In this document: piece by piece, positions 1 to 36,572 of the stretch
Numbering within the stretch: the first letter of the stretch is position 1
Layout of the letters: the number at the start of each line of letters is the position of its first letter
Source of the DNA: a virus
Direction: 5' to 3' (one strand)
Length of the DNA stretch: 36,572 bases
IMG/VR virus record: IMGVR_UViG_3300036671_000064
Location: 1-36,572 of that record
Notes under the pieces: generated by a model
The model's input: the letters and a program-made list of their open reading frames with translations, nothing else
What the model was told of the DNA's origin: nothing
The model's database searches: none
Made by a program: the position numbers and the translations under genes

Positions 1-3000
1 GATTCTACCCAAATATCAATAGGATCTTTGCGGAATCTGCGGCCTCCTGCAAATACTTCAACTTGATCGCATGGTCCATAAGTAGAAGGTATTGAACTTC
101 TAAACCAGGTACTGTTACGTGTTCCTACAATAGGAACATATTCTAACGGGCCAATTAATAGTGTACTTCCGTCGCTGTAAAAATCTATTCGATCCTGTGT
201 TTCATTGTAGGGGATTGTGTCTTGCGGCCCAATATCAACTACTCCGGTTCCTGCAGGATACAATTCTCCAATTGGAGAACCTTGTGTTCCTCTTCTTAGT
301 TGGCTCAATATGTTACCAGTTTTATTCATATACTCAATACGTTCGCTGTTTATCCAAATAATTCCAGGAATATTTCTTCTTGCAATAGGATCAGATAATG
401 TAGACGCATCACTAACAGCTATACTGGTATCATAGTAATTTAAATTAGTTGTTAATTTAACTTCACCATTGGCAAATCTATTGAAATGATACACGTTTAA
501 CATATCCTTGTGTATTTCATAAGCACTTGGCAATTTAAATAACTGATTAGAGAAAGTAATTGTTTTAATATTATCAGTTGTGACAGTATCTATATTAAGA
601 TAAACAACATTTCTAGGTAAAGAAACATAGTAATCCTTATCTTGAGTTAATCGTTGACCATTTACATATACCCAAACGTAGCTTGCTGAGATCGGAGTTC
701 TTGATAATTGATATTGTACTTTGCCGCCGGCTCTTTCATCGGATATTACATCCAACGATGGGTATTCGCTAAACCAAGTAACATTAACTTCAGTATTAGA
801 CAGTTCGTCAACTGATGTCATGACTACTAAATCCCTAATTACAAGAAAATTATCAACAACAGAATATTCTGCTCTAAGGTCATTTTGAATCTTAATAATA
901 TCACCAACTGTTAATTTATCTGGATAAATTGTTAAGATCTTAGTAGGGCCATCGAACACATAATCTGTAATAAATGTTGCATCGATATTATTGATAAACA
1001 CTCTTATATTGCTTGGAAGAATACTACCAGGAGCTTCAACTGGATCAACTCCTAGTGTGAATACATTATTTGTTCCATTGTATTCTGTATAAATTGTATC
1101 TGATCCTGTTAACACTCTACCAGATACTTCAACAATCATAGAGTTTCGAGCACTGCCTCTAACAAGATTAACAAAATTATCTATCTCAAAACTACGTGTG
1201 CTTCCCTCAAAATATACTGTCTGCGTATTAATGTTAACTATTGATAATTTAGATGAATCAACATCAGTTGCTGCTTCTAGACAAACAATTTTAATAACAC
1301 TACCTAGCTGAGGAGTGAATCCAAACTGTACTAATGTTCGACCAACAGCATCAACAACATCGGTACTATTTTTAAATCCAGTGTCTATATACTCGCCATT
1401 AACTGTTACAAATATAGAAGAGGTATAATCATAATTTGCGTTGGTTAAGAATAAGTTAGTTATACCGTCGGCAATAAATTCTTGGTAATCAAGTATACCT
1501 AGGCCACCAATGCCCACCGACAGGATTTCAACTAGTGTTCCTACCGCAGGAGCTGAAATAAATTGGATGGTATTTTCTTTTAAATCTACAGTATAGTTAG
1601 TGCCGTATACCTTTTTAATTTTATCAACATAAACAATCACTGAATTATTTTCCAAAACTTGTTGGCCTATTTGATATATAACATCTATACCGTTGCCTTC
1701 AGAAATTTTAGTTTGCAATGTCGCTGATCCAGAAACAGTATTGTTGTATACTTTGATAGATACACTGTCTAATACTTGCCCTGGAACATTTTCCTCCGGA
1801 GCTGGTACTTGTTCTGGGCTGATAAATGTTCCTCCATTGATAGCAATTTCTTCTGCGGTTGCTCCAGTTGCAGTAATGTATGCACTGTCAATAGAAGATA
1901 GTGTTCCACCAGTTATTTTAGTATCTAGCAACTGATCGTCAGTAATAGTTACAGATCCATCACTTTCTATAGGACGGAATATTAATATATCACCTGCATT
2001 AGTTTGAACGTAAATTCCAACTGTTACATCACGGGTTAGTCCGTCGCCGATAAATGTTGGCATTTCAGCATTCGGAGTAACCGATGTTGACGAATCATCA
2101 ACACTGTTAAACGATGCAGAATCAATTCTCACTGCTGAAGATGTACCTACTCGCTTGATATAGATCGTTAATTCTTGGCCCACTGCTGGAGTGTAAGGTA
2201 ATGTTACATAGCTAATACTACCATCACAAATATGGTAATAATCCGAACTTGCTTCAACACTATCCCAGTTGTCTGTGAACCACGGAAGTGCATCCCAGCC
2301 GCCAGTAACATCAAACGTTGTTCCTTGGATCTGGACACCACCGAAGTCAATACCAGTCATTAACTGATTGAGTTCTTTTCCAACCATACCAGATGTCGGG
2401 TTATAATTTTGATCGATACGATTTACTGCATCTAACAATTCTATATTTTTATTATAAATTATTGAGATAACATCTCCTTTATCTGGAGCAGTATTAAAAA
2501 TAATTTTTCCTCTTAATAAAGAATAGCTATCAACTGCTGAATAATAGAATGTCAATGTATAGTCGCTGTTTAATACTAACTGACTATTTTTTGTTATCAA
2601 AATATCAGTCTTGTCTCTAGTTGGAGCGTATGCCAATTCAAATACACTAGTCAATCCAGATGCGGTAAAAATCTCTGATTGTTTAAACGAAGTGTAGATA
2701 CCTTCGGAGTTAATTCTATCAAACTTAACTGATAAATTAAATGTTCGAACTACTGAATTTCCTAATATTGCAACAGCTTTGGCTGTTATATCTCCTGTTG
2801 GGTTTCCGCCAACTAATGTAATTGTAGGAGCAGTAGTATATCCCGACCCAGCTGTTAGTATTGTTATACCAGAAACTTTTCCGTTAGAGATATAGGCCTG
2901 TGCAGTAGCTCCTGTACCATTTCCGGTAATCATTACAGTTGGCGGAGTAGTGTAGTTTTCTCCTCGATTATAAATGTCAATTTCTGTAATAGAGAAACCG

Positions 3001-6000
3001 TTATTATCTGCCCACCATTTCCAAGGATATGTTGTAAGTTCATCTCGGTCAGAAGTGACAGGGACTACCTTTCCATCTGCTATTGAATAGGTTGCTGGTA
3101 AGTCAAAGTCTGCTAAAGAAGACCCGTATGTTTCGGGAGACTCGTAACGACTTACATATTCTCTCACGGTTGTTCTGTAAGGTTTAACTTCGTCGATATA
3201 ATCTTGATAATTTGATAGATTGTCATTTCTATACGTCGGTGGACTTGCCAATAATCCAACATTATGGGTAGCATTTAAGAAACTAGTTTTGAACATCCAG
3301 TCTACGTAAGTCTGTTCTGATAAGATGTATCTCATAGATGTAAAGAACAACTTATTCCACTCTACTGAGTAATCTCCATTGTTGGATGTAAAGATATCTT
3401 CTTTAACAGCTTTAAAAATGTTTCTTAATTCTGCAGAATTATTAACATCATATCCAGTATCATCGAATGCTTTCGTATTGTCAAATCCAATTCCCAGGAT
3501 AGTAGTGTCATACAAAGATGCATTGAGTTGTATGGTGCCATTCTCCCTTCCAACTTGCGTAAACTGATCTAAAAAGGTTTCTGATATATTCGCAACAAGC
3601 AAAGGATTTATTGTATTTGATTTTTTTTCAAATACTGCCCAGCCTCCATCTCGAAAATCTTTAATTCTTATTAGATCACCGGGCAGTATTGTGTATAATA
3701 CCACATCAAAAATACTTAATAATTCTCTAGTAACTCGAGTATCTTTGCTGTAGCCTGTTTGCCACCAGTCGATATATGACCAGTATCTAGTAGTGTCAAA
3801 CGCTTGTGATTGACTTCTAAAGAAAACTCTGCGAATATCATCCCAGGCGTATACACTCCAAAAATTGTTAATTGTAGAATCAGAGTTGACTAATACAGAG
3901 AAATATCTAACTGTTGCAGAGATAGTGCTGTACTTTTTACCTCTTGCTGTAACAGCAATTGAAATTATTCTTCCTTGGTTATCCAAAGTAGCGGTTGCAG
4001 TTGCTCCTACTCCATTGCCTGATATAATCACAGGCGGAATCACTTTGTATCCAAACCCAGAATCAACAATATCAATAGTATCTAATTCACCGTTCACTAG
4101 ATTGGCAGATAATATAGCTCTTTTAGTTCTTACTGTTCCTACATTTTGTAAATCTAGTTCAGTGTCTACTACAACATCATACAAATTTAACACAGCGGCT
4201 GGCGCAGTATCTACTAGGTTTAAATTTGCAAAGTTGATGCCAGCAGCAAACGGACGCTGAGCTAATACAGAATTTATCTTGTTAATTGTAATTTTAAGAG
4301 CGGCAGTTCTATTAACAAACATACTCTGACGAGGTCTATATGATATTCCGTATTTTTGTTTAGCAGAAAGATTATTATCAGGTACTCGATTTCCTGATAC
4401 ATCGTATCCTATTAAACTATCAATCCATTTATTTTCTAATTGCTGTGTTGGTAAACTAGAAGCAACTCCCTCAGATAGCAGTTGGTACTCGCTGTGTATT
4501 GGAGTAGCGTGCGAGATGTCAGTTCTATATTTAAAATTTAACAACGCAGTATCAGAACCTATTACAGAATTAAAATTATAAGTTACAAATTTATCACTAG
4601 CAATTAATGCAACAAATGCTGTTCCGGTACTGGCAGGTGCAGAAATTAAGTTTGCAACCTCGGATGCAGATCTATTTCTGTTTGATTTATTAGTAGGAGT
4701 TACTGCTTTGCTCTTAACCCAATAATAATATAGAGTCTGATTAACCTCGCCGGTGGCATTGCTGAATAGTTGTTTAATGCTGTAAGTATCATTGTTAGGA
4801 TACAGCGGTTGTCCCGAAATTCCAATAGATAACCCTTCATTAGTATCAGCTAATATTGCCCATTCGCTAGGCAATAGTGTGGTCTCTACCCATTCGTATA
4901 CATCAACCGATCCGCCTTCTGCTAGCTGATTCCAATTGCCTAATCTATATGACAGATCACCTTGTTCAGCGTGGATCCATTTTGCTGTTCCTAGATTCCA
5001 CCATAATTCGCCTACATTCTTTTCCAACCAGTTAACTACTGGATCAACAACCGAAGTGGATGTTCCTATTGTATAGATTGCAGGATCATAAGAAGTTTTA
5101 AATTTAATTTCTTGCTCTGCTATGTTAAGAATTTTTCCCTTAGCAGGATCTACATAATCAATGTCTTGAATTTTTACATTGTTAACATTATCGTATAGTT
5201 GAATACTCTTAATTGTTCTTAAATCAACCACTGGTCGTTGTTGAGAAGTTGTAGTCCACGACTCAACAGCATCGTCTTTCTTAAACAGTCGCACGGTTCC
5301 TATAAACGGACCTTCGGCTACAAATACTCCGCGTCTATGTAACTGCAAAGGTCGGTGGTATGGAGATCCAACTATCACTACCGATCCAAAGCAGTCAACA
5401 CTAGAACCAAATCCTTCATTGGTCGACAATGCAGTTTCTAATTTTTCAGTTAAGAAAAATACCTGATCTTTTTTATCAAATATATAGACGCCGCCGGTGT
5501 ATCCTTGATCGTTATAGAAAGAAGTTCTTTCTTGATCAAAAATAGTGCCAGAAAGCACATCAAATGTTGCAGGAGCAGTGCTGTAAGTATTTCTTGCACC
5601 AACTGCTATTTTAGCTCCGTCGGGGCTTATAGAAATGCCGTAGCCAAAGTACTCGCTTGGATATTTTTCAAAACTCTCTAATTTTTGCTTTACCCTAAAT
5701 TCTGTATTACTCGCATCAAGTCCTAGCAAGTATACCGATCCTTGATTTTGATAGTTATAATCAGAACGCGGACTAGAAACAACTAGGTTATTTCCGGAAG
5801 CATCAATATCCATTGCGAATCCGAATTGATCGCCTGTGCTGACTACTAACCCAGAATCAATATCAGTAAATGTAGATATTGATCCTGCGTTAATCATTTG
5901 TGTTAATTGATATAGATCGTAACTTGTTTTCTTGTAAACAAAAATCTTACCAGAAGGGCTAGTTGTACTATCCCCTACTACTTGCCAATTAGCACTGTTG

Positions 6001-9000
6001 GACGGATCTTCATTAAAACTTCTGTATGTAGAATCAACTCCAACTGGTTCTCCTAATTTATAATATTGGTAGGACAATGTATCGTTTATGTTACCGTGTT
6101 TTACAACTTCACCTTCTGCATATTCTACATCAGATCTCCATATGCCTCTATAATTTGTAAAATACTGACCGTCGCTATTTGGCGCTCCGATAACAAGTAT
6201 AGATGCATCGTGACTCATTGCCATACTAAATCCAAATTGATCACCTTGTTTGATCATTTCGGCTAACTGGGTAGCAGACAGTATTCCTGTTATACCAAAT
6301 GCTAGTGTAGAGTTGTCATCTTCTAATGCAATATTTGACGGCAGTGAACAATTAGTAGACACTTCACTAACTTTCAGCCAATTTGCTGAGTCTAGTGTTA
6401 ATGTACTACCGTCGCCAAACTGATCAACTACTGCTTGCCATAGTTCGCCTCGTGCTCCGGTACCTGGGTCAATTGCTGTTTGCCAGACAATATCTCCAGC
6501 GTAATAATTTTCTGTAATATCATATACTCCCCTATAATGAGGATTTTCCATATGACTCCAGCCAGATCCGCTATTCTTAAATAGATATACTCTACCAGCA
6601 TTGTTCCACGCACCCAATGCGCTTACTGCAATATAATAATTTGTACCATCAAACCCAGCAGTAATTTCAGAACCAAATTTTTCTAAATCTGTTGGGCGAG
6701 GACTAGCAAATGCTGCGGTGTTTGTATAACGTCCGTTAGCGTATTGATAAATTGCTATCATTCCTTGATTAAACAAGCCAGTACTGCTTCCTGAAGAAGT
6801 AACCGGAATGCTGGTTGCCAAGGTCCAATCGTCTGTGTTGATTGCTGATACTGTACTACCGTCTAAGACAAAGTCAAAAGGATTAGCATTTACTGCTCTC
6901 CACAATCTTCCTTCGTATAGGACAACTTCGTCAATTTGATAACGGGTATCTGGTCCCCACTCTCCTCGATAATTAGACAATACTCCACTAGCCAACGGAG
7001 TACCAACAATTAAGAATTTTCCGTCCGGAGTAAGAGCCATTGTATCTCCAAACGATCCCACAGAAGCAGTGAATGAGCCTACTGGAGGAGAAACAATCTG
7101 TTTTAACTGTAGGCCTGTATCTGTTTCTACGTATACTCCAACCAAGCCCGAACCAGGTATGCTAGAAATTACTTGTTTATTGACACCGTCATACAACACT
7201 TTCTTGCCAGTGTTCAATGGGGTAGTTGTTCCGTAATCAGAAATCAATTTAGAAGAATAAACATTATTTTTTTCAATAACTTCCCATAGATCGTTACCGT
7301 TATTATCAACAAATAACTTTGAGTTATTTTTTAACACTGCGGCAGTAACAGGGTCTATTGCATCGTACTGAGAGAATCTACATTCTGTCAGTACCTGTGG
7401 ATTAATTGTAGAGCTACCATCAATTACTGGATCTTGTATCGCCGAATCAACTTCAACAGTGATAGATGTGTTGGTAACACTGACAATTTGATAAAATCCG
7501 ATTAAGTTTGTTAACTCTCTAAATCCAACATACTCGTTAACTTCTAAAGAATGCGGTCTGTTCATTTCAAGTTGCACAGTAGTGCTGCTCAATCTATCAA
7601 CTGAATTTACGATTAGTACAGGTGACTCGTTGACTCGCAACACAGTCCATGAGTCTTTATCAAAGGTTACCCAGATATGATCGTTCTCATTAACTGTAGT
7701 AATATCTAGTGTTGTTAAATCTGCTCGAGTTACAATTCTGTGATCATAATTGTTAGTTGAAACATACCCAGCAGTTAGTGTTGGTTCTGCATCTGTTGAA
7801 ACAGGATTAATATCAGTAGCATAAGGAAGAGAAGAAATAGTAAAATCTTTCTTAGTTATTCTATAATTTTGATCAGTGACAACATTAGGTACAGTTGCTT
7901 CTATTAAAAACGGTTGAGAGTTTAGTAGAAGTTTATTTTTTTCTATCTGAATTTCAATTTCAGAAATTTCGTCGGTGCCGCCTAATCTTCCTACTAGGAA
8001 TGCCCACTCCTCATTCAATACAATGCTATCAGATCCAGAACGACTTAATTTTCCAAATATCTTAGTAATTGCATTAGCTGTGCCTTTCTCTCTTATAAAT
8101 CCCTGATACAGTTGGAATTGTGTTACAGAGTCTGATGAAAGATTCTGTAAATAGGTTCTAGTCTGATAACCAATTGTATGTCTTGCTAGATCCCTGTTAC
8201 TCTTGTCTAATCCTTCCGACGTCACTTCAAAATAATCTGCAAATCCGTTAATCTTATAATCGAAGTTTGCAACTAATTGCTTGGTAGGAGTAGTGTCTAA
8301 TTTAGTCCAATAAACATTATCAAATACCTCAGTACCTAATTGATTTTGTAGACTAGTCCAGTTATAACTTCTGTAAGAAACAATATCTCCTAACTTATAA
8401 TCAGTGTATGGAGTCCATGGTTGTATACTTACATTATCAAATAAGAATCCGGGACTAGTATAATCACCGTCCCAATCGGTTGTTCTGAAGCCTTGAAGTT
8501 TAATACGGCCTTGACGGTATCCGGTTGTCTTATCATAGATAATGTCATTGAACACGGTTCTATCATCAAAGATAGTTACATGTTCTTTTAGAACATAATA
8601 TAATTTTAAGTAAAAGATACCATCGGTTGTATTTGTAGTTGTAACTAAAATATTTTGAAAGTTTCTAGTAACATCTATAAACTGGGGAGCTAACGGCTTG
8701 CCGTCTCCTTTGAGAACTTGATAATTATAAAATCCGTCTAAGATGTTATCAGCAGTACCAACTGGAATAGTAATATTAACTTTCTGAGCAGCAGGGCTAA
8801 TAGAAATCAATGCACCTACTTGCCAGCTATGTTTAGTCCAGAACATAAATTCTTTAGCGGCTGATAACCAATCTTGCGATACTTTATTTTCTGGATCGTA
8901 ATTATCAAATGTAAATCCAACGCTCTTTAAGTATGCTTCATATCCAAGTAGGAAGTCCACAACCTGTTGAATGTTTGAAAATTCTGTGCCGTAGCTTAAC

Positions 9001-12000
9001 TGTTTAACAGAAAGTGTATTAAATGTTTTTCTTCTAAATGCTTCAACTGATCCAATCTGCGGAACTCCTGGAAGTTTTTGCCATATTGCAGTATCAAAAG
9101 ATGCGCCACTAGTATGAGTTTTTAACGCTCTATAAAAAGTATTATTGTTTCGAACTAGTGTTCCGTTATTGTATAGTTTATCTTCTTTCCAATCTAAGAA
9201 ATTTTCACTAACTCCGCCTATAGAAATTAACGGGTCTCGTTGATTTGCGATAGCTTGGAAATAATTAAAGTAAGGCTGGATGTCGTCATATCCAGTAATT
9301 ACCCAACCACTAGCAGTTTTTTCTAAAATTATACCGCTATAGGTAACGCTTGCAATAGGACTGCTTACATTAAAGATAATATCAAAATTTTCTTGAGGAA
9401 CATAGCTGCTACTAGAAGTTGCATTTGGATTTTTTGAATCTAGTAAAAATTTCTGTTGCGATTGATCAACAAATCCAGACATTCTGTACGATAATGCAAC
9501 ATCTAAGTTAGCAATCTTATCCCATAATGTTGTTGGATTAATTCCTCTAGATTTGACATAATCAGTTAAGTACCTAACTAGGCCGCACGACGCATCACTG
9601 TCTTTATAGACAAAATCTGTTAACTGAATAAATGTATTTGTATCAGACCGTACTGTTTGATTCAAGCTGTTTACTGCCACTTTAGATCTATCAAAACTAT
9701 CAGCAATGAATTCAAAAGGCTTCATCAAGCACATGGCTAATGTAACAGCAAATGGCCATTCAGAGCTCGATCTCCAGGCGTGTTCAGCTGGACTGTGATC
9801 TCCAAATTTAAAAGATCCTCGATTGTTAATTAAAGAAAAATCTTGTGCTAAACCAGAATCCAACGGACTTAATAATTTTCCGTCGTTGTCAACAGGAATG
9901 TGCTTTAATAAGGTAGGTCTTTTATAACGATCATATATTCCAACTCTATCACCTTGGCGAACAATACCTGCTGCTAAATCTTCCCATAAAATTAAGTTGC
10001 CGCTAGTGTAAGGTGCAGGACCGTACTCATCTTGCCACCATGTTGGTTCTTGACTGAATCCTAACATTTCCCAAGGGCAACGATGTGGCCTATCTGTATC
10101 GTAGAACCATGCATAGACTCCTCTCCAATATCCAGGAAGACTGGCTGTTTTTGTAGGATCGGACATTCTAGAATAGGTATAGGTGAAACTATCTTGACTA
10201 TCAAAGTAGGTGTTTAACGTGTAGTTGATATTGGTATTTTGAATCCATTTTAAGAATTCTTGATTTACAATAGCATCAAGTTGAGATTTTTTGTAAAGCC
10301 CAACACCAGTATATCCACTAATAATATCATCAATATTGAATATTTTTTCGTTGTATTCTTGTTTGATATTGTTATAAATTCGATATTCTAATTCTAATAA
10401 TAGGTCGTCTCTAAAGTCACCGTAGGCTAAATTTGTGCTACCATCGTGTCCTTGAATCACTTCTCGGGATTCTGAATAAGTGTCGTCTACAAATTTAGCA
10501 GGAGTGTATTTTTTATACAATCCCATAGACGTTGGAGTTGAAGGAATATAATTAGTTGATGTTGAAATGTATTCTCTAATATCAACAACGTCGCCTTCAG
10601 TTAATGCAATTGATAATTGTACAAAACCAAATACAGAATTAAATGTATAATCTCTAGTGTTTAATAACTGCTTTCCATTGACATATATATAGACTGCTCG
10701 GGTGCTTAACGTAGTTAAACTAAACTTTTCTGACAACGCAAATACATTAATTCCAGTATCTTCAACAATATAATTAATTGACGTAAATGCCCCAGCACCG
10801 ATCATATCTGATCCTGCAAATGGGCTATTTACATTTTTAGTCTTTGTTAAGCTGTTAATAATATTATCAACAAAATCTACAACATTGTCATTGTATTCTA
10901 TCTCTAATGCTCTTGTTAAGAAATTATTTTTGAAATCAGTATATGATTTTCTAGCATATTGAATTGATTTAATAATGTTATGTGTTTTATCACATAAGGT
11001 CATTATAGTAACCGGAGTTAATCCCGAATGTTTTAAAAAGCGTTTACTGTGCTGCTGGTAATTCGAAATGTCTTTCAGATTAGAATTTCCTGGAACAATA
11101 CCAGTAATTTCGGTATTAAATTCTAAAGCAGTTGATAAATGATCAATTGCCTGTCCAAGAGTGAACAATGTTAATGCATTATTAAACGGATTCTTTTCCA
11201 AGCCCACAGGTATTTCATAATACCCTTCTTCAGGAATAATATTACCAATTAGTTTTATCGATACTGCATCATTTACAACAAACGGTGTTGTAAATGTGAA
11301 CGTATCAACATTACGTGTCCAGCTGCCTAAATACTTTGTGCCGTTAACATAGAAATTAATAATTGGCTCTTCTGTAAGATTATCCCATCTAACTGTATTA
11401 AAGGTCAATACATTAGTTGTCGTTTTTACAATTTGACTGTCAATTATTGGCTGTAAAAATTCACCGTCAAGTTCAGACCAACCGTTTTCGTATTCAATAC
11501 GTGCAATATTGTTGATCTTATAAAACCCAGTGTGTAGATTCTTAGTTTGAAATAATCGGTCTACAGTATAATTAAACGATGCAGTATCCCACAACCATTC
11601 AAACTGTATGTCTCCAATGTTGTTAATATTAAGGTAGCTGATACTAAACCCTAATTCTTTATCAACAATACTATTTCCTAATTTGTAACTTAGTAACTCT
11701 GTTCCTACAAATGTGCTAGTTGGATATGTTGTTGCATCTGCAAAACTTACTCCGTTGGCATCGACTGCATCAAACAGCGGAGGTTGATTGACAGACAATT
11801 TGGCTTGGCTTTCTGTCCAGCTTGTGCCATTAAAGTGAAACATTTTTCCACTATTAATAGTTCCTCTACGGACTAATACGCATTCTCCAGCTGTTGATAC
11901 AGAATCTGCTGTCTCCTTTAGGTGTAGTTGCTGAGTGTTTTTAAACTTTATAAATGAAACTTCGTAAATTTTATTGTTTGCAAGGATGTCGGTATCAGCA

Positions 12001-13571
12001 ACAATTAATACTCTTGCTCCTTCGAATAAAAATTCTCCGTCAATATTATAACCTGCACTACCTTCTATATTACTAAGAACATCAGTAGTAAATGTATCAA
12101 TGTAGTCGACTGTTGGTTTTGCAATCGAGCCGTGATTGAATAGTTGTAAATTTGATTTAAATTCAATAATTGGTCGTTTAGCTCGGAGAGATTCAGTTGC
12201 AGGGAAATCTTCTCCTCGTTGAGAATACGATTGTTCCAATACACTTCGGTGGAACCAACGATTGTATCGACTCCATGGATTTGAATCAATACTGTTTCTC
12301 TTGATTGTTATATAATCTTTATATGTAGGATATGCTGTTGCATCGTCAAAGGGTTGAGAATCAAACCCACCGTTATCGAACAATACTTCTGGAACATCTG
12401 TTGTCAACACCGGTACTACAAGATCATCAAATTTAGTAAGGGTAATAGTTTCGCCAACACCTTCAACTAACCAAGTATCCTTAGCGTACTTGGAAGGCAA
12501 CACTGCGCCTCTAAATTCAAGTACCATGCCATTTGACAATACTACTCCATTGCTGGAGGTATATGTAGATTTTCCTAAAATTTCTTGGTCAACGTTGATT
12601 GATGTATTGCTTTCAATGTCTGAGATTAACAATCTACCAAACATCTCCGGAGTTATTAAACTCTGATAATACAGAACGGTAGGTGCATCATATGGGACTT
12701 TAAAAGTTAAAGTTCCGTTTTCGGTTCCGTTATTTGTAATTCCATTTGAATATTCTAATGCAGTTTTAGCTGACGCTGGTTCGACATATTCCCAATCTTG
12801 GGTATCAATGGAAATAGAACTACCGTCTAGTGGAGAGATGTCTACTTTGGCTCTCCATAGTTTGTTATCAGATACTGCCAACTCATTAATCCTATAAGAT
12901 TTATATGGTTGATATATCAACGACCCGGTATCAAAATTTGTTCTAATTGAGAATCCCTGCCCAGGAGCGTTGACTTTAAATTTATAAGTCTGACCTCTGT
13001 ACAGGGTAAGTGTTGGGTTATTTGTATATGCGTCAGGAGTAAGTACAAACGAGTTGCCAGTTGTACCCAGTACTACTTTATAAGAGCTGGTAATCTTAGC
13101 AGACTGCCCGGCAATTGCGATACTGCGAGGTCCAGCTGGTTCCCAATAGTATTCTCTATAATTGATAAATGTATCCCAATCAATTGGGGGATTCCATGTA
13201 TAATGCTGCTGACTTGTAATATTGTCATCACGTTCGTCTGTATTTCCAAAAAACTTTAATTGATTCTTAACATCAATATAGTCGTAAAAATTTTCTACAG
13301 TATCATTATTTTTATAAACAACACCGGGTTCTAGTTGATATCTACTTCTTAATGTATTGTCTGCATCTACATAGATATCTGAACCAAAGTAAGTCTTATC
13401 GTACTTCCGACCTGCATATCCAACAACCTTGTCTAGTACACCTGGCTGAACTAGAGGGTCTAGTACCCCGGATAAGAATTTATCATTTGCACTTGTTTGA
13501 AATATGTTTGGCAGAAGCTCAACTGTTCTTCTAATCGGTACACCGCTGTTAGGATAAAATTTATTTGCCAT
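1..13571 (-). CDS. Giant virion structural protein next to gp6 (partial, C-terminus off window)
   Basis: An uninterrupted minus-strand frame begins at ATG 13571, 5 bases after the gp6 stop, and stays open to the window edge (at least 4523 codons). It starts MANKFYPNSGVPIRRT; the first 150 residues (LLPNIFQTSANDKFL, then FINYREYYW) resemble the start of very long structural proteins I recall from aquatic T4-like phages. Further in are six modules of the form W..Y..GD.V...Y.A....DW, six FG-GAP-like blades (about residues 2170-2765), Gly-rich GxGY units (about 3160-3600) and repeated VNGxxLxxxxDY units. In T4 the slot after gp6 holds gp7, about 1032 residues, so this could be a gp7/gp10 replacement or a fibre-like baseplate attachment. 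That role is inferred from position. The identity as a virion protein is well supported; the exact function is not. Confidence 0.85.
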   Translation of the reverse strand, partial: MANKFYPNSGVPIRRTVELLPNIFQTSANDKFLSGVLDPLVQPGVLDKVVGYAGRKYDKTYFGSDIYVDADNTLRSRYQLEPGVVYKNNDTVENFYDYIDVKNQLKFFGNTDERDDNITSQQHYTWNPPIDWDTFINYREYYWEPAGPRSIAIAGQSAKITSSYKVVLGTTGNSFVLTPDAYTNNPTLTLYRGQTYKFKVNAPGQGFSIRTNFDTGSLIYQPYKSYRINELAVSDNKLWRAKVDISPLDGSSISIDTQDWEYVEPASAKTALEYSNGITNNGTENGTLTFKVPYDAPTVLYYQSLITPEMFGRLLISDIESNTSINVDQEILGKSTYTSSNGVVLSNGMVLEFRGAVLPSKYAKDTWLVEGVGETITLTKFDDLVVPVLTTDVPEVLFDNGGFDSQPFDDATAYPTYKDYITIKRNSIDSNPWSRYNRWFHRSVLEQSYSQRGEDFPATESLRAKRPIIEFKSNLQLFNHGSIAKPTVDYIDTFTTDVLSNIEGSAGYNIDGEFLFEGARVLIVADTDILANNKIYEVSFIKFKNTQQLHLKETADSVSTAGECVLVRRGTINSGKMFHFNGTSWTESQAKLSVNQPPLFDAVDANGVSFADATTYPTSTFVGTELLSYKLGNSIVDKELGFSISYLNINNIGDIQFEWLWDTASFNYTVDRLFQTKNLHTGFYKINNIARIEYENGWSELDGEFLQPIIDSQIVKTTTNVLTFNTVRWDNLTEEPIINFYVNGTKYLGSWTRNVDTFTFTTPFVVNDAVSIKLIGNIIPEEGYYEIPVGLEKNPFNNALTLFTLGQAIDHLSTALEFNTEITGIVPGNSNLKDISNYQQHSKRFLKHSGLTPVTIMTLCDKTHNIIKSIQYARKSYTDFKNNFLTRALEIEYNDNVVDFVDNIINSLTKTKNVNSPFAGSDMIGAGAFTSINYIVEDTGINVFALSEKFSLTTLSTRAVYIYVNGKQLLNTRDYTFNSVFGFVQLSIALTEGDVVDIREYISTSTNYIPSTPTSMGLYKKYTPAKFVDDTYSESREVIQGHDGSTNLAYGDFRDDLLLELEYRIYNNIKQEYNEKIFNIDDIISGYTGVGLYKKSQLDAIVNQEFLKWIQNTNINYTLNTYFDSQDSFTYTYSRMSDPTKTASLPGYWRGVYAWFYDTDRPHRCPWEMLGFSQEPTWWQDEYGPAPYTSGNLILWEDLAAGIVRQGDRVGIYDRYKRPTLLKHIPVDNDGKLLSPLDSGLAQDFSLINNRGSFKFGDHSPAEHAWRSSSEWPFAVTLAMCLMKPFEFIADSFDRSKVAVNSLNQTVRSDTNTFIQLTDFVYKDSDASCGLVRYLTDYVKSRGINPTTLWDKIANLDVALSYRMSGFVDQSQQKFLLDSKNPNATSSSSYVPQENFDIIFNVSSPIASVTYSGIILEKTASGWVITGYDDIQPYFNYFQAIANQRDPLISIGGVSENFLDWKEDKLYNNGTLVRNNNTFYRALKTHTSGASFDTAIWQKLPGVPQIGSVEAFRRKTFNTLSVKQLSYGTEFSNIQQVVDFLLGYEAYLKSVGFTFDNYDPENKVSQDWLSAAKEFMFWTKHSWQVGALISISPAAQKVNITIPVGTADNILDGFYNYQVLKGDGKPLAPQFIDVTRNFQNILVTTTNTTDGIFYLKLYYVLKEHVTIFDDRTVFNDIIYDKTTGYRQGRIKLQGFRTTDWDGDYTSPGFLFDNVSIQPWTPYTDYKLGDIVSYRSYNWTSLQNQLGTEVFDNVYWTKLDTTPTKQLVANFDYKINGFADYFEVTSEGLDKSNRDLARHTIGYQTRTYLQNLSSDSVTQFQLYQGFIREKGTANAITKIFGKLSRSGSDSIVLNEEWAFLVGRLGGTDEISEIEIQIEKNKLLLNSQPFLIEATVPNVVTDQNYRITKKDFTISSLPYATDINPVSTDAEPTLTAGYVSTNNYDHRIVTRADLTTLDITTVNENDHIWVTFDKDSWTVLRVNESPVLIVNSVDRLSSTTVQLEMNRPHSLEVNEYVGFRELTNLIGFYQIVSVTNTSITVEVDSAIQDPVIDGSSTINPQVLTECRFSQYDAIDPVTAAVLKNNSKLFVDNNGNDLWEVIEKNNVYSSKLISDYGTTTPLNTGKKVLYDGVNKQVISSIPGSGLVGVYVETDTGLQLKQIVSPPVGSFTASVGSFGDTMALTPDGKFLIVGTPLASGVLSNYRGEWGPDTRYQIDEVVLYEGRLWRAVNANPFDFVLDGSTVSAINTDDWTLATSIPVTSSGSSTGLFNQGMIAIYQYANGRYTNTAAFASPRPTDLEKFGSEITAGFDGTNYYIAVSALGAWNNAGRVYLFKNSGSGWSHMENPHYRGVYDITENYYAGDIVWQTAIDPGTGARGELWQAVVDQFGDGSTLTLDSANWLKVSEVSTNCSLPSNIALEDDNSTLAFGITGILSATQLAEMIKQGDQFGFSMAMSHDASILVIGAPNSDGQYFTNYRGIWRSDVEYAEGEVVKHGNINDTLSYQYYKLGEPVGVDSTYRSFNEDPSNSANWQVVGDSTTSPSGKIFVYKKTSYDLYQLTQMINAGSISTFTDIDSGLVVSTGDQFGFAMDIDASGNNLVVSSPRSDYNYQNQGSVYLLGLDASNTEFRVKQKLESFEKYPSEYFGYGISISPDGAKIAVGARNTYSTAPATFDVLSGTIFDQERTSFYNDQGYTGGVYIFDKKDQVFFLTEKLETALSTNEGFGSSVDCFGSVVIVGSPYHRPLQLHRRGVFVAEGPFIGTVRLFKKDDAVESWTTTSQQRPVVDLRTIKSIQLYDNVNNVKIQDIDYVDPAKGKILNIAEQEIKFKTSYDPAIYTIGTSTSVVDPVVNWLEKNVGELWWNLGTAKWIHAEQGDLSYRLGNWNQLAEGGSVDVYEWVETTLLPSEWAILADTNEGLSIGISGQPLYPNNDTYSIKQLFSNATGEVNQTLYYYWVKSKAVTPTNKSNRNRSASEVANLISAPASTGTAFVALIASDKFVTYNFNSVIGSDTALLNFKYRTDISHATPIHSEYQLLSEGVASSLPTQQLENKWIDSLIGYDVSGNRVPDNNLSAKQKYGISYRPRQSMFVNRTAALKITINKINSVLAQRPFAAGINFANLNLVDTAPAAVLNLYDVVVDTELDLQNVGTVRTKRAILSANLVNGELDTIDIVDSGFGYKVIPPVIISGNGVGATATATLDNQGRIISIAVTARGKKYSTISATVRYFSVLVNSDSTINNFWSVYAWDDIRRVFFRSQSQAFDTTRYWSYIDWWQTGYSKDTRVTRELLSIFDVVLYTILPGDLIRIKDFRDGGWAVFEKKSNTINPLLVANISETFLDQFTQVGRENGTIQLNASLYDTTILGIGFDNTKAFDDTGYDVNNSAELRNIFKAVKEDIFTSNNGDYSVEWNKLFFTSMRYILSEQTYVDWMFKTSFLNATHNVGLLASPPTYRNDNLSNYQDYIDEVKPYRTTVREYVSRYESPETYGSSLADFDLPATYSIADGKVVPVTSDRDELTTYPWKWWADNNGFSITEIDIYNRGENYTTPPTVMITGNGTGATAQAYISNGKVSGITILTAGSGYTTAPTITLVGGNPTGDITAKAVAILGNSVVRTFNLSVKFDRINSEGIYTSFKQSEIFTASGLTSVFELAYAPTRDKTDILITKNSQLVLNSDYTLTFYYSAVDSYSLLRGKIIFNTAPDKGDVISIIYNKNIELLDAVNRIDQNYNPTSGMVGKELNQLMTGIDFGGVQIQGTTFDVTGGWDALPWFTDNWDSVEASSDYYHICDGSISYVTLPYTPAVGQELTIYIKRVGTSSAVRIDSASFNSVDDSSTSVTPNAEMPTFIGDGLTRDVTVGIYVQTNAGDILIFRPIESDGSVTITDDQLLDTKITGGTLSSIDSAYITATGATAEEIAINGGTFISPEQVPAPEENVPGQVLDSVSIKVYNNTVSGSATLQTKISEGNGIDVIYQIGQQVLENNSVIVYVDKIKKVYGTNYTVDLKENTIQFISAPAVGTLVEILSVGIGGLGILDYQEFIADGITNLFLTNANYDYTSSIFVTVNGEYIDTGFKNSTDVVDAVGRTLVQFGFTPQLGSVIKIVCLEAATDVDSSKLSIVNINTQTVYFEGSTRSFEIDNFVNLVRGSARNSMIVEVSGRVLTGSDTIYTEYNGTNNVFTLGVDPVEAPGSILPSNIRVFINNIDATFITDYVFDGPTKILTIYPDKLTVGDIIKIQNDLRAEYSVVDNFLVIRDLVVMTSVDELSNTEVNVTWFSEYPSLDVISDERAGGKVQYQLSRTPISASYVWVYVNGQRLTQDKDYYVSLPRNVVYLNIDTVTTDNIKTITFSNQLFKLPSAYEIHKDMLNVYHFNRFANGEVKLTTNLNYYDTSIAVSDASTLSDPIARRNIPGIIWINSERIEYMNKTGNILSQLRRGTQGSPIGELYPAGTGVVDIGPQDTIPYNETQDRIDFYSDGSTLLIGPLEYVPIVGTRNSTWFRSSIPSTYGPCDQVEVFAGGRRFRKDPIDIWVE
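590..2620 (-). repeat. VNGxxLxxxxDY beta-sandwich-like repeats in the giant protein
   Basis: The distal part encodes several related units of about 40-50 residues with the core V.V.(N/D)G..L....DY......I.F...P..GD.I.I. Readable copies are near 2455-2620 (ITKNSQLVLNSDY), 1530-1650 (VYVDKIKKVYGTNY), 1285-1425 (VTVNGEYIDTG), 890-1010 (VFINNIDATFITDY) and 590-715 (VYVNGQRLTQDKDY). A related unit lies much earlier, near 10580-10705 (IYVNGKQLLNTRDY). They suggest growth by module duplication. Confidence 0.5.
2770..4082 (-). repeat. GxGY...PP Gly-rich beta repeats in the giant protein
   Basis: Two blocks, about 3905-4082 and 2770-2995, encode units of the form I..GxGY..PP.V.I.GNG.GATA.A followed by G.I..I.V...G..Y. 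Examples are SGFGYKVIPPVIISGNG and RGENYTTPPTVMITGNG, with a third half-unit GSGYTTAPTITLVGG. Such units are common in phage tail and fibre proteins and are expected to form beta structure. Between the blocks lies helical sequence with VDWMFKTSFL. Confidence 0.6.
5278..7060 (-). other. FG-GAP-like beta-propeller region inside the giant protein
   Basis: Six successive blade-like units can be read, in protein order: GSFGDTMALTPDGKFLIVG, EKFGSEI...YIAVSALG, DQFGFSMAMSHDASILVIG, DQFGFAMDIDASGNNLVVS, YFGYGISISPDGAKIAVG and NEGFGSSVDCFGSVVIVG. Most are closed by a strand such as RVYLFKN, KIFVYKK, GSVYLL, GGVYIF or GTVRLF. This matches FG-GAP/integrin-alpha type blades. Calcium-loop residues are only partly kept. 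Six blades are visible and a seventh could be degenerate. The fold is an inference from these motifs. Confidence 0.7.
5976..12920 (-). repeat. Six dispersed carbohydrate-binding-like modules (CBM5/12-type pattern)
   Basis: Six segments in the giant protein share an aromatic, a Tyr about six residues on, G[DE].V, then [YW].A and a closing D..W. Approximate positions are 12783-12920 (SYRINELAVSDNKLWRA), 9065-9205 (WKEDKLYNNGTLVRNNNTFY), 8293-8430 (YTDYKLGDIVSYRSYNW), 6805-6976 (YRGEWGPDTRYQIDEVVLY), 6366-6543 (YRGVYDITENYYAGDIVW) and 5976-6160 (YRGIWRSDVEYAEGEVV). The pattern resembles chitin/cellulose-binding CBM5/12 domains. The last three sit inside the propeller region, each preceded by NYRG or HYRG. 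Sugar binding is inferred, not shown. Confidence 0.55.
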
Positions 13572-13576
13572 ATTCT

Positions 13577-16500
13577 TTAAAATGTTGTTGTAACAACGTT
13601 GTTGATATTTGTTCCAATTTCAGATGCTGTGATAGCTGTGACTATTTCAACATCGTTAACTGTTGCTCCGCTAATTAAGATTTCGTCTGCTCGAGATTGA
13701 ATCTCAAATAAGCTACCAAATACTTGTGTAGTTTGTTTAGGTACAATGACAATGTTTGCCAAGTCAGGAGCAACTGTGTTTAAAATATAAGTCGTCATCT
13801 CGCTCATGTAAAATCTATCTCCAAAATCCCAATTGTTTATATCGAAGAAATTATTAATAGCTCCAATGACTCTAACTTTTAGATCATTATCATTGATAGT
13901 TCTATTAGGGTTCTTAACTACTTTAAATGTTGCTTGCAATTTTTCTTCTGCCTTGCTGCCAAATAATATCTTATATTTTACAGGATGATAAATTATCTCA
14001 TCGCTTAACGATTTAATAGCAGATAGATTTGTTCCAAACGAAATTCGCAAACTATTACTATCCGGTGCTACTGGTTCTGTTGCCATTGCTCCCGATAGGT
14101 ACAATCTATAATCATTGTCGTATGACCGTGTTAACATATACAAATCAATTATATTACTCGAACTAGGATCTATTCTACGGCTTTCACTAGCATTATGTAT
14201 ATACTGGAATTTCAAATTGCGTCTACCTATGTTGGCTTTGTAATTTGTATTTAAATCTAAAGTATTAGTGGTTCTATTAACTTGTTTAATTACATCTACT
14301 CCGATATCATAAAAATAAATTAATTGCCCGCTTGGATAAGTTTCTGTATCTGTAAAATCAACAGTTGACTCTTTTTCTCGGATTAGGATTAAGTTATTAG
14401 AATTATCTAATAGTTCGTATACAGTAGACCCGTATTGATCAGTAGTTTTTTGGAAGAAAAGATAATTTAATTCCTGGTCCAATCCCACAATTTGTTCAAA
14501 CGATTCAGGATTATCAATCACCCCATTATTATTTGAATCGTAAAATGCCAATTTAATTTCGCTGGTACTTTCGTATCCATCATCAAATTTAATTGTGTCA
14601 GTTAATGTAAACGGGACATCTTGTTTTAATTCTGTGATAAAATTACTACCGGTGTTTATTCCCAAAACTTTGACTTGGTCTTTAACAACATTTCCTAGTT
14701 TATCGTTATACTGTGCTTCGTTGGTATCTAAGTAAAATCTATTTTGTTTAACACTACCAAACACATACATTAATTTTCGCAATCTAATCACGTATCTGTC
14801 TGCGTCTTTAACAAATGCTACCATCCAAGAAGCATCCACATTAGTGTTTGATGTGTCTCCGGCTTTACCTAGATTAAAATCGCTAGTAAGATCAATACTA
14901 GACGAAGTGACAATTTTCCATGATGATGTTATCATATCGTATCTTAAACCAAAATTTAAATTTTGAAAAGATTGATTTACAATTTCATTTTGCAGGGCTG
15001 TTGGCAGATTGTTCACAAATCGAGGAACTATTCTAGCAGCAATTGCTCCTGTTGGAACTTGATCGCTTAGTGTAATTGGGCCAAGTCCGCTGGTCAATAC
15101 ACCACGGCCGGCATTAGTACCGTCACTGGCAATCTGTACAGCTTCGGTCCACAATCGGTCTGTTTGAGTTGGGTCGTTGACATCGATAGGAACTAGTTTG
15201 CCGTTTTTAAATGCTTGTCCTGCTGGGGGGATAAATTTAATCAATGCTCCTACAAACAGATACTTTAACGAATTCGTTGAGTATGCACTAACTTTTAGTA
15301 ACGAGTTATCAATTACACTTTTAAAATATCCTGTTGGAGTAGAAGTTGTGATCGATTGCCATACTGTATTACTGTCTGTGAATAGTATTTTATCAAAGTT
15401 TGTAAAGTAAAAATTATAAACTTCGGAGCTTGTAAATTCAGCCTCAAGGGTATTGTTAATGAAATTAAGAATATCAATTCGACTGTTAAATTTAAACGAT
15501 AATGTGTTTTCGCTGCCTTCTTTATAAATGTATCCATCATCACAAAAAAGATTAACTGAGCTGTATTTTCCAGATGCATCAATAATATCAAAGTTTCTAG
15601 AAATTCCGCTAGATGTTCGATTAATTGCTTTAATCTTAATAATATTTTGACTGCTAGCCAACGGTGCTAGATTGTAATCTTCCGCGGTAATCATTCTATT
15701 CTGAGTATAATATACCGCAGGAGCATTGGTTCTGATAGCATCAATATCTTCAGATGCAGAAGAGTTTGCTACAGTCGACTGAAGCGCAAGACCAATAGTA
15801 GCAGTATGTGCTACTCCGGCAGAATTAACATAGCTAATTCCAATATTAATTCCTCGCATATCGCCAGGATATATTGTATATGATAAGCCATTGCTTGTTC
15901 TATAGTAAACACGGAACGCACCTTGAGGCAAGTTGCCGTAATTGCCGTCTGCAAATACTAGATCAATTGTGTCGTTTTCTTTTGTATTAATTGCATAGAT
16001 ATCTCTAATATTCTGACTTATGCTATTGTAGGCAATATTATTTCCTACCAACGATGAAACTTTAGACCATTCTGATAGCTGTGCTGCGGTCGATGTTAAT
16101 GAAAATAACCATACATCGTCATTATTAATGTTTGTGGCATCGACTGCAATTTTTTCGTTAGTTGTTGGAACAGGAATACTAAAATCAGCAAGCTCTAATG
16201 TTCCTTGTTTAAACATTAAGAAAAATCCAGTATTGGCACTACCTGGTCCTGCTCCATCATTTTTATAAACAAATCCAAGTTGATTCCCAGGAACAGGCGG
16301 CTCTTCGTAAATGTTTTCGCTATTGGCAAAAGCAGTAGAAACAATTTCAAATGACATGCTTCTCGATGCTACTGTTTTAGAAAATGCATAAAGTGGTACA
16401 TCAGTGCTAGTTGTTCTAAAACGATATTGTTCTGTAGGAATGCCTTGTATTGTTGCTGATCCTTGGCTACGACCAAATTCAGTGTTATCAGACATGGAAG

Positions 16501-16984
16501 AATTCAATACTAGAATAAATTGCTCTAACCAATTGGTATTAGTTGGGTCGTTCCACGAAATATTCTGATTGGCTAAATTCTTTCCATTGCTGTCTACAAG
16601 TGTGTCGGTCGTTGATATTGATGTAAATTTCAACAAGCCGTTAGAAGAAAGATTACGTTTAGCATTATAAGAAAGCATACGGGCAATGCGTAGAACGCTT
16701 TCTTTTGTCTCAGCTAGTTCAATAAAGTTTTCACGACTAGCTAGGTCAATACGGAAGGATAAACTCTGGCCAAGAAATGCGATGGCATCAATGAGAGCCA
16801 TGTATTCACTGCTTTCAATGTAATCATTAAAATCTTCTGGATAATTTTCACGTAGATAAGTGATAATAACACGGCGTAGATTCTCAAAATCGTAACTTTT
16901 GAAGTCCGCATTTTTAAATGTTTGATAAATTCTAGTCCAGTCCTGGTTTAGAATTAAATTATTTTGTCTGCTTGTTGTGGTCAT
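13577..16984 (-). CDS. 6: Baseplate wedge protein gp6
   Basis: A 1135-residue protein matching the gp6 (baseplate J-like) family. gp6 forms the inner ring that joins the wedges of the T4 baseplate. The N-terminal stretch, with YLRENYPEDFNDYIESSEY, ALIDAIAFLGQSLSFRIDLA and LASRENFIELAETKESVLRI, is the hallmark start of this family. The C-terminal region (FGDRFYMSEMTTYILNTVAP) is also baseplate-J-like. At about 1.7 times the T4 length (660 residues) it carries extra middle domains. The ATG at 16984 follows an AGGG Shine-Dalgarno with a 7-base gap, and a GATAAATA late-type promoter lies about 18 bases upstream. gp25 precedes it and the giant structural gene follows 5 bases after the stop. Identity is firm; the role of the extra length is unknown. 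Confidence 0.9.
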   Translation of the reverse strand: MTTTSRQNNLILNQDWTRIYQTFKNADFKSYDFENLRRVIITYLRENYPEDFNDYIESSEYMALIDAIAFLGQSLSFRIDLASRENFIELAETKESVLRIARMLSYNAKRNLSSNGLLKFTSISTTDTLVDSNGKNLANQNISWNDPTNTNWLEQFILVLNSSMSDNTEFGRSQGSATIQGIPTEQYRFRTTSTDVPLYAFSKTVASRSMSFEIVSTAFANSENIYEEPPVPGNQLGFVYKNDGAGPGSANTGFFLMFKQGTLELADFSIPVPTTNEKIAVDATNINNDDVWLFSLTSTAAQLSEWSKVSSLVGNNIAYNSISQNIRDIYAINTKENDTIDLVFADGNYGNLPQGAFRVYYRTSNGLSYTIYPGDMRGINIGISYVNSAGVAHTATIGLALQSTVANSSASEDIDAIRTNAPAVYYTQNRMITAEDYNLAPLASSQNIIKIKAINRTSSGISRNFDIIDASGKYSSVNLFCDDGYIYKEGSENTLSFKFNSRIDILNFINNTLEAEFTSSEVYNFYFTNFDKILFTDSNTVWQSITTSTPTGYFKSVIDNSLLKVSAYSTNSLKYLFVGALIKFIPPAGQAFKNGKLVPIDVNDPTQTDRLWTEAVQIASDGTNAGRGVLTSGLGPITLSDQVPTGAIAARIVPRFVNNLPTALQNEIVNQSFQNLNFGLRYDMITSSWKIVTSSSIDLTSDFNLGKAGDTSNTNVDASWMVAFVKDADRYVIRLRKLMYVFGSVKQNRFYLDTNEAQYNDKLGNVVKDQVKVLGINTGSNFITELKQDVPFTLTDTIKFDDGYESTSEIKLAFYDSNNNGVIDNPESFEQIVGLDQELNYLFFQKTTDQYGSTVYELLDNSNNLILIREKESTVDFTDTETYPSGQLIYFYDIGVDVIKQVNRTTNTLDLNTNYKANIGRRNLKFQYIHNASESRRIDPSSSNIIDLYMLTRSYDNDYRLYLSGAMATEPVAPDSNSLRISFGTNLSAIKSLSDEIIYHPVKYKILFGSKAEEKLQATFKVVKNPNRTINDNDLKVRVIGAINNFFDINNWDFGDRFYMSEMTTYILNTVAPDLANIVIVPKQTTQVFGSLFEIQSRADEILISGATVNDVEIVTAITASEIGTNINNVVTTTF

Positions 16985-17002
16985 GTCCTGTCCCTATACC
17001 AA

Positions 17003-17010
17003 TATTTATC
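17003..17010 (-). promoter_or_regulatory. Late promoter (GATAAATA) for gp6
   Basis: Read on the minus strand this is GATAAATA, one mismatch from the T4 late element TATAAATA. It lies in the short gap between gp25 and gp6. Transcription would start near 16997, leaving a leader of about 12 bases that still holds the AGGG ribosome-binding site. It would boost gp6 and the giant gene independently of the gp48 promoter. Confidence 0.55.
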
Positions 17011-17026
17011 TAACAAAATTAAGTGG

Positions 17027-17464
17027 TCAGATTATGACAGAGTTGGCTTTGTCAAAGTTAAATGTCATGCGCTCGTTAATGTTAAACGGAATATACACTA
17101 TGTCAGCTTGTATTCTAATACCCTGTTCTGTAGTATCTATCTGTATCTCGTTTACTGAAATTCTAGGATCGTAATTGATAATATCCTCAACATCTTTGGC
17201 AATTATTTTCTTTACATCTTCAGTAAATTGTTCAAATAGCATATCCCAAATAACAGTACCAAATTCTGGATTCTCTAATTTTTCACCTTTACGAATATAA
17301 AAATGATTCATTAAATCTTGTTTTACAAGATCAATATCGTATAGTTTATAATTCTTAGCAGATTCAACAGAACTAAATCCTTTGTAGGTAAGGACCCCTG
17401 TGTTACTAATAACTTGTGCAGTAGACGATGCTACAGTTTTTTGATTATAAAGTTTTGTTGCCAT
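17027..17464 (-). CDS. 25: Baseplate wedge protein gp25
   Basis: A 145-residue protein of the gp25/GPW family, a lysozyme-like-fold wedge subunit that with gp6 and gp53 forms the core bundle and starts sheath assembly. Family signals are DIDLVKQDLMNHFYIRKGE, NPEFGTVIWDMLFEQ and INYDPRISVNEIQI. The NPEFG and DPR segments correspond to the conserved core of GPW/gp25 proteins. The length is close to T4 gp25 (132 residues). The start at 17464 comes 2 bases after the gp5 stop, so it is probably translationally coupled. Identity is secure. Confidence 0.92.
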   Translation of the reverse strand: MATKLYNQKTVASSTAQVISNTGVLTYKGFSSVESAKNYKLYDIDLVKQDLMNHFYIRKGEKLENPEFGTVIWDMLFEQFTEDVKKIIAKDVEDIINYDPRISVNEIQIDTTEQGIRIQADIVYIPFNINERMTFNFDKANSVII

Positions 17465-17466
17465 GA

Positions 17467-19068
17467 TTAATCTATATCCCTATCAGTGTTATCAGGTGTT
17501 AATTGTGTAGGAGCCTGATTCTCGTGTAGCGGCCAAGGTTCGTGCATTGGAATACGTTTCATAAGACTTTGTACAATCCCGGATTGATATCGCTTTACAT
17601 CCCAACCAGCAGTTGTGCTTGTTGCCGGGTTATCTCGTAGATTATAAGGCTTTACAAAAGTTGCAATATCAGCCGGAACAGCATTTATTGTGTCATTCAA
17701 ATGTATTGCAGGAGCAGTTTCTACAATCTGTGACGAACTACCAATACTAATATCGCCAGTTGCACTTGCCCTTATTTCACCGTCGGCTGCAAGATCTAAA
17801 TTATTATTAGCTGAAATTTTACCAGTTGCACCTATAAGGATATCTAAGTTAGCTCCTACTGTTAGCAACGAGTCGCCGTTGATTAAAAACTCCATATCGC
17901 TACCTATTTCAGCATGCCACTTGCCAGTCTCTGTTCTAAAGTTCATATTGCGACCGGCTTCAAAGTTGATATCTCTATCTGCCCTAAAGTTAAAATCTAT
18001 TTTGGTATGGACACTGATACTGTCTTCTGCATAGATATCAATTTTACCATTACTGGTCATTTCTATCCAAGTAGTTCCTCTAGCATTGCCAATGTAAATT
18101 AAGTCTTCACTGTTATGCATTAACAATTGATGCCCTGTTCGGGTTCTAACTCTAAAATATTCACCAAACGGGACTTCTGCTTTGTAATCGCTCTCTTTGG
18201 TATTTTTATCTAACAGGTCAACATATTTTACAGGACCGTCTGCGGCAGTGGTAGCACGATGGTATCGATCAACTCCGTCATCCATTACAAACTGAGTACC
18301 ACCTAATCGGCTGATCGGTTTAGGTTCTGACGTGTCATCAATCTTTCCCACTTTTGCTTTTTTAGCATTGGTTCTACGATCAAGTGGTCCAGGTGTGCTG
18401 ATGCCAAATACCGCGCTAGGGGTTTCCCTTCTAGAGGATGAAGTTGATACTCCCCGTACATCATCTTCTAATAGGCCCTGCTCTAAAAATCTATCAGCAA
18501 TAGGGTGTACTGGTTTTTTAATTTTTTCTGGATCTATTTCGCTATCTTTTTTAGCATTAATAATTTTATTAATTTCTGCAACAGGCAGTGGCAATTTAGT
18601 ATTTCCGTACCTTGCTTTATCTATAGGGTCTAATGTGTTTTCTGTGCTGCCAGCAATTGCTGGAACCATATTATTAGTAAACTGTCCAGGTACACAGGCA
18701 AACCAGTAGCACTGACTTTCATCTGAGTCTACAAATATAACCAATACGTTAACACCCACATCTGGTGGTACAAACCACATACCGTAACTTTTTTGTGTAT
18801 CATTGAATCCGTCTAATGTAGATTTCGATCCATCATTCTGCCCCATAAATTCAAATGGAGTATAGCCAAAGAACGGACTTGCATATCTAGCGGAGTAGGT
18901 CTGTGAATCTTCACCGGCGGTATTTGCTTGGGCCTTTAACAATTGAACTTCAAGTCCGCCCATAAAGGTTGCATCAAGATGGCTGATTACTCTAGCCAAG
19001 AAGGGACCCGATCCTAATTTGTTCTTTCTACCTTCGCCTTCGGCGGATGGGCGACTTGCTGTTGACAT
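17467..19068 (-). CDS. 5: Baseplate central spike protein gp5 (VgrG-like), no lysozyme domain
   Basis: A 533-residue spike protein. Residues about 20-135 form the OB-fold region (GPFLARVISHLDATFMGGLE; YGMWFVPPDVGVNVLVIFVD). Residues about 136-295 are a polar linker with DRFLEQGLLEDDVRG and VFGISTPGP. Residues about 300-455 form the triple-strand beta-helix, with repeated short strands such as GKIDIYAEDSISVHT, DINFEAGRNMNFRTE and GDISIGSS. T4 gp5 carries a lysozyme domain between the OB-fold and the helix; here the linker is short and shows no such domain. The start directly abuts the stop of the 801-residue hub gene, as expected for coupled translation. It would pierce the cell envelope as a trimer on the hub. 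Confidence 0.88.
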   Translation of the reverse strand: MSTASRPSAEGEGRKNKLGSGPFLARVISHLDATFMGGLEVQLLKAQANTAGEDSQTYSARYASPFFGYTPFEFMGQNDGSKSTLDGFNDTQKSYGMWFVPPDVGVNVLVIFVDSDESQCYWFACVPGQFTNNMVPAIAGSTENTLDPIDKARYGNTKLPLPVAEINKIINAKKDSEIDPEKIKKPVHPIADRFLEQGLLEDDVRGVSTSSSRRETPSAVFGISTPGPLDRRTNAKKAKVGKIDDTSEPKPISRLGGTQFVMDDGVDRYHRATTAADGPVKYVDLLDKNTKESDYKAEVPFGEYFRVRTRTGHQLLMHNSEDLIYIGNARGTTWIEMTSNGKIDIYAEDSISVHTKIDFNFRADRDINFEAGRNMNFRTETGKWHAEIGSDMEFLINGDSLLTVGANLDILIGATGKISANNNLDLAADGEIRASATGDISIGSSSQIVETAPAIHLNDTINAVPADIATFVKPYNLRDNPATSTTAGWDVKRYQSGIVQSLMKRIPMHEPWPLHENQAPTQLTPDNTDRDID

Positions 19069-21474
19069 TTATTGGTTTCCTATATCTCTATAATATCTAA
19101 ATCCAGTGACTGGTTTAGCTTGATTCGATGTTGTTGTGGTTTTAGTTCCACTAGCAGTTTGAGAAGCTGTGCTGATTGTATTGGTAGCTGTATCGTCAAT
19201 GTTTGATGTTGCCGGAACCTCTGGTGGTCCAATTTCAGTTGCGGCCGCATTGGCCTTGCTAATTGGAATAGGAGCCGTGCCTTCAGTGGTCTTGTTGGCT
19301 TCGGGTCCTTGAGGGCCAGGCATTCTTATGCATTTTAATTTTTGTTTCCATTGCCCATCATTGTAATTGTTTTCACATTGTGTCACACGGTATATGCCGC
19401 CGAACGGACTTTCTTTTCCAGCGGCAGAAAAGTCATATAAACCTGATAATTCATTGATATCAACAGGTGTTCTAAAAGTTAAGTAGATGTAAACATTGCC
19501 ACTTTCGTAGTTCATTGTGCCGTCATTGGTTATTTGGGCCTGCTGTGAAGAAACACCTGCAAAATAATTTCCCATTCCACTATCTACTATCCAATACGGA
19601 TCGCCTAATATTTCTAAAGTCACGTTCATAATATCTGCACTATTTCCGCTGATAAATGATCTCTGAAAATTTTCAGCTACATTTTGCTCAACTGATTTGT
19701 CACCCGATCCACCTTTGTATCCTTCTAATAGTTTAGGATCACGCTTGGGTCTGGCGCGGCCCAGTTGAGCAGCTTGAGCAGCAGGCGCTTCCCCCTTACC
19801 AGTTTTTGTTGTTGGATTAGATTTGGCAGCTGTTCCTCCCTGATCTGGAGTTCCGGTTGTAGCAGCTTCGTTTTCTGGTTTAGGTGATATTCCAGAATAA
19901 AATAAATTATTGATATCAATATCAAATCTTAGCACATCTACGTTCTGCCCAGTGTATATGTATTGATATTCTTTAGCTATCTGCTTTTGTAATTCTGCAT
20001 ATCCGATAGGAGCAGAGTTAGGGTTAGAAAATATACTTTGATGAATGTAGTAAGGAACTACTCGATATACTATCTTTTTAGCGTAATCACCTACTAGGGG
20101 ATCATATTTTAATAGTTGTATCTGCACATCTAATTTAAACCACTTGATGTATCCTTCCTTTGTCACATTATCAATCTTGATTGCCTCGGCTGCATACTTT
20201 GAACTAAGCACAACCTGATTGATCATAGAAGTTAGTGTTTGTCCTTGACTAAACTGAAACGACCTTGATTTTGGATCAATTGTCATACCATCACGTTTAA
20301 CCACTCCTGTTTTTGCATCTATCTGATCTTGGGAACGTTTGAAATCGTAATTACCACCTTTTGTTTGATCAAATCCTAAACTAGCAGTCCCAATATCATT
20401 TACTGGTTTACTAAGTATATCTTCGGCTTTGGCTGCAACTCCTGATATCTTTTTGTCTTCTGGCGCATTAGTTTCGATCGTTGCTCGCTTGATTGTTGGA
20501 GCAGATCCGGGTTTAGAATACATGATTCCTGAAATTTCAGGAAATTCTATATAATACTCGTCAGGAATTGAGATCTTATTTTCTTTTTTTAATTTTTCTT
20601 CAATAGCATTGAGTGCTGCCGCAAGACTAGATTCTCCTGTGCTGAGCAGTTCGACCACATTGCCAAGTCGGCCGCCGCTTATTTTTAAATCACTATACGA
20701 AGTATTAATTGTATCTGAGAAGCCTTGATGATTGTAAGGAATAGCTTCTACTTTATAATTACTGCCGCCTTCAGTGACATTGAATTTCATTGACACTAAC
20801 TTTAGTGTGAAAAACTTGGGTTTGACTGCTTTTATAGATTGACCTAACTCGTCAAATCCTTGTATGTCCATTCGTAGCACATAAGGAGTATTATCAAGGT
20901 AACTTAGGTATCCAGAATTAATAGCGGCTGCCTGCATACTTTGTAATAACAATCCCATCGAATAAGGCTCGTACACATCAAAGCTAAATTTAATAGCATT
21001 ACTGTTGCCTGTTTTTTCGTTAGCACCAATGATACAATTCATTTGAAAATTGTTAATAAAGTACTCAGGAACTCCGTAAAATGTTTTTACTCGTTGGCTG
21101 TCAAATCTTCCGCCTGATGAAAATACAATATTTTTTAAATCTTGAGGATTATTTCTATAAGACGGTGGGTCATTAAACTGTTCAGGTGTTAGACATGCCA
21201 ACGTCCACAATACCGTTGAAGATGCAAACTGCTCCATTGCATTGGGAGACAACTGCGGAAGATTTTTAATTGCTGCACCAGCTGTTGTCTTTGTATCAGT
21301 CAAGACCGACGAAGCACCATTCTTCAATACGTCTGTTGCCTTTGAAGTCACTAAGTTTGTTATATTGGCCACTGATCCTACATTGATTGTAGAATTAGTA
21401 GGAAAGGCAATGATTGGGGTACCGTCTGGTTTTTTAAGGTCTAGTACTTTTCCAAGGTAATCTAATACAGCCAT
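19069..21474 (-). CDS. Large baseplate hub protein (possible gp27 counterpart)
   Basis: An 801-residue protein between gp53 and gp5. The N-terminal part (TVLWTLACLTPEQFND, FYGVPEYFINNFQMNCIIG, FSFDVYEPYSMGLLLQSMQ) and the C-terminal part (LEILGDPYWIVDSGMGNY, VYIYLTFRTPVDINELSGLY, GIYRVTQCENNY) look like a structural protein family found in aquatic T4-like phages. A low-complexity Gly/Pro/Lys stretch lies near residues 540-590, and the C-terminus is Ser/Thr/Ala-rich. Position next to gp5 suggests it fills the gp27 role of holding the spike. T4 gp27 is only 391 residues and I see no clear alignment, so the hub role is inferred from context. It starts 1 base after the gp53 stop. Confidence 0.6.
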   Translation of the reverse strand: MAVLDYLGKVLDLKKPDGTPIIAFPTNSTINVGSVANITNLVTSKATDVLKNGASSVLTDTKTTAGAAIKNLPQLSPNAMEQFASSTVLWTLACLTPEQFNDPPSYRNNPQDLKNIVFSSGGRFDSQRVKTFYGVPEYFINNFQMNCIIGANEKTGNSNAIKFSFDVYEPYSMGLLLQSMQAAAINSGYLSYLDNTPYVLRMDIQGFDELGQSIKAVKPKFFTLKLVSMKFNVTEGGSNYKVEAIPYNHQGFSDTINTSYSDLKISGGRLGNVVELLSTGESSLAAALNAIEEKLKKENKISIPDEYYIEFPEISGIMYSKPGSAPTIKRATIETNAPEDKKISGVAAKAEDILSKPVNDIGTASLGFDQTKGGNYDFKRSQDQIDAKTGVVKRDGMTIDPKSRSFQFSQGQTLTSMINQVVLSSKYAAEAIKIDNVTKEGYIKWFKLDVQIQLLKYDPLVGDYAKKIVYRVVPYYIHQSIFSNPNSAPIGYAELQKQIAKEYQYIYTGQNVDVLRFDIDINNLFYSGISPKPENEAATTGTPDQGGTAAKSNPTTKTGKGEAPAAQAAQLGRARPKRDPKLLEGYKGGSGDKSVEQNVAENFQRSFISGNSADIMNVTLEILGDPYWIVDSGMGNYFAGVSSQQAQITNDGTMNYESGNVYIYLTFRTPVDINELSGLYDFSAAGKESPFGGIYRVTQCENNYNDGQWKQKLKCIRMPGPQGPEANKTTEGTAPIPISKANAAATEIGPPEVPATSNIDDTATNTISTASQTASGTKTTTTSNQAKPVTGFRYYRDIGNQ

Positions 21475-21475
21475 A

Positions 21476-21775
21476 TCACACTCCTAAAAACTTTTCTAAG
21501 TTACTTTTCTTAGGAAGGTAGATTCTTGTACCTGGCTCAAAATCATAGATAGGATCTTTGATAACACTTAGGTTTCGCTGAACAAACACCCACCATAACT
21601 TAGGACTACCATAAACATCATAGGCCAGTAAGTCGGGTCTATGACGATATTGATTTTCAATAACATATTGAAAGTCGTCGGGTTCGGCCGGTACTGGTCT
21701 AATATTAAGTAATTCCAAATATAAAGAATTTTGTAGGGTAGTAGACCACGGACTTGAATTTGTATAGTTTGCCAT
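21476..21775 (-). CDS. 53: Baseplate wedge protein gp53
   Basis: A 99-residue protein of the gp53 family, which with gp6 and gp25 forms the wedge core. Recognisable segments are YRHRPDLLAYDVYGSPKLWW, VFVQRNLSVIKDPIYDFEPG and TRIYLPKK. The last part reads like the LysM-like tail of gp53 (D.EPG..I..P). It is about half the length of T4 gp53 (196 residues), so the C-terminal extension seen in T4 is missing. It starts 1 base after the gp48 stop and ends 1 base before the hub gene, in a fully packed operon. Confidence 0.82.
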   Translation of the reverse strand: MANYTNSSPWSTTLQNSLYLELLNIRPVPAEPDDFQYVIENQYRHRPDLLAYDVYGSPKLWWVFVQRNLSVIKDPIYDFEPGTRIYLPKKSNLEKFLGV

Positions 21776-21776
21776 A

Positions 21777-22865
21777 TTAGATGTATCCTACATTGCCAGA
21801 TCCAGCCATCTTGCCCTTAGAGTAATCCTGTAAGCTAAATTGTCTTAGACGTTGTCTATTGTAGATTGGCGATACAGTGACCGAAATAGTACTTACAATT
21901 GGGACCCAGGTGTTTGTCCCAAATTTATTGCAGTTAACATAGTTTACATCATCTTTTAAATCTACAGAGAATGACTTAATAATAATAGGAACATTGTCAA
22001 AAATGCTTGCACCGTAGCCTGTTAGGTTACATACAATTGGTGGATTACCTGCTAGGTCCCCTTGGCCAAAGAACATCTTTGTTGCTGTTTTAAAAAACGT
22101 TGTTACTGCTATCCAGTAGGCTGCATCGGTTTCTGTTTCGCAGGTAAATTCTCCGCTGATAGTAATATCATCTACCACACTGTTTTTATAAGCCTGAGTT
22201 GGATAATTACTATGAATCATTGACTTAGAATCGTATTCTGCTTTTGTACTAACTGTGATATTTGGCAAATAGGGCCAAACCACTCCGCCTGTATTTTGTA
22301 AAAGTGCAAATAACGGTGAATTAAAATTATTCCATTGGCAATTAATTCTAACACGCCAATCGTTACCGTTACTAGGTTGCAACTTGATTGCTTGACCTTG
22401 TTTAAGAAAAGCTGCTGCGCCAGAAGGAATGTTGGCTCCTCTTTTTAAACTAAGTATGTTATTAAGCATTCCTGCTGCTGAACTAACTGATCCTGCTAGA
22501 CTTTGTAATCCGCCAGCTAGTGATCCACCAGTTAACTTGTTAAGACTGCCTTGTATATCGGCTGCTATGTTGCTGGTAGATCCTACTACTGATTGTAGAG
22601 AATTGATAGCACCACCTATTTGACTCTGTGCCGCTGATGCTAGCCCGCCCATTCCTGTACCACCTAAGTTTTTAAGATTACCAGTTAAACCGTTAAGTCC
22701 AGAACCCAGTTCACCAGATAGTGCAGAAATTTTACTATCTAGATCAAGTTTAGACAGTGCAGACGTTGCAGACGGTAGGGCTGCTTGAGCTTCATTAGTA
22801 GCTTGTGTTATGCTCTGCGATACACTTGCCACTAATTGGGCAATCGGATTAATAGATAATGGCAT
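21777..22865 (-). CDS. 48: Baseplate tail-tube junction protein gp48-like
   Basis: A 362-residue protein, almost the length of T4 gp48 (364), which caps the hub and starts tail-tube growth. Residues 1-150 are an unusual Ser/Gly/Ala/Leu-rich helical region. From about 165 on comes a tube-like beta domain: DWRVRINCQWNNFNSPLF, GGVVWPYLPNITVSTKAEYD, NSVVDDITISGEFTCETETD and AAYWIAVTTFFKTATKMFFG. It could instead correspond to gp54, its paralogue (about 320 residues); the length favours gp48. It is the first gene of the minus-strand baseplate operon. ATG 22865 is preceded by AAGGAA, and a late-type promoter lies at 22894-22901. Confidence 0.75.
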   Translation of the reverse strand: MPLSINPIAQLVASVSQSITQATNEAQAALPSATSALSKLDLDSKISALSGELGSGLNGLTGNLKNLGGTGMGGLASAAQSQIGGAINSLQSVVGSTSNIAADIQGSLNKLTGGSLAGGLQSLAGSVSSAAGMLNNILSLKRGANIPSGAAAFLKQGQAIKLQPSNGNDWRVRINCQWNNFNSPLFALLQNTGGVVWPYLPNITVSTKAEYDSKSMIHSNYPTQAYKNSVVDDITISGEFTCETETDAAYWIAVTTFFKTATKMFFGQGDLAGNPPIVCNLTGYGASIFDNVPIIIKSFSVDLKDDVNYVNCNKFGTNTWVPIVSTISVTVSPIYNRQRLRQFSLQDYSKGKMAGSGNVGYI

Positions 22866-22893
22866 TCTGGACAGATTTCCTTGTCATATAGTC

Positions 22894-22901
22894 TATTTAT
22901 T
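22894..22901 (-). promoter_or_regulatory. Late promoter (AATAAATA) for the baseplate operon
   Basis: The minus strand reads AATAAATA, one base from the T4 late consensus. The expected start near 22888 gives a leader of about 22 bases that keeps the AAGGAA ribosome-binding site of gp48. It lies in the divergent region opposite the gp55 promoter. Confidence 0.6.
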
Positions 22902-22913
22902 CTTGTAAAAATG

Positions 22914-22922
22914 TGCTATTAT
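22914..22922 (+). promoter_or_regulatory. Possible extended -10 promoter for gp55
   Basis: TGCTATTAT fits an extended -10 element (TGnTATnAT) for host sigma70. There is no good -35 hexamer at 17 bases. A start near 22929 would leave a leader of about 21 bases containing the GGAG at 22935-22938. Plausible because gp55 must be made before late transcription, but the evidence is short. Confidence 0.35.
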
Positions 22923-22949
22923 ATTAGTAATAACGGAGATTCTGATTTA

Positions 22950-23813
22950 ATGATAAACCCACCAAAAGTAAAGTATTTGACAAACAAAGATTTGTTAAGA
23001 GAAATACACCTAAGTAAAGTTACGTTTAGTACCTATACTAATCCAGAATACAGCGAATATGATTTAATTGTTCCTAGTTTAGATAAAATTAACATACGCA
23101 CTATTGCCGAAGCTAAAAGAAATCAAGCATCTAGACTAAGCAAACAGGCGCACGAAGCAGCAATGTATACGGCAGGGAAAAAAATGCCTGCAAAAGGATT
23201 TGATGTTGACTATAAAAAAATTCCAAAACTTAATCTTGTGTTTCGTGTCATGACATTTGATCATGTGCCGCTGGCTCCGGGTCGTAAGAAAACGCTAAAG
23301 AATATAGCAGACAGTCACGAAAAAGTAAACTTTCCCCCTTACCAACATTGGAAGTTTGATGATAATAATAACTTGATTTGTGTAGGTAAGAGTCATTGGA
23401 AGGGTCCATTGGACACCGGAGTGTTTTCAAAAGATCACGGCATGATGACAAACGACCTGGCTCGTATGTTTATCAAACTATGTGAGCGGTATGCTACTCG
23501 CGGCAACGTTCGAGGGTATACTTATAATGATGAAATGCGTGGGCAAGCTATTCTTCAATTGACTCAAATAGGACTTCAATTTAATGAAAGCAAGTCTGAT
23601 AATCCGTTCGCTTACTATACTGCTGCTGTCACTAATTCATTCGTTAGAATTATCAACATTGAGAAGCGCAATCAAAACATTCGAGACGACATTCTTGAAA
23701 TTAACGGAATGAATCCTTCGTGGACTAGACAAAACAGCGGTGTCCCGTCACACTTACCTAGTGAAGTTACTATCACTACAAGTATTCCTGTCGAAGCGCC
23801 TGAAGAAGATTGA
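22950..23813 (+). CDS. 55: Late-transcription sigma factor gp55
   Basis: A 287-residue gp55-type sigma factor that would direct host RNA polymerase to late promoters. The diagnostic part is about residues 164-262: MTNDLARMFIKLCERYATRG, GYTYNDEMRGQAILQLTQIG, FNESKSDNPFAYYTAAVTNS and FVRIINIEKRNQNIRDDIL. It corresponds to sigma region 2, with the NPFAY signature of T4-like gp55. The N-terminus (KYLTNKDLLREIHLSK) also resembles other phage gp55 proteins. Between them lies a basic insert of about 125 residues that T4 gp55 (185 residues) lacks. ATG 22950 was chosen because GGAG lies 11 bases upstream and the frame above it overlaps the promoters. The acidic C-terminus (EAPEED) could contact a clamp or coactivator, but no clear clamp motif is seen. 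Confidence 0.85.
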   Translation: MINPPKVKYLTNKDLLREIHLSKVTFSTYTNPEYSEYDLIVPSLDKINIRTIAEAKRNQASRLSKQAHEAAMYTAGKKMPAKGFDVDYKKIPKLNLVFRVMTFDHVPLAPGRKKTLKNIADSHEKVNFPPYQHWKFDDNNNLICVGKSHWKGPLDTGVFSKDHGMMTNDLARMFIKLCERYATRGNVRGYTYNDEMRGQAILQLTQIGLQFNESKSDNPFAYYTAAVTNSFVRIINIEKRNQNIRDDILEINGMNPSWTRQNSGVPSHLPSEVTITTSIPVEAPEED

Positions 23814-23838
23814 CCTTTAACTTGGAATCGTGTATTAT
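23810..23838 (+). promoter_or_regulatory. Sigma70-type promoter for gp47-gp46
   Basis: TTGACC at 23810-23815, a 17-base spacer and TATTAT at 23833-23838 make a near-consensus host sigma70 promoter. The -35 overlaps the gp55 stop. The expected start falls at or next to the gp47 ATG (23845). Confidence 0.6.
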
Positions 23839-23844
23839 TAATCT

Positions 23845-24855
23845 ATGAATCTATTTAAAAAAGCAGCCTGTTTTACAGATATACACTTTGGATTGAAGAG
23901 CGGTAGCAGAACTCATAACGTCGACTGTGAAGAATTCGTCAAGTGGTTCTGTGAAACTGCCAAAGCCGAAGGTGCAGAAACTTGTATCTTCCTAGGTGAC
24001 TGGCATCACAATCGCTCAACTACGGATGTTAGCACAATGAATTATACATTGTCTAACTTAGAACTATTGAGCAAAACCTTTGAGAAAGTTTATTTCATCT
24101 TAGGCAATCACGATCTGTTCTATAAAGACAAACGAGAAATTAACTCTATCGAGTTTATGCGCTTGTTTCCTAATATCATTCCTGTTAGAGAAAGATTGAC
24201 ACAAGGCGATGTGACTATTATGCCTTGGCTAGTAGGTGATGAGTGGAAAACGATTCCAGACATCAAAAGCAAATATCTATTTGGACATTTAGAACTTCCG
24301 TCATTCTATATGAATGCCATGGTACAGATGCCCGATCACGGAACTATTCAAAGCACACATTTTGTTAATCAAGAGTATGTGTTTACTGGTCACTTCCACA
24401 AGCGTCAGAATAATAGAAATATTTGGTACATTGGCAATGCGTTCCCACACAACTATGCAGATGCTGGAGACGATGACCGTGGTATGATGCTGTTAGAGTG
24501 GGGTACTAAGCCTGAATTTAAAACTTGGCCGGGTCAGCCTACCTATCGTACCTACAAACTAAGTCAAATTATTGACAATCCAGCTGGCCTGCTTCGTAAG
24601 AATATGCACTGCCGTGTAACTATTGATTTGCCTATTACTTTTGAAGAAGCTAATTTTATTAAAGAACAATTTATTCCCGAGTACAAGCTACGCGAACTGA
24701 TGCTTATTCCGGAAAAAGTAGAGATAGAAAGCAATCATGTACCTATCGATATCAGCTTTGAAAGTGTTGATACAATTGTAATGAATCAAATTAATGCTAT
24801 CGAAAGCGATACATATGACAAGAAAGTTCTATTGGAAATTTACAATAACCTATGA
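23845..24855 (+). CDS. 47: Recombination endonuclease subunit gp47 (SbcD/Mre11-like)
   Basis: A 336-residue calcineurin-like metallophosphoesterase, the nuclease half of the gp46/gp47 complex that processes DNA ends for recombination-dependent replication and repair. All metal-binding motifs are visible: FTDIHFG (D12, H14), LGDWHHN (D52), LGNHD (N88, H89), GHLE (H148) and TGHFHK (H183, H185). The length matches T4 gp47 (339). No Shine-Dalgarno lies before ATG 23845; the sequence there is the -10 region of the promoter. The last codon and stop overlap the gp46 start as ATGA, so the two subunits are coupled. Confidence 0.95.
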   Translation: MNLFKKAACFTDIHFGLKSGSRTHNVDCEEFVKWFCETAKAEGAETCIFLGDWHHNRSTTDVSTMNYTLSNLELLSKTFEKVYFILGNHDLFYKDKREINSIEFMRLFPNIIPVRERLTQGDVTIMPWLVGDEWKTIPDIKSKYLFGHLELPSFYMNAMVQMPDHGTIQSTHFVNQEYVFTGHFHKRQNNRNIWYIGNAFPHNYADAGDDDRGMMLLEWGTKPEFKTWPGQPTYRTYKLSQIIDNPAGLLRKNMHCRVTIDLPITFEEANFIKEQFIPEYKLRELMLIPEKVEIESNHVPIDISFESVDTIVMNQINAIESDTYDKKVLLEIYNNL

Positions 24856-26633
24856 CAATTAAAATAAAGAATTTAACCGTTCGCAACTTTATGAGCGTGG
24901 GCGCACAAACACAGGCTATCAGTTTTGATCGCGGACAGTTGACATTGGTCTTAGGTGAAAACTTAGATCTAGGTGGAGACGATAGTGGCGCTCGCAATGG
25001 CACAGGTAAAACTACAATTGTCAACGGACTTAGCTATGCTATCTATGGCAATGCTCTAACTAATATTAAAAAAGATAACCTTGTTAACAAGATCAACAAC
25101 AAGGGTATGTTGTGTACTGTTGACTTTGAAAAAGATGGTGTAAACTATCATATTGAACGTGGTCGTAAGCCCAACGTGCTTAAATTTAGCGTTAACGGAC
25201 AAGAACAACAGCTAAAAGAACTAGACGAATCGCAGGGCGACAGCAGAGAAACACAGAAATCTATTGAAGAAGTGTTTGGCATGACCCACGACATGTTCAA
25301 ACATCTAGTTGCCTTAAACACATATACAGAACCCTTCTTGTCTATGAAGGCTGCAGAGCAACGGGCTATTATTGAACAGTTGTTGGGCATTACTATTCTG
25401 TCTGAGAAAGCAGAAGCTCTTAAAGAATCTATTAAGAGTTCTAAAGATGCTATTACTACAGAAAATACCCGCATTGAAACTGTTAAAGCCAGCAATGAAC
25501 GTATTCAGCAAAGCATTGAATCTTTAGAACGCAAACAGAAAATGTGGGCGGAGCAACACGAAACTGCTCTTGCAAACTTACTTAAAAATATTGATAGATT
25601 AAGCGACATTGACATTGACTCTGAGATTGTTAATCAACGAGCACTAGTCGAATGGAACAAAAATAAAAAAGATATTGATAGTATTACATCGTTGGTTGCA
25701 AAACAAACATCTACATTAGATAAAGAGCAACGAACATTAGAAAAATTAGAAAAAGATCTTGCAAGTCTTGTAGATCATAAGTGTCACTCGTGCGGACATG
25801 AGCTGCATGATGTTAAACATGACGAAATGCATGCTGCAAAAACCAATCAAGTTGCAGAAAGTAAAGAGTTTATCTCTGAGCATTTGGAAGAACTTGCTAC
25901 ACTCAATGAAGCCTTGGGCCTATTAGGCGAAATAAGTGCGTGTCCTACAGTGACTTACGATAATTTAGAACAGGCTCTTAATCACAAGAATACATTAGAA
26001 GGATTAGAGCGCGATGTCACTATCAAAGCTGGAGAAGAAAATCCTTACGATGATCAGATTGTTGAATTAAAATCAACTGCCTTGCAAGAGATCAACTGGA
26101 ACAGTCTAAACGAAATTGTTCGTGTTAAGGATCATCAAGAATTCCTACACAAATTGTTAACAAACAAAGATAGTTTTGTGCGTAAACGCATTATTGATCA
26201 AAACTTAGCGTTCTTAAATCAACGACTAACTTATTATCTTGATAAGATTGGTCTTCCGCACACTGTTGAATTCCAGAATGACCTAACTGTTATTATTACT
26301 CAGTTGGGACAGGACTTAGACTTTGATAACTTATCACGTGGTGAACGCAATCGTTTGATCTTATCAATGTCTTGGGCATTCCGCGATGTATGGGAAAACT
26401 TGTATCAAAGCATCAACTTGTTGTTCATTGACGAACTGGTTGATAGCGGTATGGATGCTAGCGGAGTTGAATCAAGTATTAGTGTGTTGAAGAGAATGAC
26501 TCGAGAACGTGATAAGAATGTATTCTTAATTAGTCACCGAGATGATTTGTCCAGCAGAGTAAATCATGTGCTAAAAGTTATTAAAGAAAACGGATTTACC
26601 AGCTATTCTACAGACGTTGAGATTACAGATTAA
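24852..26633 (+). CDS. 46: Recombination endonuclease subunit gp46 (SbcC/Rad50-like ATPase)
   Basis: A 593-residue SMC-type ATPase partner of gp47; T4 gp46 is 560 residues. Motifs in order: N-terminal KIKNLTVRNFMSVG, Walker A GARNGTGKTT (46-55), a long coiled coil (about 180-300 and 330-430), zinc-hook CHSCG at 311-315, ABC signature LSRGERNRL (494-502), Walker B LLFIDE (523-528) and H-loop SHRDD near 562. Everything needed for ATP binding and hook dimerisation is present. It overlaps gp47 by 4 bases, and its stop TAA shares an A with the next ATG. Confidence 0.95.
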   Translation: MTIKIKNLTVRNFMSVGAQTQAISFDRGQLTLVLGENLDLGGDDSGARNGTGKTTIVNGLSYAIYGNALTNIKKDNLVNKINNKGMLCTVDFEKDGVNYHIERGRKPNVLKFSVNGQEQQLKELDESQGDSRETQKSIEEVFGMTHDMFKHLVALNTYTEPFLSMKAAEQRAIIEQLLGITILSEKAEALKESIKSSKDAITTENTRIETVKASNERIQQSIESLERKQKMWAEQHETALANLLKNIDRLSDIDIDSEIVNQRALVEWNKNKKDIDSITSLVAKQTSTLDKEQRTLEKLEKDLASLVDHKCHSCGHELHDVKHDEMHAAKTNQVAESKEFISEHLEELATLNEALGLLGEISACPTVTYDNLEQALNHKNTLEGLERDVTIKAGEENPYDDQIVELKSTALQEINWNSLNEIVRVKDHQEFLHKLLTNKDSFVRKRIIDQNLAFLNQRLTYYLDKIGLPHTVEFQNDLTVIITQLGQDLDFDNLSRGERNRLILSMSWAFRDVWENLYQSINLLFIDELVDSGMDASGVESSISVLKRMTRERDKNVFLISHRDDLSSRVNHVLKVIKENGFTSYSTDVEITD

Positions 26634-26863
26634 TGTCAACAGATAGTCACGATCGTATGATTGCCGCTTTTCAAGAATACTTCAAGTATCAAAGTAGATT
26701 TGAAGACAACGGCAACGACTCAGCAGCACAAAGAGCACGATACTGGCTGTCAGAAATACGCAATGAGGCATCAACTAGGCGCATAGAAATTCAAGAAAAA
26801 CGACAGGCAGTTAAAAAAACCAGAACAGGCAAGGCAGGCAGACCACGTAAGATAACTAAGTGA
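26633..26863 (+). CDS. Small basic protein with AT-hook-like tail
   Basis: A 76-residue protein. The N-terminal two thirds looks helical (MIAAFQEYFKYQSRFEDNG; ARYWLSEIRNEASTRRIEIQ). The C-terminus is strongly basic and ends KAGRPRKITK, whose GRPRK core is the AT-hook minor-groove-binding motif. The start shares a base with the gp46 stop (TAATG) and its TGA directly abuts the next gene, so it is read with the recombination genes. A DNA-binding helper role is inferred; I do not recognise a named family. Confidence 0.7.
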   Translation: MSTDSHDRMIAAFQEYFKYQSRFEDNGNDSAAQRARYWLSEIRNEASTRRIEIQEKRQAVKKTRTGKAGRPRKITK

Positions 26864-27298
26864 GTGACATGGACATATCAAAACCAGCTCGTAGACGAAA
26901 TACCCGAAGGCAAACTTGGCTTCGTGTATCTCATTACGAATCTCACTACCGGGCAAAAGTACATAGGCAAGAAGCTAGCACAATTCAAACGTACTAAACC
27001 ACCTCTCAAAGGCAAAAAACTCAAACGCAGAAGCGTAGTCGAAAGTGATTGGCGTGATTATTGGGGAAGTTCCGATAGACTCAACGCAGACATCACAAGA
27101 TTAGGCCCGGAAAAATTCACAAGAGAAATATTATATTACTGTACCAGTAAGGCAGAACTGTCTTACATAGAGGCAAAAGAGCAATTCGATCGCAGAGTTT
27201 TAGAAACTGACGACTATTATAATGGCATTATAAACATTAGAGTAGGCGGATCAGCCAAGCTAAGACAAGCACTTTTAGAACATAATCAGGCAAAATAA
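26864..27298 (+). CDS. GIY-YIG domain endonuclease-like protein
   Basis: A 144-residue protein with a GIY-YIG-type core: GFVYLITNLTTGQKYIGKK (residues 19-37) gives the two beta strands, followed by a basic loop (KGKKLKRR), YWGSSDRL and a helix with IEAKEQF that could carry the metal-binding Glu. It lacks an obvious DNA-recognition tail such as NUMOD repeats, so it is either a minimal Seg-like nuclease or one adapted to phage DNA processing. The start is GTG at 26864, immediately after the TGA of the AT-hook gene, which suggests coupled translation and long-term residence in this operon. Confidence 0.75.
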   Translation: MTWTYQNQLVDEIPEGKLGFVYLITNLTTGQKYIGKKLAQFKRTKPPLKGKKLKRRSVVESDWRDYWGSSDRLNADITRLGPEKFTREILYYCTSKAELSYIEAKEQFDRRVLETDDYYNGIINIRVGGSAKLRQALLEHNQAK

Positions 27299-27329
27299 AG
27301 CGGTATTACGGCTTGCGCAGGCTAATCTC

Positions 27330-27464
27330 ATGCGTCCTGAACCTGGTCTTCGTGTACACAGGGATGGAATTCTTTGCCGCCAAAGTACTCAGCAACTACC
27401 CGTAAAGGATGAAGATCACTTAAAACCTGTGATTTTGCTGTTTGAAAAGACTAAACTAAGGTAA
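27330..27464 (+). CDS. Possible 44-residue basic protein
   Basis: An ATG frame of 44 codons starting MRPEPGLRVHRDGIL and ending FEKTKLR. The composition (Arg/Lys/Glu/Pro) looks like a small phage protein, and no longer frame competes here. The ribosome-binding site is weak (AGG about 10 bases upstream). It follows the GIY-YIG gene by 31 bases on the same strand. No function is recognised and it may be chance. Confidence 0.35.
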   Translation: MRPEPGLRVHRDGILCRQSTQQLPVKDEDHLKPVILLFEKTKLR

Positions 27465-27468
27465 AAAG

Positions 27469-27485
27469 AAGGGAGAAAACCCCTT
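27469..27485 (+). other. Short hairpin after the possible 44-codon gene
   Basis: AAGGG (27469-27473) can pair with CCCTT (27481-27485) across a 7-base A-rich loop. A larger alternative pairs CTAAGG at 27456-27461 with CCTTAG at 27482-27487. No T-run follows, so it is not a standard terminator. From 27486 to about 27560 I see nothing clear. Confidence 0.3.
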
Positions 27486-27561
27486 AGGTCAGTGCGTGTG
27501 TTAGCGTATGTGCATTGATCCACCGTCATATTGACTAAGCTCGTGGTACCGGATGACCGCC

Positions 27562-27673
27562 ACTGTAATGCTTTAACGCTAAGTGTACTGTGCAACTCGC
27601 ATAATGCTTCTTAACCCTTCCTGGGTTAAGTGTGACTGAACAATCTGCATAATATTTAAACTGCTTCGCAGTT
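27562..27673 (+). ncRNA. Repeated hairpin modules in an intergenic region, candidate structured RNA
   Basis: Two imperfect 30-base direct repeats, 27581-27610 and 27628-27657, spaced 47 bases apart, share AAGTGT.ACTG..CAA.C.GCATAAT. Each is followed by a hairpin: CTTAACCC/GGGTTAAG at 27610-27630 (8 perfect pairs, 5-base loop) and AACTGC/GCAGTT at 27659-27673 (6 pairs, TTC loop). A weaker version of the module precedes them at about 27562-27586 (TAATGCTTTAACGC). The block lies upstream of a terminator. It is probably transcribed with the gp46 operon. The function is unknown. Confidence 0.4.
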
Positions 27674-27736
27674 GATAATGCATCACAGTTATACAATTAA
27701 AAGAAAGAAAATTGTGTTGAGCGCAAGCGATAACAC

Positions 27737-27759
27737 AAATGAGCTTTAGCTCATTTTTT
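27737..27759 (+). terminator. Rho-independent terminator
   Basis: AAATGAGC (27737-27744), loop TTTA and GCTCATTT (27749-27756) form a perfect 8-pair stem running into a T-run through 27759. It would end transcripts from the gp47-gp46 operon and insulates the late promoter starting 3 bases downstream. Confidence 0.8.
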
Positions 27760-27761
27760 AC

Positions 27762-27769
27762 AATAAATA
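27762..27769 (+). promoter_or_regulatory. Late promoter (AATAAATA) for the 27797-28920 gene pair
   Basis: AATAAATA lies directly after the terminator. A start near 27775 leaves a leader of about 22 bases before ATG 27797. The 15 bases from here (27762-27776) recur exactly at 34923-34937. Confidence 0.65.
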
Positions 27770-27796
27770 CATTATGAATATTTCTGGAATAACAAA

Positions 27797-28612
27797 ATGA
27801 AAATTAATGACATCTTAACAGAATCGCAACAGCAGGAACTTGAGGAAGGACCTCTTCTTAACAAAATTGGATCAGCTGTGGGCAAAGCTGTAGGTGGAGT
27901 AGCTAGAGGTGTTGGAGCAGTAGCTGGTGGAGTAGCTGGCGCAGCAACAGCTGCCAAACAAGGATTTCAAACGGGGAAAGCTGCTGTGACTGGCAAGCCA
28001 GATCCTAATGCTGTGGCACCTACAACCGCAGCTGGCATCAATACTCAAGGCCCCAAGGGCACAGCAGCAGCAAAAACACAAACAGGCGCAGGAGCACAAG
28101 CACTGCAAAAATCTGTAGCAGCAACATCAAATGCCACTGCTGATCAAGCAGGGCAAACTGTTTACGCTCAAGTCAAGGCAAATATTGACAAGTTAGATAA
28201 GAAAGGCAAACAGCGTATCATGCAGTTGTTGCAGAAATCTGTAGCAACACCTGCACCAAATACTATGGCAAATGCTCCGGTTAGTGCCACCAATGTGGCT
28301 AAGCCAGGCAATCCAAATGCAGTACCTGCTGCAACAGCTCCAGCAGCTACTACAAAACCAGCAACAGCAGCTCCGGGTGCTGATCCAGCAGCAGCATTAA
28401 AAAATAAAAAAGTAGCAGCTAAACCAAAAGCTGGAGCAACTCAAGCTGAGATCGATGCTGATCGTGAACGATTGATGGGTGTGACTAGTGACAGCGTCAT
28501 TAGAACCGGCAATAGTCTAGAAGAAACACTAGCACGTAAAGTTGAAGAACAAAAACGTAAAATGTTTGAAAGCAATCTACGTGCAGGCCGCGCAAGTGTT
28601 TTTGTAAAATGA
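27797..28612 (+). CDS. Ala/Gly-rich late protein with MKINDILTE leader
   Basis: A 271-residue low-complexity protein. It starts MKINDILTES; residues about 22-60 are a Gly/Ala/Val-rich helix (VGKAVGGVARGVGAVAGGV), followed by long Ala/Thr/Pro/Lys stretches. A more regular segment lies near 125-152 (AQVKANIDKLDKKGKQRIMQ), and the C-terminus is charged (EETLARKVEEQKRKMFE). ILTE followed by Ser fits the (L/I)xE cleavage preference of T4-type prohead protease, so it may be a head-core or internal protein trimmed at maturation. That is inferred. The gene has its own late promoter and overlaps the next gene by 4 bases (ATGA). Confidence 0.65.
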   Translation: MKINDILTESQQQELEEGPLLNKIGSAVGKAVGGVARGVGAVAGGVAGAATAAKQGFQTGKAAVTGKPDPNAVAPTTAAGINTQGPKGTAAAKTQTGAGAQALQKSVAATSNATADQAGQTVYAQVKANIDKLDKKGKQRIMQLLQKSVATPAPNTMANAPVSATNVAKPGNPNAVPAATAPAATTKPATAAPGADPAAALKNKKVAAKPKAGATQAEIDADRERLMGVTSDSVIRTGNSLEETLARKVEEQKRKMFESNLRAGRASVFVK

Positions 28613-28920
28613 GAATACAAGATTTAATCAGCGAAGCAGATATAAGCAGGACTGCTGGTCAAGCAACAGGGGAAGTTGGACGAGCTGCCGGATCTGTAGT
28701 AGGCGCCGCAGCTGGCTTGCCTGGAGAATTTGGAAAAGGTGCGCTGAGAGGATGGAACAAAGCCATGGGACGATCAACAGCTAGTTCAAGCTCTAAGCCA
28801 ACTCCGTTTGATTCAATACCGTCCGGCGAACTCAAACAGTTATTAGGCGATGTTGTTAACGGACAAAAATTAAGTCCAACTCAACTACAACAAATTACAA
28901 AGGTATACAACAAACTTTAA
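28609..28920 (+). CDS. Small late protein with MRIQDLISE leader
   Basis: A 103-residue protein starting MRIQDLISEADISRT, clearly similar in its leader to the preceding gene. It then has a Gly/Ala/Val-rich segment (EVGRAAGSVVGAAAGLPGEF) and a C-terminal helical region (SGELKQLLGDVVNGQKLSP). LISE followed by Ala is again a prohead-protease-like site. Overlap with the upstream gene is ATGA. Its TAA at 28918-28920 overlaps the stop of the convergent minus-strand frame (TTAA serves both). Function unknown; a virion internal or core role is inferred. Confidence 0.6.
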   Translation: MRIQDLISEADISRTAGQATGEVGRAAGSVVGAAAGLPGEFGKGALRGWNKAMGRSTASSSSKPTPFDSIPSGELKQLLGDVVNGQKLSPTQLQQITKVYNKL

Positions 28921-29198
28921 AAGAACGGCAGTCCTGTTTTCTTAGTAGTTTCTAAGTTTTCAGAAATTATATCGCCTATGATTTCTCGTTCTTCCCAACT
29001 CATATTCATAACTTCGGCATAGCTCATACTGCCGCGCATGTACCAACAGAGTTTGAGACAGTCTCTTTTAATTGCCTTACCTTCCTTCTCTAATCGATCA
29101 GATTCGCGTAAAATCTCCGGTAAGGAGAGACTTAAGATTTTACGCCGAAAAAATTTGACTGATCCATTGTGACTGGCAAACTGTATTTTTCGTGACAT
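28917..29198 (-). CDS. gp51-like frame downstream of gp26, probably reached by -1 frameshift
   Basis: A 93-codon frame whose first ATG lies 67 bases inside gp26 with no good ribosome-binding site. The protein-like part begins after the gp26 stop: LPEILRESDRLEKEGKAIKR, LKLCWYMRGSMSYAEVMNMS, EREIIGDIISENLETTKKTG. It resembles short gp51-like hub-assembly proteins I recall from aquatic T4-like phages. It is in the -1 frame of gp26, with a slippery heptamer and an 11-pair stem at the junction (29106-29156). A fusion would be 282 gp26 residues plus 77 more, 359 in all. A free start at 29198 is the alternative. Confidence 0.6.
   Translation of the reverse strand: MSRKIQFASHNGSVKFFRRKILSLSLPEILRESDRLEKEGKAIKRDCLKLCWYMRGSMSYAEVMNMSWEEREIIGDIISENLETTKKTGLPFF
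29106..29156 (-). promoter_or_regulatory. Candidate -1 ribosomal frameshift signal (gp26 to downstream frame)
   Basis: On the minus strand the heptamer A AAT TTT (29156-29150, zero-frame spacing) is followed by TTCG and a perfect 11-pair stem: GCGTAAAATCT at 29145-29135 and AGATTTTACGC at 29116-29106, with an 18-base loop. The gp26 stop (29134-29132) opens the loop. A second overlapping slippery site T TTT TTC (29153-29147) is also in phase. The 4-base spacer is shorter than usual (5-9), but the stem could melt by a pair or two. Confidence 0.6.
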
Positions 29199-29995
29199 TC
29201 ACCACATTCAACATCTTGTGCTTTGAGTTCAATACTGTCTCGCATAGATGAAACGTGATGTTGAACTTTATCAAACACATCTTTAGAACAGTTGTTGATA
29301 AAATCTTTAATAATGGCTTTATCAGAAACTGCTCCATCTGGCGTTTCAATTTTTGTAATACAGTCAGCAATAATATCAATAGTGAGCTCTGTTAATTTAA
29401 TAAAGCTCTGTCCAAATTTTTCTAATTTAACTTCATCGCTCATTGAGTCGTCGTTGATAACTTGATAAATTCTCTGTTGCTCCATTGCTTTAATAGACGC
29501 CTTTGTTGATTCTTTATAAGTGTAAGGACGAACATGTACTACCAACGGATCAGCATCAACAACTTCTTCATAGTTAAAATTATTAAAAACTTCAAACCAT
29601 CTAGTCAAATCAAGATCATAGTTGTTATCGGCATTACAATGAGGGCAACTAGTGCCAACATCCATTTTATCACCGTAGGTAGCAATACGGATTGCAATAA
29701 GAGCAAAGTCAACATCTAATGTTGGCATAGACCATGGATCTATGATAGCAGGGATGCAGCTTTTGATCAGCTCAACAGTTGACTGTCCGCTGAGCAGTGC
29801 GTCGGGAGTTTTAAACATAAGCTCGTCTTTGGCAGTCATGGCATATACCGGATATTGATCATTTGAACTTGTGTCTAAGGTGCCAGCAGGATAGAATCGA
29901 CCCTTTGATGGCAGCGAAACATAAATTTTTGGTTGGCGGTAAAAGGCTGCAAGCGGATTTTTCTTTGCAGACATTACATTAGGATTTTGGTTCAT
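29132..29995 (-). CDS. 26: Baseplate hub assembly protein gp26 (T4_baseplate family)
   Basis: A 287-residue protein matching the gp26 family (T4 gp26 is 208 residues). Typical segments are FYRQPKIYVSLPSKGRFYP, YAMTAKDELMFKTPDALLSG, IKSCIPAIIDPWSMPTLDVD and FALIAIRIATYGDKMD. Two Cys pairs, CPHC (117-120) and CGEC (264-267), could bind one zinc ion. In T4, gp26 acts with gp51 in making the baseplate hub. ATG 29995 has GGAG six bases upstream and a perfect late promoter at 30033-30040. The gene diverges from the tape measure gene. Its end carries the frameshift-like signal leading into the gp51-like frame. Confidence 0.85.
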   Translation of the reverse strand: MNQNPNVMSAKKNPLAAFYRQPKIYVSLPSKGRFYPAGTLDTSSNDQYPVYAMTAKDELMFKTPDALLSGQSTVELIKSCIPAIIDPWSMPTLDVDFALIAIRIATYGDKMDVGTSCPHCNADNNYDLDLTRWFEVFNNFNYEEVVDADPLVVHVRPYTYKESTKASIKAMEQQRIYQVINDDSMSDEVKLEKFGQSFIKLTELTIDIIADCITKIETPDGAVSDKAIIKDFINNCSKDVFDKVQHHVSSMRDSIELKAQDVECGECHEKYSLPVTMDQSNFFGVKS

Positions 29996-30032
29996 ATTAT
30001 CTCCGGTAAATAAACTATATATTGCTCATCTC

Positions 30033-30040
30033 TATTTATA
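30033..30040 (-). promoter_or_regulatory. Late promoter (TATAAATA) for gp26
   Basis: The minus strand reads TATAAATA, the exact T4 late consensus. A start near 30027 leaves a leader of about 32 bases holding GGAG before gp26. On the plus strand no equally good promoter for the tape measure gene is seen; TATATATT at 30016-30023 is a weak candidate with two mismatches. Confidence 0.75.
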
Positions 30041-30066
30041 TGCGCAGATAACCAGGAAACTAAAGA

Positions 30067-32661
30067 ATGGCTGTTTTTATTGACATACCCGGAATAGGAA
30101 ATGTAGAAGCTAAGAATGCTGCTTCTGAAGCCACCTTGAAAGCTATTCTTGCGGCAATGAAAGGTGGTGGTGGTGGCGGTGGTGGAGGTGGAGGTGGTGG
30201 TGGAGGTGGCGCTCCTCCTGGTGGAGGCGGTGGGGGTGTATTAGGCATAGCCGGAAAAGTTCTTGGAAAATCGTTTGGAATATTAGGAGCTGCTGCTAAC
30301 AGTGCCGGAGCAGGCCTTGGATTTGCTGCTGGAAAACTTGCACAATTTAGCGGGAAGACATTAGATGCTGTTGACACGTTAGCGAACCTAAGTGGATCAG
30401 CAGAATCGGCTGCTAATCTTTTTTCCAAAGTCCCCTTCCTAATAGGTCCTGCATTTAAAATGGTAGCTGCGGCCGCAGATCAGGTGAATAAATCAATGAA
30501 TGCTGCCAGTGCTAGCGGAGCATCATTTGGCGGCAGTGTTATGACATTTTCAAAAGCTGCAAGCGAAGCAGGTATGAACATGGCAGAGTTTGGCAGCTTG
30601 GTCGCAGCAAACGGCGCAGGCATGTTGGCCTTTGGTGGAACTACAGAAGAAGGTGCAAAAAACTTTGCTAAAGTATCAAAAGAATTAAGAGGTGCAAGCT
30701 CTGAACTATACGCATTAGGGTTTTCTACAGCAGACATTAATTCTGGATTGGCTAGCTATGGCGATCTAATGAGACAGCAAGGACTCCAGGGAAAAAAATC
30801 AAATTCAGAATTAGCCTCTGGTGCTAAGTCGTACCTTAAAGAAATGGATTTGCTGTCAAAGGTAACCGGCGAGTCTAGAAAACAAGTAGAAGAGAATGCT
30901 AAAAAATTAGCAGGTGATGCACAGTTTCAAGCATCAATGTCAGGCATGAACGAGGAAGTTAGAAAATCTTTTCAAAGTACTGTATTGGGATTACCTGGAC
31001 CACTACAGAATTTTACCAAAGATATGATGGCAAATGGAGTTGCAACTACAGAAGAAAATCAAAAGTTAATGGCTATGATGCCGCAGTCGGCAGCAATGAT
31101 ACAAAAGATGAATGCTAAAATGCAGCGTGGCGAAGCAGTCACGATGGAAGAACGAAACGCATTGAACAACATGATGAAAGCGGAAGGTGGAAAAAATCTG
31201 CAAAGTATTAAACAAGCAGGAGCTGCTAGTGCAGAATTATCAGGACTAGTAAATGGACTTGCTGCAACACAAACAATTAATGGGGATGCAATTAAAGAAG
31301 CTACTGAAGAACAGAAAAAGGCTGCGGCTAACACTGACGGATTCAACAAGAAGATGCAAGAGTTTCAGTCGCGTATTGCAGCAGTGACTAACACATTCCA
31401 AGGATTACTAGCAACTAGTGGTATACTCGATGTTCTAATGAATGCATTTGATGCAGTTGCTAAACTGGCAAAAGATTATTTGGTGCCAGCGTTTAATATT
31501 GTGTCGTCTATAGTTATGAAAGTAGGCAATGGCATGATGTTGTTGCTTGCTCCAGTTATTGATTACATATCAGAAAAATTTGGCAGCGGTGGACTCGGCG
31601 GAACGCTTGAATTTATTGACGGGCTTATGAATACTGTATTTGATGCAATGGGCGGAGTAGTTAGAGGAGCAATACTGGCCTTTGATGGGCTAATGGTTGG
31701 TGTGCAATCAATAATTGCTCCATTGGGACGATTGTGGGAAATGGTAGCAGGTACTTCAGACAGTACAGGAACTTTTGGAAGTACATTAATAGAAGTTGGA
31801 CAAATCTTAGGAGACGTTTTTAAGGCATTAGGAACAGTTGTGGGATTCTTAATTGACTATGCGGTGCGGCCATTAGTTTATGTATTACAGGCGGTGTTAA
31901 CTCCTCCAATGAAACTGTTAGGATTGATTATTGGTGGAACTATAGAATTTTTTGCAAATCTTGGCTACTACATGGAAAACTTTATGGACATAATGGGCGA
32001 AGTTGGTGATGGCCTAATGCGTTTCCTTAATGTAGTGTCTCTTGGAGCAAAAGGGATGTCAGCAGATGAAGCAAAAACTCGTTCAGAAGAAAGAACAGCC
32101 AATAGGCAAGCAAGAGATATTGAAAAAGACGCTGCAAAAAATAAACAAAAAGATGAATTAGCGCAAGATAATAAACAATTTGCAGAACAAAAAGTTACCT
32201 CTAATAAATTAACTGATCTTGCATCTAAAGAAGCCAAGGCAAAGGAAGCTGCTAATAAAGCAGAAGAAAAGAAACAATCGCTAGTTGATAACAATGCTGG
32301 CCCCGAAGCATTACTAAAACAATTTGCAGGTCAACAAGGCAGTGCGCTAGTTCCAAAAGATCAGCAGGCATCGGCCAAAGCGGATACTGCTAAAAATGCT
32401 ATGGTGGCAGATGCCGATGCAAAGAAAGCAACAGACGCAAAAATGAAAAAAGAAGCCGAAGATAAACAAAAATCTGAAGAAAAAACCAAACAAGAAGAAG
32501 CAGGGAAAAAGCAGGCACCGGCCCAAGAATCTGCAGAATCACTGCTTGCACAGTTAAATACTAATATGACAAAATTGATTCAAATCAATCAAGAACAAAA
32601 AACTCTGAGTGAACAGCAATTAAGTGGAATCAAAGGTATGACTGGCAACTTATATGCTTAA
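30067..32661 (+). CDS. Probable tail tape measure protein (gp29-type)
   Basis: An 864-residue, mostly helical protein. It has a poly-Gly run at residues 33-57, an Ala/Gly-rich region up to about 200, hydrophobic helices at about 455-640 (YLVPAFNIVSSIVMKVGNGM; VRGAILAFDGLMVGVQSIIA; LGTVVGFLIDYAVRPLVYVL), then a highly charged coiled coil rich in Lys/Glu/Ala (about 670-825) and an amphipathic C-terminus. This is the usual build of a tape measure protein, which sets tail length and enters the host membrane. Placement beside gp26 and before the portal agrees. T4 gp29 is 590 residues, so a longer tail would be expected. No sequence motif fixes the family, so the call rests on architecture and context. 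Confidence 0.68.
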   Translation: MAVFIDIPGIGNVEAKNAASEATLKAILAAMKGGGGGGGGGGGGGGGGAPPGGGGGGVLGIAGKVLGKSFGILGAAANSAGAGLGFAAGKLAQFSGKTLDAVDTLANLSGSAESAANLFSKVPFLIGPAFKMVAAAADQVNKSMNAASASGASFGGSVMTFSKAASEAGMNMAEFGSLVAANGAGMLAFGGTTEEGAKNFAKVSKELRGASSELYALGFSTADINSGLASYGDLMRQQGLQGKKSNSELASGAKSYLKEMDLLSKVTGESRKQVEENAKKLAGDAQFQASMSGMNEEVRKSFQSTVLGLPGPLQNFTKDMMANGVATTEENQKLMAMMPQSAAMIQKMNAKMQRGEAVTMEERNALNNMMKAEGGKNLQSIKQAGAASAELSGLVNGLAATQTINGDAIKEATEEQKKAAANTDGFNKKMQEFQSRIAAVTNTFQGLLATSGILDVLMNAFDAVAKLAKDYLVPAFNIVSSIVMKVGNGMMLLLAPVIDYISEKFGSGGLGGTLEFIDGLMNTVFDAMGGVVRGAILAFDGLMVGVQSIIAPLGRLWEMVAGTSDSTGTFGSTLIEVGQILGDVFKALGTVVGFLIDYAVRPLVYVLQAVLTPPMKLLGLIIGGTIEFFANLGYYMENFMDIMGEVGDGLMRFLNVVSLGAKGMSADEAKTRSEERTANRQARDIEKDAAKNKQKDELAQDNKQFAEQKVTSNKLTDLASKEAKAKEAANKAEEKKQSLVDNNAGPEALLKQFAGQQGSALVPKDQQASAKADTAKNAMVADADAKKATDAKMKKEAEDKQKSEEKTKQEEAGKKQAPAQESAESLLAQLNTNMTKLIQINQEQKTLSEQQLSGIKGMTGNLYA
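30163..30237 (+). repeat. GGN trinucleotide tract encoding poly-Gly
   Basis: Sixteen consecutive Gly codons (30163-30210, mostly GGT with some GGA and GGC) are followed by Ala-Pro-Pro and six more Gly codons (30220-30237). The mix of synonymous codons shows it is kept at protein level, yet the tract could still expand or contract by slippage. Confidence 0.9.
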
Positions 32662-32670
32662 GGATAATAC

Positions 32671-33237
32671 ATGAGTTGTAAAAATTTTTATGTTTATCGA
32701 TATAATAACGAGGATGGTACTCCTTTTTATATCGGTAAGGGTAGTAAAAATAGAATTAACGAAAGTCATGCTCCATGGATTATAATCCCATCTATTGAAT
32801 TTAGAGAAATTATTACAGATAATCTTACTGAACAAGATGCATTTAACTTAGAATTAAAGTTAATTCATTATTATAAAAGAAAAATAGATGGCGGCATCTT
32901 AGAAAATTTAAAAATTACTAGATGGGTAGCACAAGCAGGATGGAAACATTCTGAAGAAACGAAAAAACAAATATCGCAAAAGAACACTGGAAAAGTTAGA
33001 ACAGCAGAACAAAAAGAAAACTATAAAAAATCTAAAACAGCTCAACATGCTGAAAAGATCAAACAAGCAAATTTAGGAAGAGTAGATGATGGTCGAGCTG
33101 TTAAAATATCACAAACAATGAAAAATAAGAAATGGTTTACTAACGGAATTACTTGTGTATTTTGCGAAATAGATTTTCAACCTCTAGGATTTAAACCTGG
33201 AAGGATAATAAGGAAAAAAGAATATGAGCTGGCGTAA
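32671..33237 (+). CDS. GIY-YIG homing endonuclease with NUMOD3 motifs
   Basis: A 188-residue free-standing homing endonuclease. The catalytic GIY-YIG core is NFYVYRYNNEDGTPFYIGKG (residues 5-24) with Arg28 following. Around residues 90-145 come NUMOD3-type DNA-binding repeats (AGWKHSEETKKQISQKNTGK; IKQANLGR). The C-terminal WFTNGI and GFKPGR are also typical of these nucleases. By eye it is more AT-rich than its neighbours and rich in Lys/Asn, as expected for a mobile gene. It sits between the tape measure and portal genes, 9 bases after the former, and overlaps the portal start by 14 bases. It probably cuts an endonuclease-free allele of this junction. Confidence 0.85.
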   Translation: MSCKNFYVYRYNNEDGTPFYIGKGSKNRINESHAPWIIIPSIEFREIITDNLTEQDAFNLELKLIHYYKRKIDGGILENLKITRWVAQAGWKHSEETKKQISQKNTGKVRTAEQKENYKKSKTAQHAEKIKQANLGRVDDGRAVKISQTMKNKKWFTNGITCVFCEIDFQPLGFKPGRIIRKKEYELA

Positions 33238-34924
33238 GTATTTTACCCCTGTAAACGTTGATAACACAGGTGGAAGCATGAGTCCAATTAGCGGTCGCGG
33301 TCGTCCTGGTCCAGCACGTTCTAACTATTCGTCATACTTGCCTGATGTTTACGCAGGAAGTCCAAATCGTGTTGAACGCTATATGCAGTACGACACAATG
33401 GATATGGACTCAGAAGTCAACGCTGCCTTAGACATTCTTGCAGAATTCTGCACACAGAAAGACAAAGAAAATCGTACACCGTTCCAAACATTTTTCAAAG
33501 GTTCACCTACAGCAACTGAAGTCAAGTTGTTGAAAGATGCACTACAGAAGTGGGCCAAAGAACAACAATTTGAAACTAGAATTTTTCGCATTTTTAGAAA
33601 TGCAATGAAGTACGGCGACTGCTTCTTTGTTAGAGATCCGCAGACATACAAATGGTTGTATGTTGATCCAAGTAAGGTCACTAAAATTATTGTTAATGAA
33701 AGTATTGGTAAAGTTCCCGAGCAGTATGCTATCAAAGATGTCAATTTTAACTTTGTTAACCTAGTGGCAACTAGTCCTCAGGACACATCAAATACTAGTC
33801 CTAGCGGATCAAGTTCATATTCCTCAGGTGGTGGATTTGGCCGTGGCATGGTAGGCGGAGTAGCGCAACCTCCAGGCACTAGATTTAGCAATGCACAAAA
33901 CGAAGTCACCGTTGATGCTACAAATGTTGTACACATTAGTCTAAGTGAAGGGCTTGATAGAAACTATCCCTTTGGCAACAGTATCTTAGAATCAGTGTTC
34001 AAAGTGTACAAACAGAAAGAACTGCTTGAAGATGCGATCATTATCTATCGTATTCAACGTGCGCCTGAACGCAGAATTTTCTATGTTGACGTGGGTAACA
34101 TGCCAGCACACATGGCCATGAGCTTTGTGGAACGTGTTAAGAACGAAATCCAACAACGTCGTATTCCGAGTTCAACTGGCGGCGGCAATAATGTAATTGA
34201 TGCTAGTTACAATCCATTATCTGTGAATGAGGATTACTTCTTCCCACAGACAGCAGAGGGTCGCGGTTCAAAAGTAGAAACATTACCGGGTGGTACTAAC
34301 CTAGGTGAAATTACCGACCTACGTTATTTTACCAACAAGTTGTTTCGTGCGTTAAGAATTCCAAGCAGCTACTTGCCGACCGCAATTGACGAAAGTCCAA
34401 ATCAAGTAGGCGATGGAAAAGTAGGAACTGCATACATTCAAGAACTACGTTTTAATGAATACTGCAAACGCTTGCAAAGCATGATAGTAGAAACATTTGA
34501 CTTAGAATTTAAACTTTGGTTAGATAATAACGGCATCAACATTGACAATAGTTTGTTCCAACTAAAGTTCAATGAGCCGCAAAACTTTGCTGCTTACCGT
34601 CAGAGTGAGCTTGATACTGCTCGTGCAGCAACATTTGCATCAATTGTACAGATTCCTCATCTAAGCAAACGCTTTGCTATGAAACGATTCTTGGGCATGA
34701 GTGAAGATGAGATCAAAGAAAACGAACGCATGTGGAGAGAAGAGAACGGTGCTAACCTACAAGGGCAAGCTGATTCACAGAGTCAGTTAAGATCAGCAGG
34801 TATTACTCCGGGTGGAATGGCAGCAGATGTAGCAAGTCAAACTGAAGAAGCACCAGAAGATATGGCAGCAGAAGCAGGTGCTGACGGTGCAGAAGCCGCA
34901 CCAGCAGAAGTACCCGCTCAGTAA
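33224..34924 (+). CDS. 20: Portal protein gp20
   Basis: A 566-residue portal protein (T4 gp20 is 524) that forms the dodecameric ring at the head vertex, the DNA entry channel and the nucleus for prohead assembly. Family segments are MDSEVNAALDILAEFCTQKD, LLEDAIIIYRIQRAPERRIF, YVDVGNMPAHMAMSFVERVK and LPGGTNLGEITDLRYFTNKL, then FRALRIPSSYLP. A Ser/Gly-rich insertion lies near residues 186-222, and the C-terminus is acidic and Ala-rich. ATG 33224 lies inside the end of the homing endonuclease gene and is preceded by AAGGAA with a suitable gap. Confidence 0.94.
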   Translation: MSWRKYFTPVNVDNTGGSMSPISGRGRPGPARSNYSSYLPDVYAGSPNRVERYMQYDTMDMDSEVNAALDILAEFCTQKDKENRTPFQTFFKGSPTATEVKLLKDALQKWAKEQQFETRIFRIFRNAMKYGDCFFVRDPQTYKWLYVDPSKVTKIIVNESIGKVPEQYAIKDVNFNFVNLVATSPQDTSNTSPSGSSSYSSGGGFGRGMVGGVAQPPGTRFSNAQNEVTVDATNVVHISLSEGLDRNYPFGNSILESVFKVYKQKELLEDAIIIYRIQRAPERRIFYVDVGNMPAHMAMSFVERVKNEIQQRRIPSSTGGGNNVIDASYNPLSVNEDYFFPQTAEGRGSKVETLPGGTNLGEITDLRYFTNKLFRALRIPSSYLPTAIDESPNQVGDGKVGTAYIQELRFNEYCKRLQSMIVETFDLEFKLWLDNNGINIDNSLFQLKFNEPQNFAAYRQSELDTARAATFASIVQIPHLSKRFAMKRFLGMSEDEIKENERMWREENGANLQGQADSQSQLRSAGITPGGMAADVASQTEEAPEDMAAEAGADGAEAAPAEVPAQ

Positions 34925-34930
34925 TAAATA
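34923..34930 (+). promoter_or_regulatory. Late-type element (AATAAATA) at the end of the portal gene
   Basis: AATAAATA overlaps the portal stop (TAA 34922-34924) and lies only 4 bases before ATG 34935. A transcript starting about 6 bases after it would begin at or inside that start codon. It may therefore serve the genes further downstream or give a leaderless message. Confidence 0.5.
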
Positions 34931-34934
34931 CATT

Positions 34935-35183
34935 ATGCTCCTAAACGAATTTTTTTACTTTAACGAAAAAAACAACGACTTTGCTACTGATCGTAGATAC
35001 GACAATAGCAAAGACAAGTCTGTTCTCAAGACTACTGATACTAGAAAAGTCCGGTTGACACTACGTCAGATTAATCAACTACGGTTGCAGTCCGAGGCGC
35101 ATCAATTAGAAACGCAATCTGAGCTGGGATTTATTCAACAAATGTATGGAACACCAGTTGGCGAAGCAGCACCTGCAGAATAA
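34935..35183 (+). CDS. Small head protein in the gp67/gp68 position
   Basis: An 82-residue protein starting MLLNEFFYFNEKNNDFATDR. The frame extends upstream into the portal gene (to 34878), but the Met at 34935 follows the portal stop and gives the conserved-looking N-terminus. The body is charged and helical (KVRLTLRQINQLRLQSEAHQ), ending GEAAPAE. In T4, small prohead core genes 67 and 68 lie right after gp20, so a core or chaperone role is inferred from position only. Its last 38 bases overlap the next gene in another frame. Confidence 0.6.
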   Translation: MLLNEFFYFNEKNNDFATDRRYDNSKDKSVLKTTDTRKVRLTLRQINQLRLQSEAHQLETQSELGFIQQMYGTPVGEAAPAE

Positions 35184-35799
35184 TCCGGCCTTTATCATAG
35201 GCAACGGAACAAGCCGAGCGCAATTAAATCCTGAATCTTTATTAGATAAAGGAATAGTCTACGGCTGTAATGCACAGTATAGAGAATATAATCCACATTG
35301 TCTAATAGCTGTTGATGTTAAAATGGTCAACGAAATCATTGATTCCGGCTATTATAAAACACATCAAGTTTGGACTAATCCCAACAAGGGAATTAAAACA
35401 AAGACTGGAATTAATTTTTTTAGTCCGCATAAAGGGTGGAGTTCTGGACCAACTGCACTATGGTATGCCTGTACCCAAGGACATGATAGTGTGTATATCT
35501 TTGGATTTGACTATCAGGGAACTGATGGTAAATTTAACAATGTGTATGCAGATACATTCAACTATAAAAAATCAACAGATAGTGCTACCTATTACGGCAA
35601 CTGGTTGAGTCAGACTGAAAAGGTTATTAAAGAATTTCGACACGTAAAGTTTTTTAGAGTAGCAGCAACTGGTTCATTTATACCAGATAAACTCGGACCT
35701 ACACTAAGTAATCTTAGTCATATAACATTTGAAGAGTTTGAACAACTATTTCCTAATACTATGTATTCAAACGAAACTGATCAAAAAACTACCATTTAA
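35146..35799 (+). CDS. Sialyltransferase/DUF115-like protein in the prohead protease position
   Basis: A 217-residue protein. The N-terminal part (AFIIGNGTSRAQLNPESLL; GIVYGCNAQYREYNPHCLIA; VDVKMVNEII) looks like the nucleotide-sugar-binding start of CST-type sialyltransferases and DUF115/MptE-like enzymes (GNG.S followed by a short strand and CN). Further on is SSGPTALWYACTQGHDSVYI with FGFDYQG, also typical of that group. Modification of a glycan or pterin-like substrate is possible; the substrate is unknown. The first ATG (35146) overlaps the previous gene by 38 bases and the conserved part starts about residue 14, so a later start is possible. T4 has the gp21 protease at this place; no protease signature is seen here. 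Confidence 0.6.
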   Translation: MEHQLAKQHLQNNPAFIIGNGTSRAQLNPESLLDKGIVYGCNAQYREYNPHCLIAVDVKMVNEIIDSGYYKTHQVWTNPNKGIKTKTGINFFSPHKGWSSGPTALWYACTQGHDSVYIFGFDYQGTDGKFNNVYADTFNYKKSTDSATYYGNWLSQTEKVIKEFRHVKFFRVAATGSFIPDKLGPTLSNLSHITFEEFEQLFPNTMYSNETDQKTTI

Positions 35800-35826
35800 C
35801 ACCTGATTATAATATTAGTGTTAAAT
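35794..35826 (+). other. Inverted repeat between the transferase-like gene and gp22
   Basis: ATTTAACAC (35794-35802) and GTGTTAAAT (35818-35826) form a perfect 9-pair stem around a 15-base AT-rich loop. The loop contains a consensus TATAAT (35808-35813). The stop codon of the upstream gene lies in the left arm. No T-run follows, so it is not a classical terminator. It could be an RNA end-processing hairpin, an operator or a promoter overlap. Confidence 0.45.
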
Positions 35827-35863
35827 AAAAGAACAGCCTAACCATCTTGAAGGAGAACATAAC

Positions 35864-36572
35864 ATGGCAGATAGAAATCTATTACAGCAAATGCTTGAAA
35901 GTCTAGTAAACGACGATCAATCCAAAGCAGAAGAATTATTCCACGAGTACGTAGTTGCACAATCTCGTGAGATTTATGAGTCAATGATCGACAGCGAAAT
36001 CGCTGAAGAAACAGAAGAAGACGAAGAAGAAGTTGAAGAAGCAGCTGATAAAGAAGAAGACGAAGAAGACAAAGTTGAAGAAAACTTTGGTGAGTTTGAA
36101 GCAGCTGACGACGAAATGGACCTAGACAGTGAAGATCCAACAGATGATCTAGCTGGTGAAATGGGTTCAGAAGAAGACGAAAACGAATTTGCAGATAAGT
36201 CTGAAGAAGAATTGTTCCAAGACCTAGACAGCATTGTAGATGAACTACAGGCTAAGTTTGATCAAATGAACGGCGGTCACTCAGAGCCAGATGCAGACAA
36301 CATGGGTGGCCCAAGCGACATGGATGCTGACAACATGGACATGAAAGATGATTTTGATCTAGAAACAGTTCGTGAATATGTAGAAAAGAAAGAAGGCGGA
36401 TTTGGTTCTAAAATCGGCGGCGATAACGGTGTTAACACCAAATCACTAGTAGCTGGTAAGAACGACATGGGCGGCACAACTGCCAACATCGCCAAGAGCT
36501 TTTCAACAGAGAAGGGCGGTACAGAAGGCGGATTGCTAAAGCCAAGTACACAGCCACAAAACGGTGGTAATA
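35864..36572 (+). CDS. 22: Prohead core scaffolding protein gp22-like (partial)
   Basis: A frame open to the right edge, 236 codons so far. It starts MADRNLLQQMLESLVNDDQ, then AEELFHEYVVAQSREIYESM, which resembles the helical start of T4-like gp22 scaffolds. It continues with a very acidic region of Glu/Asp runs (residues about 45-120) and a Gly/Asn/Met-rich region. Scaffolds build the inner core that shapes the head and are later degraded by the prohead protease. A strong Shine-Dalgarno AAGGAG (35850-35855) sits 8 bases before ATG 35864, fitting very high expression. The C-terminus lies outside the window. In T4 the major capsid gene follows. Confidence 0.7.
   Translation, partial: MADRNLLQQMLESLVNDDQSKAEELFHEYVVAQSREIYESMIDSEIAEETEEDEEEVEEAADKEEDEEDKVEENFGEFEAADDEMDLDSEDPTDDLAGEMGSEEDENEFADKSEEELFQDLDSIVDELQAKFDQMNGGHSEPDADNMGGPSDMDADNMDMKDDFDLETVREYVEKKEGGFGSKIGGDNGVNTKSLVAGKNDMGGTTANIAKSFSTEKGGTEGGLLKPSTQPQNGGN

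Follow-up and report, generated by a model that had tools for sequence, protein, structure and literature searches.

A seven-bladed FG-GAP_2 propeller carrying predicted CBM5/12-type modules, inserted into a giant virion protein encoded next to gp6 in an uncultured phage

The window analyzed here is the whole 36,572-nucleotide stretch of the virus record IMGVR_UViG_3300036671_000064 (IMG/VR, positions 1 to 36,572). This 36.6-kb record carries a T4-like baseplate gene run on the minus strand, in which genes for gp53-like, gp5-like, gp25-like and gp6-like proteins are followed by a single giant open reading frame:

21476..21775 (-), gp53-like wedge protein
17467..19068 (-), gp5-like hub protein
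17027..17464 (-), gp25-like baseplate wedge protein
13577..16984 (-), gp6-like baseplate wedge protein, directly preceding the giant in gene order
3..13571 (-), giant virion structural protein, 4523 aa inside the window, with the C-terminus cut by the window edge and the frame still open
9192..11234 (-), conserved core of the giant, residues 780-1460, in which residues about 928-1002 form a fibre-adaptor-like beta domain

The gp6-like protein is also enlarged, at 1135 aa versus 660 in T4. Giants of relatives with both ends present measured about 4595-4800 aa. By profile match (1026 bits) the giant was assigned to phrog_10938, a virion structural protein that occupies the same gene place after gp6, and it is collinear with the giants of PA5oct, RaK2, Atu_ph07, SCTP-2 and Phosso; a gp6-like gene adjoins the giant gene in PA5oct, RaK2, Atu_ph07 and Phosso. 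A phmmer search of the giant against the PDB gave no match. The PA5oct homologue is annotated with an ESI-MS/MS note as a virion protein, and CBB_236, which is numbered beside the gp6-like CBB_237, was reported as a structural protein seen with 21 peptides (PMC5259590); from that position, CBB_236 would be a further homologue. A preliminary description of this DNA, made from the letters alone, had placed a giant baseplate-linked protein next to gp6, and this was borne out by the gp6-, gp25-, gp5- and gp53-like neighbours and by the mass spectrometry of homologues.

The gene place directly after gp6 is that of T4 gp7. Profile similarity to gp7 was found neither by hmmsearch nor by hhalign, which gave a probability of at most 0.3% in every slice of the giant, and the candidate assignment as a gp7 homologue by sequence was dropped. 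When the modelled core (residues 780-1460) was used in a fold search, the sole match was the fibre-adaptor-like domain of about 65-77 residues (Z 8.8 to the N-terminal region of CBA120 TSP4), with no gp7 chain among the matches listed. The core has no gp7 profile similarity, so the case for a wedge position is made by gene order and by the mass spectrometry of homologues, which together suggest a virion protein of the baseplate-wedge region. The location at the baseplate periphery given in the preliminary description is likely in this light: the gp7 gene place supports it, and gp7 sequence similarity does not.

Several minor features of the giant were recorded. Residues about 3524-3599 (2793-2948, -) hold a G.GYT..P.V repeat that matched phrog_460 (head closure Hc2) and is present several times in the giants of Atu_ph07 and Phosso. 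A string of fibre-adaptor-like repeats (VxVYVNG...DY...GD.I.I..Y) was seen by eye towards the C-terminus, in window positions 1-3000 (-); Pfam Phage_T7_tail scored below its cut-off. In relative L009 (15109-17454), the giant is broken into two overlapping frames of 3830 and 781 aa, through a frameshift or an assembly error.

The middle of the giant contains a beta-propeller with the following parts:

about 5232..7220 (-), seven-bladed FG-GAP_2 (integrin-alpha-type) propeller, residues 2118-2780
7080..7220 (-), blade 1, residues 2118-2164, FG motif lost, four strands modelled at pLDDT about 90
6702..7058 (-), blade 2, CBM module a in the B-C loop
6546..6692 (-), blade 3
5880..6257 (-), blade 4, CBM module c in the B-C loop
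5670..5840 (-), blade 5
5430..5666 (-), blade 6, B-C loop insert poorly modelled
5232..5420 (-), blade 7

Pfam FG-GAP_2 (PF14312) matched the giant (E = 1.2e-13; 51.4 bits, cut-off 23) and matched all 26 of the 26 sequences in the propeller alignment. All six copies of the FG motif in the giant fall within residues 2095-2800; composition shuffles of the propeller region contained the motif 0.04 times on average and twice at most. An AlphaFold2 model of residues 2095-2800, built from the alignment of 26 sequences, reached a mean pLDDT of 74.5 and a pTM of 0.80, and its strands, as read from the DSSP line, form seven groups of four, the first without the FG motif. Integrin alpha chains made up most of the top Foldseek matches (E 6.6e-13), and VIA-align superposed the model, along its whole length (model residues 9-675), on integrin alpha-L with Z 25.2 (356 residues, 2.8 A). 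WD40 and designed seven-bladed propellers followed closely (Z 23-24), so that the propeller fold is firm and kinship with integrins rests on the FG-GAP sequence. The calcium motif DxDxDG of the integrin FG-GAP family (PF01839) was absent from residues 2095-2800, Pfam FG-GAP_3 gave no match over the whole record, and tblastn with the propeller gave none in 50,697 phage records.

The FG-GAP propeller proposed in the preliminary description was thus confirmed by both profile and fold searches. Six blades had been counted there since blade 1 lacks the FG motif; the motif does occur six times, but the blades number seven. The range proposed, 5278-7060 (residues 2171-2765), lies inside the propeller but leaves out blade 1, and the three CBM5/12-type modules within it had been missed.

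The site at which the propeller sits is bounded by two strands of the host domain:

7236..7286 (-), host-domain strand upstream of the insertion (WEVIEKNNVYSSKLISD); when fused with the downstream strand, it can be aligned through the junction with Atu_ph07 3172-3319
5187..5261 (-), host-domain strand downstream of the insertion (SWTTTSQQRPVVDLRTIKSIQLYDN), in the same junction alignment
4260..5255 (-), conserved block downstream of the insertion, residues 2773-3104

Five cultured giants (PA5oct, SCTP-2, Atu_ph07, Phosso and RaK2) lack a propeller at this site. For a junction test, the propeller was removed, residues up to 2108 were fused to residues 2772 onward, and the product was aligned to these propeller-less giants. 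Alignments of the fused flanks ran through the junction for Atu_ph07 (3172-3319; 33.8%, E 2.4e-27), Phosso (E 1.6e-28), PA5oct (E 2.9e-24) and SCTP-2 (E 8.7e-22), a large share of each score coming from the conserved block downstream; the match to RaK2 was weaker (E 1.7e-13) and gapped at the junction. Since a W.V.E strand is followed directly by a W......VD strand in Atu_ph07 and Phosso, the propeller appears to have been cleanly inserted into a beta-hairpin.

Small modules resembling carbohydrate-binding modules of the CBM5/12 type were located inside the propeller and elsewhere in the giant:

6813..6971 (-), CBM5/12-type module a, residues 2201-2253, blade 2 B-C loop
6366..6536 (-), CBM5/12-type module b, residues 2346-2402, in the linker joining strand D of blade 3 to strand A of blade 4
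5970..6152 (-), CBM5/12-type module c, residues 2474-2534, blade 4 B-C loop
12780..12917 (-), another CBM5/12-type module, close to the N-terminus, residues 219-264
9072..9191 (-), another CBM5/12-type module, residues 1461-1500
8298..8426 (-), weak CBM5/12-type module, residues 1716-1758

Over the whole giant, CBM_5_12 (PF02839) matched with E 9.3e-8 (32.4 bits, cut-off 26.2). Singly, the propeller modules are weak in Pfam, module a of the window protein scoring E 0.033, below the cut-off, and the case is carried by the family-wide profile: PF02839 was matched over the propeller stretch by 22 of the 26 aligned members at E <= 0.01, and at module a the alignment profile matched chitin-binding regions of the deacetylase DA1 (E 0.003) and of a chitinase (E 0.02) in the PDB. 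The profile used to locate the modules was built from the propeller modules and a few others and gives their positions rather than independent proof of identity. The B-C and D-A loops of a propeller share one face, which in integrins is where the ligand binds and the alpha-I domain is inserted. From strand order and standard propeller topology, modules a, b and c are all predicted to lie on this one face. By eye, residues about 188-307 (12651-13010, -) resemble a beta domain that is frequent in proteins of cyanophages, with the N-terminal CBM5/12-type module nested inside.

Among uncultured relatives, the propeller is present, with an open and conserved frame, in those IMG/VR giants closest to the window protein that extend to the site, as well as in many that are more distant. 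Its loops vary. One relative (L230) has an FG-GAP_2 propeller (E 4.2e-18) with no CBM match inside, while one CBM is found in the propeller of L225 and two in that of L239; L034-L052 keep all three, and an insert of about 130 additional residues in their blade 3 C-D loop is similar in appearance to the cyanophage-type domain just described. L265 and L272 have matches in the same stretch. These comparisons suggest that the propeller is a scaffold with exchangeable loops that accept zero to three CBMs or other inserts. In 95% of the pairs among 86 giants, conservation of the scaffold was below that of the core (median identity 0.50 versus 0.62), and scaffold identity was 0.48-0.51 where that of the core was 0.58-0.63. 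In close pairs (core identity 80-95%), the propeller was as conserved as the core (0.88 versus 0.87). Host-range determinants are often hypervariable, and divergence only moderately above that of the core speaks against the propeller as the main one; a role as a fast-changing host-range determinant was dropped in view of the close pairs.

The reading favoured here, which is judged reasonably likely, is that the propeller is an accessory platform for glycan binding, located on the baseplate wedge and working like the CBM-bearing wedge protein Gp119 of phage Vp4. A seven-bladed FG-GAP_2 propeller would have been inserted into a beta-hairpin of one giant domain and three CBM5/12-type modules into its D-A/B-C face, so that the propeller would act as a rigid turret presenting small glycan-binding modules side by side. 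If the protein is present in six copies per baseplate, as are T4 wedge proteins, weak sugar-binding sites could form a ring close to the cell surface; this ring might add avidity, or steer the baseplate onto the surface, once fibres have engaged. Given the three chitin-binding-type modules in its loops, the propeller is probably a docking surface for host surface sugars carried within the baseplate of this phage family. The putative adhesion role suggested in the preliminary description gains weight from three predicted modules on one face. Its contrast with a separate fibre did not hold: in a 280-kb relative (L004), a gene for a Phage Tail Collar fibre protein of 703 aa follows the giant gene at a distance of about 700 bases, so the propeller would add to fibres.

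Propellers often bind proteins, and an alternative is that this one is a protein-protein docking platform in the virion that anchors fibres or joins wedges, with the CBM-like modules as beta-fold spacers. The fibre-adaptor-like domain in the neighbouring core, the collar fibre gene beside the giant of L004 and the slow turnover among close relatives all favour it, as does a CBM5/12-like match in Cis13 (All3316) of an Anabaena injection system, for which the available part of the source does not mention sugar binding. Gain and loss of modules while the propeller persists would nevertheless be odd for an essential fixed interface, and propeller-less homologous giants are still found in virions; this reading is accordingly considered rather unlikely, though deserving of weight. 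Chitin is the classical ligand of the CBM5/12 families, and binding to surfaces that are not host-specific, such as mucus, biofilm or chitin particles, might raise the encounter rate rather than serve cell recognition. This is considered improbable; a search for relatives in cellular genome contigs, aimed at hosts, found none, which counts against it. That the propeller is a non-functional passenger in a large, insertion-tolerant structural protein would agree with the many inserted modules of the giant and with the absence of the propeller from the five cultured giants, but its open, conserved frame in close and distant IMG/VR relatives and the level at which scaffold identity holds relative to the core make this very improbable.

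Taken further, the glycan-binding platform leads to a tentative proposal, somewhat doubtful as it stands, that the wedge of a whole clade of large uncultured myophages has come to include an integrin-like adhesion head, whose ligand face serves as a plug-in site for sugar-binding modules, host or surface affinity shifting by loop insertion independently of fibres. If true, large phages would have a second, fibre-independent route to surface affinity, with sugar-binding modules on a stable propeller in a core baseplate protein. Natural controls are available in the collinear propeller-free homologues of cultured phages and in the CBM-free propellers of relatives. No description of a CBM-bearing propeller in a giant baseplate protein was found in a literature search.

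The integrin alpha chain shares the seven-bladed fold, and its alpha-I domain, like the phage CBMs, emerges between blades as an additional domain on the D-A/B-C face; the phage propeller differs in lacking the DxDxDG calcium loops, in belonging to FG-GAP_2 rather than FG-GAP and in having CBM5/12 modules in the place of the I domain. By Pfam, the giants of PA5oct, RaK2, Atu_ph07 and SCTP-2, the four covered by the scan, have at most one CBM5/12 stretch. The closest functional parallel, likened by description, is the Vp4 baseplate wedge 3 protein Gp119, whose CBM folds accompany binding to (decoration of) host cells, whereas the CBM-less homologue Gp177 does not bind; its authors stated that, to their knowledge, CBM proteins were unreported in myophages (PMC11406892). 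Gp119 differs in its CBM16-type and xylanase-CBM-like modules, its length of 831 aa, its Gram-positive host and the absence of a reported propeller (PMC11406892). The Alg11 spike cage of the Algoriphagus contractile injection system (AlgoCIS) is a baseplate protein with carbohydrate-binding modules proposed to aid attachment, but these have CBM27/32-like folds and form part of a cage rather than a propeller (PMC8894135). The receptor-binding protein of S. aureus phage phi11, likened here by description, has a propeller in a baseplate host-recognition device dependent on GlcNAc-bearing teichoic acid, but is a separate protein of a siphophage (PMC4901313).

Outside the baseplate run, the window encodes a SegE-type GIY-YIG endonuclease at 26864-27298 (+) and, by eye, a second GIY-YIG-looking frame at 32671-33237 (+), the 3' end of which overlaps the start of an ORF at 33224. 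An 864-aa ORF at 30067-32661 (+), without a match in the PHROG search, has 16 consecutive glycines near its N-terminus and lies in a region of strong local GC skew.

Follow-up and report, generated by a model that had tools for sequence, protein, structure and literature searches.

A conserved T_TTT_TTC heptamer at the end of gp26 and a predicted -1 frameshift in the tail assembly chaperone locus of T4-like phages

The virus record IMGVR_UViG_3300036671_000064 carries, on the minus strand of a 36.6-kb window (the whole stretch of DNA analysed here), a gene of the gp26 family of T4-like phages which ends in a run of T, and beyond its stop codon the -1 frame remains open. This raises the question whether the two frames are separate genes, or whether a fraction of the ribosomes passes from one to the other, as happens in the production of the tail chaperones gpG and gpGT of phage lambda. 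The original prediction for this locus, made from the letters of the window alone, was a -1 frameshift producing a G/GT-type chaperone from a gp26/gp51 pair; this is supported by the comparison with related phages described below, and agrees with a published result as far as that is set out in the accessible parts of the literature. We consider it very probable, from the conservation of the junction, that this is the tail assembly chaperone (TAC) locus of a T4-like myophage, where a -1 slip would yield both a short TAC-N protein and a fused TAC-NC protein of 359 aa. The source phage was probably large and aquatic.

Layout of the gp26 locus

The features of the locus are listed in Table 1. The TAC-N protein matches the Pfam family PF12322 (T4_baseplate, E 2.6e-17) and PHROG 150, the gp26/gp51 family (E 2.2e-21). 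The 3′ end of its gene reads ATG GAT CAG TCA AAT TTT TTC GGC GTA AAA TCT TAA on the minus strand, with the TAA stop codon at 29134-29132, and the slippery run A AAT TTT TTC that had been predicted there is thus seen directly in the right phase, and its T run is conserved in relatives. Since the -1 frame is open through to 28917, the predicted fusion joins 283 and 76 residues, with the junction peptide DQSNFFRRK, which is identical whether the slip takes place at A_AAT_TTT or at T_TTT_TTC; recomputation returned the same length and junction as given originally.

Table 1. Features of the gp26 locus, in positions of the window
Feature	Position	Strand	Details
gp26-family ORF, predicted tail assembly chaperone short form (TAC-N)	29995-29132	-	287 aa; PF12322, PHROG 150
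Slip heptamer T_TTT_TTC, gp26 phase	29153-29147	-	In phase in 81/81 and 160/160 contig rows and in isolates
Overlapping heptamer A_AAT_TTT, clade-specific	29156-29150	-	79/81 rows of close set; AAT in 60/80 of wider set
Stem 1 hairpin, GCGTAAAATCT/AGATTTTACGC	29145-29106	-	11 bp; 18-nt loop holding the gp26 stop
Probable pseudoknot stem 2, 5′ strand CCTTACC	29125-29119	-	Inside hairpin loop; folding and comparative pairing tests
Probable pseudoknot stem 2, 3′ strand GGTAAGG	29081-29075	-	Permutation test and tree-disjoint pairs
Putative TAC-C domain, -1 frame after slip (FFRRKILSLS...GLPFF)	29153-28917	-	78 aa from slip site
T4-type late promoter-like box TATAAATA	30040-30033	-	38 nt upstream of gp26
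Tape measure candidate, divergent from gp26	30067-32661	+	864 aa; weak similarity to Phosso protein

The sequence TATAAATA upstream of gp26 looks like a T4-type late promoter. It is present in a single copy in the window, against 4.2 copies expected by chance. Of 61 relatives, 47 carry a copy within 120 nt upstream of gp26, most often 38-45 nt ahead of the start. The divergent neighbour of gp26 is probably the tape measure gene, as had been proposed: a divergent ORF of at least 300 aa (or cut by the contig end) adjoins gp26 in 61/61 relatives, with its identity coming from a weak similarity of the window's protein to the protein adjoining gp26 in phage Phosso (E 6e-7, a score which Gly-rich stretches may inflate).

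Several other features were observed in the window. A Polynucleobacter-1 RNA (RF01718) at 27310-27443 (+) scored 97.3 bits in Rfam (gathering threshold 37), a strong match, and its presence in a T4-like phage may be a clue to the host, or to this RNA family having originated in phages. The adjacent ORFs at 27797-28612 and 28609-28920 (+) start with MKINDILTE and MRIQDLISE, which we take to resemble the short capsid-targeting leaders of T4 internal head proteins, ending in the L/I-x-E prohead protease site, and these ORFs may encode packaged head proteins. An ORF similar to homing endonucleases (PHROG 314, weak NUMOD3) at 32671-33237 (+) has the probable tape measure gene on one side and the portal gene on the other.

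Conservation of the slip heptamer and of the downstream structure

We compared the junction in a close set of 80 IMG/VR relatives (57-87% identical, 81 rows counted), and in two wider sets, consisting of 80 rows at 43-75% identity (with some contigs already in the close set) and 80 rows of P-SSM2-like cyanophages. The heptamer T_TTT_TTC was present in the gp26 phase in every row of all three. In all 80 relatives of the close set the C domain lies in the exact -1 frame, with the gp26 stop located 16, 19 or 25 nt from the start of the heptamer, and in the window's clade this domain has a length of 77 or 78 codons. T_TTT_TTC is also kept in isolates with only 27-36% identity (Phosso, Atu_ph07, MIJ3, XaC1, Munch, RaK2, Vibrio 2.275.O and 121Q) and was detected in P-SSM2, S-PM2, phiW-14 and KVP40, giving 12 isolates altogether, while phiM12 and HTVC008M have T_TTT_TTT, a run of seven T.

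Among 116 non-redundant relatives, which share ancestry and hence do not represent 116 independent trials, the slip codons were TTT in 116/116 and TTC in 116/116 with zero synonymous variation, compared with 82% TTT and 18% TTC in a nearby upstream Phe column of the same relatives. This pattern indicates that selection acts on the heptamer over and above its coding for amino acids. As TTTTTTC is common in the window (18 copies, 16.5 expected) and the hairpin taken alone is only moderately unusual (z -2.2), neither is decisive by itself, and it is the conservation that excludes chance. Alignment of the junctions of relatives, which had been suggested as a check together with the original prediction, therefore found a conserved heptamer, in the form of T_TTT_TTC, and a covarying stem, and no relative examined had a conserved separate start for the downstream frame or lacked the T run.

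Downstream of the heptamer, the 5′ arm GCGTAAAATCT (29145-29135) shows perfect 11-bp pairing with AGATTTTACGC (29116-29106), and the gp26 stop forms the first bases of the 18-nt loop. The predicted stem is thus correct in its pairing and its loop, with the proviso that the 4-base gap given for it is true only when counted from A_AAT_TTT. Stem 1 has a 9-bp core in common with relatives, which was 89% paired across 55 distinct junctions, with pairing falling clearly when the register was slid, and which contained 30 double-changed cells, compared with 8.7 in shuffled alignments (0/500 shuffles as high). The best pair joins the synonymous third positions of a Lys codon (AAA/AAG) and an Ile codon (ATT/ATC), and was Watson-Crick in 54/55 junctions; its 5′ base changed approximately 10 times on the N-domain tree, and the supported branches contained 4 independent pairs, nearly all in the same direction and too few for significance. 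Stem 1 was weak or absent at the window's position in three relatives (L029, L032 and L076), and 14 of the 55 junctions retained only 5 or 6 of the 9 core pairs. Overall, the alignment indicates a downstream structure kept by compensatory change. A search of Rfam gave no frameshift element at the junction.

Folding of the downstream stretch paired CCTTACC in the hairpin loop with GGTAAGG, located 24 nt past the hairpin, and matched changes in this second stem were found in L008 (CCTTGCC/GGCAAGG), in L056 (TCCGTGCC/GGCACGGA), and in L063, L070 and L075 (TCTCGG/CCGAGA). The register of stem 2 slides between relatives, and a column-wise scan consequently gave only about 70% pairing, so that a register-tolerant test was needed. 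The native pairing score was 16.1, against 13.4 (sd 0.36) when loops and downstream parts were permuted between relatives (0/5000), and tree-disjoint pairs of relatives keeping stem 1 were 16 for and 4 against the native stem 2 (median p 0.012), although these p values are soft, as one control register reached a nominal p of 0.03. Over all rows and with no fixed register, the comparison was not significant (about 22 to 13). We therefore regard an H-type pseudoknot between the loop of stem 1 and the downstream strand as probable, with moderate support that falls short of proof. The plain hairpin that was originally predicted stands as stem 1, which covaries, but the stimulator is probably a pseudoknot of which stem 2 had been missed.

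Alternative readings of the junction and the proposed mechanism

The -1 ORF could be a separate gene with its own start, reached by re-initiation or coupling close to the stop of gp26. Public annotations do list downstream ORFs in Phosso, 121Q (gene 595), KVP40 and P-SSM2 (gp51), and an ATG of the -1 frame occurs at 29198 in the window. This is the sole upstream ATG of the ORF, but it is not conserved in relatives, among which no conserved start codon (ATG, GTG or TTG) was found either upstream or downstream, as fits the earlier statement that the next frame is exactly -1 and without a convincing start. The residues of the -1 frame before the slip are not conserved, with conservation beginning at the FFR of the slip site itself, while own initiation would not require an invariant TTT TTC in gp26, and in T4 gp51 the equivalent domain is fused to a TAC-N domain. 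We consider a separate gene exceedingly improbable, and rejected an independent cistron as it is without a conserved start. An indel from assembly or sequencing that split one gene is conceivable in any single contig, but was rejected as a practically negligible explanation, since numerous independent contigs, as well as the genomes of isolates, have the same arrangement. Transcriptional slippage on the six-T run, which would give mixed mRNAs and a fusion made at transcription, is compatible with the run being kept in all contig rows and extended to seven in phiM12 and HTVC008M. However, the contig rows always close the run with C after six, even though TTT would be synonymous, and the covarying stem that closely follows the run is a usual companion of ribosomal shifting. 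Transcriptional slippage also usually requires longer runs, and we hold it to be very unlikely here.

The frameshift could also take place mainly at the overlapping A_AAT_TTT, the heptamer named in the original prediction, with T_TTT_TTC being kept for other reasons. In the window's clade, the core of stem 1 begins 6 nt after A_AAT_TTT (4 nt for the full 11-bp stem of the window), compared with 3 nt (1 nt for the full stem) after T_TTT_TTC, where the usual spacer between heptamer and structure is 5-9 nt, with other lengths also existing (PMC5009743). Such a spacing is ordinary for A_AAT_TTT, and Asn codons preceding the T run are AAT in 100/100 cases and never AAC. Against this, A_AAT_TTT is absent in two relatives of the close set (L047 and L075) and in 20 of the 80 wider relatives, where the codon before the T run is AAT in 60, GAT in 11, AGT in 8 and ACT in 1, and it is present in none of the isolates, with T_TTT_TTC always kept in these contigs and the T run retained in the isolates. 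T_TTT_TTC is thus the general slip site, and A_AAT_TTT was rejected for that role; a shift mainly at A_AAT_TTT in the window appears unlikely. Among the isolates and the relatives that lack AAT, most of the best stems start 5-8 nt after T_TTT_TTC, and given the short stem spacing in the presence of AAT, A_AAT_TTT may be a clade-specific addition, with the association between AAT and a short spacer being suggestive and uncorrected for ancestry.

The reading that we prefer is ribosomal slippage at T_TTT_TTC. The slip site, the frame relation, the co-conserved C domain and the covarying stem 1 emerge from the comparison of genomes, and from these we infer slippage by the ribosome at this site, its efficiency and the effect of the stimulator. 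Most ribosomes would reach the gp26 stop and release the 287-aa TAC-N, while a minority would be slowed by the downstream stem, probably as an H-type pseudoknot with the gp26 stop in its loop. On U_UUU_UUC, two Phe-tRNAs would re-pair from UUU-UUC to UUU-UUU, and the slipped ribosomes would read on in the -1 frame to make the 359-aa TAC-NC fusion. Both products are predicted to function as chaperones, a role in which they would be absent from the virion. By analogy with gpG and gpGT of lambda, a large number of TAC-N and a small number of TAC-NC molecules would cover the tape measure protein and bring in subunits of the tail tube.

Both Atu_ph07 and MIJ3 keep T_TTT_TTC, but the stems that follow 6 nt later are unrelated (Atu_ph07 has GGCTCTTTGT/ACAAAGAGCC, MIJ3 a stem of 11 bp), which suggests that phages exchange the stimulator more readily than the slip site. 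A wider scheme, which we offer tentatively as a possibility that is rather doubtful as a whole, would have T_TTT_TTC as ancient and fixed across most T4-like phages, with the stimulator rebuilt per lineage, such that Atu_ph07, MIJ3, the cyanophages and the window's clade differ. In this last clade, an H-type pseudoknot over the gp26 stop, with its stem about 3 nt further upstream and with the gained A_AAT_TTT, would provide two overlapping sites setting the TAC-N:TAC-NC ratio.

Protein homology and comparison with known systems

PF12322 is matched by T4 gp26 as well as by residues 1-201 of T4 gp51, which carries an extra C-terminal part beyond this region. The end of PHROG 150 that is specific to gp51 has its match in a separate ORF directly following gp26 in P-SSM2, S-PM2, HTVC008M and phiM12, and the ORF in this position is labelled gp51 or hub assembly catalyst in the records of P-SSM2, HTVC008M and KVP40. 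Comparison of profiles by hhalign linked the C domain of the window's clade to Straboviridae gp51 C-termini with a probability of 79.7 (single-comparison E 1.5e-5) and to the combined set with 74.7, but to the set of cyanophages, KVP40, phiM12 and phiW-14 alone with only 2.3, and thus homology to the C-terminus of T4 gp51 is likely on moderate evidence, and not proven. The cyanophage set itself matches T4 gp51 at 97%; the gene order is the same, and there is a common S..E.M...ER motif. The label gp51 in the original prediction fits the C-terminal piece of T4 gp51 and not the whole gene. A Pfam search of the -1 domain found nothing credible, and a fold search of the predicted TAC-N model (mean pLDDT 83.6) against the PDB gave no match and was uninformative. 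TAC-N also has two CxxC pairs (C117/C120 and C264/C267) that are invariant across 36 sequences of one alignment, and these may form a metal site in a chaperone.

The T4 genes 26 and 51 are both full-length and divergent, with TTTTTTC at neither equivalent junction, and simple synteny with T4 26-51 was rejected on the grounds of this divergence, even though both are PF12322 proteins. In Atu_ph07, MIJ3 and RaK2, the C domain is open and unannotated across the slip site in public records, which consequently lack the fusion protein. Across the T4-like genomes inspected, annotations give the fusion form of the chaperone as a separate ORF or a hypothetical one, or leave it out altogether.

Frameshifting reportedly appears conserved in several T4-like groups according to Vladimirov and colleagues, with the T4 group using genes 26 and 51. 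The accessible texts of PMC12846349 and PMC10885494 credit Vladimirov, Gautam and Davidson 2022 (Virology 566:9, doi 10.1016/j.virol.2021.11.003) with identifying the T4-like chaperone genes, and state, citing that study, that poly-T slip signals are found in the TAC-N genes of T4-like phages (PMC12846349) and that certain T4-like phages, in place of frameshifting, have one short and one fused gene (PMC10885494). As this kind of locus was, by these accounts, already reported for T4-like phages in 2022, the window is a further example and the idea is not new; what is added is support for a published, computational proposal from many metagenomic and isolate genomes, with the conserved heptamer named, and a stem and probable pseudoknot. 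Our literature search found nothing on the window's particular clade. Several details may be new, as they were not found described in the accessible parts of the sources: the nearly universal presence of T_TTT_TTC, the covarying stem whose loop contains the stop codon, the overlapping heptamer specific to the clade, and the probable pseudoknot.

The slip site of phage lambda is G_GGA_AAG. Its gpG/gpGT, the textbook frameshifted tail chaperone pair (PMC5009743), belongs to a different protein family by the searches made, whereas for the window the predicted slip is at T_TTT_TTC, followed by a stem that covaries and a probable pseudoknot. The TAC genes of the Vandenendeviridae and Andersonviridae, which are other phage families, are also described with a -1 frameshift at a conserved poly-T motif (GTTTTT), with a structural stimulator not being mentioned in the accessible part of that report (PMC12846349). 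T4-like TACs have the PF12322 domain in common with the window, and in several groups the C domain is made by a -1 shift, as far as the available accounts go. Compared with T4, the window's TAC-C is longer (77-78 aa versus about 50) and its chaperone gene and the probable tape measure gene point away from each other. As T4 gp26 and gp51 share a domain, and gp51 has a tail like TAC-C, T4 uses two genes and not a slip for the same two products, and the contrast is a clear example from nature of two genes taking the place of a programmed frameshift.
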